Positions 1 through 64,000 of a stretch of 64,000 nucleotides of DNA are shown in pieces. Where the stretch lies: positions 3,331,001 to 3,395,000 of the forward strand of contig NZ_JACHMI010000001.1 of assembly GCF_014207985.1 (NCBI RefSeq). Direction: 5' to 3'. Within the stretch, counting starts at the first letter, position 1; each line of letters begins with the position of its first letter. The notes beneath the pieces were generated by a model, which did not search any database, was not told the DNA's origin, and worked only from the letters and a program-made list of their open reading frames with translations. The stretch is from Nonomuraea rubra. Its GTDB lineage: Bacteria > Actinomycetota > Actinomycetes > Streptosporangiales > Streptosporangiaceae. The position numbers and the translations under genes are program-made.

Positions 1-25
1 CCGACCGCAGCTCGTCATCGCTCAT
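1..25 (-). CDS. Possible 5' end of a leftward gene, partial
   Basis: On the minus strand an ATG at 25 opens the frame MSDDELRS, which runs off the left edge. A GGGG run lies a few bases upstream of it and could act as a ribosome binding site. Eight codons cannot identify a product. The call rests on the start context and on the otherwise empty 118 bases before the ArsR gene, which would then hold two divergent promoters. Confidence 0.3.
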
Positions 26-77
26 CAACCCCAGTCTGTACGCCCCTCCGCGCCACCATCCACCGGTTTTCCCACGT

Positions 78-99
78 CATATCGAAGTTCCGCGAAATG
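78..99. promoter_or_regulatory. Candidate ArsR operator, upstream copy
   Basis: CATATCG (78-84), eight bases, then CGAAATG (93-99): an inverted repeat with one mismatch. The same arms with the same 8-base spacer occur as a perfect repeat at 484-505 before the next gene. It overlaps the expected -35 region of the ArsR gene, which fits autorepression. Function is inferred. Confidence 0.6.
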
Positions 100-105
100 T
101 CGGCC

Positions 106-111
106 TATACT
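106..111 (+). promoter_or_regulatory. Candidate -10 box of a leaderless transcript
   Basis: TATACT ends seven bases before the ATG at 119, and there is no purine-rich ribosome binding site between them. The transcript would start at or next to the start codon, so the ArsR mRNA is probably leaderless, which is common in actinobacteria. Inferred from spacing only. Confidence 0.5.
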
Positions 112-118
112 CGTACCG

Positions 119-445
119 ATGGCTCAGGACGACACCTCCGCGCACCTCGTCGAGGTCTTCAAGGCGCTCGCCAACCCCGTGCGCCTCCAGGTGCTCCAAT
201 GGCTGCGCGACCCCGAGGCGCACTTCCCGGTGGAGACCGGCATCGCCGACCCGCACGAGGTGGGCGTCTGCGTGAGCCACATCCAGGCCAAGCTCGGCCT
301 CGCCCAGTCCACCGTCTCCGCCTACATGGCCTCGCTGGAGCGCGCCGGCCTGGTGCGCTCCACCCGCGTGGGCAAGTGGACGCACTACCAGCGCGACGAG
401 GAACGCATCTCGCGCCTCGTGGACGTGCTCGGCCGCTCGCTCTGA
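119..445 (+). CDS. ArsR-family winged-helix transcriptional regulator
   Basis: A 108-residue protein with the size and layout of ArsR/SmtB repressors. An N-terminal helix resembles the family pattern (VFKALANPVRLQVLQWL), and a recognition helix sits around residues 60-80 (GLAQSTVSAYMASLERAGLV), followed by a beta wing. The only cysteine (C51) is isolated, so a classical metal site is not evident and another ligand is likely. The start fits a leaderless mRNA. Operator-like repeats with identical geometry stand before this gene and before the LLM oxidoreductase downstream, so the likely job is repressing both itself and that enzyme. Family certain, ligand unknown. Confidence 0.9.
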   Translation: MAQDDTSAHLVEVFKALANPVRLQVLQWLRDPEAHFPVETGIADPHEVGVCVSHIQAKLGLAQSTVSAYMASLERAGLVRSTRVGKWTHYQRDEERISRLVDVLGRSL

Positions 446-483
446 GAACCCGGTCATCGGCCTCCGTCTCCAGCGTGTACTCT

Positions 484-505
484 CATATCGAGAATATGCG
501 ATATG
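484..505. promoter_or_regulatory. Candidate ArsR operator, perfect inverted repeat
   Basis: CATATCG (484-490), eight bases, CGATATG (499-505) form a perfect inverted repeat just before the LLM oxidoreductase start. It matches the 78-99 site in both arms and spacer length. The repeat covers the ATG at 503, one reason to prefer the downstream start at 521. Confidence 0.7.
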
Positions 506-520
506 TCGATGGGGAGAGTC

Positions 521-1393
521 ATGGGCACGATCGAAGGCATGGACCTGGGGCGGTTCGGGGTCTGGACGTTCGACTTCGACGGCCTGCCGGCGAGCGCGAT
601 GCGCGAGTCCGTGCGGGAGCTGGAAGAGCTGGGCTGGCAGGCGATCTGGGTGCCGGAGCTGCAGGGGCGCGAGGCCATGACGCACGCGGGGTTCCTGCTG
701 TCCTGCACCGAGCGGATCAACGTCGTCAACGGCATCGCGCAGATCTGGTCCCGCGAGCCCCGGTGGACGCAGAGCGCGGCCACCCTCCTGGCCGACGCCT
801 ACCCCGGCCGTCACCTGCTCGGCCTGGGCTTCGGCGGCGACAGGCGGCCGGGGGTCAAGCCGTTGCAGGCGATGGCCGACTACCTGGACGCCATGGACGC
901 GGCGGCGGACGCCGTTCCCGCGCCGCGGGGGCGGATGCGGCGGCTGCTGGCGGCGTACGGGCCGAAGATGCTGGAGCTGGCCCGCGACCGGGCCGACGGC
1001 GCGCACACCTACCACGTGACCGTGCGGCACACGGCGCAGGCGCGGCGGACGCTGGGGGAGGGGCCGTTCCTCGGCGTCGAGCAGGCGGTGCTGTTCGAGA
1101 GCGACCCCGGCAGGGCACGCGAGCTCGCCCGCGAGCACCTGCGCCCCTACTTCACCACGCCGTACAACATCGCCAAGTTCCTGCGCCTCGGCTACACCGA
1201 GGCGGACCTCGACGGCGGCCGCGGCAGCGACCGGCTGGTCGACGACCTCGTGGTCTGGGGCGACCTCGACACGATCGCCCGCAAGCTGCACGACCACCTC
1301 GACGCGGGCGCGGACCACGTCGGGATCCAGGTGCTGGAGCCGGGCGGGTCCGCCATGCCGCACTGGCGCCGGCTCGCCGGAGCACTTCTGTGA
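521..1393 (+). CDS. LLM-class F420-dependent oxidoreductase (TIGR03620-like)
   Basis: About 290 residues of a bacterial luciferase-like TIM barrel. It begins with the typical LGRFGVWTFDFDGLPA segment and contains RINVVNGIAQIW, followed by the AAATLLADAYPGR-type helix and GLGFGGD loop seen in F420-dependent reductases of actinobacteria. These enzymes use coenzyme F420 to reduce or oxidise small organic substrates; the substrate cannot be read from sequence. I chose the ATG at 521 because GGGGAGAG precedes it by four bases. An in-frame ATG at 503 lies inside the operator repeat. The gene probably belongs to the ArsR regulon, since the two share the operator motif. Confidence 0.88.
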   Translation: MGTIEGMDLGRFGVWTFDFDGLPASAMRESVRELEELGWQAIWVPELQGREAMTHAGFLLSCTERINVVNGIAQIWSREPRWTQSAATLLADAYPGRHLLGLGFGGDRRPGVKPLQAMADYLDAMDAAADAVPAPRGRMRRLLAAYGPKMLELARDRADGAHTYHVTVRHTAQARRTLGEGPFLGVEQAVLFESDPGRARELAREHLRPYFTTPYNIAKFLRLGYTEADLDGGRGSDRLVDDLVVWGDLDTIARKLHDHLDAGADHVGIQVLEPGGSAMPHWRRLAGALL

Positions 1394-1411
1394 TCTACAA
1401 CGTAAAGGACC

Positions 1412-2980
1412 TCAGCCCTTGGCGGACGTCATCCCGCACCCTTCGGTGAGCCCCTTGGTGGGGTCGTCGCCGGTCTCCCTCCCGGGCCGCTTGGTCTTCT
1501 TCGGCGAAGGCGAAGGCGAAGGCGAGGACGGGGACGAGGCCGGTGACGAGGGCGTGGCCGTGGCGGGGGAGGAGGACGACGGGCTGGCGGAGGCCGCGAC
1601 GGCCGCCTTGGTACGGGTGGAGTCGCGGACCGCCTTCGCCGCGATGTCGCGGATCTTCTCCCAGTCGGGGTAGCCGGTGTTGATCAGCGGCGGCACGAAC
1701 TGCACGCTCGTGACCTCGGCGTCCTTGACCTTCAGCGCCAGCGGCACGAGGTGCTCCAGCCACGTCCGGGGGATGTCGGTCCTGATCAGTTCCTTGGTGG
1801 CCCGGGCGATCTGGTTGAACCTGGTGAGCACGGTCGCCGGGTCGGCCTGGTCGAGGATGGCGCCGAGCACGCAGCGCTGGCGGCTCATGCGGGTGTAGTC
1901 GTCGCTGTAGGTGCGCGAGCGGGCGTACCACATGGCGTCGGCGCCCTTGAGCTTGCGGGTGCCGGCCTTGACCAGGCCCTCGTTGTACTTGCCGAAGACG
2001 ACGTCCCGCTCGACGGTGATGGTGACGCCGCCGATGGCGTCGATGATGCGGGCGAAGCCCCACATGTTGACCAGGGCGTACCAGTCGACCTTGAGGCCGA
2101 GGGTGTAGCCGATGGTGTCCATGAGGACCTTGGGGCCCTGGTGCTGCTTGCCGCCGAAGATCTCGGGGTGGGCGTCGGCGTACTCCCAGACGCTGTTGAG
2201 CAGGTCGCTGGCGCCGCCGTTGGCGTCCTTGGGCAGGTCGAAGCCGTTGGGGAAGCGGCGGGCCATCGGGGTGCCCGGGCGGAAGCGCACGTCCTCGAGG
2301 TTGCGGGGGAGGCTGAACAGGACGGTGTTGCCGGTCTTCACGTCGATGCTGGCGAGGTTCATGCTGTCGGTGCGGACGCCGGTCCTGTTGTCGTCGGCGT
2401 CGCCGCCGAGCAGCAGGATGTTGACGCGGTCGCGGCCGGCCCAGGGGTCCTCGGGCTTGGGCTCGGGGGCCGGGGGCTCGCCCTCGTTCTCGGGGGCGTT
2501 GAAGATGTTGTCGATGGCCTCGCGCGAGGTCTGGGCGAACTGGGCGGTGTAGCCGAAGGGGATCACGACCACGACGGCGAGCAGCCCGGCGACGGTGCCG
2601 GTGAGGATCTGCCCCGACTGTGCCAGCCGGCCGGGCTGCAGCACCACGAACGAGTGCACGATCAGGGCGAACCAGGCCAGCCCGAGGGCGATCGAGCCGA
2701 ACACGATGGCGGCGAGGGAGGAGTCCCTGGTGGCCGAGCCGGCGAGGTCGCCGAGGTCGTTGGTGAGGACGAACGCGAGCAGGGCGAGCAAGAGGACGGC
2801 GTAGAGGGAGATGAGGACGAGGCCTGTCCTGCGGCGGCCGGCACGCAGATGAGCGGCCCCGGGTGCGAGTGCCGCCAGCACCAGCCACCCGAGGACCGCT
2901 CCGGCGCTCAGTGGTTCCTTAGCCTGCCGCACGCCTTCCCCGTTTCCCCGCGATTTCCACCATAGGCGCAAAGTCCGCAA
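1412..2980 (-). CDS. LytR-CpsA-Psr (LCP) family cell-wall ligase
   Basis: LCP proteins transfer undecaprenyl-linked glycopolymers to peptidoglycan outside the cell. The N-terminus holds about four hydrophobic helices (roughly residues 25-150), more than the single anchor usual in the family. An LCP domain follows, with NILLLGGDA near 187, RTDSM near 203 and SLPRNL near 223, then YARSRTYSDDYTRMSRQR, the Arg-rich polyphosphate-contact region. The last 60 residues are a Ser/Pro/Ala/Lys tail. The TTG at 2980 gives 522 residues. A GTG at 2932 preceded by GGGGAAGG is a good alternative start and would remove 16 residues. Convergent with the LLM gene, with 18 bases between stops. Confidence 0.9.
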   Translation of the reverse strand: MRTLRLWWKSRGNGEGVRQAKEPLSAGAVLGWLVLAALAPGAAHLRAGRRRTGLVLISLYAVLLLALLAFVLTNDLGDLAGSATRDSSLAAIVFGSIALGLAWFALIVHSFVVLQPGRLAQSGQILTGTVAGLLAVVVVIPFGYTAQFAQTSREAIDNIFNAPENEGEPPAPEPKPEDPWAGRDRVNILLLGGDADDNRTGVRTDSMNLASIDVKTGNTVLFSLPRNLEDVRFRPGTPMARRFPNGFDLPKDANGGASDLLNSVWEYADAHPEIFGGKQHQGPKVLMDTIGYTLGLKVDWYALVNMWGFARIIDAIGGVTITVERDVVFGKYNEGLVKAGTRKLKGADAMWYARSRTYSDDYTRMSRQRCVLGAILDQADPATVLTRFNQIARATKELIRTDIPRTWLEHLVPLALKVKDAEVTSVQFVPPLINTGYPDWEKIRDIAAKAVRDSTRTKAAVAASASPSSSSPATATPSSPASSPSSPSPSPSPKKTKRPGRETGDDPTKGLTEGCGMTSAKG

Positions 2981-3084
2981 CCTGCGGTGAACCGCATGGG
3001 CGCGGTCGCCTCAGGCTCCCATAGAGGCGGCAGCCTATGCATCAGATACGAAATATGTCTTTATCAGAGGGTGAACATCAGTAA

Positions 3085-3099
3085 CCGAATAAGATTCGG
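3085..3099. promoter_or_regulatory. Short hairpin or operator directly before the crotonase start
   Basis: CCGAAT-AAG-ATTCGG is a perfect 6-base inverted repeat ending three bases before the ATG at 3103. The right arm contains the only Shine-Dalgarno-like bases (CGGGG), so folding could mask the ribosome site. It could equally be a repressor half-site pair. The surrounding 3040-3100 is unusually AT-rich. Confidence 0.4.
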
Positions 3100-3102
3100 G
3101 GC

Positions 3103-3963
3103 ATGGCCTTCACGGAGATCGAGTACGGGGTGACCGATCGCATCGCCACCGTCACATTGAAGCGTCCCGAGCGGCTCAACGCGTTCACCTTTACGATGCG
3201 CGGGGAGTTGATCGAGGCTTTCGACCTCGCCGACGCCGATGACGACGTGCGCGCGGTGGTGGTGACCGGGGCGGGCAGGGCGTTCTGCGCCGGGGCCGAC
3301 CTCGGCGGAGGGGGCGACACGTTCGGGCACCGTCAGAAGGGCGAGACGGTGGACGGGGCGCCGCGCGACGGCGGCGGCACGGTGGCGCTGCGGATCGCCC
3401 GCTCGCTCAAGCCCGTCATCGGCGCCGTCAACGGGCCGGCCGTGGGGGTGGGGGTCACGATGACGCTGCCGATGGACGTGCGGCTGGCGTCGGAGACGGC
3501 GCGGTTCGGGTTCGTGTTCGCGCGGCGGGGGATCGTCACCGAGGCGGCGTCGAGCTGGTTCCTGCCCAGGATCGTGGGCATCGCGCAGGCCATGGAGTGG
3601 GCGGCGACGGGCCGGGTCTTCCCCGCGTCGGAGGCGCTGGAGGGGCGGCTGGTCTCGCGCGTCTACCCGCAGGACGAGCTGCTGCCGGCGGCGTACGCGC
3701 TGGCCCGCGAGATCGCCGACAACACCTCGGGTGTCTCCGTGGCGGCCATCCGGCGGTTGATGTGGTCGGGGCTGTCGGCGGCCTCGCCCTGGGAGGCGCA
3801 CGCGGCCGACTCCCGCCTCATGGCCGAGCTGGGCGGCGGAGCCGACGCGGTGGAGGGGGTGACGGCCTTCCTCGAGAAGCGGCAGGCGGACTTCCCGATG
3901 AAGGTGAGCCAGGATCTGCCGCCCGGTGTGCCGTCGTGGCCGGACGATCCCTATGGTGTCTAG
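3103..3963 (+). CDS. Enoyl-CoA hydratase/isomerase (crotonase) family protein
   Basis: A 286-residue crotonase. The start ERLNAF is typical, GAGRAFCAGADL (about 59-70) forms the first oxyanion-hole strand and loop, and VNGPAVGVGVTMTLPMD forms the second. The RFGFVFARRGIVTEAASSWFLPR segment carries the usual catalytic-loop position as E/A rather than a paired Glu-Glu, so hydratase chemistry should not be assumed; isomerase or hydrolase activity is possible. The next gene begins one base after its stop, so the pair is translationally coupled with a lysophospholipase-like hydrolase. It is not part of the liu-type operon at 52.8-58.5 kb. Confidence 0.88.
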   Translation: MAFTEIEYGVTDRIATVTLKRPERLNAFTFTMRGELIEAFDLADADDDVRAVVVTGAGRAFCAGADLGGGGDTFGHRQKGETVDGAPRDGGGTVALRIARSLKPVIGAVNGPAVGVGVTMTLPMDVRLASETARFGFVFARRGIVTEAASSWFLPRIVGIAQAMEWAATGRVFPASEALEGRLVSRVYPQDELLPAAYALAREIADNTSGVSVAAIRRLMWSGLSAASPWEAHAADSRLMAELGGGADAVEGVTAFLEKRQADFPMKVSQDLPPGVPSWPDDPYGV

Positions 3964-3964
3964 C

Positions 3965-4873
3965 ATGTACGACATCACCGTGCTGCCCATGCCCGACGAC
4001 TTCGAGGGCCAGGTCGTGGCGACGCTGGTGAGCAGGAGGGCCGAGGCGGGCTCCCGTCGTGCGGTGCTCTACCTGCACGGATTCACCGACTACTTCTTCC
4101 AGGACCACCTGGCCGAGCACTACGTGCAGCGCGGCATCGACTTCTACGCCCTCGACCTGCGCAAGTACGGCCGGTCGTTGCTGCCGCACCAGACCAGGGG
4201 CCTGATCAGGAGCGTCACCGACTACTTCCCCGAGATCGACGAGGCCGTGCGGATCATCCGCCGCGACCACGACGAGGTGACGATCAACGCCCATTCCACG
4301 GGCGGGCTGATCGCGCCGCTGTGGGCCGACCGGGTGCGCGGCCGGGGCCTGGTGCAGGGGCTGGTGCTCAACAGCCCGTTCTTCGACCTCAACGTGCCCG
4401 CGCCGCTGCGGCTGGCGGCCGACCTGCTCAGGACGCCGCTGTCGTACAGCCGCCGGGTACTGCCGCTGGGCTCCAGCACCGTCTACGGGCGGACGCTGCA
4501 CCGCGACGAGCAGGGCGAGTGGAACTACGACCTGGAGCTGAAGCCGCTGGGCGGCTTCTCCGTGCACGCCATGTGGCTGGCCGCGATCCGGCGGGCGCAG
4601 CGGCGGCTGCACCAGGGCCTGTCGGTGGACGTGCCGGTGCTGGTACTGGCCTCCTCGACCGGGCTGCGGGTACGCGACTTCGTGCCGGAGGCGCGCTCGG
4701 CCGACATCGTGCTCGACCCTCGGCACATCGCCCGCTGGTCCACCTCGCTGGGGCCGCACGTGACGTGCGTGCGGATCCCGGACGGGCTGCACGACCTGGT
4801 GCTGTCGGCCGAGCCCGCCCGCAAGCAGGTCTTCGCCGAGCTGGACCGCTGGATGGCCGCCTACCTCGGGTGA
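3965..4873 (+). CDS. Alpha/beta hydrolase, lysophospholipase-like (Hydrolase_4)
   Basis: 302 residues from the ATG at 3965, one base after the crotonase stop, so translation is coupled. The fold is shown by VLYLHGFTDYF (about 34-44), the nucleophile elbow NAHSTGG with Ser111, and GLHDLVLSAEPAR with the likely catalytic His near the C-terminus. The elbow has Ala in place of the first Gly of GxSxG, which is tolerated in the family. No signal peptide. The closest architecture is PldB/monoglyceride-lipase type esterases; substrate unknown. The last codons and stop are duplicated (see the repeat at 4861). Confidence 0.85.
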   Translation: MYDITVLPMPDDFEGQVVATLVSRRAEAGSRRAVLYLHGFTDYFFQDHLAEHYVQRGIDFYALDLRKYGRSLLPHQTRGLIRSVTDYFPEIDEAVRIIRRDHDEVTINAHSTGGLIAPLWADRVRGRGLVQGLVLNSPFFDLNVPAPLRLAADLLRTPLSYSRRVLPLGSSTVYGRTLHRDEQGEWNYDLELKPLGGFSVHAMWLAAIRRAQRRLHQGLSVDVPVLVLASSTGLRVRDFVPEARSADIVLDPRHIARWSTSLGPHVTCVRIPDGLHDLVLSAEPARKQVFAELDRWMAAYLG

Positions 4874-4894
4874 CCGGCTACCTCGGGTGACCGG
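4861..4894. repeat. 17-bp tandem duplication spanning a stop codon
   Basis: CTACCTCGGGTGACCGG occurs twice in direct succession (4861-4877, 4878-4894). The first copy holds the last codons and the TGA of the hydrolase; the second is a non-coding duplicate just before the convergent gene end at 4897. Confidence 0.9.
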
Positions 4895-4896
4895 CT

Positions 4897-6402
4897 TCAC
4901 CAGGGGAACGAGAACAGGCCGTAGTAGGCGGCGGCGACCAGCAGCAGGCCGGTGCCGCCGAGGACGCCGCCGACGGCCACGTGCTGCCACCGGCTCGGCT
5001 GCAGCCCTTCGCGCAGCGCCGAGACGTACGCGGCCACCGCCGTGACCTCCTGGATCAGCATCAGCACGGCGAGCAGCCGCACAACCAGCCAGCCGGCCAG
5101 CACGGCCGGCCACGCGCCCGCCTGGTTGACCGAGAACAGCACCAGCAGCGTGATGAACGCCACCACCGAGGCCAGCAGGCCGAGCCCGGTCCAGGCCATC
5201 CGGCTGAGCCTGCGCCTGATCGGCGGCCACAGCCTGGCGTTGGTCTCGACGGGGGTCTGGTTGCGGTGGCGCAGGCGTACGACGACGGCGGCGACCGGGC
5301 CGGCCACGTAGCCGACGGCGGCCAGGCAGATGGTCAGGCCGAGCATCGTGCCGCCGGCGTACCAGGGGGCGGCGGGCACGTCGCTGGCCTCGAACCGCTG
5401 GACGGGGGTGGCGCCGGCCATGTGCACGGCGGGTCTGGCGGTGCCGGGCAGGCCCTCGATCCAGTTGGCGAGGGTCTCCAGGTATCCCTTGGTGAAGGGG
5501 CCGCCCTTGACGCGCATGGCGTGGTCGCCGTTGGCCATGAAGCGGATCGTGTAGTCGTCGTTGCCCGCCTTGTGCATCGCGGTGATGAGCGCCTTGGTGG
5601 ACTCGACGAAGGGGATCGAGGGGTCGGTGGTGCCGTAGAAGGCCAGGACCGGCTGCTTGACCTGGCTTAACGCGGGCATCGCGTCGTAGCGCAGGAAGTC
5701 GAAGCCGACGCCGCCCATCGCCCTGGTCAGCAGGTCGCGGGCGCCGATGGGGGCGCGCAGCCGCAGGAGCTGCTCGTTGAGCGCCCAGGCGACCTGGCGC
5801 AGCGGGGAGACGTTCGGCGAGGACACCAGCACCATGAACCCGACCGACGAGCTCTTGGCCGCCGCGATCGGCGCCACCCAGCCGCCTTCCGAGACGGCCC
5901 AGATGCCGACGCGCGCCGGGTCGACCTCGGGACGGGTGCGCAGGTACTCCACCATGCGCAGCGCGTCGTCGGCGAGCAGCCCGAAGTCGCGGTCGCGGAA
6001 GTTGTAGCCGATCGTGCGCTTGTCGAACGCGATCGTCGCCACGCCCGCCCTGGCCAGGAACTCCGCCTGCGGCGTGAACTCCGTGCGCGAGCCGTTGCCC
6101 GAGCCCGACACGAACACCATCGCCGGATGCCGCCCAGGCGTGAGCGGCACCCGGAGCGTGCCCTCCAGGCGCTGGGCCTCCGCCGGGATCGAGATCTCCT
6201 CGCTGCGGACGGGATCGACGGCCACCACAGGCTTCTGCTCGCCGGCGGGCTGCGCCGGGATCGCCTGGAAGGCTGGTTCGACCTTGAGCGGCGGTGGGTC
6301 GAACGCGGGTGGCAGTACGTATCCGACCGAAGCGAGAGCCACCAGCACCAGACCGGCGGCGACGCTCAAGGTGCCACGGCCAGTGCGCATTGGCCTCCCC
6401 AT
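4897..6402 (-). CDS. Membrane-anchored alpha/beta hydrolase (dienelactone hydrolase-like)
   Basis: 501 residues in three parts. An N-terminal signal anchor (about 12-30) comes first. A periplasm-facing alpha/beta hydrolase follows, with the oxyanion region VFVSGSGNGSRTEF, nucleophile elbow AVSEGGW (Ser171) and late GDHAM carrying the catalytic His. The C-terminal block from about 350 has four hydrophobic helices. A hydrolase followed by a multi-pass domain is seen in several actinobacterial proteins of unknown substrate. The first ATG (6402) is followed 12 bases later by a second ATG (6390) with GGGGAGG just before it, so 6390 may be the real start. Confidence 0.82.
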   Translation of the reverse strand: MGRPMRTGRGTLSVAAGLVLVALASVGYVLPPAFDPPPLKVEPAFQAIPAQPAGEQKPVVAVDPVRSEEISIPAEAQRLEGTLRVPLTPGRHPAMVFVSGSGNGSRTEFTPQAEFLARAGVATIAFDKRTIGYNFRDRDFGLLADDALRMVEYLRTRPEVDPARVGIWAVSEGGWVAPIAAAKSSSVGFMVLVSSPNVSPLRQVAWALNEQLLRLRAPIGARDLLTRAMGGVGFDFLRYDAMPALSQVKQPVLAFYGTTDPSIPFVESTKALITAMHKAGNDDYTIRFMANGDHAMRVKGGPFTKGYLETLANWIEGLPGTARPAVHMAGATPVQRFEASDVPAAPWYAGGTMLGLTICLAAVGYVAGPVAAVVVRLRHRNQTPVETNARLWPPIRRRLSRMAWTGLGLLASVVAFITLLVLFSVNQAGAWPAVLAGWLVVRLLAVLMLIQEVTAVAAYVSALREGLQPSRWQHVAVGGVLGGTGLLLVAAAYYGLFSFPW

Positions 6403-6497
6403 GTGCGTTGGTTTGCCCGCTGATCTTCCAGCCTACTCCCAGCGTGTGGGACTGGAGATACCTCATTTGTCGGTGAGACCTGTTAGCTTCCTGCGAC

Positions 6498-7607
6498 ATG
6501 CGGATCCTGCACACCTCCGACTGGCACCTCGGGCGTTCCTTTCACCGGGAGAGCCTGCTCGCGGCGCAGGCGGCGTTCGTCGACCACCTGGTGGAGACGG
6601 TGCGGGCCGAGCGGGTCGACGTGGTGGCGGTGGCCGGCGACGTCTACGACAGGGCGCTGCCGCCGGTCGACGCGGTGGCGCTGCTCGACGAGGCGCTCGG
6701 GCGGCTGCGCGGGGCAGGGGCGCGGGTGGTGCTGATCAGCGGCAACCACGACTCGGCGCTGCGGCTGCGGTTCGGCTCGGCGCTGTTCGAGGCGGCGGGG
6801 GTGCACGTGCGTACCTCGCCGGACCAGTCGTGGGAGCCGGTGGTGGTCGACGGCGTCGCCTTCTACGGCATCCCGTACCTGGAGCCCGAGCTGGTGCGGG
6901 CTGCGTGGGAGCTGCCCGATCGCGGCCACACGGCGGCGATCACGCACGCGATGACGCGCATCAGGGCCGATGCCGTACGCCACCGGGCGTCGGTGGTGCT
7001 GTCCCACTGCTTCGTGACGGGCGGGCAGGCCAGCGACAGCGAGCGTGACATCAGCGTGGGCGGGGTGGCGCACGTGCCGCTGCGGGCGTTCGACGGGGTC
7101 GACTACGTGGCGCTTGGCCACCTGCACGGGCGGCAGCGCATGTCGGAGACTGTGCGCTACTCCGGCTCGCCGCTGGCGTACTCCTTCTCCGAGGTGGGGC
7201 AGCTCAAGGGGTCGTGGCTGGTGACGCTGGGGGAGGGCGCCGAGTTCGTGCCCGCTCCGGTGCCGCGCCCGGTCGGCCGGCTGCGCGGGGAGCTGGAGGA
7301 GCTGCTGGCGCTGCCCGCGTACGCGGCCTACGAGGATCACTGGCTGCAGGTCGTGCTCACCGACGCCGTCCGCCCGAAATCCGCCATGGACCGGCTCCGT
7401 GCCCGGTTCCCGCACACGCTCGCCCTCTCCTTCGACCCGGTGGGCGCCGCACCCGCCGCCCAGCCCGTACGTCTCAGCGGGCGGCCGGAGGCGGAGGTGG
7501 CGCTCGACTTCGTTCGGGAGGTGCGCGGCGAGCCTGCCGCACCCGAGGAGGAAGAGCTGCTAAGACAGGCCATCGAGGCGTCCAGGGTGAAGGAGACGAT
7601 GGCGTAG
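6498..7607 (+). CDS. sbcD: Exonuclease SbcCD subunit D (Mre11-like nuclease)
   Basis: 369 residues with the metallophosphoesterase motifs in order: TSDWHLG (7-13), GDVYDRALPP, SGNHDSALRLR, VLSHCFVTGG and LGHLHGRQ. These bind the two metal ions of the Mre11/SbcD active site. SbcD with SbcC cuts hairpins and protein-blocked DNA ends. The stop is immediately followed by the sbcC ATG, with no spacer, so the two subunits are coupled. Length is close to that of other actinobacterial SbcD proteins. Confidence 0.96.
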   Translation: MRILHTSDWHLGRSFHRESLLAAQAAFVDHLVETVRAERVDVVAVAGDVYDRALPPVDAVALLDEALGRLRGAGARVVLISGNHDSALRLRFGSALFEAAGVHVRTSPDQSWEPVVVDGVAFYGIPYLEPELVRAAWELPDRGHTAAITHAMTRIRADAVRHRASVVLSHCFVTGGQASDSERDISVGGVAHVPLRAFDGVDYVALGHLHGRQRMSETVRYSGSPLAYSFSEVGQLKGSWLVTLGEGAEFVPAPVPRPVGRLRGELEELLALPAYAAYEDHWLQVVLTDAVRPKSAMDRLRARFPHTLALSFDPVGAAPAAQPVRLSGRPEAEVALDFVREVRGEPAAPEEEELLRQAIEASRVKETMA

Positions 7608-10600
7608 ATGCGGCCGCACAGGCTCACGCTCACGGCGTTCGGGTCGTTCCCGGGCACCGAGACGGTCGATTTCGACGCCCTGTCGGCGGCCGGGCTCTTC
7701 CTCGTCCACGGGCCCACCGGGGCGGGCAAGACCACGATCCTCGACGCGCTGTGCTTCGCCCTGTACGGCCAGGTGCCCGGGCAGCGCAACAGCGCCCGCA
7801 GCCTGCGCTGCGACCACGCCCCGCCGTCGGTGGGGCCGTCGGTCACGCTGGAGGTGACGATCCGGGGGCGCTTACTGCGCATCCAGCGTTCCCCGGCCTG
7901 GCTGCGGCCCAAGCTGCGGGGGTCCGGGGTCACGGAGGAGAAGTCCAAGGTCGTGCTGTCGGAGTGGCAGGGGGGTGACTGGCATGGGCTGACGACGCGG
8001 CTGGACGAGGCCGGGGATCTGGTGGGCGGGCTGCTCGGGATGAACGCCGATCAGTTCTGCCAGGTGGCGATGTTGCCGCAGGGGGATTTCGCGCGGTTCC
8101 TGCGGGCCGATGGGGATGAGCGGTCGAAGCTGCTGGAGCGGCTGTTCACCGTCAAGATCTTCACGTCGGCGGAGTCGTGGCTGGCCGAGCATCGCAAGCT
8201 TGCCTGGCGGGAGGCGCAGGAGTTGCGGCAGGAGGTGGACTTCGCCGTCAAGCGGGTGGAGGAAGCCGCGGGCGACGACCTCGCCGCCGCACTGACCGCC
8301 GCGCCCGCTGAGGCTGTGCCCGCATCGGCCGGGCTGGCCGCGTCCGGGCCGGCTGCGTCCGGGCCGGCCGCGTCGGCGTCCAAGGTGCCTGCGCCCGCCA
8401 CGCCGGCCGGTCCGAGGGCTGACCACTTGGCGCCGCCGGCTCTCTTCGACCTGCCTGCTCCGGTGCAGCCGAGCCCGTCCGTGGGCGGCTCGTCGGAGGA
8501 GGGTGGCGGGACGGGGGACGAGGTTCCGACGCCGGAGAGCGATCCCGTGCGGTGGGCGGGCGCCCTGCTGGACGCCGCGCGGGCCGTCGTGCGGCGCGCC
8601 GAGGAGGAGCACGCCGCCGCCGGTCAGGAGCTGCGGGCGGCCCGGACGCGCTTCGAGCGGGCCGCCGCGCTGGCCGAGCGCCAGCGCCGCCACGCCGAGG
8701 CGCTCACCCTGCGCCGCACCCTCGACGAGCGCGCCGACGAGCGGGCCGACCTGCAGGCGATCCTCGACGACGCCGCCAGGGCGGACCGCGTGATCCCGCT
8801 CATCACGGCCGCCCGCCAGCGCGCGGAGGCTGCCACCAAGGCCCGCACGCTGGCCGCCGACGCCCTCGCCCGCGCCCGCCCCCTCCTCTCCACCCCCGGC
8901 CCGGCCCGCGACCAGAACGTCACGGTGCCGCCCGCTCACATCCCGGGCCAGGATTTCGCGGCGTCGCCCGCCCACGGCTCAGGCTCAGCGGAGGAGCGGG
9001 ACACGGGCCGGTCCTCCGCGTACCTGAGCGGGGAGCCGTCCGTGGCCGAGCTGGCCGGGTTGGAACGGCGGCGGCAGGACGAGATCGCGCGCCTGTCCGA
9101 GCTGCTCACCGAGGAGGCCAGGCTGTCGGTGGTGCGGCGCGACCTGCTGCGCGTCGAGCAGGAGCTGGCCGAGCTGGTACGCGCCGACGAGGCCGTGGCC
9201 GCCCGGCTGGCCGTGCTGCCCGGGCTGATCGAGCAGGCCGAGGCCAGGCTCGCCGAGGCGCGGGTGGACGCCGCCAGGATCCCGGCCGCGCGGGCCGTAC
9301 GCGACGCCGCCGCCCACCTGATCGAGATAGACGGCGAGCTGGCCAGGCTGGCGGTGGAGCTGGACACGCTGGCACAGCGCGAGGCCGAGGTGGCCGCCGC
9401 CGACGCCGAGCTCCCCGGACGGCTCGCCGACGCGAGCGCCGCCCTGGCCGAGGTACGCGCGGAGGCGGCGGCCATCCCCGCCGCGTCCGCCGGCCTCGAC
9501 GCCGCCAGGGCCGCGCTGGAGGCCGCCCACCGGCGGGAGGCGCTGGCGGCGGAGCTGGAGGCGGCCGTGGCCGCGCACCAGGTGCTCGTGGACCAGGCAC
9601 AGGCGTCCCGCGAACGCTGGCTCGACCTGCGGCAGGCCCGCATCGACGGCATGGCGGCCGAGCTGGCGCGCGACCTGTCCGACGGGCGGCCCTGCGCGGT
9701 CTGCGGCTCCGAGCACCACCCCGCCCCGGCCGCCCCGGCCGCGAGTGCTCCCTCGGCCGACGACGAGCAGGAGGCCGAGAGCGCCCACGAGGCCGCCCTG
9801 GCCGAGCGCGAGGCCGCCGAGCGGGCGCTCGCGTCGCTGGAGTCCCGGCACGCCGACGCGGTCGAGGCCACCGGCGGGCTGGACGTGGCGGAGGCAGGGG
9901 GTCAGGTGGCGCTGGCCGAGCAGGAGGTGTCCCGCCTCCAGGCGGTGGCCGACCGCGAGCCCGCCCTGGCGGCCGCGCTCGAACGCGTCGAGGACGAGCG
10001 CGAACGGGTCCGCGACCAGTCCAGGGAGATCGCCGAGGCCCTCGCCGCCCACCGCGCCCACCACCGCCACCTGGAGTCCGAACGCGCCCGCGTCCACACC
10101 CAGCTCGCCCAGGCGTCGGCATCCGTAGCTCCGGCAGGCCCACCCGGCGCCCTCACGACTCCGGCCGACGGTCCGGCGGGCACGCCCGGCGCGTCCGCGG
10201 GGAGCACGGCTGAGGCGGTTCCGGAGGCCGGCGCGGAAACCGGCGCGGAAACCGGCGCGGAGGTCGGCGGGGAGGTCGGCGGGGTGGGCCGAGGGCCTGG
10301 CGCAGAGGCCGAGGGGCCGAGCGCAGGTGCTGGGCCGCACGCAGGTGCGGGTGCGGAGGCTGCCGGGGTGGATGGGCGGCGGGTGCTGGCTGAGGCGGAG
10401 CGGGAGTTGCGGAGGCTGGAGGCGTCGGCGGGCCGGGAGCGGGTGCTGGCCGAGGAGGCCGCCGGGCTGCGGCGCGAGCGGGAGGAGCTGGAGGAGCGGG
10501 GCCGCAGGGTCGCCGGGAGGCTGGCGGCCGGCCGTACCAGGCATGAGGAGCTGAGCGGCGACGCCGGGCGGCTGAGCGCGAGGCTGGATGCGGCGCGCGG

Positions 10601-11630
10601 CGGCGACGACACCCTGACCGCCCGCCTGTCGAGGTTGCACGACGAGGCGGAGCTGCTGCGCGAGGCGCTGGAGGCGACGCAGGCGGCGGTGGCGGCCAGG
10701 GAGGAGCTGGAGCGGGCCAGGCAGGCGGCCGAGGAGGCGGCGGACGAGGCCGGGTTCGGGGACGTGCGGGAGGCGGAGGCCGCGTACCGGAGCGTGGCCG
10801 AGCGGGAGAGCAAGGCGGAGCTGCTGCGCAGGCTGGACGACCAGCATGCCGCTGTGACCGGCGTGCTGGCCGACCCCGAGCTGGTGGCCGCCGCGGCGGA
10901 GCCGGCGCCTGACCTGGAGGAGATCGGGGCCGAGCGGGACGGGCTGGAGCAGGCGTACACGAGGCTGGCCAGCGCGCGCGACCGGGCGCAGGCGCGGGCG
11001 CGGCGGCTGGAGGAGCTGTGCGGCGAGCTGTCGGGCCGCATCGAGCGCTGGCGTCCCGCGGCCGACAGGCACCGGCTGGCCGAGCGGATGGCGGCGCTGG
11101 CGAGCGGCACGTCCAGCGACAACCAGTGGAGCATGAGCCTGTCGTCGTTCGTGCTGGGCGAGCGGCTGCGCCAGGTGGTGGCGGCGGCGAACGAGCGGCT
11201 GGACCACATGTCGGGCGGCCGTTACCTGCTGCGGCACGACCTGCGCAAGACGGCGGGCTCGCGGGCCCGCGCGGGCGGCGGGCTCGGGCTGAGGGTGGCC
11301 GACGGATGGACGGGCGTCGACCGGGATCCGGCCACGCTGTCCGGCGGCGAGAGCTTCATCACCTCGCTGGCCCTGGCGCTGGGCCTGGCCGACGTCGTCA
11401 CGGCGGAGGCGGGCGGCGCGGAGCTGGGCACGCTGTTCGTGGACGAGGGGTTCGGCACGCTCGACGAGGACACGCTCGACGGCGTGCTCGACATCCTCGA
11501 CGGGCTGCGCGACGGCGGCCGGGCCGTGGGCATCGTCAGCCACGTGGCCGAGCTGCGGTCGAGGGTCACGGCGCAGCTCAAGGTGACCAAGACGCGGACG
11601 GGCTCCACGCTCAAGGCCGTGGGAGTCTGA
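7608..11630 (+). CDS. sbcC: Exonuclease SbcCD subunit C (Rad50-like ATPase), enlarged
   Basis: Walker A GPTGAGKTT lies near residues 36-44, the zinc hook CAVC at 696-699, the ABC signature TLSGGES near 1243-1249, and Walker B LFVDEGFG with D1279/E1280. Two long Ala/Glu/Arg coiled-coil arms run either side of the hook, so the Rad50 architecture is complete. At 1340 residues it is longer than typical SbcC (about 1000-1100). The excess is three Pro/Ala/Gly-rich segments interrupting the arms (DNA about 8290-8540, 8880-9055, 10125-10375), containing short tandem repeats such as ASGPA and AETG. They are in frame, so the gene looks functional. Confidence 0.95.
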   Translation: MRPHRLTLTAFGSFPGTETVDFDALSAAGLFLVHGPTGAGKTTILDALCFALYGQVPGQRNSARSLRCDHAPPSVGPSVTLEVTIRGRLLRIQRSPAWLRPKLRGSGVTEEKSKVVLSEWQGGDWHGLTTRLDEAGDLVGGLLGMNADQFCQVAMLPQGDFARFLRADGDERSKLLERLFTVKIFTSAESWLAEHRKLAWREAQELRQEVDFAVKRVEEAAGDDLAAALTAAPAEAVPASAGLAASGPAASGPAASASKVPAPATPAGPRADHLAPPALFDLPAPVQPSPSVGGSSEEGGGTGDEVPTPESDPVRWAGALLDAARAVVRRAEEEHAAAGQELRAARTRFERAAALAERQRRHAEALTLRRTLDERADERADLQAILDDAARADRVIPLITAARQRAEAATKARTLAADALARARPLLSTPGPARDQNVTVPPAHIPGQDFAASPAHGSGSAEERDTGRSSAYLSGEPSVAELAGLERRRQDEIARLSELLTEEARLSVVRRDLLRVEQELAELVRADEAVAARLAVLPGLIEQAEARLAEARVDAARIPAARAVRDAAAHLIEIDGELARLAVELDTLAQREAEVAAADAELPGRLADASAALAEVRAEAAAIPAASAGLDAARAALEAAHRREALAAELEAAVAAHQVLVDQAQASRERWLDLRQARIDGMAAELARDLSDGRPCAVCGSEHHPAPAAPAASAPSADDEQEAESAHEAALAEREAAERALASLESRHADAVEATGGLDVAEAGGQVALAEQEVSRLQAVADREPALAAALERVEDERERVRDQSREIAEALAAHRAHHRHLESERARVHTQLAQASASVAPAGPPGALTTPADGPAGTPGASAGSTAEAVPEAGAETGAETGAEVGGEVGGVGRGPGAEAEGPSAGAGPHAGAGAEAAGVDGRRVLAEAERELRRLEASAGRERVLAEEAAGLRREREELEERGRRVAGRLAAGRTRHEELSGDAGRLSARLDAARGGDDTLTARLSRLHDEAELLREALEATQAAVAAREELERARQAAEEAADEAGFGDVREAEAAYRSVAERESKAELLRRLDDQHAAVTGVLADPELVAAAAEPAPDLEEIGAERDGLEQAYTRLASARDRAQARARRLEELCGELSGRIERWRPAADRHRLAERMAALASGTSSDNQWSMSLSSFVLGERLRQVVAAANERLDHMSGGRYLLRHDLRKTAGSRARAGGGLGLRVADGWTGVDRDPATLSGGESFITSLALALGLADVVTAEAGGAELGTLFVDEGFGTLDEDTLDGVLDILDGLRDGGRAVGIVSHVAELRSRVTAQLKVTKTRTGSTLKAVGV

Positions 11631-11669
11631 CAGGCAGCACTACCGGATCCATCCCCTAAGGAGCCATCG

Positions 11670-12554
11670 ATGCGTGTCGTCGTCACCGGAGCCCACGGCA
11701 AGGTCGGCAGGGCGGCCGTCAGCGCCCTGCTCGCGGCGGGTCACGAGGTGACCGCCAGCGATCTGACGCGTCCGGTCTGGGAGCGGCGCGAGCCGGATCA
11801 GCCGCGTTACGTGCAGGCGGACCTGACGGACGTGGGTCAGGCGTTCGCCGTCGTACGTGAGGCCGAGGCGGTGGTGCACGCGGCGGCCATCCCCGATCCG
11901 ATGGCCAACGCCCCGCACGTGGTGTTCCAGAACAACCTGATGGCGACGTTCAACGTGCTGGAGGCGGCGGTACGGTTCGGGGTGTCGCGGTTCGTGAACA
12001 TCTCCAGCGAGACCGTCCCCGGGTTCTTCTTCGCCGAGCGGCCGTTCCTGCCCGACTACGCGCCGGTGGACGAGGAGCACCCGATCCGGCCGCAGGATCC
12101 GTACGCGCTGGCCAAGCACTTCGGTGAGCAGCTCATGGACGCGGCGGTGCGCCGCTCGGACCTGCGCTGCATCTCGCTGCGCCCGAGCTGGGTGCAGCAC
12201 GAGGGCAACTACGAGCGCAACCTCGGCCCGCAGGTGCGCGACAGCTCCGAGGCGGGCGCGGGGCTGTGGAGTTACATCGACGTGTACGACCTGGCGGACG
12301 CGATCGTGCTGGCCACCGAGTCCGATCTGCCCGGGCACGAGGTGTTCTACATCGCCTCGCCGGACAACGCGGGCGGGCACGACTTCGCCGCCATGCTGCG
12401 CCGCTACTTCGGCGACCGGATCGAGCTGCGGCCGCTGGCCCGTCCCGACGCCTCGGGCATCTCCTGCGCCAAGGCCCACCGGCTGCTGGGCTGGACGCCG
12501 AAGCGGTCGTGGCGCGACTACCTGGACGAGAACGGCCGTACCCGTCAAGGGTGA
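11670..12554 (+). CDS. NAD(P)-dependent sugar epimerase/dehydratase-like SDR
   Basis: 294 residues with the extended-SDR nucleotide motif GAHGKVGRAA at 7-16, the AAIPDPMANAP strand, NISSETVPG and the catalytic pair in DPYALAKHFGEQ (Tyr-x3-Lys). AAGGAG lies 8 bases before the ATG. The C-terminal lobe is that of NAD-dependent epimerase/dehydratases, but no sugar-pathway genes surround it. Its last 10 bases overlap the end of the convergent RibD-like gene. Confidence 0.87.
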   Translation: MRVVVTGAHGKVGRAAVSALLAAGHEVTASDLTRPVWERREPDQPRYVQADLTDVGQAFAVVREAEAVVHAAAIPDPMANAPHVVFQNNLMATFNVLEAAVRFGVSRFVNISSETVPGFFFAERPFLPDYAPVDEEHPIRPQDPYALAKHFGEQLMDAAVRRSDLRCISLRPSWVQHEGNYERNLGPQVRDSSEAGAGLWSYIDVYDLADAIVLATESDLPGHEVFYIASPDNAGGHDFAAMLRRYFGDRIELRPLARPDASGISCAKAHRLLGWTPKRSWRDYLDENGRTRQG

Positions 12555-13174
12555 TAGCGGAGCCAGACGAGGCCGTCGGGCAGGCTCTGCGCGGCGATGA
12601 GGGTGAGCGGTGCGGCGGCGGGGCGGTCGCCGTACCAGAAGCGGGTGGCGTGCTCGCCGGCCAGGCACGGGTGGACGAGCAGGCTGACCTCGTCCACCAG
12701 CCCGGCCCGCAGCAGCGCGCCGATGAGCCGGCCGCCGCTGTCGACCCGTACGACGCCGACCCCGTCGTCGCGGCCGAGCGTGCGCAGCGCCTCGGCGAGG
12801 TCGACCCGGTCGGTGCCCGTGACCAGCTCGCGCACCGGCCTGCCTGGCGGGCGCGGGGGAGTGGCGGGGCAGTGCAGGGCCACGACGTCGTGCCAGTGGC
12901 CGGCCGCGCGCAGCGCCTGCCACTCGCTGACCCGTCCGCGGCCGTCCACCACGGCCAGCAGCGGCCCGTCGGGGGCGGGGCCGGGGAGCTCGGCGCCGGC
13001 CAGCGCCTGCTCCTGGGCGAGGATGGTGTCGGCCCCCGCCAGGGTGAGGTCTTCCTTCCAGGTCTGGGCGAGCTGGTAGAAGCGGGTGACGTCCGGCTGG
13101 AATCCCGTGGTAGCTCCGTCGGCGGACACAGCGACGTGGGCCACCACGTAGGGACGTTGCGTACCTGTAGGCAT
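12545..13174 (-). CDS. RibD C-terminal/dihydrofolate reductase-like protein
   Basis: 209 residues resembling the reductase half of RibD: VVAHVAVSADGATTGF at the start, GADTILAQEQAL for the cofactor-binding helix, and GGRLIGALLRAGLVDEVSL near the end. Stand-alone members in actinobacteria are usually annotated as dihydrofolate reductase family proteins; the substrate is seldom known. No deaminase domain and no riboflavin genes nearby. It overlaps the SDR gene tail to tail by 10 bases. Confidence 0.85.
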   Translation of the reverse strand: MPTGTQRPYVVAHVAVSADGATTGFQPDVTRFYQLAQTWKEDLTLAGADTILAQEQALAGAELPGPAPDGPLLAVVDGRGRVSEWQALRAAGHWHDVVALHCPATPPRPPGRPVRELVTGTDRVDLAEALRTLGRDDGVGVVRVDSGGRLIGALLRAGLVDEVSLLVHPCLAGEHATRFWYGDRPAAAPLTLIAAQSLPDGLVWLRYHP

Positions 13175-13193
13175 GGCCTCACGCTAGTTGACG

Positions 13194-13244
13194 CAGCGGT
13201 CAGTCGAGGGCAGCGGTCAGTCGAGGGCAGCGGTCAGTCGAGGG
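13194..13244. repeat. 17-bp repeat, three perfect tandem copies, over a gene end
   Basis: CAGCGGTCAGTCGAGGG is present three times without interruption (13194-13210, 13211-13227, 13228-13244). The right-most copy contains the stop codon and last codons of the HAD gene on the minus strand. The other two are downstream duplicates, giving repeated TGA triplets. Confidence 0.93.
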
Positions 13245-13866
13245 CGGCGATCAGGTCGGGCAGCTTGGCGGGGTCGTGGAAGAGCGTCGCGCCCAGGCCG
13301 GTCAGCCGGGAGGCCGGGGTGAGGCCGCCGGCGAAGGCGAGGCAGCGCATGCCGGCGCGCATCGCCGCCGTGACGCCGAACGGGCTGTCCTCCACCACGA
13401 CGCAGCGTCCGGGCTCGGCGCCCATCGTGGCCGCGGCGTGCAGGAACAGGTCGGGCTCCGGCTTGCCCTTGGCGACGTCCTCGGCGCTGAACACCCGCCC
13501 GTCGAACCTGCCGGCCAGCCCGGTCAGCTCCAGGCTGCGCCGGATGGTCGGGTGCCGGCCGTTGGAGGCCACGCAGTAGGGGATGGACAGCTGGTCGAGC
13601 GCTGTCTCGATGCCGTCGATCGCGCACAGCTCGGCGGCGATCGCGGCGGCGTAGTCGGCGTTGACCTGCTCGCGCCAGCCCGGCGGGGTCTCGCCGACCT
13701 GCTCGGCCCAGTACTCGTTCGTGCAGCCCACGAACCGTTCGGCGTACTCGGCCTCGTCGATGTCCCAGCCGAGCCGCCGCAGCGCGGCGGTGCCCACGCG
13801 TACGGAGATCGGCTCGCTGTCCACGAGCACCCCGTCACAGTCGAAGATCACCAGCTCGACGGTCAA
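13234..13866 (-). CDS. HAD-superfamily hydrolase (beta-phosphoglucomutase-like)
   Basis: 210 residues with all HAD motifs: FDCDGVLVDSEP (nucleophile D9, acid/base D11), SNGR for motif II, KGKPEPD for motif III and VVEDSPFG for motif IV. A four-helix cap lies between motif I and II, as in phosphoglucomutase/phosphatase subfamily I proteins. The start is TTG at 13866 with AGGAGGG six bases upstream. The physiological phosphate ester is not evident. Divergent from the MFS gene; the region between carries an inverted repeat. Confidence 0.9.
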   Translation of the reverse strand: MTVELVIFDCDGVLVDSEPISVRVGTAALRRLGWDIDEAEYAERFVGCTNEYWAEQVGETPPGWREQVNADYAAAIAAELCAIDGIETALDQLSIPYCVASNGRHPTIRRSLELTGLAGRFDGRVFSAEDVAKGKPEPDLFLHAAATMGAEPGRCVVVEDSPFGVTAAMRAGMRCLAFAGGLTPASRLTGLGATLFHDPAKLPDLIAALD

Positions 13867-13910
13867 ACCGTGTCCCTCCTAGTGGGTGATGCGTAACATT
13901 GCGCAGGTGG

Positions 13911-13941
13911 TAGCGTCTGCGTATCGCTTCACAAGACGCTA
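13911..13941. promoter_or_regulatory. Inverted repeat between divergent genes
   Basis: TAGCGTCT (13911-13918) and AGACGCTA (13934-13941) are perfect 8-base arms separated by 15 bases, 22 bases before the MFS start and 45 bases from the HAD start. Position and symmetry suggest an operator for the divergent pair, or a 5'-leader hairpin of the MFS mRNA. Confidence 0.5.
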
Positions 13942-13963
13942 GTCCGCATAGTGAGACTGTTTC

Positions 13964-15250
13964 ATGACGACTTCCCCCCAGACCGCGGCCCCCAGCCGGT
14001 CCCGGGTCGCGGCGGCGAGCCTCATCGGCACCGCGATCGAATTCTATGATTTCTACATCTACGGCACCGCGGCGGCCCTGGTGCTCAACACCGCGTTCTT
14101 CCCCAAGATGGACTCGGTGGCGGGCACGCTGGCGTCGTTCTCGACGTTCGCCGTGGCGTTCATCTCGCGGCCGCTCGGCTCGGCCGTGTTCGGGCACTGG
14201 GGCGACCGCGTCGGCCGCAAGTCCATGCTGGTCGTCTCGCTGCTGGTGATGGGCCTGTCGACGGTCCTGATCGGCCTGCTGCCCGGCTACGCCGCGATCG
14301 GCGTGATCGCGCCCGTCCTGCTGGTGCTGCTGCGCTTCACGCAGGGCATCGGCCTCGGCGGCGAGTGGGGCGGCGCCGCGCTGCTGGCCACCGAGCACGC
14401 GCCGCCCGGCAAGCGCGGCCTGTACGCGATGTTCCCGCAGCTCGGCCCGTCGGCCGGGTTCATCGTGGCCAACGGGCTGTTCCTGATCCTCGGCGCCGTG
14501 CTGAGCGATGGGCAGTTCGAGAGCTGGGGCTGGCGGCTGCCGTTCGTGGCGAGCCTGCTGCTGGTCGTCGTCGGCCTGTACGTCCGGCTGAAGATCTCCG
14601 AGACCCCCGTCTTCCAGGCGGCCATGGACCAGCGCCGCATCGCCAAGGTGCCGTTCGCCGGGCTCATGCGGCACCAGTGGCGGCGTGTGCTGCTCGGCGC
14701 CGGCGCCATGACCGTCGCCTACACGCTCTTCTACACCGCCACCACCTACTGCCTGGCCTACGGCACCGACACCCTGCAGATCCCGCGGACGACCATGCTC
14801 GCGCTGACCATGGTCGGCGTGGTGTTCATGGCGGCGGGCACCGTCGTCTCGGCCCTGGTGTCCGACCGGCTGGGCCGCCGCCGGACGCTGCTCTGGGGCA
14901 CGGGCGTGGCGATCGCGTGGGGGCTGGTGATGTTCCCGCTGATGGAGACCCGCTCGATCTTCCTGGTCGGGCTGGCGCTGGCCGGGGCGCTCGCGCTGAT
15001 GGGCCTGGTGTTCGGGCCGATGGGGGCGTACCTGCCGGAGCTGTTCAAGACCGAGTACCGCTACAGCGGCGCGTCCGTCGCCTACAGCCTCGGCGGCGTG
15101 CTCGGCGGCGCGGTGCCGCCGCTGGTGGCGACCGGCATGCAGGCGGGCGGGCTGGGCGTCATGGCGATCGGCGGGTACGTCTCCGCGATGGCCCTGCTGA
15201 GCCTGCTGTGCCTGCTCGCCCTGCCGGAGACCGGCGACAGGTCCCTCTGA
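13964..15250 (+). CDS. MFS transporter, metabolite:H+ symporter (MHS) type
   Basis: 428 residues with twelve hydrophobic helices. The hallmark start IGTAIEFYDFYIYGTAAAL and the loop GHWGDRVGRKS near 76-86 are those of the MHS subfamily (proline/betaine, citrate, alpha-ketoglutarate and shikimate carriers). QGIGLGGEWGGAALL in helix 4-5 also fits. It imports a small organic acid or osmolyte by proton symport; the substrate cannot be assigned. The gene ends in a threefold repeated TCC-CTC-TGA. Confidence 0.92.
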   Translation: MTTSPQTAAPSRSRVAAASLIGTAIEFYDFYIYGTAAALVLNTAFFPKMDSVAGTLASFSTFAVAFISRPLGSAVFGHWGDRVGRKSMLVVSLLVMGLSTVLIGLLPGYAAIGVIAPVLLVLLRFTQGIGLGGEWGGAALLATEHAPPGKRGLYAMFPQLGPSAGFIVANGLFLILGAVLSDGQFESWGWRLPFVASLLLVVVGLYVRLKISETPVFQAAMDQRRIAKVPFAGLMRHQWRRVLLGAGAMTVAYTLFYTATTYCLAYGTDTLQIPRTTMLALTMVGVVFMAAGTVVSALVSDRLGRRRTLLWGTGVAIAWGLVMFPLMETRSIFLVGLALAGALALMGLVFGPMGAYLPELFKTEYRYSGASVAYSLGGVLGGAVPPLVATGMQAGGLGVMAIGGYVSAMALLSLLCLLALPETGDRSL

Positions 15251-15268
15251 TCCCTCTGATCCCTCTGA
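15242..15268. repeat. 9-bp tandem triplet over the MFS stop codon
   Basis: TCCCTCTGA is repeated three times (15242-15250, 15251-15259, 15260-15268). The first copy is the final two codons and stop of the MFS gene, so the duplications give two further in-frame stops. Confidence 0.9.
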
Positions 15269-15343
15269 GACTTCGCCGGAAGTTGTCACAAACGGCGGCC
15301 CTGTCCCGTCCATGGGGTGTAGAACCCGAAAGGAGACGGGGCA

Positions 15344-16771
15344 ATGAGGAAGCACATCCTGATCGTCGGTGGCGGATACGTCGGCCTGTACAGCGCGATG
15401 GGGCTGCGTAAGCTCGTCCGTTCCGGCGAGGCGAGCGTCACCGTCGTGGACCCGCGCGGCTACATGACGTACATGCCGTTCCTCGCCGAGGCCGTCGGCG
15501 GCTCGATCGAGCCGCGCCACGTGGCCGCCCCGCTCGGGCAGGTGCTCAAGGGCATGCGGGTGCTGACCGGGCGCGTCACGCGGGTGGACCACGAGGCGCG
15601 CAGCGCCGAGTTCCAGCCGGTCCAGGGCCCGGCCAGGACGATCGAGTACGACATCCTCGTCATGGCGGCCGGCTCGATCACCCGCGGGCTGCCCATCCCC
15701 GGGCTGGCCGAGCACGCGGTCGGCTTCAAGAGCATCGGCGAGGCCGTGCACCTGCGCAACCGCGTGCTGGCCAACCTCGCCGCCGCCGCCTCGACCGATG
15801 ACGAGCTGGTACGGCGCAGGGCGCTGACGTTCGTGGTGGTCGGAGGCGGGTTCTCCGGCGTGGAGGCGCTGGCGGAGATGCAGGGCCTGGCCGACGAGGC
15901 CGTGCGCTACCACGACGGGATCGAGGCCGCCGACCTGAGCTGGACTCTCGTCGAGGCCAACGACCACATCCTGCCCGAGCTGCACCCCGACCTCGGCCGC
16001 TGGACCGTGGACGCGCTGCGCAGGCGCGCCGTGGACGTGCGGCTCGGCACCCGGCTGACGTCGCTGGCCGGCGGGGTCGCCGTCCTCTCGGACGGGACCG
16101 AGCTCGACGCCGGCACGGTGGTGTGGGCGGCGGGCGGTCGGCCCAGCCCGCTCGCGGCGGCCAGCGGGCTGCCCGTGGACCGCATCGGGCGGCTCCTCGC
16201 GACCGAGTACCTGACGGTGGCGGGCGTCGAGGACGCCTTCACCGCCGGTGACGGCGCCGCCGTGCCCGACCTGACCCGGCCGGGCGAGTTCACCGCGCCC
16301 AACGCCCAGCACGCGGTCCGGCAGGCCAAGCTGCTCGGGCGGAACCTGGTCGCGTACGTGCGCGGGCGGCGGCTCAAGCCGTACCGGCACGCCTACCTGG
16401 GCTCGGTCGCCGGGCTCGGTCACCACCAGGGGGTCGCCCAGGTGTACCGGATCAAGCTCACCGGCCTTCTCGGGTGGCTCGCGCATCGCGCCTACCACCT
16501 GGGGTGGGTGCCGACGGCCCGGCACAAGGCGGCGGTGCTGGCCGACTGGCTGCTGGCGGGGCTGTTCCGGCGTGAGATGGTGCGGCTGGAGGCCATCGAG
16601 CACGCGGATGAGGACTTCCGGCACGCGCTGGCGGTCGGCCAGACGGACGGGACCGGCGTCCCGGCCGCGACCCCCGAGCCGGCCGCCGGCCGGCCCGTCC
16701 GGGACGTGTCGGCTGCCGGGGAGGCCGGTTCGGTGGCCGGTACGGATGCCCGTCAGGCGCCGGCCGCGTGA
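15344..16771 (+). CDS. NAD(P)/FAD-dependent oxidoreductase, type II NADH dehydrogenase-like
   Basis: 475 residues with two dinucleotide-binding motifs, VGGGYVGLYSA (8-18) for FAD and VVGGGFSGVEALAEM for NAD(P)H. TVVWAAGGRPSPLA and AFTAGDGAAVPD are the usual third and fourth FAD motifs. Layout and length match NDH-2 or carotenoid-type membrane-associated dehydrogenases, which pass electrons from NADH to menaquinone. AAGGAG precedes the ATG. The last 70 residues are Ala/Pro-rich and probably disordered. Confidence 0.88.
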   Translation: MRKHILIVGGGYVGLYSAMGLRKLVRSGEASVTVVDPRGYMTYMPFLAEAVGGSIEPRHVAAPLGQVLKGMRVLTGRVTRVDHEARSAEFQPVQGPARTIEYDILVMAAGSITRGLPIPGLAEHAVGFKSIGEAVHLRNRVLANLAAAASTDDELVRRRALTFVVVGGGFSGVEALAEMQGLADEAVRYHDGIEAADLSWTLVEANDHILPELHPDLGRWTVDALRRRAVDVRLGTRLTSLAGGVAVLSDGTELDAGTVVWAAGGRPSPLAAASGLPVDRIGRLLATEYLTVAGVEDAFTAGDGAAVPDLTRPGEFTAPNAQHAVRQAKLLGRNLVAYVRGRRLKPYRHAYLGSVAGLGHHQGVAQVYRIKLTGLLGWLAHRAYHLGWVPTARHKAAVLADWLLAGLFRREMVRLEAIEHADEDFRHALAVGQTDGTGVPAATPEPAAGRPVRDVSAAGEAGSVAGTDARQAPAA

Positions 16772-16795
16772 GCGTCCGGCCTGGCCGGGGACCGG

Positions 16796-18013
16796 TCAGG
16801 CGTAACCGGGGAACATCAGCGACAATTCGCGCGGGTAGGCCGCGATCAGACGCAATTCGTCGTCCGTGAGCGGCCTGCCCGTCATCGCGTTGCAGAGCTG
16901 CACCAGCCGGAACGACTCCTCCTCGTCGGCCACCTCCACCCCCAGCCCCTCCATGACGTGACGGAACCCGGCCTTGCCGCCGTACTCGCCCGTCAGCACC
17001 ACCCGCCCCGCCCGCGCGTGCCAGTCCTCCGGGAACGGCCCCAGCGTCGCCTCGTCGTACAGCTCGTAGTTGCCGTGATCCTTCAGCGCGCCGTCCGCGT
17101 GGATGCCCGACTCGTGCGCGAACGCGTTGCGCCCCACCCCGACCTGGTTGTACGGCAGCGGCTGCCCCAGCGCGTAACTCGCCCACAGCCCGAACCGGCG
17201 GGCCCACTCCAGGTTCAGCGCGTCCCCGATCTGCGCCGGCTCCAGCCCGAACCCGTGGCGGAAGGCCAGGATCGTGGAGAGCAGGTCGGCGTTGCCCGAG
17301 CGCTCGCCGATGCCGTTCACGCAGGTGTTGATCCACGCGTCCTGCCCGGCGTCGAGGTCGCCGAGCGCGCCCGACACGGAGTTGGCCACGGCCAGGCCCA
17401 GGTCGTTGTGGCAGTGGGTCTCGACGGGCATCGCGGTGGCGGAGGCCAGCTTGGCGAAGCGCTCGCGGATCCGGTCGGGCGTGTCGCCGCCGATGGTGTC
17501 GCAGTAGCGTACGCGGTCGGCGCCCGCCTGCTTGGCCGCCAGCGCGAACTCCAGCAGGAACCCGTCATCCGTACGCGAGCCGTCCTCGGCGTTCACCCCG
17601 ACGGTCAGCGCGCCCGCGTCCTTGGCCACGCGGACGGCCGCCGTCATCTCCCTGATGATCGCGTCCCTGTCCAGCCGGCCGCGGAACTTGTTCTGGATCA
17701 TGTAGTCGGACGTCGAGATGGACAGGTTGTAGTGCTTCAGGCCGAGCGGCGCGGCCTTCTCCACGTCCTGCGGCACGCCCCGGCACCACCCGGACAGCCT
17801 CAGCTCCCCGAACGCCCCCGCCTGCGCCAGCGCCACCTGCGCCTTGACGTACGGGACCTCGTGGAAGAGGAACGGGAAGCCGATCTCGGACTGCGCCACG
17901 CCGAGTTTGGCCAGGTAGAAGTTGACCATGGTCTTGCCGAACTTCGACAGGCCGGTGCGCGCGGTCTGCACGCCGTCCCGGTTGGTGACGTCGAGGAAGT
18001 GAACTTTTGGCAT
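16796..18013 (-). CDS. Homocitrate synthase/isopropylmalate synthase-family enzyme
   Basis: 405 residues of a DRE-TIM metallolyase, which condenses acetyl-CoA with a 2-oxoacid. Visible are NRDGVQTA (catalytic Arg12-Asp13), ETHCHNDLGLAVANS (metal-binding His pair), CVNGIGERSGNADL and NAFAHESGIHADG. The C-terminal leucine-feedback domain of LeuA is missing, as in homocitrate/citramalate-type enzymes. The ATG at 18013 (MPKVHFLD) has GAGG just upstream; a more distal start is less likely. Divergent from a helix-turn-helix citrate synthase across a 73-base AT-rich region, suggesting joint control. The 2-oxoacid substrate is unknown. Confidence 0.88.
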   Translation of the reverse strand: MPKVHFLDVTNRDGVQTARTGLSKFGKTMVNFYLAKLGVAQSEIGFPFLFHEVPYVKAQVALAQAGAFGELRLSGWCRGVPQDVEKAAPLGLKHYNLSISTSDYMIQNKFRGRLDRDAIIREMTAAVRVAKDAGALTVGVNAEDGSRTDDGFLLEFALAAKQAGADRVRYCDTIGGDTPDRIRERFAKLASATAMPVETHCHNDLGLAVANSVSGALGDLDAGQDAWINTCVNGIGERSGNADLLSTILAFRHGFGLEPAQIGDALNLEWARRFGLWASYALGQPLPYNQVGVGRNAFAHESGIHADGALKDHGNYELYDEATLGPFPEDWHARAGRVVLTGEYGGKAGFRHVMEGLGVEVADEEESFRLVQLCNAMTGRPLTDDELRLIAAYPRELSLMFPGYA

Positions 18014-18022
18014 GTCCTCACG

Positions 18023-18065
18023 TTGACATGCTCGTTCAACGTGGATCAATATTGATTTTCGTCAA
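18023..18065. promoter_or_regulatory. Overlapping divergent promoters with a 12-bp palindrome
   Basis: TTGACA (18023-18028) is a consensus -35 for the rightward citrate synthase gene, with a TCAATA -10 candidate 17 bases on. TTGACG on the opposite strand (18060-18065) is a -35 for the leftward gene. Between them ATCAATATTGAT (18045-18056) is a perfect palindrome overlapping the rightward -10. One protein bound there could control both genes. The DNA-binding domain of the citrate synthase itself is an attractive candidate; this is inference. Confidence 0.6.
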
Positions 18066-18086
18066 CTATGGGAGGGCTGGGCGGCG

Positions 18087-19451
18087 GTGGAGTGGATCGA
18101 CGCGGCCACGGCGGCGGAGCGGCTGGGCGTCAAGCCCGCCACGCTGTACGCGTACGTGAGCCGGGGGGTGCTGCGGCGGCGGCACGGCGAGGACGGGCGG
18201 CGCAGCCTCTTCTCGGCCGAGGAGATCGAGCGCCTCGCCCGCCGGGGCCGGCCCCGCAGCCAGCCGCCGGAGCTGGTGATCGAGTCGGCGGTGACGGCCC
18301 TGGGGGTTGATCGGCCGTACTACCGGGGGATCGACGTGCCGGCCCTGGCGGGGACAGCCGCCTTCGAGACGGTCGCCGAGTGGCTCTGGACCGGCGACCC
18401 AGCCGTCTGGCGCCCACCCCCCGCCGGCGACTCGGTGGCGCACCTACGCGCTGGACCGGCCTCAACGGTGGACCCGGGGCGCAGCGGCGAGCCTGGCGCG
18501 GCGACGCACGCCGACAGCAGCCGCAAGCCTGGCGCGGTGACGCACGCCGACGGCACCGGTGCGGCGAGGCGTGCCGGGCGGGCCGGTGAGCCCTGGCGGT
18601 GCGAGCCCGACGAAGCACTGCAAGCCGCCATCACCGCGCAGCGCGCGCTGCCGGACGACCTGCTGCCCCTCGACCGCCTCCAGGTGATCACCACGGTGCT
18701 CGGCGCGTCCGACACCCTCCGCTACCAGCTCGACCCGGGCTCGGTCACCGCCACCGGCCGCCGGCTGATCGCGGGCCTGGTGGACGCGCTGCCCCCGCTG
18801 AGCGACCCCCAGGGGCACTCGATCGCCGAACGCCTGTGGTCCCGCCTGTGCCCACACCCCGCCACCCCACCCCTGCTCACAGCCATGGAAGCCGCGCTGG
18901 TGCTGCTCGCCGACCACGAGCTGGCCGCCTCGACGCTGGCCGCCAGGGTGGCCGCCTCCGCCAAGGCCGACCCGTACGCGGTGGTCCTGACCGGCCTCGG
19001 CGTCCTCGGCGGCCCGTTGCACGGCGGAGCGTCGTACGGCGCAGAACGCCTGCTGGCCGAGATCGCCGAGCCCCGTCACGCCGCCCGCGTCATCGCCGAA
19101 CGGGTACGGCGGGGCGAGCGCATCCCCGGCTTCGGCCACAGCGTCTACAAGAACGGCGACGGCCGCGGCGCCGCCCTGCTCGACCTGATCAAGCAGGCCG
19201 CGCCGGGGCACGGGCGGATCGCGGCGGGGGAGGCCGTGCTGGCGGAGATGCGGCGCCGCCGCCTGCCCGACCGCAACATCGACTTCGCCCTGGCCACCCT
19301 CTCCGCCGTCAGCGGCATGGTGCCGGGCGCCGGGGAGGCGATCTTCGCGGTGGCCAGGACGGCGGGCTGGCTGGCCCACGCCATGGAGGAGTACGAACGC
19401 GGCTCCCTCCTCCGCCTCCGCGCCTCCTACACCGGCCCGCCGATCACCTGA
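18087..19451 (+). CDS. Citrate synthase-family protein with N-terminal helix-turn-helix
   Basis: Residues 4-50 are a MerR/excisionase-like helix-turn-helix (AATAAERLGVKPATLYAYVS, wing RRRHGEDGRRSLFS). The remainder is a citrate synthase fold with LHGGASYGAERLL, PGFGHSVYKNGDGRG (catalytic His) and RNIDFALATLSAV (catalytic Asp), so both halves look intact. A roughly 60-residue Gly/Ala/Arg insert with tandem GA.THAD units interrupts the large domain (DNA about 18440-18600). Start GTG at 18087; GGGAGGG lies about 10 bases upstream. HTH-fused members of the citrate synthase superfamily are known in actinobacteria, but their targets are not. Confidence 0.88.
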   Translation: MEWIDAATAAERLGVKPATLYAYVSRGVLRRRHGEDGRRSLFSAEEIERLARRGRPRSQPPELVIESAVTALGVDRPYYRGIDVPALAGTAAFETVAEWLWTGDPAVWRPPPAGDSVAHLRAGPASTVDPGRSGEPGAATHADSSRKPGAVTHADGTGAARRAGRAGEPWRCEPDEALQAAITAQRALPDDLLPLDRLQVITTVLGASDTLRYQLDPGSVTATGRRLIAGLVDALPPLSDPQGHSIAERLWSRLCPHPATPPLLTAMEAALVLLADHELAASTLAARVAASAKADPYAVVLTGLGVLGGPLHGGASYGAERLLAEIAEPRHAARVIAERVRRGERIPGFGHSVYKNGDGRGAALLDLIKQAAPGHGRIAAGEAVLAEMRRRRLPDRNIDFALATLSAVSGMVPGAGEAIFAVARTAGWLAHAMEEYERGSLLRLRASYTGPPIT

Positions 19452-19460
19452 GGTCGCCGG

Positions 19461-22400
19461 TCAGGCGAGGGCGGGCGTGCCCCGGTCCACGTACGCGGCC
19501 AGGGCGCGGACCCGTTCCGCGTGCTGGTCGTGCCCGACGATCACCGGCGGCTCGTTGTACGGCATCGCGTCCGACGACCGCCGCAGCTTGATGTACTGCC
19601 CGCAGGCATCGATCGCGTACGGCTCCATGTCGTCCTGCAACGCCCCGATCACCGTGATCCCGTACGTCTCCCCGATCCTCCTGAACAGCGCCACGGCCTC
19701 CCGCCGATGCTCCTTGCCCAGGTTGCGCCCCAGCTCGTCGAGCACGAGGCACAGATGGCCGCCGCCGGACGACGCGATGGCCGCCGCGCACACCAGCTTG
19801 ACGGCCTTCTCGTCCATCAGCGCCGTGTTGGCCCGCCGGTTGTACGGCACGAACCCCTGCCCCTCGCCCCGCCGCCACTTCGGCGTCACCCGCCACTGCC
19901 AGCGCTGCTCGGGATCGGCCGGCGCGGGCGGCACCGGGAACTCCAGGGTCGCGCCGTAACCGCCGTAGGAGGTGTCGAGCTTGTCGAACTCCTCGGCCAC
20001 CCGCGCCAGCCGCGCCTTGATCGCCGCCGTCAGCGCCGCCCGGTGCACGGCCGTGGACTGGGCCGCCTCCTCGGCACCCCTGGCCGCCGCCGCCAGGTCC
20101 CGCTGACGGGAGACGAGCTGCGCCTCGATCTGCCGCCGCTGGTGCCGTTCGTACTCCTCCTGCCCCCGCAGGTACGACGCCAGCGCCCCGCACACCGCCG
20201 GGAACGTCGCCTGCTCCCGCGCCGTGCTGCCCTCCCGCTCGTTCAGCAGGAACCGCAGCTCCTCCGGGATCTCCGCCTCGTCCTCCGACGGGAACGTGTC
20301 GCGCAACGCCTGGTCGAGATGGCGTTCGGCGACCCGCCACCACTCCTCGGCGGCCCGGGGCCGCTCCTCCTCGGGCAGCGCCTCCAGCCATTCGCGGGCG
20401 GTCTCGATCGTGCCGCCCCAGTCGGCGGCCAGCGCGCCGAGCTTGAGCGACTCCCGCTCCGCCCCGACTCTCGTCTCCTGCTCGCGGGCCTGCGCCCGCT
20501 CGGACTCGTGCCGGTGCCTGCGGCCCTCCAGCCGCTCGATCTCCATGTCCCTGGTACGCGCCCGGAAGTCCAGCGTGCCCGCCTGCCTCTCGGCCTCGGC
20601 GACCTTCGGAGTCAGCTCCTCGATGGCCGCGTTCAGCTCGCCCAGCCTGGCCCGCCGCTCGCCGAGCTTGGCCTCGATCTCGGCCAGCCGCACCCCGGCC
20701 CTGGCCCCCTCCAGCCGCCGCTGCGCCTGCGCGACGGCCTCCTCCCCGTCGTGCACGGCCTGCGCCGCGCTCTCCTGAACGTCCTTGGCCCGGTTGAGCC
20801 GCTGCTCGGCGGCCTTGATCCGGGCCTCCCGCCCGGTCGCCACCCCGTCGAACGCTCCCACGACGCTCACCCCGGCCGCACTGACCAGCACGGATCCGGG
20901 CAGCTCCGCCAGCGCGGCGGCGGCCTCGTCGAGCCGGGCGGCGTCCACGATCACGGCATGCTCGTTCGGCCACCCCCGCAACTCACCCAGCGCAAGCCCG
21001 GCCCCGGCACCCGCCGCCCCGGCGCCGGGCGCGCCAGCGGACGCCGCTTCGGAGGCCGCGCCGGTCGCCTTGCCGTAGCGCGCCTTGAGCGCCTCACCCA
21101 GCGCCTGCCCGCCGCCCGTGTCAGAACCGCCGGCGCCCGTAAGAGAGCTGGGCAAGGCGGGCGGGGGTGTGTGGGCGGCGTCGCGGGCCTGTTCCGCCAC
21201 GTCCAGAGCGTCCAGCAGGCCGGTGGCCCCGATGCCGGCCGCGGCGAGCGCGTTGAGCTGGGCCGCCGCCGGGCCGCCCTCGGCGTCGTCCAGCGCGGCC
21301 TGTGCCGAGGCCACCTCCTGGTCGGCCACGCCCAGGGCCTTGAGTGCCTCGTTGAGCCGCAGCCGTACCTCACCCAGCTCCCGCTCGGCCGCGGGAACGT
21401 CCCGCCCGTCGGCGAACCGCCGGGTCTCCTCCAGGCCCGGGATCAGCCCGCGCAGCTCGTCGGCGGAGTTCTCCGCCACGGCGCGGTCGGCGTCGAGCTT
21501 GGCCGCCCGCGCCTGCAGGGCCGACAGCTCCTTGCGGGCCTGCGAGACCTGCCGGTCGAGGGTGTCCTCGCGCAGCGTGGCGATCTCCGCCTTGACCATG
21601 GCGATCGCCTCGCCCGCCGCCTCGCCGGCGGCGCGGTGCCGTTCGAGGTCGGCGGCCAGGGCCTCGTCCTTGGCCGCGGCGTCGGCCAGCTTGCGCGCCT
21701 GCCGCCCGCGCCAGCAGCGCAGCGCGTCGGCCAGCCGGATGCGCGCCTGGTCCCGCCGGTCGAACGTGGTCAGCAGCGCCTTCGACTCCGACTCGAACTC
21801 GGCCAGCCGCTCGGCCGCCTGCGCCGCCCGCACCCGCTTGGCGTGCTCGTCGCGGCGGGCCTCGCGCTCCTGCTCCAGCTCGGCGTCCAGGCCGGTGAGC
21901 GCGGCGATGGCCTCGAAGACGCGCTCGGGGGAGATCTCGTTGAGCGGCTGGGAGAGCAGGTTGGTGGCGACCTTGCTGCGCACGGACGTGGACAGGAACG
22001 ACACGCACCTGACCTTGTCGCCGTACAGCACCTTGGTCAGGTCGCGGGCCACGACGTCGCGCCGCCCGGCCGACTTCGGCAGCGACGCCCAGATCTCGTC
22101 GGCCCGCGCCACCCGCTCGGCCTCGGACGGGGACGCCGCCAGGTGCACGCCCTCCCGCCACCGGATCTCCAGGTGCGGCGCCTCCTGGTTGACCTTCAGC
22201 CACACGGTCAGCGCCCCGCCCGAGGTGTCGGGCACCTCGAACAGCTCCCCGCCACCGCCATCGGCCTCCCCGAGCACGAGCTCGGCCCCGCCACCGTCAC
22301 CGGCGACCACCGGCCCGTCACCGGAGCCCGTCCCACCGGCCACACCGCCGCCACCCTCCGCACGGCCCAGCGCCGCGCCTGTGCCGTCGGCCGCTGCCCC

Positions 22401-22826
22401 GCCGCCGATGGAGGACGAGGCCGGGCCATCGGTGCCGCCCGGCGGAGGGACGGGGTCGAAGCCGTTCATGCCGGGCGGCCCGAAGACCCCCACGATGTAG
22501 CCGTGATCGGCGCTGGCCCACTGCCGGGCCCCGGCGCCGCTGGCCAGCTCCGCGTTGAACAGCAGCTCCGACACCGCCTTGGCGCCCGAGGCGAAGCGCC
22601 ACTGCTCGTCACCGAGCAGCGCGGTGATCGAGGCGATGAACGAGGACTTGCCCGCCCCGTTGGAGTCCTTGGGCCCAGCGCCCGCCACGACGATGAGCGT
22701 GCCGGGGACGGTGGGCACGGGATGGGTCGACAACCGTGAGATGTTGACCGCCTGCATGGCGATCAGCACCCGGTCCCCGACGACGTTCTCCACCTGCGAC
22801 ACCTCGAACCCCCGTAACCCTTCCAT
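19461..22826 (-). CDS. SMC/MukB/JetC-like coiled-coil ATPase of a three-gene complex
   Basis: 1121 residues with SMC architecture. Walker A DSNGAGKSS (54-62) has Asp in place of the first Gly. A Gly-rich insert (about 121-195) follows. Coiled-coil arm one spans about 315-520. A central globular, hinge-like region spans about 525-665 and is flanked by another Gly/Ala run. Arm two spans about 665-790 plus 895-950. Walker B LCLVLDELG has D1030/E1031. The segment NTALMDEKAVKLVCAAAIA before Walker B stands where an LSGGQ or LSTGE signature is expected, so that motif is degenerate. Last gene of the operon, 17 bases after the middle gene. Size and order match MukB or Wadjet JetC. Not SbcC (no zinc hook), not canonical Smc. 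Confidence 0.72.
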   Translation of the reverse strand: MEGLRGFEVSQVENVVGDRVLIAMQAVNISRLSTHPVPTVPGTLIVVAGAGPKDSNGAGKSSFIASITALLGDEQWRFASGAKAVSELLFNAELASGAGARQWASADHGYIVGVFGPPGMNGFDPVPPPGGTDGPASSSIGGGAAADGTGAALGRAEGGGGVAGGTGSGDGPVVAGDGGGAELVLGEADGGGGELFEVPDTSGGALTVWLKVNQEAPHLEIRWREGVHLAASPSEAERVARADEIWASLPKSAGRRDVVARDLTKVLYGDKVRCVSFLSTSVRSKVATNLLSQPLNEISPERVFEAIAALTGLDAELEQEREARRDEHAKRVRAAQAAERLAEFESESKALLTTFDRRDQARIRLADALRCWRGRQARKLADAAAKDEALAADLERHRAAGEAAGEAIAMVKAEIATLREDTLDRQVSQARKELSALQARAAKLDADRAVAENSADELRGLIPGLEETRRFADGRDVPAAERELGEVRLRLNEALKALGVADQEVASAQAALDDAEGGPAAAQLNALAAAGIGATGLLDALDVAEQARDAAHTPPPALPSSLTGAGGSDTGGGQALGEALKARYGKATGAASEAASAGAPGAGAAGAGAGLALGELRGWPNEHAVIVDAARLDEAAAALAELPGSVLVSAAGVSVVGAFDGVATGREARIKAAEQRLNRAKDVQESAAQAVHDGEEAVAQAQRRLEGARAGVRLAEIEAKLGERRARLGELNAAIEELTPKVAEAERQAGTLDFRARTRDMEIERLEGRRHRHESERAQAREQETRVGAERESLKLGALAADWGGTIETAREWLEALPEEERPRAAEEWWRVAERHLDQALRDTFPSEDEAEIPEELRFLLNEREGSTAREQATFPAVCGALASYLRGQEEYERHQRRQIEAQLVSRQRDLAAAARGAEEAAQSTAVHRAALTAAIKARLARVAEEFDKLDTSYGGYGATLEFPVPPAPADPEQRWQWRVTPKWRRGEGQGFVPYNRRANTALMDEKAVKLVCAAAIASSGGGHLCLVLDELGRNLGKEHRREAVALFRRIGETYGITVIGALQDDMEPYAIDACGQYIKLRRSSDAMPYNEPPVIVGHDQHAERVRALAAYVDRGTPALA

Positions 22827-22843
22827 CCATCACAGAAACGCTC

Positions 22844-24304
22844 TTACTTGGCGGATCTACGCGCCAGCACGGCCGTGGCGAGCGGGGTGTTCGGCCCGGC
22901 CGCCAGGATCAGCTCCTCCTGCAGCCGCCGCCGCGCCGCCGCCGTCAGCCGGTGGAACTGCGGCCCCGGCACGTAACCGCCCGCCTCCTCACCCGCCTTC
23001 ACCTGGCCGAGCAGCCCCGCGTGCCGCAACGTCCGCAACGCCGACTCCAGCTCGCCGATCGGGAGCTGGGTGTGGCGGCGCAGCTCCTCGACCGGCGTCG
23101 GGTGCGGCGACAGCCACGAGTCCTCCGGCAGCAGCCCCTCGGCCCGCGGGATGGCCACGGAGTGCACCAGCACGAGCGTCAGCACGGCCCGCTCGCTCAC
23201 CCCGAGCGGCCCGCGCGCCGCCCCGAGCGGCCCGCGCGCGGCCCCAGGCGGACCGCCGGCATCGTGCGCACCGAGGCCGGCGGCGTGGAGGGCGCCGACG
23301 GTGGCGGCCACGCCGTCGTCGTAGCCGGAGATCCAGCGGTCGCGATGCTGGATCAGCGTACGGCCGCGCCTGGCCAGCATCTCGCCCAGCGTGCGGCGCA
23401 GCGCCGGGTCGCGCAGGGCGGCGAAGCGCACCTCCTGCACCGGCTCGGCGGCATGCTCCACCACCATGAACGCCGCCACCAGCTCGGCCCGCCGCCGCTC
23501 GTCGTAACCACCCAGCAGATCGTCGAACTCGGCCGCCCCACCCTCGACCCGCCCGGCCCCCGCCTCGACTTCAGCACCCGCAAACGCCTCGGTCCTCGCT
23601 TCGACTTCAGCACCCGCAAAGACCTCGGCCCCCGCTTCGACCTCGGCACCCGCAAAGACCTCGGCCTCCGCGACGGCCTCACTCCCCGCAAGCGGCTCGG
23701 CTACCTCGACGGCAGGGCCGCTGGGACGCGAGCTCTCCGCCCCCGCCCGCGCGGCCGCGACGATGTCGGCATCACCCACCACGGTCAGCTCGGGCCGCTC
23801 GGGTTCGGGCAGCCGCCGCACCAGCTCCTGCAGCTGCGCGTGCGCCTCCACCGGCCACAACGCACACCTCGGCCCGAGCAGCACCACCCCGTCGTCCATC
23901 ACCACCCAGGCGGAGTCGTGCAGCCGCCGCAGCGCCCCCCGCGCCCAGTTGCGCATCAGGTCGTCGGTGCGCCCGATCAGCTCCCGGTACGTGTCGAGCA
24001 CCAGCTCCACCGGCGCGGGATCGCCCGGCCACGGATCCACGGACAGATCGGTCCAGCAGCACTTGAGCACCGCCGCCAGCACCCGCCGCGTCTCGCCGGA
24101 CCGCTCCACGGGCACGGGCGCCACCTGGTGCTCGTCCAGCAGCGACGGCGTCACCCCGTCGGGCCACACGGGCAGGGCGTCGCCGGTGGAGTCGGGCCTG
24201 GTCAGCCGGATCATGCCGGGGGCGGCGAGAACCCCGGCGCCCAGCCGGACGGGCCCGTGGGCCCGCACCAGCGCATGGGAGACAGCCGCTTGCCGCTGAT
24301 CCAT
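22844..24304 (-). CDS. Putative MukE/JetB-like partner of the SMC-type ATPase
   Basis: 486 residues. The start ATG at 24304 shares its A with the TGA of the upstream gene (TGATG), so translation is coupled. The N-terminal half (about 1-180) is mixed alpha/beta with PWPGDPAPVELVLDTYRELI. The middle (about 195-255) is an acidic low-complexity stretch of AGAEVEAG-type repeats. The C-terminal half is helical with PVEELRRHTQLPIGELESAL, resembling a winged helix. I do not recognise a family from sequence alone. Position between the kleisin-like and SMC-like genes is the main reason for a MukE/JetB (KITE) role. It may be a helper that joins the ATPase to the kleisin. Confidence 0.55.
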   Translation of the reverse strand: MDQRQAAVSHALVRAHGPVRLGAGVLAAPGMIRLTRPDSTGDALPVWPDGVTPSLLDEHQVAPVPVERSGETRRVLAAVLKCCWTDLSVDPWPGDPAPVELVLDTYRELIGRTDDLMRNWARGALRRLHDSAWVVMDDGVVLLGPRCALWPVEAHAQLQELVRRLPEPERPELTVVGDADIVAAARAGAESSRPSGPAVEVAEPLAGSEAVAEAEVFAGAEVEAGAEVFAGAEVEARTEAFAGAEVEAGAGRVEGGAAEFDDLLGGYDERRRAELVAAFMVVEHAAEPVQEVRFAALRDPALRRTLGEMLARRGRTLIQHRDRWISGYDDGVAATVGALHAAGLGAHDAGGPPGAARGPLGAARGPLGVSERAVLTLVLVHSVAIPRAEGLLPEDSWLSPHPTPVEELRRHTQLPIGELESALRTLRHAGLLGQVKAGEEAGGYVPGPQFHRLTAAARRRLQEELILAAGPNTPLATAVLARRSAK

Positions 24305-25500
24305 CAGACACGCTCCAGGTAGCCGTGCGAGAGCCAGGCGGGCTCGCGGTCGGGATCGACGGTCAGCCCGTCGGCCCAGGCGAGCCGGTAGGGCAGCTCG
24401 GGCCGCAGGTCCACGGTCGTCAGGTCGGCCAGCATGCGCCGCGCCGCGACCCAGTCGGAGCCGAGCACGTCGGCCAGCGCCACCCGCGAGGACTCTCCCA
24501 GCAGCGACTCGGCCATCTGCGTGAGCCGTTCGAGCGCGGCGCCCGGCGAGGTGTCGAGCGAGGACTCGGGGCCGGGGTCGGGCAGCGTGGAGCGCGGGGG
24601 AGTGGGCTGGGCGGGGGCCGGGCGCGGGGCCTCGTCGACGGCCCTGGCGATGGCGGCGGGATCGTGCCAGGGCGCGGGCGCGTCGAAGAGGAACCCGTCG
24701 AGCACGGCCGCCAGCCGCTCCCTGGGCGCCGTCTGCGCGAATGTGCGCCACGTCTCGGTCGGCAGCAGCGTCAGGTTGCGCGTGGTGCCCGCCGAGTCGG
24801 CCAGGCGGCCCGCGGCGCGGCGCGAGGCGTCGCTGTAGGCGTAGATGGCGGCCCGCAGGTCGGTGCAGACCCGGTCGAGCTCCGGCCAGCGGGTCAGGAT
24901 CGTGCCGTGCAGGCTCTGCGCCCGCCGCGCGATCTCCTCGGTGCCCCACAGCTTGGGCGCCTGCTCGCGCAGCTCCTCGATGGTGCCGGTGGTGAGCGTG
25001 ATCAGCTCCAGCGCCCACAGCCGGAACGCCCGCGCCAGATTGAGCGCGCTCTGCCTGGCCTCCTCCATCGTGGTGCGCGGGTCGGCGACGTTGAGGTCTT
25101 CGAGCGCCAGCAGGCGGTGCATCTCGGACTGGCCGCCGTCGTCCATCATCCGCCTGATGAACATCAGCCCCACCACGCTGGTGAACGAGGCGCGGTAGCG
25201 GAGCTGGTTGGGCTTGGGGAACACCTCGCGGATGGCGCCGAGCCCCTTGAGCACGCGCAGCCGGTTGTCGAACTGGTCGGTGGGGTAGGCGCGGCAGGCG
25301 AAGCGCATCTGCTCGTGCGTCAGCCATTCCTCGCCCGCCTCCGCGAACGCCGCGAACAGCGTCTCGGCGATGTCGACCAGGGCCGGATCGTCGACCACCG
25401 CCCCGCTGTCGCGGGCCAGCGCGGCGAACATGCGGCGGTAGGTCGACAGGACCGCCTCGTCGGTGAGGACGGAGTCGAGGGTCAGGGGCTGTTCGGACAC
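24304..25500 (-). CDS. Putative kleisin (MukF/JetA-like), first gene of the SMC operon
   Basis: About 398 residues from GTG at 25500 (MSEQPLTLDSVLTDEAVL); another GTG at 25539 would add 13. It is almost entirely helical: a winged-helix-like N-terminal domain (THEQMRFACRAYPTDQFDNR, then LKGLGAIREVF and a beta wing LRYRASFT), a long helical bundle (about 110-240), a Pro-rich linker near 300-330, and a second compact C-terminal domain. Winged helix, middle bundle, linker and C-terminal domain is the MukF/JetA plan. No sequence motif proves it. Divergent from the FN3 gene at 25655, with about 150 bases between them holding the promoters. Confidence 0.55.
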   Translation of the reverse strand: MSEQPLTLDSVLTDEAVLSTYRRMFAALARDSGAVVDDPALVDIAETLFAAFAEAGEEWLTHEQMRFACRAYPTDQFDNRLRVLKGLGAIREVFPKPNQLRYRASFTSVVGLMFIRRMMDDGGQSEMHRLLALEDLNVADPRTTMEEARQSALNLARAFRLWALELITLTTGTIEELREQAPKLWGTEEIARRAQSLHGTILTRWPELDRVCTDLRAAIYAYSDASRRAAGRLADSAGTTRNLTLLPTETWRTFAQTAPRERLAAVLDGFLFDAPAPWHDPAAIARAVDEAPRPAPAQPTPPRSTLPDPGPESSLDTSPGAALERLTQMAESLLGESSRVALADVLGSDWVAARRMLADLTTVDLRPELPYRLAWADGLTVDPDREPAWLSHGYLERV

Positions 25501-25654
25501 GGGCTCTAAGGTACGGCTTCGCACCGACACTCTTGGCACTCGCGCACCGGCTCTCCCATGGCTACCAGCCGGTACATACGCGTGAGGGACGTCCGGGCGC
25601 TAGGGTGATGCCCGTTATTCCGGGGCGAAACGCTCCCTAGTCGTACAAACCGGG

Positions 25655-27769
25655 GTGGGTAACGAGGTGAGCGTGCTCCGCGGCGATCGTGGCACGGCGG
25701 TGACGGCCGGAGTCGCGGCCGTGATCCTGGTCGCCGCGGCGGCGTGGTTCGGCGTGGGCGTCTCCAGCGCCAACCCCAAGCTGGCCGACGTCGGCGCCTG
25801 GTTGTGGACCGCCGCCCGCGGCAGGATCGTGCACGTCAACGGCCTGTCCGGCGAGGTGGACGGCTACCTCGACGACAAGGCGGGCCGACGGCTGCGCGTC
25901 GTCCAGGACGGCGGCAACGTCCTGCTGGTGGACGACCGCACCGGGTACGTCAGCCGCGTCGAGCCCAGCCAGCTCAGCGTCACCGAGACCCGCGACCTCG
26001 GCGCGGCCGGGATGCAGCTCGCCATGTCCGGGAACACCGCGTACGCCGTGGACCCGGCCGCGGGCAAGGTCCAGCGGATCGACCCCGCCACGCTGGACAC
26101 CGCCGGCGCCGCGCTGACCCTGCCGGGCCCGCTGGGCGCGGCCCGCATCGACGGCGGGGGCCGCCTGTGGGTGCCGGTGACGGCGCGGGGCCAGGTCGTC
26201 CCGGTCACGAACGGCACCGCCGCCACCCCGGTCAAGGTCGGCGAGCCCGGCGAGGAACTGTCGGTCACCATCGCCGGCGGCCTGCCCGTCGTGGTCAACA
26301 CCAGGGCCGCCACCGCCACGACCATCGGCTCCGACGGGGGCGTCGGCGAGATCACCCTGCCCAAGGACGTGGCCAGGGCCGCCAAGGGCGGCGCGCTCAC
26401 CCCGGCCGCCACCGAGGGCTCCCTGGTGCCGATCCTGGCGCCCGGCGACTCGGGGCTGCTCGTCGTGGTCGACACGGCCTCCAACTCCGTGCTCAGCACC
26501 AGGCTCGCCACCGGCGACCCGTCCGGGCTGGGGGTGCCGCAGGTGCTCGGCAGCAAGGTGTACGTGCCGGACCAGGGCAGCGGCGCGCTGATCGTCTGGG
26601 ACAGCGCGGCGGGCGGCCGCCCGACCACGCTCCAGGTGGCGCGGGAGCCGGGCCCGGTGGACGTGTTCGTCAAGGACGGCCTGCTCTGGGCGAACGACGA
26701 GAACGGCGACAAGGCCGTCGTCATCGACCCCGAAGGCCGCAAGCACGACGTCGACAAGGGCGACTCCGACGTACCGGGACCGTCCAACACCCCCAAGCCC
26801 CGGCCGACCCCGAGCACCGAGCCCACGCGCCCCGACACCCCGCCCGAACGGGAACCGGACCCCGACCCGGACCCGGTCACGACCACCCCCGCCCGGGAGA
26901 CACCCACGCGGGAGACCCCCACCAGAACCCCCAGCACGAAGCCGTCGGCGACCGCGCCCTCCGCGCCCGGCGCCGTGACCGCCAGGTCGGGCCCCGGCAA
27001 GGTGACGGTCACGTTCAGCGCCTCCACCGGGGGCGAGGTCGAGCGGTACACGCTGAAGACCTCCGGCGACGGCAGGTCCACGCCGCAGTCGGTGGACGCG
27101 GACGGGCCGTTCCGGTTCGAGTTCACCGGCGGTGACTGCGCGAACGAGTACACCTTCACCGTGGTCGCGCACTGGCAGGGCGGCGGGGTCGAGTCCGAGC
27201 CCAGCGCCGGCGTGCGGCCGTGCGTGGCGCCCGGCTCGCCCACCGCCTTCGCGGCCAAGGCGAAGAACCGCGGCGCCGAGCTGACCTGGACCGCCCCCGA
27301 GGGCGCCGACGACGCCACCACGTACGAGCTGACCGGCGCCGCCACCAGCAGCGGCATCAAGGGCACGTCGTTCACCGTGAGCGGGCTGGCGAACAACCAG
27401 AAGCACACCTTCAAGCTCAAGGCCAGGAACGCCGCCGGCGAGAGCCCGGAGGTGGCCACGGCCGAGGCGGACCTGGCCTACCCGCGCCAGCAGTACAAGA
27501 ACGCCAGCAACGACGACACGAACACGCTGATCCGCCCAGGCCCGTCGACCAGCGGCACGGCCGGCACGATCCCGAAGGGTCAGTACATCACCCTGACCGT
27601 GATCTGCCAGGTCAAGGGCTCCTCGTACACCGACTCCTCGACCGGCAGGTCCAGCGACATCTGGAACCGGATCGAGAGCCAGTACGGCAACGGCTACCTG
27701 AACGACACTCTGGTGGCGACTCCGGACGGCGGTTTCCCCGAGGGGCCGCTCTTCGAGTGCACCGACTGA
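25655..27769 (+). CDS. Membrane-anchored FN3 protein of the MoxR/DUF58 cluster
   Basis: About 704 residues. One N-terminal membrane helix (about 15-36, AVTAGVAAVILVAAAAW) is followed by repeated short beta blades (about 50-370) like a YVTN/Vgb propeller, a Pro/Thr-rich linker (about 375-435), two fibronectin type III domains (about 436-520 and 525-610), and a C-terminal SH3b-like domain with RPGPSTSGTAGTIPKGQYI. The bulk should face outside and may bind cell wall. Start is GTG at 25655; GTG at 25673 has GAGG five bases before it and is a fair alternative. It heads a four-gene operon with moxR-like, DUF58 and transglutaminase-fold genes. Confidence 0.82.
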   Translation: MGNEVSVLRGDRGTAVTAGVAAVILVAAAAWFGVGVSSANPKLADVGAWLWTAARGRIVHVNGLSGEVDGYLDDKAGRRLRVVQDGGNVLLVDDRTGYVSRVEPSQLSVTETRDLGAAGMQLAMSGNTAYAVDPAAGKVQRIDPATLDTAGAALTLPGPLGAARIDGGGRLWVPVTARGQVVPVTNGTAATPVKVGEPGEELSVTIAGGLPVVVNTRAATATTIGSDGGVGEITLPKDVARAAKGGALTPAATEGSLVPILAPGDSGLLVVVDTASNSVLSTRLATGDPSGLGVPQVLGSKVYVPDQGSGALIVWDSAAGGRPTTLQVAREPGPVDVFVKDGLLWANDENGDKAVVIDPEGRKHDVDKGDSDVPGPSNTPKPRPTPSTEPTRPDTPPEREPDPDPDPVTTTPARETPTRETPTRTPSTKPSATAPSAPGAVTARSGPGKVTVTFSASTGGEVERYTLKTSGDGRSTPQSVDADGPFRFEFTGGDCANEYTFTVVAHWQGGGVESEPSAGVRPCVAPGSPTAFAAKAKNRGAELTWTAPEGADDATTYELTGAATSSGIKGTSFTVSGLANNQKHTFKLKARNAAGESPEVATAEADLAYPRQQYKNASNDDTNTLIRPGPSTSGTAGTIPKGQYITLTVICQVKGSSYTDSSTGRSSDIWNRIESQYGNGYLNDTLVATPDGGFPEGPLFECTD

Positions 27770-27782
27770 GAAGGGGACTCAG

Positions 27783-28793
27783 TTGACCCAGTACAACTAC
27801 CAGGACCAGCTCCAGCAGCCGCCGCTGACGTACGAGCAGCCGCAGCAGCTCGCCGGCCAGTTCGCGCAGCGCTTCCAGCTCCTGGCCGGCAACATCGAGC
27901 GCATCATCCGCGGCAAGCACGAGGCCATCGAGCTGGCCCTGATCTGCCTGTTCGCCGAGGGGCACCTGCTGGTCGAGGACGTCCCCGGCACCGGCAAGAC
28001 CACGCTCGCGCGCTCCCTGGCGGCCAGCGTGGACGCCGAGTGGCGGCGCATCCAGTTCACGCCCGACCTGCTGCCCAGCGACATCACCGGCGTGTCGATC
28101 TTCAACCAGGCGCACCAGAAGTTCGAGTTCCACCAGGGGCCGGTCTTCGCCAACATCGTGCTCGCCGACGAGATCAACCGCGCCTCCCCGAAGACGCAGG
28201 CCGCGCTGCTGGAGGTGATGGAGGAGCGCCGCGTCACCGTGGACGCCGAGCCGCATCCGGTGCCGAGGCCGTTCCTCGTCGTGGCCACGCAGAACCCGGT
28301 GGACATGGACGGCACGTACCCGCTGCCCGAGGCGCAGCTCGACCGGTTCCTGATGAAGATCTCCGTCGGGTACCCGGACCACGCGTCGGAGGTCGAGGTG
28401 CTCAAGGGCATGCCGACGGGGCCGCAGGTCGAGCGGCTGCCGGTGGTGGCCAGGTCGTCCGACGTGGCCGGCATGATCGACTTCGCCTCGCGCATCCACG
28501 TGGCCGACCCGGTCTACGACTACATCGTGGCGCTGTGCGGGGCCACCCGTACCAGCCCGCACCTGCGGCTCGGCGCCAGCCCCCGGGGGAGCCTCGCGCT
28601 GCTGCGCGCCGCCCGCGTCAAGGCCGCCGCGGCCGGGCGGCACTACGTGGTGCCCGAGGACGTGAAGGCGCTGGCCGTGCCGGTGCTGGCGCACCGCCTG
28701 ATCCTCACGCCGGAGGCCGAGCTGCGCGAGGTCACCGCGGCGGCCGCGCTCGGCGAGATCCTCGCCGGGATGCCGGTGCCGCAGGCGGCCTGA
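27783..28793 (+). CDS. MoxR-family AAA+ ATPase
   Basis: 336 residues with Walker A VPGTGKTTLA (about 67-76), Walker B LADEINRASPKTQAALLEVM with the MoxR-specific sequence, sensor 1 ATQNPVDMDGTYPLPEAQLD and a C-terminal lid. MoxR ATPases act as chaperones that activate or assemble partner proteins. TTG start at 27783, with AAGGGGA upstream. It sits 13 bases after the FN3 gene and is followed by the DUF58 and transglutaminase-fold genes, the standard MoxR neighbourhood of actinobacteria. Confidence 0.94.
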   Translation: MTQYNYQDQLQQPPLTYEQPQQLAGQFAQRFQLLAGNIERIIRGKHEAIELALICLFAEGHLLVEDVPGTGKTTLARSLAASVDAEWRRIQFTPDLLPSDITGVSIFNQAHQKFEFHQGPVFANIVLADEINRASPKTQAALLEVMEERRVTVDAEPHPVPRPFLVVATQNPVDMDGTYPLPEAQLDRFLMKISVGYPDHASEVEVLKGMPTGPQVERLPVVARSSDVAGMIDFASRIHVADPVYDYIVALCGATRTSPHLRLGASPRGSLALLRAARVKAAAAGRHYVVPEDVKALAVPVLAHRLILTPEAELREVTAAAALGEILAGMPVPQAA

Positions 28794-28794
28794 G

Positions 28795-30033
28795 GTGCGG
28801 CCCCCACCAACCCCCGGGCCCACCCCCGCGCACCCACCGCCGGCCCCGCCCGCCCCGCCGACCGCCGTGCACCCAGCGCAGGCGCCGCGTACCCCGCCGA
28901 CCGGCGCGCAGCCGCCGGCGTCGGCGCTGCGCGGTCGGCTGGCCGGCGTGCTTACGCCGCTGGGCTGGGGGACGCTGGCAGGGGCCGTGGTGCTGTACGC
29001 CGCCGGGTTCGCGCTCGGTTATCCCGAGCCTGTCGTGCTGGCCACGGGTGCGGTGCTCGCGCTGGCCGGGGCGCTGGCGTGGACCGCTCCGAAGCCGCTG
29101 CTGGAGGTGCGCAGGGAGGTCACCCCGCTCAAGGTGCCGCGCGGCGAGGCCGCCGTGGCCGTCCTGACCGTGACCAACCTCGGCCGCCGCGGCCTGTCCG
29201 GACTGCGCGCCCAGGACCGGATCGGCGCGTCGGAGCACACGGTCGACCTGCCGAGGCTGCCCAAGGGGGCGGTGCGCACGGTGTCGTACCCGCTGCCGAC
29301 GGACACGCGAGGTGAGATCCCGGTCGGGCCGCTCGTGCTCGTGCGCGCCGACCCGTTCGGGCTGACGCGCCGGCTGCGCGAGTACGGCCGCCCCGTCACC
29401 CTCCTGGTACGCCCGCGCACGGTCGCCCTGCCTGTCCCGCCGTCCGGCAAGGCCCACCACCTGGAGGGGCCGGCCAGTGACAACGCGCCCGCGGGCACGG
29501 TCACCTTCCACACCCTGCGCGAGTACGTCCTGGGCGACGACCTGCGCCACGTGCACTGGCGTTCCAGCGCCCGCACGGGCACCCTGATGGTCCGGCAGTT
29601 CATCGACGCCAGCCTGCCCACCACGACGGTCCTGCTCGACACGCGGGGCCTGACGGAGCCGGCCGTGGACGCCGCCGCCTCGGCCGCCGTCGCCGCCGCC
29701 CGGGCCGGGTTCCCCGTACGCGTCGTCACCGGCGACGGGCCGCTGCCCGACACGAAGACGGACGCCGAGACCGTCCTGGACCGGCTCGCGCTGGTCCGCC
29801 CCGGCACGTCCGGCGTCACCGAGGCCCTGCGAACGGCCCGGGGCGGCGGGTCCCTGGTCCTGGTGACAGCGGACCCGTCGGAGGCCGGGCGGATCGCGGG
29901 AGCCCGGCGCCGCTTCGACCGCGTCATCTGCGTGTACGTGGGCCCCGGCCCCGCCCCGGCGGGCCCGCCCGGGGTGACGGTCGTGCCGATCACGTCCCTG
30001 GACGAGCTGCCCGCGGCCTGGAGCTCCCGATGA
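28795..30033 (+). CDS. DUF58 domain protein
   Basis: 412 residues. A Pro/Ala-rich cytoplasmic head (1-45) is followed by two hydrophobic helices (about 55-95), a beta-rich domain, and the DUF58 core LGDDLRHVHWRSSARTGTLM. That core precedes a VWA-like alpha/beta region with TTTVLLDTRG. The GTG start lies one base past the MoxR stop, and the end overlaps the next gene by ATGA, so three products are coupled. DUF58 proteins co-occur with MoxR; the complex is thought to act in envelope processes, but a biochemical role is unproven. Confidence 0.88.
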   Translation: MRPPPTPGPTPAHPPPAPPAPPTAVHPAQAPRTPPTGAQPPASALRGRLAGVLTPLGWGTLAGAVVLYAAGFALGYPEPVVLATGAVLALAGALAWTAPKPLLEVRREVTPLKVPRGEAAVAVLTVTNLGRRGLSGLRAQDRIGASEHTVDLPRLPKGAVRTVSYPLPTDTRGEIPVGPLVLVRADPFGLTRRLREYGRPVTLLVRPRTVALPVPPSGKAHHLEGPASDNAPAGTVTFHTLREYVLGDDLRHVHWRSSARTGTLMVRQFIDASLPTTTVLLDTRGLTEPAVDAAASAAVAAARAGFPVRVVTGDGPLPDTKTDAETVLDRLALVRPGTSGVTEALRTARGGGSLVLVTADPSEAGRIAGARRRFDRVICVYVGPGPAPAGPPGVTVVPITSLDELPAAWSSR

Positions 30034-32294
30034 CCAGGGGCACGCGGCGCATCCCCCGACCGGTCCCGCAGGGAGACGGCCACCACGACGCCGCCCACCA
30101 CGACGCCGCCCACCACGACGCCGCCCACCACGACGCCGCCCACCACGACGCCGCCCACCACGACGCCGCCCACCACGACGCCGCCCGGAGCGAGGCCGCT
30201 CCGGGCAGCGCCGCCCGGTACGGGGCGGCCCGGCGCGGGGCCGTGCAGGGTGGGCCGTGGTGGCGGTGGGCGGCCGGGCTTGCCGTTGTCGCGGCGCTGG
30301 CCGGGGTGGCGGGATGGGGTTTTCACCGGGTGTTCCCCGGCACCGGGCTGCTCCTGGCCGTCGTGCCCGCCGCCGTCGCCCCCGCGGCCGTCGCCGCGCT
30401 GACCCGCACCCGCCCCCTCTGGCTGGCCCTGGCGCTGGACCTGGTCCTCTGGCTGGCCGGCACCATCCCCCTGTACGGAACGCTGTCCGCCACCGCCCCC
30501 GCCGACGTCGCCAACGCCTGGCACGCCCTGCTCACCACCCTGCTGCCCGCCCAGCCGGAGCCGGAGCTGCTGGTCCTCGTCCACACCCTGGTCTGGGCGG
30601 CGGCCACCATCGGCGCGGAGACCCTGACCCGCACCGCCACGAGGATCGCCGCCGCGCTCCCCGCCCTGGCCGTCTACGGGGTGGCGCTGCTGCTGGGCGT
30701 GGACGGCGAGGGCTCGAACCTGCCGGTGGCGGCGGCCCTGTTCGTGCTGATGGCCACGCTGGCCCTGATCCGCGACGGCCGCTCCCCGGCCTGGCTGCTG
30801 GGCGGGATCCCGGCCGCCGCCGCGCTGGCCGGGCTCGCGCTGGTGGCGGCCCCGCTGCTGCCCATCGCCGCGGAGCCGTACAACCCGCGCCAGGACGCCG
30901 ACCTCCCCCCTCCCGCCCGCGTGGACAGCGTCAGCCCTCTGGACCGGGTCTCGGCGTGGTTGCAGATCCCCGACCGCGAGCTGTTCACCGTCGAGGCAGG
31001 CAAGCCGCAGAACTGGCGCCTGGCCGTGCTCGACCGGTACGACGGCGTCCGCTGGACCTCCGGCGCCCGCTTCCGGCCCACCGGAGGCCGGGTTCCCGAG
31101 GGCGAGTGGACGGGCGCCGCGGACGTGGTGCGCCAGCGCATCACGTTCGGCGGCCTGCCCGGCACCTGGCTGCCCGCCGCCGAACGCCCCGAGCAGGTCA
31201 CCGGCGTGCGCGGCCTGACCGTGGACCCCGCCAGCGGGTCGCTGCTGGCCGGCACCAAGCCGGCCAAGGGGTTCAGCTACGAGGTGACCTCCCGCGTGCC
31301 CCGGCCCACCAAGCAGGACCTCCTGGCCGCCGCCCCCGCCCGCGACGCGAGCCTGACCGCCTTCCCCGACGGGCCCCAGGAGCGGCTCTTCCGCAGGCTC
31401 GCCCAGCAGGCGGTCAAGGGCGCCGGCGAGCCGATCCGGCAGGCGTACCGGCTGCAGAGCTACCTGCGCACGAACGCCGCCTACGACGTCACCGCGCCCC
31501 CCGGACACTCGCTCAAGGGCCTGGAGTTCTTCCTGCAGACCACGCACCGGGGGACGTCGGAGCAGTTCGCGGCCACGTTCGCGCTCATGGCCAGGACGCT
31601 CGGGCTGCCGTCGCGGGTGGTCGTCGGGTTCAGGCCGGGCGAGAAGTCCGGCGGCGTCTATCACGTCAAGTCCGGACACGTCATGGCGTGGGCGGAGATC
31701 AGGTTCGAAGGGCTGGGGTGGCGGCCGTTCTATCCGACACCGGGGCGCAGCGGGGCCAAGGACGACCACGAGGTGGCCTCCTCGGCGATCGAGGAGAGCG
31801 AGAAGCTGGAGGGCGAGCTCGCCAAGGGCGGCAGCGACCGGCCGAAGACGTCCGAATCGCAGGCGGCCGACCGGGACGAGCGGGCGGCGGGCGGGCCTGA
31901 CCCGTGGCTGGTCGCGGCGGTGGCGGCGGGCGGGCTGCTGGCGGCGTACGGGGGTGTGGTGGCCGTCGTGCCGTGGCGGCGCAGGCACGGGCGCCGCAGC
32001 GCGAGGGAGCCCGCGCAGCGGGTGCTGGGGGCGTGGCGGCAGGCGTGCGACGATCTGGGGCTCGGCAGGGAGTACGCGCTGACGGCGGGCGACGTGGTGT
32101 CCCGCCAGCCTGGCGAGATTTCCGTACATCTCCATCCGTTGGCCGAAATTTCCAACTTCGTGCGGTACGCCCCGGACGGCGTCACCGACGCCGCCGCCAC
32201 CGAGGCCTGGCACCACAGCGACGCCATCCGCAAAGCCGCCCGCACCCGCAAGCCCCTCCTGACCCGCCTCCGCGCCCGCCTCCTCCTGCGATGA
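30030..32294 (+). CDS. TgpA-type transglutaminase-fold membrane protein, probable pseudoenzyme
   Basis: 754 residues. The N-terminal cytoplasmic head carries seven HHDAA repeats (18-52). Five or six membrane helices follow (about 76-290), then a transglutaminase-like domain (about 420-575), a further helix (about 630) and a charged tail. In active members the nucleophile motif is C-E-Q-F-A. Here it is TSEQFAATFALM with Ser510. The His of the HAW motif aligns with Met552 (HVMAWAEI), and the Asp position is Tyr568 (FYPTP). All three catalytic residues appear replaced, so a structural or binding role is more likely. Overlaps the DUF58 gene by four bases. Confidence 0.85.
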   Translation: MTRGTRRIPRPVPQGDGHHDAAHHDAAHHDAAHHDAAHHDAAHHDAAHHDAARSEAAPGSAARYGAARRGAVQGGPWWRWAAGLAVVAALAGVAGWGFHRVFPGTGLLLAVVPAAVAPAAVAALTRTRPLWLALALDLVLWLAGTIPLYGTLSATAPADVANAWHALLTTLLPAQPEPELLVLVHTLVWAAATIGAETLTRTATRIAAALPALAVYGVALLLGVDGEGSNLPVAAALFVLMATLALIRDGRSPAWLLGGIPAAAALAGLALVAAPLLPIAAEPYNPRQDADLPPPARVDSVSPLDRVSAWLQIPDRELFTVEAGKPQNWRLAVLDRYDGVRWTSGARFRPTGGRVPEGEWTGAADVVRQRITFGGLPGTWLPAAERPEQVTGVRGLTVDPASGSLLAGTKPAKGFSYEVTSRVPRPTKQDLLAAAPARDASLTAFPDGPQERLFRRLAQQAVKGAGEPIRQAYRLQSYLRTNAAYDVTAPPGHSLKGLEFFLQTTHRGTSEQFAATFALMARTLGLPSRVVVGFRPGEKSGGVYHVKSGHVMAWAEIRFEGLGWRPFYPTPGRSGAKDDHEVASSAIEESEKLEGELAKGGSDRPKTSESQAADRDERAAGGPDPWLVAAVAAGGLLAAYGGVVAVVPWRRRHGRRSAREPAQRVLGAWRQACDDLGLGREYALTAGDVVSRQPGEISVHLHPLAEISNFVRYAPDGVTDAAATEAWHHSDAIRKAARTRKPLLTRLRARLLLR
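30081..30185 (+). repeat. 15-bp in-frame repeat, seven copies, encoding HHDAA
   Basis: CACCACGACGCCGCC is repeated seven times without a mismatch inside the transglutaminase-fold gene. It gives 14 histidines and 7 aspartates in 35 residues at the cytoplasmic N-terminus. Perfect identity suggests recent slippage expansion, and copy number is likely to vary between strains. Confidence 0.95.
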
Positions 32295-32392
32295 TCCGTC
32301 CGCACTCGCCTTGCGCGACCGCCAGCTCCCGCGATGCCCCCTCCTCGCCCGCGATGAGCCTCCTGGCAGGCCTGCCTCCTCCTGCGATGATC
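32278..32392. repeat. 19-bp direct repeat, copies 96 bp apart, at a gene end
   Basis: GCCTCCTCCTGCGATGATC occurs at 32278-32296, covering the stop of the transglutaminase-fold gene, and again at 32374-32392, just before the ATG at 32398. The bases between hold two degenerate CGCGATG copies. The stretch 32295-32397 otherwise shows no clear promoter. Confidence 0.8.
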
Positions 32393-32397
32393 GCCCC

Positions 32398-33378
32398 ATG
32401 AGAAGCGTCGAGGCCCAGCTCCTGCACCGCCCGCCCGGCCTGACCGCGGGCGAGATCGTCAGGCGCCTGGCGGCCATGCAGGCGCAGGACGTCCCCTCGG
32501 CCCTGCTGGCCTTCCGCGCCCGCTCCGCCACCCTCACCCCGGCGGACGTCGAGGCGGCCTGGCAGTCCCGCGAGCTCGTCAGGACGTGGGGCCCGCGCGG
32601 CACCCTGCACTTCGTGCACGCCGACGACCTGCCCTGGATCCACGCCCTGACCCGCCGCCCCACCGGCCGCCCCACCGGCCGCCCCACCGGCCGCCCCACC
32701 GGCACCCTGCGCCGCCTCGCCGAGGAGGGCGTCACCGGCGACGACCTCCTGCCGCTCATCACCGGCGCCCTCGCAGGCCAGGGCCCCCTCACCAAGGCCG
32801 ACCTGGAGGAACGCCTCAAGGGCCGGGCCCGAGGCCAGGGCGTCGTGCACCTGGTGGCGCTGGCCGCCCACCACGGCCTGGCCGTCCTCGGCCCGCCGCG
32901 CGCCGGGAAACCCACGTACGTGCACGCCGCCGACTGGCTCGGCGCTCCCGTCGTCCCCGAGCCCGACCGCGAACGCGCGCTGAAGGAGCTGGCCACCCGC
33001 TACCGCCGCGCCCACCACCCCGCCACCCCCGACGACCTGGCCGCCTGGTCGGGCCTGCCGCTCGGCGAGGCCCGCACGGCCTGGCGGCTGAGCCCGGCAT
33101 CCCCGCCGCCGCCCGAGGACGCCCCGCTGGTACGCCTCGCCCCCGCCTTCGACGAGTACCTGCTCGGCTGGCGCGACAGGGACCCGATCCTGGACCCGGA
33201 ACACGCCAGGAAGGTGTTCCCGGGAGGCGGCGTCCTGCGCCCGGTCGTGCTGGTGGACGGCGTGGTCAGAGGCGTGTGGGGGAGGAAGGGCGCCGAGGTG
33301 AGCGTGCAGGCGTTCGGCGAGCTGCCCTCCCTGGACGACGAGCTCGCCGACGTCCGGCGCTTCCTCGGACGGCCGTGA
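32398..33378 (+). CDS. AlkZ-like winged-helix DNA-binding protein (HTH_42)
   Basis: 326 residues of the YcaQ/AlkZ winged-helix family (PF06224). The start RLAAMQAQDVPSALLAFRAR contains the QxQ motif (Gln28, Gln30) that is catalytic in AlkZ-type interstrand-crosslink glycosylases. RTWGPRGTLHFVHADDLPWI follows, as in the family. Members range from true glycosylases to proteins of unknown role, so repair activity is a hypothesis. Residues about 87-102 are an RPTG-type fourfold repeat. I chose the ATG at 32398 because the family start MRSVEAQLLHRPPGL begins there. Confidence 0.82.
   Translation: MRSVEAQLLHRPPGLTAGEIVRRLAAMQAQDVPSALLAFRARSATLTPADVEAAWQSRELVRTWGPRGTLHFVHADDLPWIHALTRRPTGRPTGRPTGRPTGTLRRLAEEGVTGDDLLPLITGALAGQGPLTKADLEERLKGRARGQGVVHLVALAAHHGLAVLGPPRAGKPTYVHAADWLGAPVVPEPDRERALKELATRYRRAHHPATPDDLAAWSGLPLGEARTAWRLSPASPPPPEDAPLVRLAPAFDEYLLGWRDRDPILDPEHARKVFPGGGVLRPVVLVDGVVRGVWGRKGAEVSVQAFGELPSLDDELADVRRFLGRP
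32656..32703 (+). repeat. 12-bp in-frame repeat, four copies, encoding RPTG
   Basis: CGCCCCACCGGC is repeated four times inside the AlkZ-like gene. It adds a flexible, positively charged stretch within the N-terminal domain. Confidence 0.93.
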
Positions 33379-33436
33379 AAGCGATCCGGTGTATCGGGTG
33401 ATAACAGACGAGTACTGATACATCGGAAGGTTGCTC

Positions 33437-34048
33437 ATGACGGGGGAGACCATCGCGGCCACGGTGCCCTGGACGGCCCGCGCGCCGGGGGCCCAGCACG
33501 AGACCCAGCACAAGACCCAGCACGAGACCCTGGACGACGCCGACGCGTTCGCCGCGGTGTTCGACGCGTACTTCGGCGAGATCCACACCTACGTCGCCCA
33601 GCGGCTCGGCCCCGACCACGCCGACGACATCGTGGCCGAGACGTTCCTCACCGCGTTCCGCAAGCGCGACCGCTACGATCCGTCCCGCGCGGGGGTGCGG
33701 GCCTGGCTGTACGGCATCGCCACGAACCTCATCGGCAAGCACCGCCGCCTGGAGGCCCGCACGCTGCGCGCTCTCGGCCGCTTCGGCCCCGACACCGACG
33801 CGCCGGGCCACGACGAGTCCGTGGCCGTACGCGTCAGCGCCCAGAGCCTGCGCCCCGAGCTGGCCGCCGCCCTGGCCGAGCTGGACCGGCGCGACCGCGA
33901 CGTGCTGCTCCTGGTCGCCCTGGCCGGGCTCAGCCACGACGAGATCGCGACCGCGCTCGGCATCCCGTACGGCACCGTCGGCTCCCGCCTGAGCCGCGCC
34001 AGGAAGAGGCTGCGCGGCCGGCTCGGGGAGGTGCGCGACGATGGATGA
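33437..34048 (+). CDS. ECF-type RNA polymerase sigma factor
   Basis: 203 residues. Region 2 is visible as AYFGEIHTYVAQRLGPDHAD followed by DIVAETFLTAFRKRDRYDP and AWLYGIATNLIGKHRR. Region 4 is RDRDVLLLVALAGLSHDEIA and GIPYGTVGSRLSRARKRLR. The head before region 2 has three QHET/QHKT units from a 12-bp repeat. GGAAGG stands six bases before the ATG. Its last eight bases overlap the following membrane protein, which is the likely partner. Confidence 0.93.
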   Translation: MTGETIAATVPWTARAPGAQHETQHKTQHETLDDADAFAAVFDAYFGEIHTYVAQRLGPDHADDIVAETFLTAFRKRDRYDPSRAGVRAWLYGIATNLIGKHRRLEARTLRALGRFGPDTDAPGHDESVAVRVSAQSLRPELAAALAELDRRDRDVLLLVALAGLSHDEIATALGIPYGTVGSRLSRARKRLRGRLGEVRDDG

Positions 34049-34802
34049 GCTGCTCCGCGACCTGTACGGCAAGCCACAGCCGGGCCCGCACGCCCGGACC
34101 AGGGTGTGGCGGCGGATCACGGCCCGCCGCCGGCGACGCCGGCTGGCCTGGCCGGCGGCGATCGCCGCCACCGCCGCGGCCCTCGCGCTGTTCCTGCTGG
34201 TCCCCCGCGAACAGCCCATGGAAGCGGGCAGGCAGATCCTCCTGACGGCCGCCACCTCCGCCGCGTCCTCCACCTCGCAGGGCACGTACTGGCACGTCAG
34301 GAAGCTGCACGACGGCGTCAGGGAGACCGAGCTCTGGGTCACCAGGCAGGGCCGGGCGTGGACCGCCGAGCAGGGCCGCGTCACCCGGGTCACCGGCCGC
34401 TCACCGTTCAGCATGGCCGGGCGCGACCTGACCTTCGCGGAGATCCAGGCCCTGCCTGCCGACGCCGCCGCGCTGCGCGAGCGGGTCGCCGCGATGTTGC
34501 CGGCAGGGTCGGAGTCGTTGCTCGCCGACGCGCTCGGCGGCCTGCTGTGGACCAAGCCGTCCCCGCCAGGCGTGCGCGCCGCCGCCTACCGCGCGCTCGC
34601 CGACCTGCCCGAGGTCCGCTACCTGGGCACGGACACGGACGCTCGGGGCCGCGCGGGTGAGGCGTTCTCCTTCGGCCTGCCCTCCGGCGTCCGCCGCACG
34701 CTGATCATCGACCCGGCCACCTCGCAGGTGCTGTCCAGCGAGGACGGCACGCGCTCCGAGCTCGTCCTCGTCGCCGGCTGGACCGACGAGGGCCCCCGCT
34801 AA
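34041..34802 (+). CDS. Sigma-associated membrane protein (CU044_5270-like)
   Basis: 253 residues. It has a short cytoplasmic head with a very basic stretch (TARRRRRR), one membrane helix (about 37-55) and an external domain with TYWHVRKLHDG and ELWVTRQGRAW. This resembles the CU044_5270-type proteins usually found immediately after ECF sigma genes in Streptosporangiaceae. It starts within the end of the sigma gene, so stoichiometry is coupled. An anti-sigma or sensor role is inferred from position only; no zinc-binding anti-sigma motif is present. Confidence 0.75.
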   Translation: MDELLRDLYGKPQPGPHARTRVWRRITARRRRRRLAWPAAIAATAAALALFLLVPREQPMEAGRQILLTAATSAASSTSQGTYWHVRKLHDGVRETELWVTRQGRAWTAEQGRVTRVTGRSPFSMAGRDLTFAEIQALPADAAALRERVAAMLPAGSESLLADALGGLLWTKPSPPGVRAAAYRALADLPEVRYLGTDTDARGRAGEAFSFGLPSGVRRTLIIDPATSQVLSSEDGTRSELVLVAGWTDEGPR

Positions 34803-34859
34803 CCAAGCCTTGATGGTGCCGCGCGTGGGTGCCGCGCGCCCTGAAACAGGAGTCACGAC

Positions 34860-36344
34860 GTGTTCTGGCGTGCCCGGACGACCTCAGGCAGGGCCATCTG
34901 CCTGAGTGACCAGTTCCCAGCGATCAAGGTGGAGGAGGTGATGGAGGGCCTGGTGACGTTCGTGAAACTGCCGCCCGTGCGGCTCGGCACGCCGATCGAC
35001 TGGACCGCGAACCCGCACGGCAACCGCTCCTGGGCGCTGCACCTGCACACGCTGCGCTGGATGGGCCGCCTGGTCGCCGCCTACGAACGGTCGGGCGACA
35101 CGGCGTTGCTCGACCGCGCCCGCGCCATCACCGGCGACTGGATCGGCGCGAACCCCAGAGGCGGCCCCGGCACCAGCCCCTGGGCGTGGGCCGAGCACGC
35201 GGTCGCGCTGCGCGCCCCCGCACTGGTGTGCCTGAGCGAGCACGTGCACACCAGGGAGCTGTGGGACAGCCTGGCCGAGCACGGCGAGGTCCTGGCCGAC
35301 CAGTCCTTGTACCGCGAGGGCCACAACCACGGCCTCGACCAGGACATCGCGCTGCTCGTCGTCGGCTGCCGCCTGGGCCGGGCGCGCTGGCGGGACCTGG
35401 CCGTACGCAGGATGACGGCCTCGGCCGAGCAGGCCGTCGACGCCCAGGGCGTCCTGCACGAGCAGGCCCCGCGCTACGGCCTGTACGTGCACCGCCGCCT
35501 CGGCGTCGCCCTGCGCGCGATCCGCGAGAGCGGGGCGGAGGTCCCCGAGCGGCTGCTGGCCAGGCGGCGGGCGCTGGAGTCGTACGTGGCCCACGCCACC
35601 CAGCCGGACGGCCACCTCGTCCCCATCGGCGACAGCCCGGCCGACGCGCGCGCGGACGGGTTCCCGCACGAGGGGCCGGTGGTGCGGGTCTTCGACGGGG
35701 GATACGTGTTCGGCAGGAGCGCCTGGGACGACCCCATGGCCGCGTACTACTCGATCAGGTTCGGCCCGGGCAGGCGGCTGCACGGCCACGAGGACCACCT
35801 GGGCGTGACCTACTTCGCGCAGGGCCGCCGCATCCTCGTGGAGGCCGGCTTCCACTCCTACGAACGGACCGGCTACGCGGACTGGACCCGCTCCCACGAA
35901 GCCCACAACGTGCCCGTCCCCACCTCCGGCACGTTCCGCCCCGGCACGCCCACGCGCCTCCTGCACTCGTCCATCGGCCCGTCGAGCCAGTCGTACGAGC
36001 TGGCCGACGACGCCTACGGGATGACGCGGACGCGGCGCGTGCTGGTCGGCCACGCCCCGGACATGATGGCCGTGCACGACAGCGTCCCCACGGGCGCCCT
36101 GCGCAGCCTGTGGCACTTCGACCCGGCGCTCAGGGTGCTGTCACGGCGCGGCGGGACGGTGGTGCTGGGGGACGGCGACGGCTTCACGGTCTCGCTGCTC
36201 CACCTCCCCGGGCAGGGCCAGGCGGTGCGGCCCTCGCTGCTCTCGACCGGCTACCTGCGGACCGCCGAGGGCGTCACCGTCGTGTCCCCCGAAGCGCCGA
36301 GCGTGCTGACCGTGATCACGGTGAACCCGTCCCCGGGGGACTAG
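34860..36344 (+). CDS. Heparinase II/III-like protein
   Basis: 494 residues. The N-terminal half is an alpha/alpha-toroid as in Hepar_II_III_N (RSWALHLHTLRWMGRLVAAY, GHNHGLDQDIALLVVG). The C-terminal half is the beta-sandwich of heparinase II/III, with RFGPGRRLHGHEDHLGVTYF and ILVEAGFHSYERTGYADW. The His/Tyr residues in these motifs are those expected in polysaccharide lyases. No signal peptide is visible, so either it acts on imported oligosaccharides or export is unusual. GTG start at 34860 with AGGAG eight bases before. An IclR regulator follows, fitting sugar-acid catabolism. Confidence 0.83.
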   Translation: MFWRARTTSGRAICLSDQFPAIKVEEVMEGLVTFVKLPPVRLGTPIDWTANPHGNRSWALHLHTLRWMGRLVAAYERSGDTALLDRARAITGDWIGANPRGGPGTSPWAWAEHAVALRAPALVCLSEHVHTRELWDSLAEHGEVLADQSLYREGHNHGLDQDIALLVVGCRLGRARWRDLAVRRMTASAEQAVDAQGVLHEQAPRYGLYVHRRLGVALRAIRESGAEVPERLLARRRALESYVAHATQPDGHLVPIGDSPADARADGFPHEGPVVRVFDGGYVFGRSAWDDPMAAYYSIRFGPGRRLHGHEDHLGVTYFAQGRRILVEAGFHSYERTGYADWTRSHEAHNVPVPTSGTFRPGTPTRLLHSSIGPSSQSYELADDAYGMTRTRRVLVGHAPDMMAVHDSVPTGALRSLWHFDPALRVLSRRGGTVVLGDGDGFTVSLLHLPGQGQAVRPSLLSTGYLRTAEGVTVVSPEAPSVLTVITVNPSPGD

Positions 36345-36353
36345 CATTCCGCT

Positions 36354-36476
36354 GTGAAATACAAGCCCCTGTACGCGCTGGGCTCGGTGGACCTATGAAG
36401 AACAAGCCCCTCTTTGCGCTGGGCTCGGTGGACCCGTGAAGAACAAGCCCCTCTACGCGCTGGGCTCGGTGGACAA
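36354..36476 (+). repeat. 41-bp tandem triplication of a gene start, with two coupled mini-ORFs
   Basis: Three imperfect 41-base copies begin at 36354, 36395 and 36436. Each starts with GTG or ATG and encodes the IclR N-terminus (KYKPLYALGSVD or KNKPLFALGSVD). Copies 1 and 2 each end in TGA overlapping the next start (CTATGA, CCGTGA). They form 14-codon ORFs VKYKPLYALGSVDL and MKNKPLFALGSVDP, coupled to each other and to the full-length gene. Differences are mostly synonymous or conservative. Confidence 0.9.
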
Positions 36477-37188
36477 CGCGCTGCTCGTCCTGCACATGCT
36501 GCGCGACCGGGGCCGGCTCACGGTCACGGACGTGGCCGGCGAGCTGGGCATCGCCCGCTCGACCGCGCACCGGCTGCTGGCGATGCTGGTCTACCGCGAC
36601 TTCGCCGTACAGGACGAGCAGCACACGTACCTGCCTGGGCCGTTCCTCGCCGCCACCCCGTCCGTCCCCGGCGGCCCCGCCCTGCGCGAGCTGCGCGCCC
36701 GCACCCGTCCCGCCATGGAGGCGCTCCGCGCCCGCACCCAGGAGACGGTGAACCTGGTGGTCAGGGTGGGCACGGAGGTCCGCTTCCTGGACAGCGCGGA
36801 ATCCCCGCAGGTCCCGCACGTGGGCGACCGGCGCGGCACCATCCTGCCCGCCCACCTCGCCTCCGGCGGCAAGGCCCTCCTCGCGGCCCTGCCCCCCGAC
36901 CACGTCCGGGACCTCTACGCGGACCTCCCCGCCAGGGACCGCGCGATCCTGACCCAGGAGCTGGCCGAGGTCCGCGCCCGTGGCCATGCGCTCAACATCG
37001 AGGGCACGGAGCAGGGCGTCTCCGCCATCGGCGCCGCCCTGCGCAACGGGCGCGGCTCCGCCGTGGGGGCGTTGTCGATCTCGGTGCCGTCGGCCAGGTT
37101 CGGGCCTGAGCGGGTGGCGGCGTACGCGGAGGAGCTCCGGCGCGCCGTCGCGGAGGCCGAGCATTCACTGGCCGGGTTTCCCGGCTGA
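36436..37188 (+). CDS. IclR-family transcriptional regulator
   Basis: 250 residues. A winged helix at the N-terminus (about 8-70, VTDVAGELGIARSTAHRLLAML) is followed by an effector domain (about 75-245, GTILPAHLASGGKALLAALP, GVSAIGAALRNGRGSAVGALSISVP). IclR proteins usually control catabolic genes next to them, here the heparinase-like gene 91 bases upstream on the same strand. The annotated start is the third copy of the triplicated start region, because only this frame continues. Two 14-codon coupled ORFs precede it and may set its expression. Confidence 0.92.
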   Translation: MKNKPLYALGSVDNALLVLHMLRDRGRLTVTDVAGELGIARSTAHRLLAMLVYRDFAVQDEQHTYLPGPFLAATPSVPGGPALRELRARTRPAMEALRARTQETVNLVVRVGTEVRFLDSAESPQVPHVGDRRGTILPAHLASGGKALLAALPPDHVRDLYADLPARDRAILTQELAEVRARGHALNIEGTEQGVSAIGAALRNGRGSAVGALSISVPSARFGPERVAAYAEELRRAVAEAEHSLAGFPG

Positions 37189-37198
37189 ACTGCCGTTT

Positions 37199-37756
37199 TT
37201 ATTCCGGGTGGTTCGTTTTTCTCGTGTCGAGCAAGATGGGCTTGAGCTGGCGGAAGAATTCGGTCGCGTCCGCCAGCGAGTCCCTGCCGGGAGCGCCCTG
37301 GTAGATGTTGATGGTGAGCAGCCGTTTGTAGTCAGGTGTCCATCCGTAGACGAAGGCGACGCTCTGGTCCTTCGGACTCTTCCGTCGTGCCGCGAAGCCT
37401 GGAGCCAAGTCGGTAGGCAGATCAATTCCCTGAGTGGACACCTTGGTGTTCTCCAGGCCATCGGGGCTGATGGGGGATGGTTCGAAGACTTCGATCGTGA
37501 GCCCCAGTTCCCCTTCTGGGCTCGTATCCTCGGCGACGGAGCACGATGCGAAACGGCCTCGATCCGTTTTCCCGGCCACGGCCGTGTAGTTCTTGAAACC
37601 GGTGGCCAGTTCGATGGCGTTCGAGGAGATCAGTTCGCATTCTCGTGGTGCCGCGGTGATGTCGCCCAACGGCAACGCCTCTGGCTGAGGCCGGGGAGGA
37701 GCCGAGCACGCGACTACCGAGGCGAGGACAAGAATCGCCGATGACTTACCGTTCAT
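37199..37756 (-). CDS. DUF3558-like lipoprotein
   Basis: 185 residues with a lipoprotein signal: short charged start, hydrophobic core and lipobox VVACS, giving Cys17 as lipidation site. The external part has CELISSNAIELATG and RFASCSV, a Cys spacing typical of DUF3558 lipoproteins of actinobacteria, whose function is unknown. Its ATG overlaps the stop of the 688-residue gene (ATGA), so it is the last gene of a three-gene operon. Third codon positions use noticeably more A/T than surrounding genes. Confidence 0.78.
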   Translation of the reverse strand: MNGKSSAILVLASVVACSAPPRPQPEALPLGDITAAPRECELISSNAIELATGFKNYTAVAGKTDRGRFASCSVAEDTSPEGELGLTIEVFEPSPISPDGLENTKVSTQGIDLPTDLAPGFAARRKSPKDQSVAFVYGWTPDYKRLLTINIYQGAPGRDSLADATEFFRQLKPILLDTRKTNHPE

Positions 37757-39819
37757 GAGCCTTGCCTGGCGTAGTTGGCTTCGGACTCCTTGAAGCCGAG
37801 CGCGGTCGACTGATTCGTTTCTTTGAAGACGCGGCCGGTCGGGTTGAGCGTCAGCCAGTCCTCATAGGCTCTGCGCTGAGCGGCGGTCATGTCATGCCAC
37901 GGCACGATTTCCCCGTTGGCCATGAAATAGCCCGCCGAGCCTGGGGAGAAGTCCTCGTGACGGTGCGGATGCGTTGCCGAGGGCGATGACCCGTCTCCGA
38001 AGAGGCCGTGGCGCATCATCACCGCTGCGGTCAGATCGGCGAACATGTGCTTGGCGAGCCCCAAGGCGGTATCCGCATCCCTTCGGGCTCGGTCTTCGTT
38101 GTCGGATCTGGTTTGACCGAAGATCGTCTCCTTGGCTCCGTCAACCATGAAACCGACGAAAGCCCCCTGTGGTCCCGGCGCCAGCCCGACGACACTTTCC
38201 ACCATTTGCCTGAAGATGGCGAACCGTGCATCCTTCTCTTTTGCTTCTTCGATGCCGGATATGTTCGCTGCATCGCTGATCAGCCAGGTTGTCCTGCTCA
38301 AGCTCTGTGCTGCCTGGGCGAATTCGGCACCCCCGCTGCGGCTCATACGCTCTTCGAGAATGTCCTGCCGTGCGGCATCGAGTTGCCGCGCCGTCGCCTG
38401 CGGATGCGATTTCCGCCATTCCTCGAAGTCTGCCCTCACCTCCGCTTCGATCTTGCCGGCGACTTCATCCAGCATCTTGGTCGCATACATGCCGTGCGTG
38501 GCCACCACGTGCTGGAACGCACCCTCGTCAGCGAACGCCCAGGTCATGGCAGCCTTGACACCGCTCGCGTCCAACAAGGCCCCATAGGGCTCCTCGCCCC
38601 GCAGATTCTTGTCCGGGTCCCGATCCGCCATCACGCCCGACACCTCCTCGCTGAAGGCCCGTGCGGCGCGGTGCACGTCGCCGATGTAATGCGCCAAGAC
38701 CTTCCCGACGTGGGCGCGGGTGCCCGGGAGATTGGCCTGGACCTTGGGGTCGCTCCAGAATCGGACCGCCCAGGAAGCGATCAACGCCGACTTGTACCCC
38801 CGCGACCCACCCACCGGCAAGTCATGATCCCGAAACTCCGTACTGGCCACCTCGATTGCCCAGCCGAGGTCCCCATCGGCGTCCCCGCCCCAGGGGTGCC
38901 GCCGCATGAGGTAGTCGAGCGGCTTGCGTTGCGGGTCCGTGAAGAAGTCCTGGGCGACGGCGGGATGGTGGGCCAGGGCGACCAGGGCCGTGCCCATGGG
39001 GCTGAGATCACCGAGGGAGGCGTCCGTGGCGCCGGGCATCGTCCAGGTGTCTCGCGGGAGGCTCGGGTCCGGCGGGTGGGCCACATCCTTGTCGTGCAGC
39101 TTCCGGACCACCGTCAGCAGGAAGGCGTGATCGAACGTGCCGTCCCCGAGCAGGCCCTTCACCGCGAATGCGTCCTGAGGGCTCTCGATGCCGTCGACCA
39201 GCTGGTCGGCGTAGCCGCCGGGCAGCCTCAGCGCGCCCACGCCGCGCGAGGCCGTGCCCAGGAGCTCGCTGAGCATGGTGACGAACCTCTCCTGGACGGC
39301 GACGTCCCGCTGCGACGGGCGGGCCGACGGCGGCAGGCCGGCCCCGTACGCTCGGTTGATCATCGCCTTGAGCTCGTGCGGCAGGATCTCCTGAGCGAGC
39401 GCCAGGGCGAAGTACGGATCGTTCCTGTGCCGTTCCAGCTCCGCCACCAGCATGGGATCGAGCGCATGACTCTTGAGCCGTTCCCGTAGCTTCGTGGCCA
39501 CGGCCTTGGCGGAGGCCGCTCCCTCGGCAGGGGATTTCGACAGCCAATCCGATTCGTTGGCCCAGAGCACGCCGCCCCTGCCGGATTCGCGGTCAGGTTC
39601 GGCGAGGATCAGGTCGAGGCGGCCCTGGAGTGAAGGGATCCGGTCGCTCATCTCCTGGCAGATTCCGCGCAGCGCCGATGGTCCCCACAAGGGGAGGCCC
39701 AGCGACGTCAGCGCCTGCTCCACCTGGAGGTCGACATCCGACATCATGCCGCTGACCCGTCTCATGCCGTTGATCAGTCTCGTCATCAGCTCGGGATCGA
39801 TTCCCACCATGGAGCTCAC
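37753..39819 (-). CDS. Large helical protein, DUF6571-like, WXG-type head
   Basis: 688 residues, mainly helical, with no signal peptide or clear membrane helix. The first 60 residues (PELMTRLINGMRRVSGMMSD and LPLWGPSALRGICQEM) look like a WXG100-type helical hairpin, suggesting type VII secretion or self-association. The rest resembles the DUF6571 family, found with WXG100 and lipoprotein genes in actinobacteria and sometimes compared with polymorphic-toxin carriers. The tail RVFKETNQSTALGFKESEAN is polar. GTG start at 39819 overlaps the preceding stop (GTGA). Base composition is visibly less G+C-rich. Family assignment moderate; function unknown. Confidence 0.68.
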   Translation of the reverse strand: MSSMVGIDPELMTRLINGMRRVSGMMSDVDLQVEQALTSLGLPLWGPSALRGICQEMSDRIPSLQGRLDLILAEPDRESGRGGVLWANESDWLSKSPAEGAASAKAVATKLRERLKSHALDPMLVAELERHRNDPYFALALAQEILPHELKAMINRAYGAGLPPSARPSQRDVAVQERFVTMLSELLGTASRGVGALRLPGGYADQLVDGIESPQDAFAVKGLLGDGTFDHAFLLTVVRKLHDKDVAHPPDPSLPRDTWTMPGATDASLGDLSPMGTALVALAHHPAVAQDFFTDPQRKPLDYLMRRHPWGGDADGDLGWAIEVASTEFRDHDLPVGGSRGYKSALIASWAVRFWSDPKVQANLPGTRAHVGKVLAHYIGDVHRAARAFSEEVSGVMADRDPDKNLRGEEPYGALLDASGVKAAMTWAFADEGAFQHVVATHGMYATKMLDEVAGKIEAEVRADFEEWRKSHPQATARQLDAARQDILEERMSRSGGAEFAQAAQSLSRTTWLISDAANISGIEEAKEKDARFAIFRQMVESVVGLAPGPQGAFVGFMVDGAKETIFGQTRSDNEDRARRDADTALGLAKHMFADLTAAVMMRHGLFGDGSSPSATHPHRHEDFSPGSAGYFMANGEIVPWHDMTAAQRRAYEDWLTLNPTGRVFKETNQSTALGFKESEANYARQGS

Positions 39820-40055
39820 GGAGAGGGTGCCCCCTCGGTCGGCTGCAGCGAGTCCAGCAGAGACAGGGCGCGCGTGAAGCGCTCCTTGAAGCCCCGGTCC
39901 CAGGCGCGCAGGTCGGCGGCGAGCCGGTCTCCGGACGCGCCCTTGAGCGCGCCGTCGTCCACCAATCGGACAAGCGCGATCACGTCATGAGCGTGACGAT
40001 CACGCAATTCCTCGATACGCCGCCGGGCGGCGTCGATCTGTTCCCGCGTCGCCAT
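39816..40055 (-). CDS. Small helical (WXG100-like) protein
   Basis: 79 residues from ATG at 40055 (MATREQIDAARRRIEELRDR), with AGGCGAGG directly upstream; a longer reading to 40151 has a poor start and non-coding-like composition. Two amphipathic helices are separated near 45, about the length of WXG100/ESX proteins, although a clear WXG is not present (RAWDRGF). It overlaps the DUF6571-like gene by GTGA, so the two products are likely partners. The gene opens the low-G+C operon. Confidence 0.6.
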   Translation of the reverse strand: MATREQIDAARRRIEELRDRHAHDVIALVRLVDDGALKGASGDRLAADLRAWDRGFKERFTRALSLLDSLQPTEGAPSP

Positions 40056-40209
40056 CCTCGCCTGATCTCGTTCGTCGCACGGAACGGGCACCGCCGAGCC
40101 GATGGCATGGTAACCGGAGGCCGGCGGGAATGCGCAGCGGAATGGTGTCATTCAGCGAACCGGCAATGGCACAAATAGCCGCCGAATATGAGAATTCTCC
40201 AGAAAACTG

Positions 40210-41328
40210 CTACAGCCAGTTGCGGCGTTTGAAGACCGTGTAGAGGGCCACGCACACCGCCGCCATCAGCACGATGGCGAACGGATATCCGAACGCCCAG
40301 TGCGTCTCCGGCATGAAGTCGAAGTTCATCCCGTACACGGTGCCGACCAGGGTGGGGGCGAAGAGGATGGCCGCCCAGGCGGAGATCTTCTTGACCTCCT
40401 CGCCCTGCTGGATGCTGGCCTCCGTCATCCGCGCCATCTCCGCGTTCTGCGCCTGTGTGACCAGGGTCGAGTTGACGACCAGGATGTTCTGCAACATCTG
40501 GCGGAAGGAGGAGATCCGCTCGGTCACGGTGATCGCGTGGTCGGCCGCGTCGCGCAGGTAGCTCTGCAGCTCGTCGGTCACCCCGTACTTGCGCGCCCCC
40601 GCGATGAACCCGTGGATCATCCCGACCAGCGGCGCCGTGGCCCGCTGGAACTCGATCACCTCGCCCGACAGGTCGTACACGCGCCGCGACACCGACGGGT
40701 CGCCGCCGAAGACCTGGACCTCGATCTCCTCGATGTCCTTCTGCAGCCCGGCCACCACCGGCGCGTACCCGTCGACCACGGCGTCGAGGATGGCGTACAG
40801 AACGGCCTGCGGGCCCTGCCGCAGCAGTTCGGGGTCGGACTCCATGCGCTTGCGGACGGCCTGCAGGTCGGGGGCCTCGGCGTGGCGTACGGTGATGACG
40901 AAGTTGGGGCCGACGAAGACGTGCACCTCGCCGAACGCGACCTCCTCCACGTCGTCGAGGTAGCGCGCGGCGCGCAGCACCACGAACAGCGTGTCGCCGT
41001 AGCGGTCGGCCTTGGGGCGCTGGGAGCCGACGATGGCGTCCTCCAGCGCCAGCTCGTGCAGCTCGAACTCCTCGCCGAGCTTGACCAGCTCCCACTCCTT
41101 CGGACGGTACAGCCCGATCCAGGCCATGGCGTCCGGCATCTGCTTGAGGCGTTCGAAGGCGTCGGCGAGCGAGCCGGGGTTGTCGACCCGCTCGCCGTTC
41201 TGGTAAATGGCGTTGTCGATGACCGTGGGGCGGTAGGGGCGTTCCTCGGCGGCACGCGGGTCCATCGAGTGCTCGGGCGCCTCCTCGCGTGAGTCCCCGC
41301 TGCGCCTGAACCCCTTGACCCTGGCCAT
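40210..41328 (-). CDS. corA: CorA-family magnesium/cobalt transporter
   Basis: 372 residues: a long cytoplasmic alpha/beta funnel, then two membrane helices at the C-terminus. The signature YGMNF follows the first helix, and the basic end KRRNWL is typical. The external loop is NFDFMPETHW. AGGAGGG stands four bases before the ATG. It lies 18 bases after the NTF2-like gene on the same strand, so the three genes from 42718 down may be one transcript, though the functions do not obviously connect. Confidence 0.94.
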   Translation of the reverse strand: MARVKGFRRSGDSREEAPEHSMDPRAAEERPYRPTVIDNAIYQNGERVDNPGSLADAFERLKQMPDAMAWIGLYRPKEWELVKLGEEFELHELALEDAIVGSQRPKADRYGDTLFVVLRAARYLDDVEEVAFGEVHVFVGPNFVITVRHAEAPDLQAVRKRMESDPELLRQGPQAVLYAILDAVVDGYAPVVAGLQKDIEEIEVQVFGGDPSVSRRVYDLSGEVIEFQRATAPLVGMIHGFIAGARKYGVTDELQSYLRDAADHAITVTERISSFRQMLQNILVVNSTLVTQAQNAEMARMTEASIQQGEEVKKISAWAAILFAPTLVGTVYGMNFDFMPETHWAFGYPFAIVLMAAVCVALYTVFKRRNWL

Positions 41329-41346
41329 CGTCCCTCCTTCATCGCG

Positions 41347-41826
41347 TTACGACGGGCTCATCTCGTCGAGCCGCTGCGTCGCGCGGTCCCTGATGGTCTT
41401 GCGCCACAACGGTGTCCATCCGAACAAAAGCCCATGAGGCCTGCCAAGTGCCATCTTCGACCATCGACGGAAATCGAACTCGTCGTGATGGCGAACAATC
41501 AGGTCGTCCTCGAACCTGAACAGCGAGTCGATCTCGTTGACGACCTCGCGCCCCGTGCTGTGGAAGGTGTAGCGGGCGGTCCAGTGGGCGGTCGCCGTGA
41601 AGTCGTCGGCCGTCACGTCGCGGTACTCCGACTTCAACCCGTCACGTACGCCGAGCTGGAGCCGCCACATTCTCATCACCCTGTCGCGCCCCTCGACCTC
41701 CTGGAAGATGGGATCGCCGAAACTGACCTCGGGGTGGTAACAGCGCTCCATGGCCGCGAAATCCGCCCGGCCGAGAGCGTCGTAGAAGGCGCTGATGAGC
41801 GCCGCGTGCCGATCGTTCACCCTCAT
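41347..41826 (-). CDS. NTF2-like (SnoaL-type) protein
   Basis: 159 residues from the ATG at 41826, one base after the amidohydrolase stop. A cone-shaped NTF2 fold is indicated by ISAFYDALGRADFAAMERCY, HPEVSFGDPIF and FRFEDDLIVRHHDEFDFRRW. Such proteins are small-molecule isomerases, cyclases or binding proteins. Coupling to the amidohydrolase suggests a shared substrate. No more specific call is justified. Confidence 0.83.
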   Translation of the reverse strand: MRVNDRHAALISAFYDALGRADFAAMERCYHPEVSFGDPIFQEVEGRDRVMRMWRLQLGVRDGLKSEYRDVTADDFTATAHWTARYTFHSTGREVVNEIDSLFRFEDDLIVRHHDEFDFRRWSKMALGRPHGLLFGWTPLWRKTIRDRATQRLDEMSPS

Positions 41827-41827
41827 A

Positions 41828-42718
41828 TCAGACCATGGCCGCACCGTTGTCCCAGCACACGGCCCGCAACCAGGCGTCGCCGAGGTCGAGCCGGGCCAGC
41901 GCGTCGAGCTGGTGGGCGTACGCGTACGGGATGGTGGGGAAGTCCGACCCCAGCACCACCTTGCCCGCCAGGCCCAGGTCGAGCAGCGCGGGCCGCAGCC
42001 GCGACGGGAACGGCATGCCCTTCTCGGAGAAGTCCGTGAAGGCCATCGTGGTGTCCAGGGCCACCCGCTCGTAGCGGGCGGCCAGCTCGAAGAACGGGTC
42101 GTACTCCGGCATCCCCAGATGCGCGATCACCACCCGCAGCGACGGGTGCCGCCGCAGCACCGCCCCGACCGGCTCCGCCCCGACGAACCCGCCCGGCACG
42201 GGCACCGAGCTGGCGTGCACCACGACCGGCACCCCGGCCTCCGCCAGCAGCCCCCACACCTCCTCCAGCTCCGCCGCGCGCGGGTCGAACCCGCCCACCT
42301 GGAGGTGCACCTTGAAGATCCTGGCCCCGCCGTCCAGCGCCCGCCGCACGTACGCCGCGACCCCCGGCTCCGGGTAGAAGGTGGCGGAGGGCAGGCACCC
42401 CGGCGTACGGCCGGCGAAGTCCAGCGTCCAGGCGTTGAGATCGGCGGCCATGTCCGGCTTGTGCGCGTAGGCCAGGGCGGGGAACGTCCGCACGCCCAGC
42501 TCCCGCAGCCGGTCGACCCGCCGCTCCACGGGCCAGTCGTAGGTGATCGGCCATCCGCCGCCCATCAGCGGCCCGCCGTGGCGGAAGTGGTGCCACACGC
42601 GCCGTTCCATCCGCTCGGGCAGGAAGTGCACGTGCAGGTCGATCAGCCCGGGCAGCCCGAGCCCCCGCCACCAGGCCGGCACCTCCGAGTCAGCTAGCAC
42701 GCCGGCCACTCTACGCAA
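41828..42718 (-). CDS. Amidohydrolase family protein (TIM-barrel metal hydrolase)
   Basis: About 296 residues with the barrel metal ligands in order: DLHVHF (His pair), KVHLQVG, VVVHASSVP, VIAHLGMPEYDP and GSDFPTIPYAY (catalytic Asp). This pattern matches the amidohydrolase_2 group (aminocarboxymuconate-semialdehyde decarboxylase-like), which hydrolyses or decarboxylates. The start is uncertain: TTG at 42718, or GTG at 42700. The NTF2-like gene follows with one base between. Confidence 0.84.
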   Translation of the reverse strand: MRRVAGVLADSEVPAWWRGLGLPGLIDLHVHFLPERMERRVWHHFRHGGPLMGGGWPITYDWPVERRVDRLRELGVRTFPALAYAHKPDMAADLNAWTLDFAGRTPGCLPSATFYPEPGVAAYVRRALDGGARIFKVHLQVGGFDPRAAELEEVWGLLAEAGVPVVVHASSVPVPGGFVGAEPVGAVLRRHPSLRVVIAHLGMPEYDPFFELAARYERVALDTTMAFTDFSEKGMPFPSRLRPALLDLGLAGKVVLGSDFPTIPYAYAHQLDALARLDLGDAWLRAVCWDNGAAMV

Positions 42719-42869
42719 ACCTCACCACGCCGGGCGCAGGGGGCTTCTTCCCGGCCCTCGCCGGCCAGGTGAGTTGGCGCGGCCGGCATGGTGACGGCGT
42801 CGCCTCACCGGCACAACCCTGATTTTCCGCAACCCGGACGAACCGTTGACCGGCTAGGGTTTCTCCTCG

Positions 42870-43568
42870 ATGGACAAGTTCTGGGCCCACCTGATCAAGG
42901 TTCAGCCTGACCCCGACCCCTGGGTCGTGGTGGTCTCGGCTCTCGTCGCGCTGGTGATCGTCGGTTTCCGCATGCCCTGGCAGCTCTCCAGGGGGCTGAT
43001 CACGATCGCCCACGAAGGCGGCCACGCGCTGATGGCGCTGCTCACGCGGCGCAAGCTCGAAGGCATCCGCCTGCACTCCGACACCTCCGGCGTGACGCTG
43101 ACCAGGGGCAGGCCCACCGGGCCCGGCATGGTGCTGACCGCGCTCGCGGGCTACCTGGCGCCCCCGCTGCTCGGGCTCGGCGCGGCCTGGCTGACCGAGC
43201 AGGGCCGCATCACGGTGCTGATCTGGGGCGTGCTGCTGCTCCTGGTCTGCATGCTGCTGCTGATCCGCAACCTGTACGGGGCCCTGATCCTCCTGGTGAC
43301 GGGCGGCGCGGTGTTCGCCCTGATCATGTACGCGCCCGCGGACATCCAGCAGGTCGTGGCCCTGGTGGCGGTGTGGTTCCTGCTGTTCGGCGGGATCAGG
43401 CCGATCATCGAGCTGCAGCACAAGCGGCGGCGCAGGCAGGCCAGGGACTCCGATGCCGACCAGCTCGCCAGGCTGACGTTCCTGCCCGGCGGGTTCTACG
43501 TGTTCTTCTTCCTGCTCGTGTCGGTGGCGTCCGTGGTGTTCGGCGCGTACCTCATGAACCCGCTCTAG
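42870..43568 (+). CDS. M50-family membrane metallopeptidase-like protein
   Basis: 232 residues with about five membrane helices. The zinc motif HEGGH lies at 48-52 within ITIAHEGGHALMALLT. The second motif region (GPGMVLTALAGYLAPPLLGL) resembles the PDZ-less M50B group found in actinobacteria, which lack a convincing third ligand, so peptidase activity is unproven. The preceding 150 bases (42719-42869) hold no further gene. Confidence 0.83.
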   Translation: MDKFWAHLIKVQPDPDPWVVVVSALVALVIVGFRMPWQLSRGLITIAHEGGHALMALLTRRKLEGIRLHSDTSGVTLTRGRPTGPGMVLTALAGYLAPPLLGLGAAWLTEQGRITVLIWGVLLLLVCMLLLIRNLYGALILLVTGGAVFALIMYAPADIQQVVALVAVWFLLFGGIRPIIELQHKRRRRQARDSDADQLARLTFLPGGFYVFFFLLVSVASVVFGAYLMNPL

Positions 43569-43614
43569 TCCCGATATTTCGCACTAAACTCCTCAGCAAC
43601 AGGGGGAGAGTGCA

Positions 43615-45246
43615 GTGCTGCCAGTCGAGGACGCACCCGGCTACCGGGTACTCGATCAGGCGGGCCAGGGCGGATTCGCCGTCGTGTACCGCGCCTACCA
43701 GGAGCGCCTCGACCGGGTCGTGGCGCTGAAGGTGCTGTCCGTGGACCGGGTGGACCAGCGCACGATGCGCAGGTTCCAGCGCGAGCTGCAGCTCACCGGC
43801 CGCCTCACCGGCCATCCGAACGTCGTCACCGTCTTCGACACCGGCGTCACGCGCTCCGGCAAGCCGTACATCGCGATGGACTTCTTCGAGAACGGCTCCC
43901 TGCGCGACAAGATCCGCAAGGAGGGGCCGCTCCCGCTGCCCGACGTGCTCAGGGCGGGCGTCAAGCTGGCCGGCGCGCTGGCCGCCGTCCACGAGGCCGG
44001 GGTCCTGCACGGCGACATCAAGCCGCAGAACATCCTCATCTCCCGGTACGGCGAGCTCGCGATCGCCGACTTCGGCGTGGCCAGGGTCGTGGACTCCGCG
44101 GAGGTCTCGCTCACCTCGCAGGCGTTCACCCCGCTGCACGCCGCCCCCGAGGTGCTCACCGGCCAGCCGCACTCGGCCTCCACCGACCTGTACTCGCTCG
44201 GCTCGACCCTCTACCACCTGCTGGCCGGCCAGCCCGCCTTCCACAACCCGGCCGACCCGTCGATCGCGCCGCTGATGTACCGGGTGCTCAGCCTCGACCC
44301 GCCGCCGATCAACCGGCCGGACGTGCCGGCGGCGGTGTTCGAGACGATCGTGCGGGCGATGTCCAAGCAGCAGGAGGCGCGGCACGGGTCGGCGCGCGAG
44401 CTCGCCCGCCACCTCCAGGCGCTGCAGGCGGAGCTCGGCCTCCCGGTCACGGACCTGGTCGGCCAGGACCCCGCCCCGGCCGTCCGCCAGGACCCCGCCC
44501 CGGCTCCCCGCCAGGACCCCGCTCCGGCGATGCCACCCGCCCCACGCCCGGATCCCGGCGCGCCGCACGGCACCGGCCACTTCCCGGCCACAGGCCGGCA
44601 CCTCCCCGCCGCCCAGCCCGGCGCGCACGCCGCCCCCGGCCAGGTCAGCAGTCCCTTCGCACCGCCCCAGGCGGGCCCGTCCCACCACGCCGCCCCGGCG
44701 CCGCAGAGCACGGGCTACCCGGCGCCGCCCACTCCCACGATCCCTCCGGCCGGCGGCGGCTCCCGCACCGGCAGGATGGTCCTGATCGGCGGCGTGGTCG
44801 CGGCCGTGGTCGTCGCCGGCACCGCCCTGGCCGTCCACCTCTCGATGCAGCCACCCGCCACGACCACCACCACGACGCCCACCACCGGCCAGCCCAGGAC
44901 CGGCACCACCGACCAGGAGCCCATCGGCAAGGAGCAGGTGGCCGCCCTGGCCCCCCGCCAGATCAAGGTCACCGCCGACCAGGGCGCGCTGGTCGAGCTG
45001 CGCTGGTCGCTGCCCGCGGGCGCCCGCGACTACCCGGTGGTCGTCCAGCGCTCCCCGATCAAGAAGGGCGAGCAGGCCATCACCCCCCTGTCCCAGGGCG
45101 CCACCTCGACCCGGGTCGCCGGCCTGGACCCGGACACCGGCTACTGCTTCCTGGTAGGCGTCCCCCTGCGCATCGCGGAGAGCTCCACGGTCGCCTGGTC
45201 GAAACCGGCCTGCATCAGGGGCGCGGTGGCGCGCTCAACCCAGTAG
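43615..45246 (+). CDS. Serine/threonine protein kinase with external fibronectin-like domain
   Basis: 543 residues. Kinase domain 1-270: glycine loop GQGGFAVVY (17-25), Lys39, Glu57 and DFG at 152-154. The catalytic loop reads HGDIKPQN (132-139), so the Arg of HRD is Gly and this is a non-RD kinase. A Pro/Ala-rich linker with tandem QDPAPA units follows (about 285-380), then a membrane helix (about 385-408) and an external beta domain ending in DTGYCFLVGV, like an FN3 domain. AGGGGGAGAG lies upstream of the GTG. The end overlaps the convergent E1 gene by 12 bases. Confidence 0.9.
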   Translation: MLPVEDAPGYRVLDQAGQGGFAVVYRAYQERLDRVVALKVLSVDRVDQRTMRRFQRELQLTGRLTGHPNVVTVFDTGVTRSGKPYIAMDFFENGSLRDKIRKEGPLPLPDVLRAGVKLAGALAAVHEAGVLHGDIKPQNILISRYGELAIADFGVARVVDSAEVSLTSQAFTPLHAAPEVLTGQPHSASTDLYSLGSTLYHLLAGQPAFHNPADPSIAPLMYRVLSLDPPPINRPDVPAAVFETIVRAMSKQQEARHGSARELARHLQALQAELGLPVTDLVGQDPAPAVRQDPAPAPRQDPAPAMPPAPRPDPGAPHGTGHFPATGRHLPAAQPGAHAAPGQVSSPFAPPQAGPSHHAAPAPQSTGYPAPPTPTIPPAGGGSRTGRMVLIGGVVAAVVVAGTALAVHLSMQPPATTTTTTPTTGQPRTGTTDQEPIGKEQVAALAPRQIKVTADQGALVELRWSLPAGARDYPVVVQRSPIKKGEQAITPLSQGATSTRVAGLDPDTGYCFLVGVPLRIAESSTVAWSKPACIRGAVARSTQ

Positions 45247-47559
45247 CTTGCGCGCCGCCTGCTCGATCTCCTCCTCCGACAGCAGCACGTGGTCGGCCGC
45301 CTTCCCCAGCGGGATGAAGCTGTCGGACGAGGTCACCCGCCCGACCGCCCCGGTGAACCCGGCGTCGAGCAGCTCGGCCACGATGCCTTCCGAGACTCCG
45401 CCGCTGTGCCGGGTCTCGTCGGCGATCAGCACGTTCCCGGTCAGCTCGGCCGCCCGCAGCAGGTCGTCGAGCGGTAGCGGCGCCAGCCAGCGCAGGTCGA
45501 GCACGCGGCACCCGTACCCCTCCTGGGTCAGCCGCACCGCCGCCCGCAGGCTCATCCGCACCCCGTTGCCGAACGTCACGATCGTCAGGTCGCGCCCGTC
45601 GCCGTAGGAGCGCGCCCGCCCGATCGGCACGTGCGTCTCCGCCCAGCGCGCGGGCGGCGCGTACGGCGCCAGCCACCCCCCGTCGCCCTCGTCGAACAGG
45701 TCCCGCGTGTGGTAGAGCGCGATCGGCTCCAGGAACACGCAGACGGACCCCGAGGTACGCGCCGCCGCCAGGCACGTGCGCAGCATGGCCGAGGCGTCGT
45801 CGGGCCGCGCCGGCGAGGCGATGACCAGCCCGGGGATGTCCCGCAGCGCGCCCACCGCGTTGTCGTTGTGGAAGTGCCCGCCGAACCCCTTCTGGTACGC
45901 GTACGAGGCCACCCGCACCACCATCGGGTTGGTGTAGGCGCCGCGCGAGAAGAACGACAGCGTGGCCGCCTCCCCGCGGATCTGGTCGAGCGCGTTGTGC
46001 AGGTAGGCGAGATACTGGATCTCGGGCACCGGCAGCAGCTTCGACACGCCCGACCCGAGCGCGAGCCCCAGCACGGCCTGCTCGTCGAGCAGCGTGTCGA
46101 ACACCCGCCCCGCCCCGAACCGCTTCTGCAGCCCGCGCGTCACGCCGTACACGCCGCCCTTCTTGGCGACGTCCTCGCCGAACACCGTCATCTCCGGATA
46201 GACGGCCAGCGCGTCGGCGAGCGTGCGGTTGATGGCCTGGGAGAGCGTCATCGGCTTGTCGTTCTCCGGCAGCGACCCGGCGAACGCCTTCTCCCTGACC
46301 GCCCCGGCGGCCGCCATCGGGCTGATCTTGGCGATCAGGTCCGGCTTGCGCGGCGCGATCGGCTCCATGACCTCCTTGGCCGAGCTGAGCCGCGGGCTGC
46401 GCGCCGTCTCCTCGGCGATCTTCAGGACGTGCTCGCGCGCCATCTCGTACGCCGTGAGCAGCTCGTCCGGCGTCGTCAGCCCCGCCTCCACCAGCAGCGC
46501 CGCGGTACGGACCAGCGGGTCGCGCTCCAGGTCGGCCCTGATCTCCCGCTGCGTACGGTACGCCGACTCGACGTCGGACCCGGCGTGGCCCATGAGCCGC
46601 ACGGTCGACAGGTGCAGGAAGACCGGCGAGCGCCGCTCGCGTACGAGTCGGACGGCCTCGGCGGCGGCGTCGTACGCGGCGGGCAGGTCGCAGCCGTCGG
46701 CGGCGAGGTACTCGATGCCGGGCCGCCGCGCGGCAGCCTCCACCCAGCCCTTGGGGGTGCGCACGCTGATGCCGATGCCGTTGTCCTCGCACACGAACAG
46801 CAGCGGCAGCGCCTGCCCCTGGAAGGTGGCGTAGGCGGCGGTGTTGAGGCCGGACAGGGCGCTGGCGTGGTTGATGGAGGCGTCGCCGAAGCTGCACACC
46901 GCGATCGCGTCCTCCGGCCACGCGCCGGGCACATCGAGCGCGCGGGCGCGCTCGATCGCGAACGCCACGCCGACGGCCCTGGGCAGGTGGCTGGCGATGG
47001 TGGAGGTCTGAGGGATGACGGCCAGGTCGGGATGGCCGAACACCTTGTGCCGGCCGCCCGCGATGGGCTCGTCCGCGGCGGCGGTCAGGCCCTTGAGCAC
47101 GTCGCGGATGCCCTGCTCGGGCACCCGCCCGGCCTGCTCCGACCTGGTCAGGTAGAACGCGCCCGAGCGGTAGTGCAGCAGTGCGGGGTCGGTGGGCCGC
47201 AGGGCGGCGGCGACGGCCGCGTTGCCCTCGTGACCGGCCGAGCCGATCGTGTAGTGACCCTCGCCGCGCTCGCGCAGCCAGCGGGCCGCGATGTCGAGCA
47301 GCCTGCTGTCGAGCTGGCGCCTGAACAACGACGCGCACTGCTCCCCGGTCAGGGACGTGCCCTCGCGGACCGGCAGCCCCGGATCTCGCGGCGGGCCCGC
47401 CTCGAGCGTCGAAACCGTCTCGGTGAAATGAGTCTCAACTGTGTCGCGCGCCACAGCATCGATTATGTCCCTGATCGGCCCTGACGTCTGCCGGACTCCG
47501 GCGACAGCTTGTGGAGCGGTCCGTTTGACCCTGGAGGATAACTGTTTGTCAGAAATCAC
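45235..47559 (-). CDS. 2-oxoacid dehydrogenase E1, alpha and beta subunits fused
   Basis: About 774 residues from GTG at 47559 (MISDKQLSSRV); a farther GTG at 47628 would add 23 residues and crowd the divergent promoter. The first 370 residues are an E1-alpha domain with thiamine-diphosphate motif FGDASINHASALSGLN and active-site loop region (HAGSDVESAYRT). Residues from about 410 on are an E1-beta domain (FGEDVAKKGGVYGVTRGL, FDTLLDEQAVLGLALG). Fused forms occur among branched-chain and related E1 enzymes. No E2 or E3 genes are next to it, so the partner complex must be encoded elsewhere. Confidence 0.87.
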   Translation of the reverse strand: MISDKQLSSRVKRTAPQAVAGVRQTSGPIRDIIDAVARDTVETHFTETVSTLEAGPPRDPGLPVREGTSLTGEQCASLFRRQLDSRLLDIAARWLRERGEGHYTIGSAGHEGNAAVAAALRPTDPALLHYRSGAFYLTRSEQAGRVPEQGIRDVLKGLTAAADEPIAGGRHKVFGHPDLAVIPQTSTIASHLPRAVGVAFAIERARALDVPGAWPEDAIAVCSFGDASINHASALSGLNTAAYATFQGQALPLLFVCEDNGIGISVRTPKGWVEAAARRPGIEYLAADGCDLPAAYDAAAEAVRLVRERRSPVFLHLSTVRLMGHAGSDVESAYRTQREIRADLERDPLVRTAALLVEAGLTTPDELLTAYEMAREHVLKIAEETARSPRLSSAKEVMEPIAPRKPDLIAKISPMAAAGAVREKAFAGSLPENDKPMTLSQAINRTLADALAVYPEMTVFGEDVAKKGGVYGVTRGLQKRFGAGRVFDTLLDEQAVLGLALGSGVSKLLPVPEIQYLAYLHNALDQIRGEAATLSFFSRGAYTNPMVVRVASYAYQKGFGGHFHNDNAVGALRDIPGLVIASPARPDDASAMLRTCLAAARTSGSVCVFLEPIALYHTRDLFDEGDGGWLAPYAPPARWAETHVPIGRARSYGDGRDLTIVTFGNGVRMSLRAAVRLTQEGYGCRVLDLRWLAPLPLDDLLRAAELTGNVLIADETRHSGGVSEGIVAELLDAGFTGAVGRVTSSDSFIPLGKAADHVLLSEEEIEQAARKLLG

Positions 47560-47652
47560 AACTTCACCGGCGGCATGCACGTCTACTGGTAGAGCACACG
47601 TGGCACCCTCAATGCCGCGTTGAACCACTGGGGTCTCCAGAAAGGAACCCGC

Positions 47653-48987
47653 ATGTTACAACGCATCCGTGTCGCCGCCCTCGCCCTCGTACTGGGCGTC
47701 TCAGGGACGATCGCCCTGGCCACGCCCGCGGCGTCGGCGGCCCCCACCCCCACCATCACCAAGGTCGAGCTCAGCCCGGCCGCGCCCGTCGTGGTCTTCG
47801 ACAGCGATGTCAGCGTCACGTTCACGTTCACCACGACGAACGCGACCACGGCCGCACTCAAGCTCAACGGTGACACCGTGAACGTCACGTCCACGGCCGT
47901 CACGGGCGGGCTGAAGTGGACGGGCACCAAGTCCTTCGGCCCCGGCGCCGCCGGCAAGTGGAACTACGCCGCCACCGCCACCGGCGACGGCGGCTCGGTC
48001 ACCCAGTCCGGCTCGTTCGACGTCGTCAGGGCGCTCACCACCACGTTCGGCGACTTCGACGCCAGCCCCGACCTCGTCGACAGGGGCGACACCATCCGGG
48101 TCACCGGCCGCCTCCTCGCCGACGGCAAGGGCTACGACGGCCAGAGCGTGTCCATCACCTTCCGCGAGCGCGGCTCCGACAGCTACCGTGAGGTCGCCAA
48201 GGTGACGACCGGGCGCGGCGGCTGGTTCGGCGCCCGCGTGCAGGCCAACGCCACCGGCTGGTGGCGCGCCGAGTTCGCGGCCACCGCCACTGCCAGGGCC
48301 TCCGTCAGCGACGCCGACAGGGTGGACGTCAGGCGCGCCAACCTCGGCAGCCGCATCGACGGCTTCGACGCCCGCCCCGAGCCCGTGGACAAGGGCGACA
48401 GGCTCTGGTTCTCCGGCGCCCTGCGCGTCGAGAGCCGTGGCGGCCTGGCCGGCCAGCGCGTGTCGATCTTCTTCAAGGCGGAGGGCTCCCGCCGCTGGGA
48501 GTACGTCACCAGCGACGTGACCGGCCGTCACGGCCGCTTCGGCGCTTCCGCCGAAGCCGTCACCTCGGGCTGGTGGCGCGCCGAGTACCGCGGCACGCGC
48601 GGCGTCAACGGCTCGGTCAGCCGGCCCGACTGGGTGACGGTCAACCAGCCCGCCCCGCCGCCGGTCGAGAAGGCGGACACGCGGCTGATCAAGTTCAACG
48701 CCTACCCGGAGCCGGTCAAGCGCGGCAAGTACCTGAGGTTCAGGGGCGTGCTGCAGGTCGACGACGAAGGCTCGTGGGAGGGGTACTCGGGCAAGGTGGC
48801 GCTGTTCTTCAAGCCGCTGGGCTCGAAGAAGTGGCAGTTCGTGAAGACGACCGGGTCGGGTGACAGCGGGCGGCTCTACACGAAGGTCAAGGCCTGGAAA
48901 TCGGGACACTGGAAGTTCGTGTTCAGCGGTGACGGGGACACCTACGGCGATCACAGCCGTACGGACTACGTCCGCGTGAAGCGCTGA
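47653..48987 (+). CDS. Secreted protein with three tandem beta-sandwich repeats
   Basis: 444 residues with a Sec signal peptide (about 1-32, cleavage likely after ASA). An Ig-like region (about 35-125) follows, then three homologous repeats of about 100 residues each. They start at DFDASPDLVDRGD, GFDARPEPVDKGD and KFNAYPEPVKRGK, and share GQ.VSIFFK.GS..W and SGWWRAE(Y/F) patterns; the third is the most diverged. Such modules are found in actinobacterial exported proteins of unknown role. AAAGGAA lies seven bases before the ATG. A strong terminator follows. Confidence 0.85.
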   Translation: MLQRIRVAALALVLGVSGTIALATPAASAAPTPTITKVELSPAAPVVVFDSDVSVTFTFTTTNATTAALKLNGDTVNVTSTAVTGGLKWTGTKSFGPGAAGKWNYAATATGDGGSVTQSGSFDVVRALTTTFGDFDASPDLVDRGDTIRVTGRLLADGKGYDGQSVSITFRERGSDSYREVAKVTTGRGGWFGARVQANATGWWRAEFAATATARASVSDADRVDVRRANLGSRIDGFDARPEPVDKGDRLWFSGALRVESRGGLAGQRVSIFFKAEGSRRWEYVTSDVTGRHGRFGASAEAVTSGWWRAEYRGTRGVNGSVSRPDWVTVNQPAPPPVEKADTRLIKFNAYPEPVKRGKYLRFRGVLQVDDEGSWEGYSGKVALFFKPLGSKKWQFVKTTGSGDSGRLYTKVKAWKSGHWKFVFSGDGDTYGDHSRTDYVRVKR

Positions 48988-49002
48988 TCACCCGAACACC
49001 GT

Positions 49003-49037
49003 AACGAGGCCCGGGGGGCACCTCCCCGGGCCTCGTT
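49003..49037. terminator. Strong bidirectional terminator hairpin
   Basis: AACGAGGCCCGGGG (49003-49016) and CCCCGGGCCTCGTT (49024-49037) form a perfect 14-base stem with a seven-base loop, followed by TCTT. It lies between the secreted-protein gene and the convergent coiled-coil gene, so it can serve both. Confidence 0.93.
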
Positions 49038-49051
49038 CTTCGCGGAGGTCT

Positions 49052-49603
49052 CTAGTTGGGCTGCTCTTCGGGGAGCTTGGCGTCGATGCGGACGAGGAGG
49101 GTCTCGATCGTGTCGAGCCGCTTCTCGACCTTGTCGATCCGCAGGTCGCGCAGGCCGTTGTCGTTGTGGATGGTCTGCACGAGTTGCGTCACCTTGGTCA
49201 TGTCCGTCTGGAGCAGGTTGAGCCGCGTGTCGACATGAGTGAAGCGGTCATCGACCTCGGTGAAGTGCTCGTTCATCGTCAGCTTGACGTCGCTGATCTC
49301 GCGCTCGACGTCGGTGAAGCGGCGGTCCACCGACGTCTTGAAGTCGGCGAGGTCCGTCTTCACGTTGCCGAGTTCGGTCTCGACTCCGCCGAGTCGGCCC
49401 TTGACATCCCCGAATTCCTTGTCGACCCTTGCGAAGCCCTTGTCCATCCTGTCGAGGATGTTCTGTCCGACTGTGCCCACTCGGCGGTGAAGCTCGTCGA
49501 ACCGTTCTGCGATGCTGGCGTCGGGCATGCCGCTCACCGTAGCTTTCTCCAGCCTCGCGACCCTGACCTGCAGGTCGCGGCACGTGTTCCGGAGGTCGAA
49601 CAT
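49052..49603 (-). CDS. Coiled-coil protein of unknown function
   Basis: 183 residues, nearly all coiled coil. Heptads with repeated (D/E)VKxxLxxVExxLxxVKTDL units run from about 40 to 130, and a shorter coil ends in RIDKVEKRLDTIETLLVRID. No membrane helix or signal. Similar proteins occur in actinobacteria as hypothetical coiled-coil proteins. The 110 bases upstream (49604-49713) hold no gene. Isolated between the terminator and the ABC exporter operon. Confidence 0.75.
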   Translation of the reverse strand: MFDLRNTCRDLQVRVARLEKATVSGMPDASIAERFDELHRRVGTVGQNILDRMDKGFARVDKEFGDVKGRLGGVETELGNVKTDLADFKTSVDRRFTDVEREISDVKLTMNEHFTEVDDRFTHVDTRLNLLQTDMTKVTQLVQTIHNDNGLRDLRIDKVEKRLDTIETLLVRIDAKLPEEQPN

Positions 49604-49713
49604 GTCGAATGCGCTCCTTTGCGCGTGGAGGGTAGGGAAGCGCCGCGCGGCACTTCCGGAAAGCTACCCTCCGTCCATGATCGACCGCAGAGAGATACAA
49701 GGAACAGTCGTAT

Positions 49714-50568
49714 CTACTCGGCCTTCCGGAACTCCAGCACCGCCACCCCGAGCAGCACCACCCCCAGCCCCGCCACGATCCCCAGCTCCAACCCCACCGG
49801 CACCTGGAAGTCGAACCACCGCACCCCCGGGTTGAGCATCGCCTCGGCCGCCGCCGGTACGTCCAGGTGGGCGAACACGGCCTGCCGCATCGGATCCACC
49901 GCGTACGTCATCGGGTTGACCACCGTCAGCACGTGCAGCCACGACGGCAGGTTGGCCAGCGGGAACATGGCGCCCGACAGGAACATCATCGGCATGATCG
50001 CCATCTGCATCAGCCCGAAGAAGGTCTGCATGTTCTTCATCCGGGCGGCCAGCGTCACCCCGAAGGCCGTGATGGTGAACGCCGCCAGGAACATCTCCAG
50101 CAGCAGCGTGACGATCAGACCGGGCGCGTACGGCACCCCCACCAGCCCCGCCATCGCCACGATGATGATCCCCTGCCCGACGGCCACGACGGCCCCGCCG
50201 AGACATTTGCCGATCACGATCGCCCCCCGCGACACGGGCGCGACCAGCATCTCCCGCAGGAAGCCGAACTCGCGGTCCCACACGATGGACCCGGCCGAGA
50301 ACATGGCCGTCATGATCACGGTCATGGAGATCATGCCGGGGTACATGAAGGTCCGGTAGTCGACCCCGGGGATCGAGCCCTGGACCAGCGACCCCAGCCC
50401 CGTCCCCATGACGAACAGCCACAACACGGGCTGCACGAGCATCGAGAGCATGCGGGTGCGGTCGTTGACGAAGCGCAGCATCTCGCGATGCAGCACGACC
50501 TTGACCGCCCGGAGGTCGTGCCCGGCACTGCGGGCCGGGACCCGGACGCTGATGGCCTCTGATGCCAT
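49714..50568 (-). CDS. ABC-2 type transporter permease (DrrB-like)
   Basis: 284 residues with six membrane helices and the ABC-2 signature near the centre: FMYPGMISMTVIMTAMFSAG, REFGFLREMLVAPVSR and MFLSGAMFPLANLPSWL. It exports a drug or lipid together with the adjacent ATPase. The ATG at 50568 is two bases past the ATPase stop, so the pair is coupled. Confidence 0.93.
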   Translation of the reverse strand: MASEAISVRVPARSAGHDLRAVKVVLHREMLRFVNDRTRMLSMLVQPVLWLFVMGTGLGSLVQGSIPGVDYRTFMYPGMISMTVIMTAMFSAGSIVWDREFGFLREMLVAPVSRGAIVIGKCLGGAVVAVGQGIIIVAMAGLVGVPYAPGLIVTLLLEMFLAAFTITAFGVTLAARMKNMQTFFGLMQMAIMPMMFLSGAMFPLANLPSWLHVLTVVNPMTYAVDPMRQAVFAHLDVPAAAEAMLNPGVRWFDFQVPVGLELGIVAGLGVVLLGVAVLEFRKAE

Positions 50569-50570
50569 GA

Positions 50571-51548
50571 CTATCGCCTCGCCATCGCTCTCATCCACGC
50601 CAGGTTGTCGTTGCCCGCCTCGGCGTCGCGGATCGTGGAGCCGGTGTAGGACATGAACACGTCGTCGAGCGACGGCCGCGACACGCTCACCGACCTGATC
50701 GGCATGCCGAGCTCGGCGAACAGCCGCGGCACGAACTCCTCGCCGGACGCCACCGCGAACGTCACCGCGCCCTCGTGCACGGCCGCCTCCAGCCCGAACC
50801 GCTCCCGCAGCGCCTCGATCGCCGCGGGGTCGTCGGCGGTCTGGATCTGCACGCGGTCCTTGCCGACGCTGGCCTTGAGCGCCTCGGGCGAGTCGATGAC
50901 CACGATCCGGCCGTGGTCGATGATCGCGATCCGGTCGCAGTACTCGGCCTCGTCCATGTAGTGCGTGGTCATGAAGATGGTGATGTCCTCGACGAGCCGC
51001 AGCTGGTTGATGTATCCCCAGATGGCCGAGCGGGTCTGCGGGTCGAGGCCGACGGTGGGCTCGTCGAGGAACAGCACGCGGGGCGAGTGCAGCAGCCCGC
51101 GCGCGATCTCCAGCCGCCGTTTCATGCCGCCGGAGAACGTCATGACCTTGGCGTCCTTGCGGTCCCACAGCGCGACCATCTCCATCACCTTGCGGATCCG
51201 GTCGTCCACCGCGGCCTTCGGCACGCCGTACAGCTCGGCGTGGAAGCGCAGGTTCTGCTCGGCGCTGAGGTAGCCGTCGAGGGTGGGGTCCTGGAAGACC
51301 AGGCCGATGTTCCTGCGGACCTGGTCGCGTTCCCTGACCACGTCGTGCCCGGCGACCGTGGCGCCGCCGCCTGTGGGGTTCACCAGGGTGCAGAGCATGC
51401 TGATGGTGGTGGTCTTGCCGGCGCCGTTCGGGCCGAGGAAGCCGAACACCTCGCCGGGACGCACCTCGAAGTCGACGCCCTTGACGGCCTCGACCTTCCC
51501 GTACGCCTTCTGTAATCCGCGTACGGACACCGCCGCGTCCGCGGGCAT
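50571..51548 (-). CDS. ABC transporter ATP-binding protein (DrrA-like)
   Basis: 325 residues: Walker A GPNGAGKTT (about 39-47), signature FSGGMKRRLEIA, Walker B VLFLDEPTVGLDP, switch TTHYMDEAE, and the C-terminal domain of DrrA-type exporters. It is immediately adjacent to the PadR regulator gene (stop at 51549), making a regulator-ATPase-permease operon. Probable efflux of a toxic compound, sensed by the PadR protein. Confidence 0.94.
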   Translation of the reverse strand: MPADAAVSVRGLQKAYGKVEAVKGVDFEVRPGEVFGFLGPNGAGKTTTISMLCTLVNPTGGGATVAGHDVVRERDQVRRNIGLVFQDPTLDGYLSAEQNLRFHAELYGVPKAAVDDRIRKVMEMVALWDRKDAKVMTFSGGMKRRLEIARGLLHSPRVLFLDEPTVGLDPQTRSAIWGYINQLRLVEDITIFMTTHYMDEAEYCDRIAIIDHGRIVVIDSPEALKASVGKDRVQIQTADDPAAIEALRERFGLEAAVHEGAVTFAVASGEEFVPRLFAELGMPIRSVSVSRPSLDDVFMSYTGSTIRDAEAGNDNLAWMRAMARR

Positions 51549-52121
51549 CTAGTCCTCCGCGAGGATCTGGAAGATGGACCGGCGCGTCTGCTTGATGAGC
51601 TTCTTGGCCTCGGCGAGCTGGCGGTCGCCGCCCGTGCGGACCAGGTGGCCGAAGGCCTCGTTGAGCTGGGCCCACAGCAGGCGCAGCTCGTGGTGGTCGT
51701 CGGGGACCGTGCGGGCCACCTCCTCCCAGGGCGCCTCCTCGGCGTGCCTGGCCGCCTGGGCGCGGCCCTGCTCGGTCAGCCGGTACGTACGGCTCCCGCC
51801 CGACTCGTCCCCGGCCACCAGGCCCTCGTCCTCCAGCTGCTGCAGCGCCGGGTAGACCGATCCCGGGCTGGGCCGCCACACGCCGCGGCTGCGCTCCTCG
51901 ATGCCCTGGATCATCTGGTAGCCGTTCTGCGGCCCCTCGTGGAGGAGTGCCAGCAGGGCCGCCCTGACGTCGCCGCGCCGGATGCGGGGTGCGGCCTGCT
52001 CCCAGTGGACGACGTGGTGGGGCGGCGGTGGCGGGCCCGGCGGGAAGGGCATCGGCGCCGGCATCGGCATCCCCGGTGGCGGCGGTGGGGGAGCGTCCCA
52101 GAACTCGTGGTGGTCGCGCAT
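51549..52121 (-). CDS. PadR-family transcriptional regulator
   Basis: 190 residues from ATG at 52121, preceded by GGAGG with five bases spacing. A Pro-rich head (PPPPPPGMPMPAPMPF, about 10-36) is followed by the PadR winged helix (LLALLHEGPQNGYQMIQGIE, then PGSVYPALQQLEDEGLV and the wing SRTYRLTEQG), and a C-terminal helix for dimerisation. The two operator boxes just before the start suggest autoregulation of the whole exporter operon. Confidence 0.93.
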   Translation of the reverse strand: MRDHHEFWDAPPPPPPGMPMPAPMPFPPGPPPPPHHVVHWEQAAPRIRRGDVRAALLALLHEGPQNGYQMIQGIEERSRGVWRPSPGSVYPALQQLEDEGLVAGDESGGSRTYRLTEQGRAQAARHAEEAPWEEVARTVPDDHHELRLLWAQLNEAFGHLVRTGGDRQLAEAKKLIKQTRRSIFQILAED

Positions 52122-52131
52122 GATCGCCTCC

Positions 52132-52168
52132 AACTATCGAGATATGGTGACGATATATCTAGATAGTT
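52132..52168. promoter_or_regulatory. PadR operator: two 10-bp palindromic boxes in a larger inverted repeat
   Basis: AACTATCGAGATAT (52132-52145) and ATATCTAGATAGTT (52155-52168) are inverted arms with one mismatch. Each arm contains a TATCNAGATA box (52135-52144 and 52156-52165). The boxes start 21 bases apart, two DNA turns, so two dimers can bind the same face. The block lies 11 bases before the PadR start. Confidence 0.75.
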
Positions 52169-52203
52169 GAGCCGACAAGGCGATGGCAGGATGTTAACGA
52201 GCC

Positions 52204-52797
52204 TTAACGAACGCTCGCGGCGATCGCCGCGCGGGCCATCGCGTGCAGCATCGGGCGCATGTCCTGGGCCGGCAGCTCGCCCGCGCTGTGCGGGGTCGAG
52301 TTGAGCAGGCCGAACACCGCGTGGGTGGCCGCGCGCAGCCGCGCCGCGGGGCAGTCGGGGTGCAGCTCGGCCAGCACCGTCACCCACTCCTCGACGTAGA
52401 GCCGCTGCAGCCGCCTGATCTGCCGGCGCGCCGGCTCGGGCACGTTGCCCAGCTCCCTGTCGTGCACGGTGATCAGCGCCGGATGGTCCGTGGCGAAGGC
52501 GATCTGCACGTCCAGCAGCGCGTCCAGCGTCTCCTCCGGGCCGGCCGAGCCGGTCACGACCGTGACGGCCGACTCGCGCAGCCGCGAGCTGACGTCGAGC
52601 AGCATCTCCGACAGCAGCGCGTCCTTGCCGTCGAAGTGGCGGTAGAGCGCCGGCCCCGAGACGCCGACCGCGGCACCGATGTCCTCGATCGACACGCCGT
52701 GGAAGCCGCGGGCCGCGAACAGTCGGGCGGCCGCCTCCAGGATCTCCGCACGCCTGTTACGCCGGCTGCGGGTAGGGGTGTCAGAGGCCGTGGTCAC
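52204..52797 (-). CDS. TetR-family transcriptional regulator
   Basis: 197 residues. The N-terminal helix-turn-helix is RAEILEAAARLFAARGFHGV, IEDIGAAVGVSGPALYRHF and DGKDALLSEML; the C-terminal half is a helical ligand domain. GTG start at 52797. It is divergent from the liu-type operon, with a 16-base operator candidate between them, so it is probably that operon's repressor, with an acyl-CoA as effector. Ligand inferred from position. Confidence 0.92.
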   Translation of the reverse strand: MTTASDTPTRSRRNRRAEILEAAARLFAARGFHGVSIEDIGAAVGVSGPALYRHFDGKDALLSEMLLDVSSRLRESAVTVVTGSAGPEETLDALLDVQIAFATDHPALITVHDRELGNVPEPARRQIRRLQRLYVEEWVTVLAELHPDCPAARLRAATHAVFGLLNSTPHSAGELPAQDMRPMLHAMARAAIAASVR

Positions 52798-52819
52798 GTC
52801 TCACATGCTAGACGATGAC

Positions 52820-52835
52820 GTTAATGATGACTAAC
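52820..52835. promoter_or_regulatory. Candidate TetR operator
   Basis: GTTAATGATGACTAAC is an imperfect palindrome (six of eight positions pair, outer GTTA/TAAC perfect). It sits midway between the divergent TetR gene and the carboxylase operon. Size and place suit a TetR dimer site. Confidence 0.5.
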
Positions 52836-52845
52836 ATCTGGAGCC

Positions 52846-54417
52846 ATGAGGAGCGACTGGCCGGTGCTGAAGACGGCTGTGGAGCCCGCGAGCGAGGCGT
52901 ACAAGCGCAACGCCGAGCTCAACGAGCGGCTCGCCGCGGAGCTGCTCGACCGTCTCGCGGCCGCCGCGCTCGGCGGCCCGGAGCGGTCGCGGCGGCGGCA
53001 CGTCGAGCGCGGCAAGCTGCTGCCGCGCGAGCGCGTCGACGGCCTGCTCGACCCGGGCTCCCGGTTCCTGGAGCTGTCGCCGCTGGCCGCGAACGGCCTG
53101 TACGACGACCAGGCCCCGGCCGCGGGCATCATCACCGGCGTCGGCCGCGTCTCCGGCCGCGAATGCGTGATCGTCGCCAACGACGCCACCGTCAAGGGCG
53201 GCACGTACTACCCGGTCACGGTCAAGAAGCACCTGCGCGCGCAGGAGGTGGCGCTGCACAACCACCTGCCCTGCGTCTACCTCGTGGACTCCGGTGGAGC
53301 GTTCCTGCCCAGGCAGGACGAGGTGTTCCCCGACCGCGAGCACTTCGGCCGCATCTTCTACAACCAGGCCACCATGTCCGCGCGCGGCATCCCGCAGATC
53401 GCCGCCGTGCTCGGCTCGTGTACGGCCGGCGGCGCGTACGTGCCCGCCATGAGCGACGAGGCGGTCATCGTGCGCGGCCAGGGCACGATCTTCCTGGGCG
53501 GCCCGCCCCTGGTGAAGGCGGCGACCGGCGAGGAGGTCACGGCCGAGGAGCTGGGCGGCGGCGACCTGCACGCGCGCGTCAGCGGCGTCACCGACCACCT
53601 GGCCGAGGACGACGCGCACGCCCTGGCCATCGTCCGCGACATCGTCTCCACTCTGGCCCCGCGCGCCGGGCGGCCCTGGGAGACGATCGCGCCGGAGCCG
53701 CCCCGCCACGACCCCCGCGACCTGTACGGGCTGATCCCCGCCGACACCCGCCAGCCGTACGACGTGCGCGAGGTGATCGCCAGGATCGCCGACGGGTCGC
53801 GCTTCCTGGAGTTCAAGGCCGAGTACGGCTCGACGCTCGTCACCGGCTTCGCCCACGTCCACGGCCACCCGGTGGGCATCCTGGCCAACAACGGCATCCT
53901 GTTCAGCGAGTCGGCGATGAAGGGCGCGCACTTCATCGAGCTGTGCGACCAGCGCCGCATCCCCCTGCTGTTCCTGCAGAACATCAGCGGCTTCATGGTC
54001 GGCAAGGCGTACGAGGCGGGCGGCATCGCCAAGCACGGCGCCAAGATGGTGACGGCGGTGGCCTGCGCCCGGGTGCCCAAGTTCACGGTGGTGATCGGCG
54101 GGTCGTTCGGGGCGGGCAACTACGCGATGGCGGGGCGGGCGTACTCGCCCAGGTTCCTGTGGATGTGGCCGAACGCCCGCATCTCGGTCATGGGCGGCGA
54201 GCAGGCCGCGAACGTGCTCACCACGGTCGGCGACGCCGACCCCGACGCGATCAGGGCCCAGTACGAGCACCAGGGCAACCCCTACTACTCCACGGCCAGG
54301 CTCTGGGACGACGGCGTGATCGACCCGCTCGACACCCGCACGGTCCTGGGCCTGGCGCTGTCCGCGGCGGCCAACGCGCCGCTCGAGCCCGCCGGTTACG
54401 GCGTCTTCCGGATGTGA
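52846..54417 (+). CDS. Acyl-CoA carboxylase carboxyltransferase (methylcrotonyl-CoA type)
   Basis: 523 residues with both carboxyltransferase halves: [20 protein letters not shown] and [20 protein letters not shown] in the first, [20 protein letters not shown] and [20 protein letters not shown] in the second. These motifs and the 3-methylcrotonyl-CoA carboxylase beta-like spacing point to carboxylation in leucine breakdown. The biotin-carboxylase gene follows three bases after the stop. Confidence 0.92.
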
Positions 54418-54420
54418 CGC

Positions 54421-56427
54421 ATGCTGTTCGACCGTGTTCTGATCGCCAACAGGGGCGAGATCGCCGTACGGATCGCGCGCACGCTGCGCGGGCTCGGCAT
54501 CGCGTCCGTGGCCGTGCACACGCCGTCCGACGCGGGGGCCAGGCACGTCCGCGAGGCCGACCTGGCGCTTGAGGTGCCGAGCTATCTGGACCTCGAGGCC
54601 ATCATCGGTGCGGCGCTGGCCTCCGGGGCGCAGGCCGTGCATCCCGGTTACGGGTTCCTGGCCGAGAACGCCGCGTTCGCGCGGCGCTGCGCCGAGGCGG
54701 GGCTGGTGTTCGCCGGGCCGCCCGCCGCCGCCATCGACGCGATGGGCGACAAGATCCGCGCCAAGGCCACCGTGTCCGCCGCCGGGGTGCCCGTGGTGCC
54801 CGGCGCCACCGAGCCGGGGCTGGAGGAGTGGCGCGACTTCCCCGCCCTGATCAAGCCGTCCGCCGGCGGCGGGGGCAAGGGCATGGTGCTCGTACGGTCG
54901 GCCGCCGCGCTGCCCGACGCCCTGGAGTCGGCACGGCGTACGGCGCTGGCCGCGTTCGGCGACGGCACACTGCTGATCGAGCGGTACGTCGAGAACCCCC
55001 GCCACATCGAGATCCAGATCCTGGCCGACACCCACGGCAACGTCGTGCACCTGGGCGAGCGCGAGTGCAGCCTCCAGCGCAGGCACCAGAAGATCATCGA
55101 GGAGGCGCCGTCGCCGTTCGTCTCCTCCGAGATGCGCGCCCGGATGGGCGCGGCGGCGGTCGAGGCCGCCCGCTCGGTCGGGTACGTGGGCGCCGGCACG
55201 GTCGAGTTCATCGTCGACGGCACCACCGGCGCCTACCACTTCATGGAGATGAACACCCGGCTCCAGGTGGAGCACCCGGTCACCGAGCTGGTGACCGGGC
55301 TGGACCTGGTGGAGCTGCAACTGCGGGTGGCGGCGGGGGAGCGGCTGCCGTTCGCGCAGGAGGACGTGCGGCTCGACGGGCACGCGGTGGAGGCCAGGGT
55401 GTACGCCGAGGATCCGGCGCGCGGCTTCCTCCCGACGGGCGGCCGGGTGCTGGCGCTACGGGAACCAGGCGGCGCGGGCCCGGCGGCGAGCGGTCCTGCG
55501 CCCGGCGGCGCGGGCCCGGCGGCGGGCGGACCTCCGCCCGGCGGGCAGCCGGTCGTCCGGGTGGACTCCGGGCTGGCCGAGGGCGGCGTCGTCGGCAGCG
55601 AGTTCGACCCCATGCTGTCGAAGGTCGTCGCCTGGGCGCCCGACCGGGCGACGGCGCTCAGGACGCTGGACCGGGCGCTGGCGGGCACGGCCGTCCTCGG
55701 CGTGGTGACCAACATCCCGTTCCTGCGGGCCCTGGCCGCGCATCCGGCCGTCGCGGCGGGCGAGCTGGACACAGGCCTGGTCGAGCGCGTCCTGCCCGAC
55801 CTGGTGCCGGACGAGGCGCCGCCCGGCGAGGTCCTGGCCGCGGCGGCGCTCGTCTTCCACGCCAGGCCGCAGGGCGACGACCCGTGGGAGGTCACCGACG
55901 GGTGGCGGATCGGCGAGCGGGCCTGGACGACGTGGCGGCTGGAGTCCAGGGACGGCGTGCACGCGGTCCAGGTTCGCGGGCTGCCCGAAGAGTCCGCCGA
56001 AGTCCTGATAGATGGCGAAGCGGTGCCGGCGCGCATCCGGCCCGGCGCCGACCTGGCCGTGACGATCGGCGGGCGCACCACGCGCTACCTCTGCGTACGC
56101 GACGGCGACACCCTCTGGCTCGGCCGGGACGGCGCGTCCTGGCCGCTCACCCGGCACCTCATCGGCGACCCCGGCGACCGCGCGGGCGCCGCCGCGGCGG
56201 CGGACGGCGTGGTCAGGAGCCCCATGCCCGGCACCGTCCTGGTGGTCAAGGCCCAGCAGGGCGACCGGGTGAGCGAGGGCCAGCCGCTGCTCATCGTCGA
56301 GGCCATGAAGATGGAGCACACCGTCACGGCCCCGCGCGACGGCGTCGTCTCCGAGCTGTCCGTGCGGGCGGGCCAGCCGGTCGACATGGACGCCGTCCTG
56401 GCCGTGGTCACCAGCGAGGAGGCGTGA
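54421..56427 (+). CDS. Acyl-CoA carboxylase biotin carboxylase/BCCP subunit
   Basis: 668 residues: N-terminal LIANRGEIAVRIARTLRGLG, ATP-grasp loop KPSAGGGGKGMV, EMNTRLQVEHPVTE, and a C-terminal biotinyl domain with EAMKMEHTV. The linker between the biotin carboxylase and the rest holds a repeated GGAGPAA/PPPGG stretch (DNA about 55465-55555). It forms a holoenzyme with the preceding carboxyltransferase. The last base of its stop overlaps the lyase start (TGATG). Confidence 0.94.
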   Translation: MLFDRVLIANRGEIAVRIARTLRGLGIASVAVHTPSDAGARHVREADLALEVPSYLDLEAIIGAALASGAQAVHPGYGFLAENAAFARRCAEAGLVFAGPPAAAIDAMGDKIRAKATVSAAGVPVVPGATEPGLEEWRDFPALIKPSAGGGGKGMVLVRSAAALPDALESARRTALAAFGDGTLLIERYVENPRHIEIQILADTHGNVVHLGERECSLQRRHQKIIEEAPSPFVSSEMRARMGAAAVEAARSVGYVGAGTVEFIVDGTTGAYHFMEMNTRLQVEHPVTELVTGLDLVELQLRVAAGERLPFAQEDVRLDGHAVEARVYAEDPARGFLPTGGRVLALREPGGAGPAASGPAPGGAGPAAGGPPPGGQPVVRVDSGLAEGGVVGSEFDPMLSKVVAWAPDRATALRTLDRALAGTAVLGVVTNIPFLRALAAHPAVAAGELDTGLVERVLPDLVPDEAPPGEVLAAAALVFHARPQGDDPWEVTDGWRIGERAWTTWRLESRDGVHAVQVRGLPEESAEVLIDGEAVPARIRPGADLAVTIGGRTTRYLCVRDGDTLWLGRDGASWPLTRHLIGDPGDRAGAAAAADGVVRSPMPGTVLVVKAQQGDRVSEGQPLLIVEAMKMEHTVTAPRDGVVSELSVRAGQPVDMDAVLAVVTSEEA

Positions 56428-57332
56428 TGCCGTACCCCGTCGAAGGTCTTCCGCACCAAGTCACGATCTACGAGGTCGGCCCGCGCGACGGCCTGCAGAA
56501 CGAGTCGGCGGTCATCCCCGTCGAGGTGAAGGCCGAGTTCATCGACCGGCTCGCGGACGCCGGGCACAAGGTGATCGAGGCGACCAGCCTCGTGCACCCG
56601 AAGTGGGTGCCCCAGCTCGCCGACGCCGACCGGCTCCTGGCCGGGCTGCACAGGAGGCCGGGCGTGCGCTACCCCGTGCTCGTGCCGAACCCGCGCGGCC
56701 TCGACCGCGCCCTCGACCTGGGCGTGGACGAGATCGCCATCTTCGCCAGCGCCACCGAGACGTTCGCCGCCAAGAACCTGAACCGCAGCCTGGAGAGCCA
56801 GTTCGAGATGTTCGAGCCGGTCGTGGCCAGGGCGCTGGACAACGGGATCAGGGTGCGCGCGTACGTGTCGATGTGCTTCGGCGACCCCTGGGAGGGACCC
56901 ACGCCGATCGCGCAGGTCGTCACGGTCGGCGAGCGGCTGCTCGGGCTGGGCTGCTACGAGCTGTCGCTGGGCGACACGATCGGCGTCGGCACGCCCGGCC
57001 ACGTCACGGCGCTGATCGGGGCCTTCCGTACGCCGGAGCGGCTGGCCGTGCACTTCCACGACACCTACGGACAGGCGCTGTCCAACACCCTGGCAGCGCT
57101 GAGATCGGGCATCACCACCATCGACGCCTCCACGGGCGGCATCGGCGGCTGCCCGTACGCCGAGTCCGCCACCGGCAACCTGGCCACCGAGGACCTGGTC
57201 TGGATGCTGCGCGGCCTCGGTATCGAGACCGGCCTCGACCTGGGCAAGCTCGTGTCCACCAGCACCTGGCTGGCGGAGCTGCTCGGCAGGCCCAGCCCGT
57301 CCCGCGTCGTACAGGCGCTTTCGAAAGGCTGA
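56427..57332 (+). CDS. Hydroxymethylglutaryl-CoA lyase
   Basis: 301 residues. GPRDGLQNES (catalytic Arg and Asp) near 19-28, ASATETFAAKNLNRS, YVSMCFGDPWEG, and the lyase signature STGGIGGCPYAESATGN with the active-site Cys. It cleaves HMG-CoA to acetoacetate and acetyl-CoA, the last step of leucine degradation. Start ATG at 56427, coupled to the carboxylase by TGATG. Confidence 0.94.
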   Translation: MPYPVEGLPHQVTIYEVGPRDGLQNESAVIPVEVKAEFIDRLADAGHKVIEATSLVHPKWVPQLADADRLLAGLHRRPGVRYPVLVPNPRGLDRALDLGVDEIAIFASATETFAAKNLNRSLESQFEMFEPVVARALDNGIRVRAYVSMCFGDPWEGPTPIAQVVTVGERLLGLGCYELSLGDTIGVGTPGHVTALIGAFRTPERLAVHFHDTYGQALSNTLAALRSGITTIDASTGGIGGCPYAESATGNLATEDLVWMLRGLGIETGLDLGKLVSTSTWLAELLGRPSPSRVVQALSKG

Positions 57333-57335
57333 GAC

Positions 57336-58472
57336 ATGCTCAACGACGAGTACCAAGAGCTGCGCAAGACGGTGGAGGCGTTCGCCCGCGACGTGGTCGC
57401 GCCGGTGATCGGCGACTTCTACGAGCGGGAGGAGTTCCCGTACGACGTCGTGCGGCAGATGGGCGCGATGGGGCTGTTCGGCCTGCCGATCCCCGAGGAG
57501 TACGGCGGGATGGGCGGCGACTACTTCGCCCTCTGCCTGGCCCTGGAGGAGCTGGCCAGGGTCGACTCCAGCGTGGCCATCACCCTGGAGGCGGCGGTGT
57601 CGCTCGGCGCGATGCCGATCTTCCGGTTCGGCACCGCCGAACAGCGCGCGGAGTGGCTGCCCAGGCTGGCCACCGGAGGGACGCTGGGCGCGTTCGGGCT
57701 CACCGAGCCGGGCGGCGGCTCCGACGTGCCGGGCGGCATGCGGACCACGGCCGCGCTCGACGGCCACGAATGGGTGATCAACGGGACGAAGGCGTTCATC
57801 ACGAACTCGGGCACCGACATCACCGGCGTCGTCGGCGTGGCCGCGCTGACCGGCGAGCGGGAGATCTCCACGATCCTGGTGCCGAGCGGCACGCCCGGGT
57901 TCGCGGTGTCGAAGAAGTACTCCAAGGTCGGCTGGAACGCCTCCGACACGCGGGAGCTGTCGTTCACCGACTGCCGCGTCCCCGCCGGCAACCTGCTGGG
58001 CGAGCGCGGCCGCGGCTACGCGCAGTTCCTGCAGACCCTCGACGAGGGCCGCGTCGCGATCGCGGCGATCGGCGTGGGGCTGGCGCAGGGCTGCGTGGAC
58101 GAGTGCCTGAGGTACGTCAGGGACCGCCGGGCCTTCGGCCATCCGATCGGCCACTACCAGGCCATCCAGTTCAAGATCGCCGACATGGAGGCCCGCACGC
58201 ACACCGCCCGGCTGGCCTACTACCACGCGGCCGAGAAGATGCTGGCCGGGGTGCCGTTCAAGAAGGAGGCGGCGATCGCCAAGCTGGTCTCCTCGAACGC
58301 GGCGATGGACAACTCCCGGGAGGCGACGCAGATCTTCGGCGGGTACGGGTTCATGAACGAGTTCCCCGTCGGGCGTTTCTACCGCGACGCCAAGATCCTG
58401 GAGATCGGCGAGGGCACCAGCGAGGTGCAGCGGATGCTCATCGCGCGGCAACTCGGGCTGGGCGACCTGTGA
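57336..58472 (+). CDS. Acyl-CoA dehydrogenase (isovaleryl-CoA type)
   Basis: 378 residues of the acyl-CoA dehydrogenase fold: GLTEPGGGSDVPGG (about 127-140), KAFITNSG, the C-terminal helix QIFGGYGFMNEFPVGRFYRD and EIGEGTSEVQRMLIARQL. The substrate is inferred from the operon: isovaleryl-CoA to 3-methylcrotonyl-CoA, the substrate of the adjacent carboxylase. Only three bases separate it from the lyase gene. Confidence 0.93.
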   Translation: MLNDEYQELRKTVEAFARDVVAPVIGDFYEREEFPYDVVRQMGAMGLFGLPIPEEYGGMGGDYFALCLALEELARVDSSVAITLEAAVSLGAMPIFRFGTAEQRAEWLPRLATGGTLGAFGLTEPGGGSDVPGGMRTTAALDGHEWVINGTKAFITNSGTDITGVVGVAALTGEREISTILVPSGTPGFAVSKKYSKVGWNASDTRELSFTDCRVPAGNLLGERGRGYAQFLQTLDEGRVAIAAIGVGLAQGCVDECLRYVRDRRAFGHPIGHYQAIQFKIADMEARTHTARLAYYHAAEKMLAGVPFKKEAAIAKLVSSNAAMDNSREATQIFGGYGFMNEFPVGRFYRDAKILEIGEGTSEVQRMLIARQLGLGDL

Positions 58473-58518
58473 ACAGGTGTTTGCGTGATGCGCTCACGAC
58501 GATCTAGGGTCGTTGGTC

Positions 58519-58953
58519 ATGACGGCTGACGATCTTCTCATCAGGAGGGCGGAGAAGTCGGACGCGGACGAGGTGTTCGCGCTGGCCCGCGAGTTCGGCC
58601 TGACGTTCAGGCCGGAGCGCGACGCCTTCGACGCCGCGCTGCCCGCGCTGCTCGCCAACGATGACGCCCTGCTGCTCACCGCCGTCGTGGGCGGGCGGGT
58701 GCACGGCTACCTGCTCGGATTCGTGCATCTGACGCTCTTCGCGAACGGCCCGGTCGCCTGGGTCGAGGAGGCCATGGTCGGGTCGGGCTCGCGCCGGCAG
58801 GGGATCGGGCGGGCGCTGCTGGAGGAGTTCGAGCGGTGGGCCCGGTCGCGCGAGGCCGGGTACGTCGCGATGGCCACGCGGCGGGCGCCCGAGTTCTACC
58901 ATGCGCTGGGGTACGAGGCGTCTGCCACGTTCTTCCGCAAGGTCCTGCGCTGA
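58519..58953 (+). CDS. GNAT-family N-acetyltransferase
   Basis: 144 residues. Acetyl-CoA loop SGSRRQGIGRALLEEFERWA is the Q/R-x-x-G-x-G/A motif, with strand AWVEEAMV before it and FYHALGYEASATFFRKVL at the end, as expected. ATG at 58519 without a strong ribosome site. Separate from the carboxylase operon by 46 bases; no clear partner. Confidence 0.89.
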   Translation: MTADDLLIRRAEKSDADEVFALAREFGLTFRPERDAFDAALPALLANDDALLLTAVVGGRVHGYLLGFVHLTLFANGPVAWVEEAMVGSGSRRQGIGRALLEEFERWARSREAGYVAMATRRAPEFYHALGYEASATFFRKVLR

Positions 58954-59023
58954 CCTCTCCGCTGAGCGCGTAGAACGGGGCCTGGCGCACCTTTCTGTCA
59001 CAGGCGGATGGCATCCTTGGGGC

Positions 59024-62000
59024 GTGAGTATCCACGCCGTGAGCCCCCTGTTCGTCGGGCGTGCCCGCGAGCTCGCCGCTCTCGGCGACGCCCTGGCCAG
59101 ATCGCATGCCGGGGCGTCGTCCACCGTGCTGGTCGGTGGCGAGGCAGGAGTCGGCAAGACGCGGCTGGTCAAGGAGTTCGTCGACCACCGGGCGGGCGAC
59201 GCCCTGGTGCTCGTCGGCGGCTGCCTGGAGCTGGGCACGGAGGGCCTGCCGTTCGCACCGTTCACCGCCGTGCTGCGCGGGCTGGTGCGGGAGCTGGGCC
59301 GCGACGCGGTGGCCGCGCTCGTGCCCGGCGGCAACGCGCGCGCCCTGGCGCGGCTGCTGCCCGAGTTCGGCGAGCCGGGCAAGGACGGGCCCGAGGCCAG
59401 GGCCCGGCTGTTCGAGCAGGTGCTCGGGCTGCTGGAGCGGCTGGCCGAGGAGCGGCCCGTGGTGCTGATCGTGGAGGACGCCCACTGGGCCGACCGCTCC
59501 ACCCGCGACCTGCTGACGTTCCTCGTGCGCTACCAGCGTACGGCGGCCCGGCTGCTCCTCGTGGTCACCTACCGCACCGACGAGCTGCACCGCAACCACC
59601 CGCTGCGGCCGCTGCTCGCCGAGCTGGGCCGGGTCGAGTGGGTGACCAGGGCCGAGCTGCGCAGGCTGACCCGCAGGGAGGCCGTCGCGCTGGCCGCCGG
59701 GATCCTGGAGCGCGAGCCGTCCCCCGCCGACATGGACCTCATCTACGCGCGCAGCGAGGGCAACCCGCTGTTCGTCGAGGCGCTGCTCAACGAGTGCGGC
59801 GGCGGGGAGGCGCTGCCCGAGTCGCTGCGCGACCTGCTGCTGGCCAGCGTCGAGCGGCAGCCCGAGGAGACTCAGGAGCTGCTGCGCGTGGCCAGCGCCG
59901 GCGGCCAGCGCATCGAGCACGCCCTGCTCAGCGCCGTCGCCGGGCTCGACGAGAGCGCGCTGTCACGCGCGCTGCGCCCCGCGGTGGCGGGCAACGTGCT
60001 GGTGGTCGACGGCGAGGGCTACAGCTTCCGCCACGCGCTCATCCGCGAGGCGCTCCACGACGACCTGCTGCCCGGCGAGCACATCCGCCTGCACACCCGC
60101 TACGCCGAGGCGCTGGAGCGCGACCTGTCGATCCTGCCCGCCCCGCGCGGCGCGATCGAGCTGGCCCACCACTGGCACTCCGCCCACGACTCCACCTGGG
60201 CGCTGACCAGCGCCTGGCACGCCGCCGCCGCGGCCCGCAAGTCCACCGCCTACGACGAGCAGCTCCGCATGCTCTCCCGGGTGCTGGAGCTGTGGGACCA
60301 GGTGCCCGACGCCGCCGAGCGCATCGGCGCCGACCGCATCGACGTGCTCAGGCAGACGGCCACGGTCGCGCACCTGTCCGGCGAGTACGAGCGCAGCATC
60401 GCCCTGGCGACCGCCGCCCTCGACGAGCTCGACCACTGCGTCGACCCGATCAGGGCGGCCATGCTGCTGCGCCAGCGCGGCCTGACCCGCTACGACCTGG
60501 GCCGCACCGGCCACCTGGAAGACCTGCGCACCGCCGCCGGCCTCGTGCCCGCCGACCAGCTCAAGCTCCGCGGCCAGGTGCTGGAGAGCCTGTCGCGCAT
60601 GCTCCACCGGCCGGAGGACCGGCCGGAGCGCCAGGCCACGGCCCGGCGCGCCATGGAGATCGGCCACGAGGTCGGCGACGCCAACGTCGAGGCGCACGCG
60701 ATGATCAGTCTCACCTGGGGCCACTCCTGCTACGCCGAGATGGATTCCCAGCTCGCCGCGTTCGCCGAGGCACGCCGCATCGCCTACCGGGACGAAGCGT
60801 ACAACGCGCTGATGCGCTGCGCGATCTCCGAGTCCGACGCGCTGGAAGGCGCCGGCATGCACGAGCGGGCCGCACAGGTCGCCCGCGAGGGCGTCGAGGA
60901 GGCCCGCCAGTACGGCCTGGCCCGCACGTCGGGCACGTTCCTGTCGATCAACCTGGCCGAGCCGCTGGTGTCGCTCGGGCGCTGGGACGAGGCGCTCCAG
61001 GTCGTCGAGCACGCGCTGGAGCTGGCGCCGCCCGCCCCGTACCGGGCCAGCCTGCAGGGGTTCGCCACCGACATCGCGCTGGCGCGCGGGCAGCTCGACC
61101 GGGCGGCGAAGCTGCTGGACGCGTCGCGGAGCGTGTTGTCACGCGGCAGCTACCGCGACCAGACGACGCTGCCCCACCTGTGCAGGGAGATCCGGCTGCT
61201 GCAGGCGCGGGGGCAGCTCGACCAGGCCGTCGAGACGGCGGCGCGGGCCCTGGAGGAGCGCGACCTGGTGAGCAACCCGCGGTACGCCTGGCCGGTGCTG
61301 GTGGCCATCGCGCGGCTCGTCTGGGATGTGGTGCCGTCGTCGCGGCTCCTGGACGCCACGGCGGGCCTCGGCGCGGTCGCACCGAGGGACGCCGCGCCGT
61401 CCGCGCCGTCCGCGCCGTCCGCGCGGTCCGGCGGGGCCGCGCCGTCCGCGCCGTCCACGGGGTCTGCGGGGTCTGCGGGGGCTGTGCCGTCTGCGGGGGT
61501 CGTGCAGCCCTTGGAGCTTGCGGAGCTCGGGGCGGTTGCGCGGCTCGCGCTGTCGCTGCTGCCGCGGCTGCGGGTGCTCGGCGGGGAGCTGATGGCCGAG
61601 GGCGACCAGCAGCAGGCGCACCGGCTCACGTTCGGCGCGCTGACCGGGCCCGAGGCGCCGCTGGAGCACGCCGCTGAGGCGGTCGCCTGGCGGCTCAAGG
61701 CCTGGGACCTGGCGGTGGGGGCGTGGGAGGCGCTGCGGGAGCCGTACGCCGAGGCGCTCAGCCTGTCGGCCGCGGCACAGGCGGCGCTCGCGTCCGGCGA
61801 CCGGCAGGGGGCGGCGGCGCGGATCACCCGCTCCCGCGAGCTGGCCCGCGAGCTCGGCGCCACGCCGCTGCTCGAGCAGCTCGACACGTTCGCGCGGCGG
61901 GCCAGGATCGGCGGCGGCTCGGAGGAGGCCGCCGGTGGGCAGCCGCTCGGGCTGACGGCTCGGGAGCTGGAGGTGCTGCGGGAGGTGACGAACGGGCGGA

Positions 62001-62140
62001 GCAACCGGGAGATCGCCGAGGAGCTGGTGATCTCGGTGAAGACGGTGAGCGTGCACGTGTCGAACATCCTGGCCAAGCTGGGAGCCGCCACGCGCGGCGA
62101 GGCCGCGGCCACGGCCCACCGCCTGCGCCTGTTCGACTGA
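59024..62140 (+). CDS. LAL-type LuxR-family regulator with AAA ATPase domain
   Basis: 1038 residues from GTG at 59024. Walker A GGEAGVGKT (38-46) and Walker B VVLIVEDAHWADRS open a STAND-type AAA domain. A long helical TPR-like region follows (about 350-770), then an Ala/Ser/Pro-rich linker with APSAPS repeats, and a C-terminal LuxR helix-turn-helix TARELEVLREVTNGRSNREIAEEL. Large ATP-binding LuxR proteins of this kind sense an effector and control secondary metabolism or sugar use. The target is not evident here. Total length is typical for LAL proteins. Confidence 0.92.
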   Translation: MSIHAVSPLFVGRARELAALGDALARSHAGASSTVLVGGEAGVGKTRLVKEFVDHRAGDALVLVGGCLELGTEGLPFAPFTAVLRGLVRELGRDAVAALVPGGNARALARLLPEFGEPGKDGPEARARLFEQVLGLLERLAEERPVVLIVEDAHWADRSTRDLLTFLVRYQRTAARLLLVVTYRTDELHRNHPLRPLLAELGRVEWVTRAELRRLTRREAVALAAGILEREPSPADMDLIYARSEGNPLFVEALLNECGGGEALPESLRDLLLASVERQPEETQELLRVASAGGQRIEHALLSAVAGLDESALSRALRPAVAGNVLVVDGEGYSFRHALIREALHDDLLPGEHIRLHTRYAEALERDLSILPAPRGAIELAHHWHSAHDSTWALTSAWHAAAAARKSTAYDEQLRMLSRVLELWDQVPDAAERIGADRIDVLRQTATVAHLSGEYERSIALATAALDELDHCVDPIRAAMLLRQRGLTRYDLGRTGHLEDLRTAAGLVPADQLKLRGQVLESLSRMLHRPEDRPERQATARRAMEIGHEVGDANVEAHAMISLTWGHSCYAEMDSQLAAFAEARRIAYRDEAYNALMRCAISESDALEGAGMHERAAQVAREGVEEARQYGLARTSGTFLSINLAEPLVSLGRWDEALQVVEHALELAPPAPYRASLQGFATDIALARGQLDRAAKLLDASRSVLSRGSYRDQTTLPHLCREIRLLQARGQLDQAVETAARALEERDLVSNPRYAWPVLVAIARLVWDVVPSSRLLDATAGLGAVAPRDAAPSAPSAPSARSGGAAPSAPSTGSAGSAGAVPSAGVVQPLELAELGAVARLALSLLPRLRVLGGELMAEGDQQQAHRLTFGALTGPEAPLEHAAEAVAWRLKAWDLAVGAWEALREPYAEALSLSAAAQAALASGDRQGAAARITRSRELARELGATPLLEQLDTFARRARIGGGSEEAAGGQPLGLTARELEVLREVTNGRSNREIAEELVISVKTVSVHVSNILAKLGAATRGEAAATAHRLRLFD

Positions 62141-62288
62141 CGCCCGCCCCTGCCCGCCGCCCCCACCTGTTCCGCTGATGCGCGCAAAGACGCCACGTCC
62201 GCGCCCGTTGGGCGAGCGGTTGGTTGTTGTGATGTCCCGACTGCGGCTGATGCCCGCTACGGCCCATCGGCCGCGGGCGGTGGCACCG

Positions 62289-62312
62289 CTGGAGTGGGTC
62301 CTGGAGTGGGTC
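62289..62312. repeat. 12-bp tandem duplication next to a stop codon
   Basis: CTGGAGTGGGTC is present twice in a row (62289-62300, 62301-62312), running into the stop codon (62311-62313) of the small minus-strand ORF. The preceding 62141-62288 contains no gene I can support. Confidence 0.8.
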
Positions 62313-62553
62313 ACTGTGGCTTGTAGGGGGAGAACACCTTCCGGACCTCCTGGGGTGAGCAGGCGAGTGCGGTCTCGGCGGGCTCGGCGCCCGTGACGTG
62401 GGGCAGGTACACGACGAGGTCGTAGGCGTCCAGCGGGCTCACGGGGGCGTGGAACGAGCCGAAGCCGGCGCGCTGGACGGTGGCGGGGCGGGTGCCGTAC
62501 GTGCTGAGTGCGATCTTCTTCCCGGCGGAGGAGCCCGGGGAGGGCGGCGTCAG
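62311..62553 (-). CDS. Possible small CTG-initiated gene, unknown product
   Basis: An 80-codon frame lies downstream of the Pro/Gly-rich protein gene. It begins with CTG whose last bases overlap that gene's TGA (CTGA), the same geometry as the ATGA/GTGA couplings elsewhere here. 76 of 80 codons end in G or C, as in real genes. The product (KKIALSTYGTRPATVQRAGF, then LDAYDLVVYLPHVTGAEPAE) is not low-complexity and unrecognised. The first standard start would be a GTG at codon 38. Alternatives are a frameshift extending the upstream protein, or a mutated start in a decaying gene. Confidence 0.45.
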   Translation of the reverse strand: MTPPSPGSSAGKKIALSTYGTRPATVQRAGFGSFHAPVSPLDAYDLVVYLPHVTGAEPAETALACSPQEVRKVFSPYKPQ

Positions 62554-64000
62554 GCCGTGAGCTGGGCTTCCAGGCGGTAGCCGTCCACGGTGACGTACAC
62601 CTGGTCGCCCGGGCGGGCGTTCAGGCGCATGAGGACGGGCTGCAGCGAGTCGAAGACCGGCTGATGGCCCTGCCAGACCAGGACGATCGCGTTGTCGCCC
62701 GGCCCCGTCACCGACAGCAGGGTGCCGGGGCGCATGCCGAGCTGCGCCGCGTAACCCTCGGGGACCGCCACCGGGCCGCCCCTGAGGTGCTCGGGCGTGA
62801 CCTCGATGCGCTGCCAGCGGCGCGGGTCGGAGGACGGGCTCGGCAGCGGCGGCGGAGGCGTGGACGGGGCGCCCGCCAGGCCGCCGGCGGGCAGCATCGA
62901 CGAGCGCCCGCCCGACAGCGCCGACAGCGTGGCCAGCGCGGCCGAGGGGTCGATGGATCCGGCCGTGGCCGCCGGGATGGGCTGGCCGCCGCGGTGGTGG
63001 TGGCCGTTGGCGCCGGGCGTGCGGCGGGGGAGGGGCTGGGCCGGCGACGGGGCCGCGGCCACCGGGTCGGGACCTGTCTCGGGAGGCAGCGCGTCGAGCC
63101 ACGCCTTGGCCGAGTGGGCGCGGATGCCCAGCTCGCCCATGAGCTCAACCATGTCGGCGTCGGGCGAGCTGGAGGCCAGGAGCTGCCTCGTACGGGCCTG
63201 CAGGCCGTGGATGTCGCCCACGACGAGCCAGCCGTCCTGGAGGCGGCGGTCCGGCATCAGCGTCACCAGCACCCGCCACAGCGGCGTGCGCAGCGACGGG
63301 ACCATCACCGGGTGGGCCGGGTCCGCGCCGATGAGCTGGTCCTCGGTGGCCGCCGCGCCCAGCCACTCGGTCAGGCGGAACATGTGGCCGGTGACCGGCG
63401 CGGACTCGGAGGAACGCAGCCACTGCAGGACACGTTCCTCGGCGGTGCGCTGGGCCTGGGAGAGCGCCTCCCGCTCGACCAGCATCTTGTGGGCGAGCGT
63501 ACGCAGGCTGACCGGGTCCTCGGCGAACAGCCGGTGCACGGCTACGGCCAGCTCCAGCTTGTCCAGGCTGCGGAAGAGGTTGTCCACGACCCGGACCATC
63601 GCGTGGTCGGTGTCCGAGGGGACGGGGGTGGAGTAGCCCTTGGCGGCGGGGTCGGTGCCGCTGGGGAGGGGCGGGATCGAGCCGGGCGGGGTGGATCCGG
63701 GCGCGCCGGGCAGCGCGGATCCGCCGGGACGGGAGCCGGGGGCGCCAGGGGCGGCGTTCGAGCCGGGGGCTCCGGAGCCGGGGACGCCGGGGAGGCCTGA
63801 GGCAGAGCCGGGGGAGCCGGGTGCGCCCGGGGCGGAACCGGGGGTGCCGGGACGGGACGGGAGGGCGTTCGGGTCCTGGCGCCCGGGCTGCGGGCCCGTG
63901 GGGCGCTGCGGGAGGCGTTCCTGCTGGCCGGGTGCCGGGCGTTGCGGCAGTCCGCCGCCCTCGCCGGCGAATCCCTGGCGCGGCCCGCCCTGGGGCTGCG
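62550..64000 (-). CDS. Pro/Gly-rich protein with C-terminal beta domain, partial at window edge
   Basis: The frame is open from the right edge to the TGA at 62550, at least 483 codons, with no start codon before 63599. The edge-proximal 130 codons are collagen-like Pro/Gly/Ser/Ala (for example PGAPGSTPPGS). Then comes a helical domain (MVRVVDNLFRSLDKLELAVA), a second Pro/Ala linker (HHH run near the middle), and a compact C-terminal domain with GYAAQLGMRPGTLLSVTG and RPGDQVYVTVDGYRLEA. I do not recognise a family. An internal start at 63599 is possible but the conserved-looking DTDH before it argues against it. Confidence 0.65.
   Translation of the reverse strand, partial: QPQGGPRQGFAGEGGGLPQRPAPGQQERLPQRPTGPQPGRQDPNALPSRPGTPGSAPGAPGSPGSASGLPGVPGSGAPGSNAAPGAPGSRPGGSALPGAPGSTPPGSIPPLPSGTDPAAKGYSTPVPSDTDHAMVRVVDNLFRSLDKLELAVAVHRLFAEDPVSLRTLAHKMLVEREALSQAQRTAEERVLQWLRSSESAPVTGHMFRLTEWLGAAATEDQLIGADPAHPVMVPSLRTPLWRVLVTLMPDRRLQDGWLVVGDIHGLQARTRQLLASSSPDADMVELMGELGIRAHSAKAWLDALPPETGPDPVAAAPSPAQPLPRRTPGANGHHHRGGQPIPAATAGSIDPSAALATLSALSGGRSSMLPAGGLAGAPSTPPPPLPSPSSDPRRWQRIEVTPEHLRGGPVAVPEGYAAQLGMRPGTLLSVTGPGDNAIVLVWQGHQPVFDSLQPVLMRLNARPGDQVYVTVDGYRLEAQLTA

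Follow-up and report, generated by a model that had tools for sequence, protein, structure and literature searches.

The occurrence in Nonomuraea rubra of three coupled genes resembling those of an SMC complex, with no nuclease gene beside them, raises the question of whether they specify a chromosome organiser of the MksBEF type, a plasmid-defence system relying on a nuclease encoded elsewhere, or a distinct family, these being the three options left by a first-pass annotation of the window (i.e. the entire 64,000-nucleotide stretch of DNA that was analysed). The open reading frames of the window bear out the gene order given in that annotation. A kleisin-like gene (gene 1; 24304..25500, 398 aa, GTG start), a fused winged-helix gene of putative KITE type (gene 2; 22844..24304, 486 aa) and an SMC-like ATPase gene (gene 3; 19461..22826, 1121 aa from the called start, with a more internal one possible) follow one another on the minus strand, on which all parts of these genes described below also lie. 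Gene 2 overlaps the stop codon of gene 1 by the one base that both share in the junction TGATG, and 17 bp separate genes 2 and 3. The ATPase gene is directly adjoined, as had been annotated, by a convergent citrate synthase gene (stops at 19461 and 19451, respectively, with 9 bp between them) and not by a nuclease gene; the locus thus displays the kleisin-KITE-SMC order without nuclease of MukBEF/MksBEF-type operons. This order is kept in 84 loci, the window included. The kleisin, both parts of the winged-helix subunit (2a and 2b) and the ATPase are all present in 96 of 110 loci, the remaining 14 being short or ending at contig ends, and several loci represent one genome fetched twice.

The profile searches called for in the annotation left the products of genes 1 and 2 without a name from any PADLOC, Pfam or NCBIfam model, and a sequence search of the PDB with the window proteins returned no SMC, kleisin or KITE relative. 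The AlphaFold model of the gene 1 product (pLDDT 69, pTM 0.38) consists of an N-terminal winged helix, a helical bundle, a Pro-rich linker and a C-terminal winged helix. Chains of JetABC or MukE-MukF entries, identified as JetA or MukF by their length, occupy Foldseek ranks 2, 3, 6, 7, 9 and 13; the JetA/MukF matches have TM-scores of 0.11-0.25, and no Foldseek match reaches an E-value of 0.001. Furthermore, MukF/MukBEF entries take VIA ranks 1-3, with unrelated winged-helix proteins scoring nearly as well. These model comparisons weakly favour a MukF/JetA-like fold. Against MukF and JetA2, hhalign gave probabilities under 4% (single-sequence templates) and no profile-profile match was obtained.

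Gene 2 is a fusion, since its two halves are encoded separately in Actinomadura and Jiangella as well as in a distant relative from another class (locus L140). In the model of its product (pLDDT 75, pTM 0.64), half 2a (residues 1-200; 23705..24304) contains one winged helix and half 2b (residues 256-486; 22847..23539) contains two in tandem, and the halves are joined by a low-complexity linker with AGAEVEA-type repeats and a pLDDT under 50 (residues 204-249; 23558..23695). The best Foldseek match of half 2b is ScpB (E 0.047), so that a ScpB-like fold is weakly favoured for it, and in VIA unrelated winged-helix proteins outscore the SMC-complex matches of gene 2. Comparison of gene 2 with MukE and JetB2 by hhalign yielded probabilities under 4% (single-sequence templates) and no profile-profile match, and comparison of 2a with 2b by the same program yielded no sign of homology. 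Smc5/6 is described in one account as carrying an Nse1-Nse3 KITE pair (PMC10512200). If 2a is a KITE protein, the present complex would similarly contain two different KITE-type proteins; unlike Smc5/6, the family is bacterial and fused in one branch, and its 2a part has a single predicted winged helix.

The Walker A motif of the ATPase (GPKDSNGAGKSS, 22641..22676) lies near residue 55 and the Walker B and D-loop region (LVLDELGRNLGK, 19713..19748) near residue 1029 of 1121, i.e. at opposite ends of the protein, and both are kept in all 76 selected full-length orthologues. Composition and alignment place an approximate hinge region at residues 520-690 (20757..21269), between two charged, Pro/Gly-poor stretches. 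The composition fits an arm-hinge-arm layout; the heptad test was not significant in most windows of the protein, and nor was the short alignment with the MukB hinge. At the ABC signature position (19803..19823) the protein reads ALMDEKA in place of LSGGE(K)A, in a register taken from an hhalign alignment with JetC2 of the same genome that is itself not significant. MDEKAVKLV occupies this position in 76/76 orthologues, [LQ]MDEKA is invariant, and an LSGGE-like form of the LSGGQ/LSGGE signature of SMC and ABC-type heads was found in 0/76; the protein is named SMC-like because of this non-canonical motif. With the signature lost, ATP hydrolysis could be altered or abolished. Among PADLOC families the ATPase matched only mad8 (9.6e-4) and LmuB (0.83), and no JetC.

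The neighbourhood survey for a JetD-like gene proposed in the annotation proved fruitful in one place. In L140, the kleisin (E 1e-36), 2a (2.9e-16), 2b (1.1e-47) and SMC (2.6e-161) parts are separate genes followed, 12 bp downstream, by a JetD-like DUF2399 gene (7.3e-9, 36 bits against a cut-off of 23.4), and the ATPase arm has weak JetC2 and JetC3 matches (3.1e-5 and 1.2e-4). This link comprises one intact locus, a second (L141) being a decayed remnant. To our knowledge, JetD-type genes otherwise accompany JetABC/MksBEF, and the placement of the L140 nuclease gene is therefore hard to credit to chance. Two JetD proteins used as tblastn queries had no match in the other gene-set loci, and among eight genes behind the ATPase scanned with Pfam that of L140 alone was nuclease-like. 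A hidden extra gene beside the ATPase was also sought in six other loci; five have an alpha/beta hydrolase, a CoA-binding protein, an ABC transporter, a kinase or a ThrE exporter there, and the sixth has a 1114-aa protein without a Pfam match. This JetD-like gene, the fusion of gene 2 and the altered signature are all additions to what the annotation had reported.

Of the three options, it is that of a distinct family that stands, and we consider it probable that the three genes represent a KITE-type SMC-like family that is related to Wadjet and lies outside present profile libraries, with an actinomycete branch that is free of a nuclease and acts on the host chromosome. With Wadjet (JetABCD) and MksBEFG it shares the order kleisin, KITE, SMC and, in L140, the terminal JetD-like gene, and it may share a JetA/MukF-like fold of the kleisin. 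It differs from Wadjet in that the window proteins match no JetA, JetB or JetC profile in PADLOC, in having two winged-helix parts against one JetB, in the non-canonical signature, in being core rather than patchy in Nonomuraea, and in lacking JetD in the operons of the actinomycete branch.

The ATPase was found in 53 of 54 Nonomuraea genomes, including 41/41 of good quality (the exception is 63% complete), and in 12/12 Jiangella genomes. In a class sample of 394 genomes, its profile (E 1e-30) detected 28 genomes, every one of which was also among the 29 detected with that of the kleisin (E 1e-5); the remaining genome (G017) has a kleisin fragment. The gene set is therefore more than a chance grouping, and an ATPase occurring without its partners, which the annotation had named as evidence against one complex, was not seen in these 28 genomes, all of which have the kleisin. 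The ATPase tree broadly follows taxonomy. Nonomuraea and Jiangella carry the gene set as part of their core genome, many related genera also have it, and inheritance in these groups is mainly vertical. The complex is absent from at least 20 genomes belonging to the same GTDB-type family. Beyond this family and that of Jiangella, the G017 fragment is all that the class sample contains; proteins of the family exist in Amycolatopsis, Saccharothrix, Kribbella and Kineosporia. Outside those two families the distribution looks patchy, as that of defence genes is.

This patchiness is one of the observations suggesting that the complex may still serve defence, sensing foreign DNA by loop extrusion and passing it to a host nuclease elsewhere, e.g. 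SbcCD. SbcDC is encoded in the same window (6498-11630), SbcC or SbcD genes occur in the fetched flanks of 24/77 ATPase loci, and the operon of L140 ends with a JetD-like gene. However, the proximity of SbcCD may reflect common ancestry of the region, the other loci scanned have nothing nuclease-like behind the ATPase, and the ATPase is core in the genus, unlike DUF2399, the nuclease domain of Wadjet, which is found in 32 of the same 54 Nonomuraea genomes. Plasmid defence by means of a DUF2399-type JetD in trans, one form of the annotation's option of a nuclease encoded elsewhere, is unsupported, since 20 of the 41 good-quality Nonomuraea genomes are without a DUF2399 match (21 have one) and all 41 carry the ATPase. 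Whole-genome searches of N. rubra with DUF2399 and JetD_C matched a single place, a separate type II Wadjet operon (L108) 1.4 Mb away, where the JetD_C match does not reach its cut-off; therefore, no such nuclease gene lies within the window. The type II Wadjet paralogues of this genome do match Jet models in PADLOC.

Searches for a mobile origin gave it no support: the sole match in a plasmid collection is a chromosome-sized Nonomuraea record of 11.85 Mb, the kleisin had no match in a phage search, and no relative was found among viral contigs. Additionally, the genes are under purifying selection, with median dN/dS values of 0.145, 0.218 and 0.169 for genes 1 to 3 across 10-11 chosen Nonomuraea loci (whole-gene values no lower than those of some neighbour genes), and it is strongest in the C-terminal head of the ATPase (0.047-0.073, four comparisons). 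On this evidence a defence role is unlikely.

Another reading considered was that the family is a MukBEF/MksBEF condensin that has diverged and never had a Wadjet past, the nuclease gene of L140 having been gained there. The family shares with MukBEF of E. coli the gene order, the lack of a nuclease gene and a likely chromosomal role, and it may share the kleisin fold (MukF being the top VIA match of the kleisin); the absence of Jet profile matches in the window proteins agrees with this. The only significant similarity by hhalign, however, is in the Walker A motif (70% across 21 columns); the alignment of the Walker B region with MukB, 31% across 51 columns, is not significant. MukE is one 234-aa protein, leaving 2a as an extra part, MukB keeps LSTGE, and ScpA is also present in this genome. 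No MukB, MukE or MukF family of Pfam or NCBIfam matches the window proteins, and no profile supports the MksBEF membership that had been suggested. The DUF2399 gene directly behind the L140 ATPase and the weak JetC2/JetC3 matches in its arm also argue against such a history, and we regard it as quite improbable. As for Smc-ScpAB, half 2b may be ScpB-like in its fold; in contrast, the ScpA of this genome is encoded elsewhere, the kleisin of the window appears MukF/JetA-like, and the ATPase match to SMC_prok_B (E 3.6e-9, residues 630-944) scores 34.9 bits, far under the cut-off of 567. A decaying Wadjet relic that has lost its nuclease and ABC signature and is otherwise drifting, as the decayed copies G017 and L141 and a few Nonomuraea ATPase matches in pieces might suggest (two adjacent pieces in G403, G418 and G437, two contigs in G396 and G435, partial in G404), is largely refuted and very improbable, given a single full-length match in 47 of the 54 Nonomuraea genomes, the constraint on the C-terminal head and the invariance of the altered motif itself.

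In the distinct, Wadjet-related family that we favour, the kleisin encoded by gene 1 would be of the MukF/JetA kind, gene 2 would provide a KITE-type subunit of two fused parts, and gene 3 an SMC-like ATPase. Two ATPases would dimerise at the hinge, and the kleisin would close the dimer into a ring and carry the 2a-2b pair; ATP-driven head engagement, employing the unusual signature motif, could then entrap or extrude chromosomal DNA without cutting it. Its ancestry would be shared with a Wadjet-like five-gene system bearing a JetD-type nuclease, as in L140, the nuclease having most likely been lost in the actinomycete branch. The complex may be redundant, because ScpA is present in the genome. 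More tentatively, this may be a new class of bacterial SMC complex in which two unlike KITE proteins form an obligate pair (2a and 2b, joined into one chain on a single occasion) and the ABC signature of the ATPase has been rewritten. Such a class would derive from a five-gene Wadjet-like plasmid-cutting system, its actinomycete branch having discarded the nuclease and taken on the role of a core chromosome organiser.

One review raises, as a speculation, a past in defence for both MukBEF and MksBEF (PMC10586767). Since the present family offers both a nuclease-bearing state (L140) and a nuclease-free one (Nonomuraea, Actinomadura and Jiangella), this idea becomes testable, and the family may show how a bacterial defence machine becomes, or arises from, a chromosome housekeeper. 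If this is true, the switch from defence to housekeeping proposed for MukBEF would have an extant example, and bacteria would have a two-part KITE with an SMC-like motor that lacks the textbook signature motif. The complex occurs in almost all of the Nonomuraea genomes examined and appears not to have been named before, and a keyword search of the open-licence literature found no description of this SMC-like family. It is hidden by annotation, since the ATPase is mostly labelled 'chromosome partitioning protein ParA' among the 120 of 651 matches listed and the kleisin stands in public records as 'hypothetical protein' or, in a few cases, under DUF2397, DUF2398 or TIGR02678.

The coupled minus-strand trio claimed by the first-pass annotation was present as described. 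Gene 1 (kleisin-like, 25500-24304) overlaps gene 2 (winged-helix, KITE-type, with halves 2a and 2b, 24304-22844) by one base, gene 3 (SMC-like ATPase, 22826-19461) follows after a 17-bp gap, and a convergent citrate synthase gene lies 9 bp beyond the end of gene 3. The complex is assigned to a distinct KITE-type SMC-like family, one of three options that the annotation had offered; its MksBEF-like option was dropped, as no sequence match was found. The complex was not assigned to MukBEF/MksBEF as a whole on the same result, nor the ATPase to canonical ABC ATPases, given its signature motif. Assignment to Wadjet was likewise not made, with no JetA, JetB or JetC profile match and no JetD in the operon. 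The complex probably works like Wadjet, MukBEF/MksBEF and ABC ATPases.

No LSGGE-like motif was found in any of the 76 full-length ATPase orthologues (picked by script as >880 aa and without a stop), all of which carry GPKDSNGAGKSS, CVSFLSTSVR, NTAxMDEKAVKLV, LDELGRNLGK and GALQDDME. The two JetC2 paralogues of the window genome retain LSGGEKA and LSTGERR, whereas the ATPase described here has no such motif; a statistically non-significant hhalign alignment of this ATPase with JetC2, with Walker B in register, placed ALMDEKA opposite ALSGGEKA. The ATPase of L140, a distant relative from another class, lacks both LSGGE and the exact motifs of the 76 while keeping GPKGDSNESGKTS and LILDELG, and the loss of LSGGE is thus old within the family. 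A Pfam SbcC_Walker_B search of the window genome matched five places, gene 3 not among them.

The phylum sample (396 genomes) yielded three matches, window genome included, the other two belonging to one family in another class. The first, L140 (contig G583:C186, 10,351 bp), carries kleisin, 2a, 2b and ATPase genes followed, 12 bp past the ATPase, by a 461-aa ORF matching DUF2399, the domain of the Wadjet nuclease JetD (E 7.3e-9, 36 bits, cut-off 23.4). This ORF gave weak PADLOC matches to JetD1/JetD2 (best 1.7e-6) and no match in NCBIfam; it retains VVEN as well as PDADAGG, a stretch of the DxDxxG type. By eye, these match VVEN and GDLDTDG in JetD of L108, a type II Wadjet operon of the window genome, and they are taken to be the Toprim acidic residues. 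The second, L141 (G573:C82), is a broken remnant with kleisin, 2b and N-terminal ATPase pieces in three frames, and a decayed copy of the gene set was also observed in another genome (L119, G017:C65). The association with a JetD-like gene is represented by one intact example (L140), and the rooting of the two-branch tree is compatible with nuclease loss or gain alike; loss is preferred because JetD-type genes accompany JetABC in known Wadjet types.

In Actinomadura, Jiangella and Haloactinopolyspora, 2a and 2b are separate genes between kleisin and ATPase, mostly overlapping or with few bases between them. Based on stop-to-stop frames, gene 2 was fused in 79, split in 22 and cut off in nine of 110 loci, some of which are the same genome fetched twice. 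In a tree of 77 ATPase sequences with L140 as the root, split halves occur in Jiangellaceae and in the Actinomadura group; the members with a fused gene 2 together make up a single clade of 65 (support 0.997). One fusion event would be the simplest history, which suggests that both halves are required together. 2a, a single winged helix in the predicted model, may be a second KITE; hhalign found no similarity between 2a and 2b. The tree broadly follows taxonomy, with some low supports; as exceptions, Planobispora and Planomonospora are mixed, two species stand apart from their own genera and Thermoactinospora falls inside Nonomuraea.

In the class sample (394 genomes), 28 genomes matched the ATPase profile. 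The kleisin profile matched 29, the additional match being a fragment. The ATPase genomes are divided equally between the window's own family (14, with at least 20 further sampled genomes lacking the ATPase) and the Jiangella family (14). The ATPase was found in 12/12 Jiangella and 53/54 Nonomuraea genomes (41/41 of good quality; the single miss is 63% complete). It is one full-length match in 47 Nonomuraea genomes, five with an internal stop counted, which in the one case compared (G315 versus L025) is the terminal stop; elsewhere it lies in two adjacent pieces (G403, G418, G437), across two contigs (G396, G435) or is partial (G404). DUF2399 was matched in 32/54 of the same genomes and 21/41 of those of good quality, and therefore 20 good-quality genomes have the ATPase without a DUF2399 match. 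The family is patchy beyond its two core families, since kleisin homologues are recorded under Amycolatopsis, Saccharothrix, Saccharopolyspora, Kribbella and Kineosporia. Kleisin P0318, from a Nonomuraea sp. TT08I-71 record, is 60% identical to the Jiangella type, suggesting a transferred second copy. Among the named public records listed (P0123-P0242), the ATPase is mostly labelled 'chromosome partitioning protein ParA' and in a few cases 'FtsZ-binding cell division protein ZapB', both misleading annotations. The kleisin search of phages gave no match and viral contigs no relative; the sole match in the plasmid collection was a Nonomuraea gerenzanensis record of 11.85 Mb, plainly chromosome-sized.

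Against 10-11 chosen Nonomuraea loci, median dN/dS was 0.145, 0.218 and 0.169 for genes 1, 2 and 3, respectively, inside the range of six neighbours (0.145-0.394), with 0.047-0.073 for ATPase residues 935-1121 (four loci). The gene set belongs to the core of two genera, sits on the chromosome and is under constraint, a profile that fits chromosome maintenance better than defence. With MukBEF and JetABC as models (PMC10586767, PMC10512200), the kleisin would connect one ATPase at its neck with a second at its cap and carry the KITE pair on its middle part. Two complexes may be paired through the N-terminal winged helix of the kleisin, and DNA would be captured through ATP-driven head engagement; without a nuclease, the outcome would be DNA holding or loop extrusion. 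ScpA, the part of Smc-ScpAB searched for, also occurs in the 12.9 Mb window genome, and the complex would thus act alongside Smc-ScpAB; as related genera lack the gene set, it is not indispensable.

The window genome also encodes a complete type II JetA2-JetB2-JetC2-JetD2 operon (L108, G000:C1 1941000-1959000, at 5097-14204). A second type II JetA-JetB-JetC set (L110, G000:C1 7648000-7666000, at 8468-15443; DUF2397, DUF2398, TIGR02680) is followed by ABC transporter genes with no adjoining JetD, and is another nuclease-free JetABC, distinct from the present locus. An SbcD-SbcC pair lies 8 kb away at window positions 6498-11630, a second SbcDC-like pair (31-36% identity) was observed at 3778-7511 of locus L109, and SbcC or SbcD occurs within the fetched flanks of 24/77 ATPase loci. 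In two Actinomadura loci, the ATPase gene is followed, on the same strand, by one for a protein of >1,100 aa (L083, 14719-18096; L085, 14620-17964); the L085 protein (1114 aa) has no match in Pfam. Finally, a 754-aa ORF at window positions 30030-32294, with approximately seven HHDAA repeats at its start, was judged by eye to encode a putative transglutaminase-like membrane protein.
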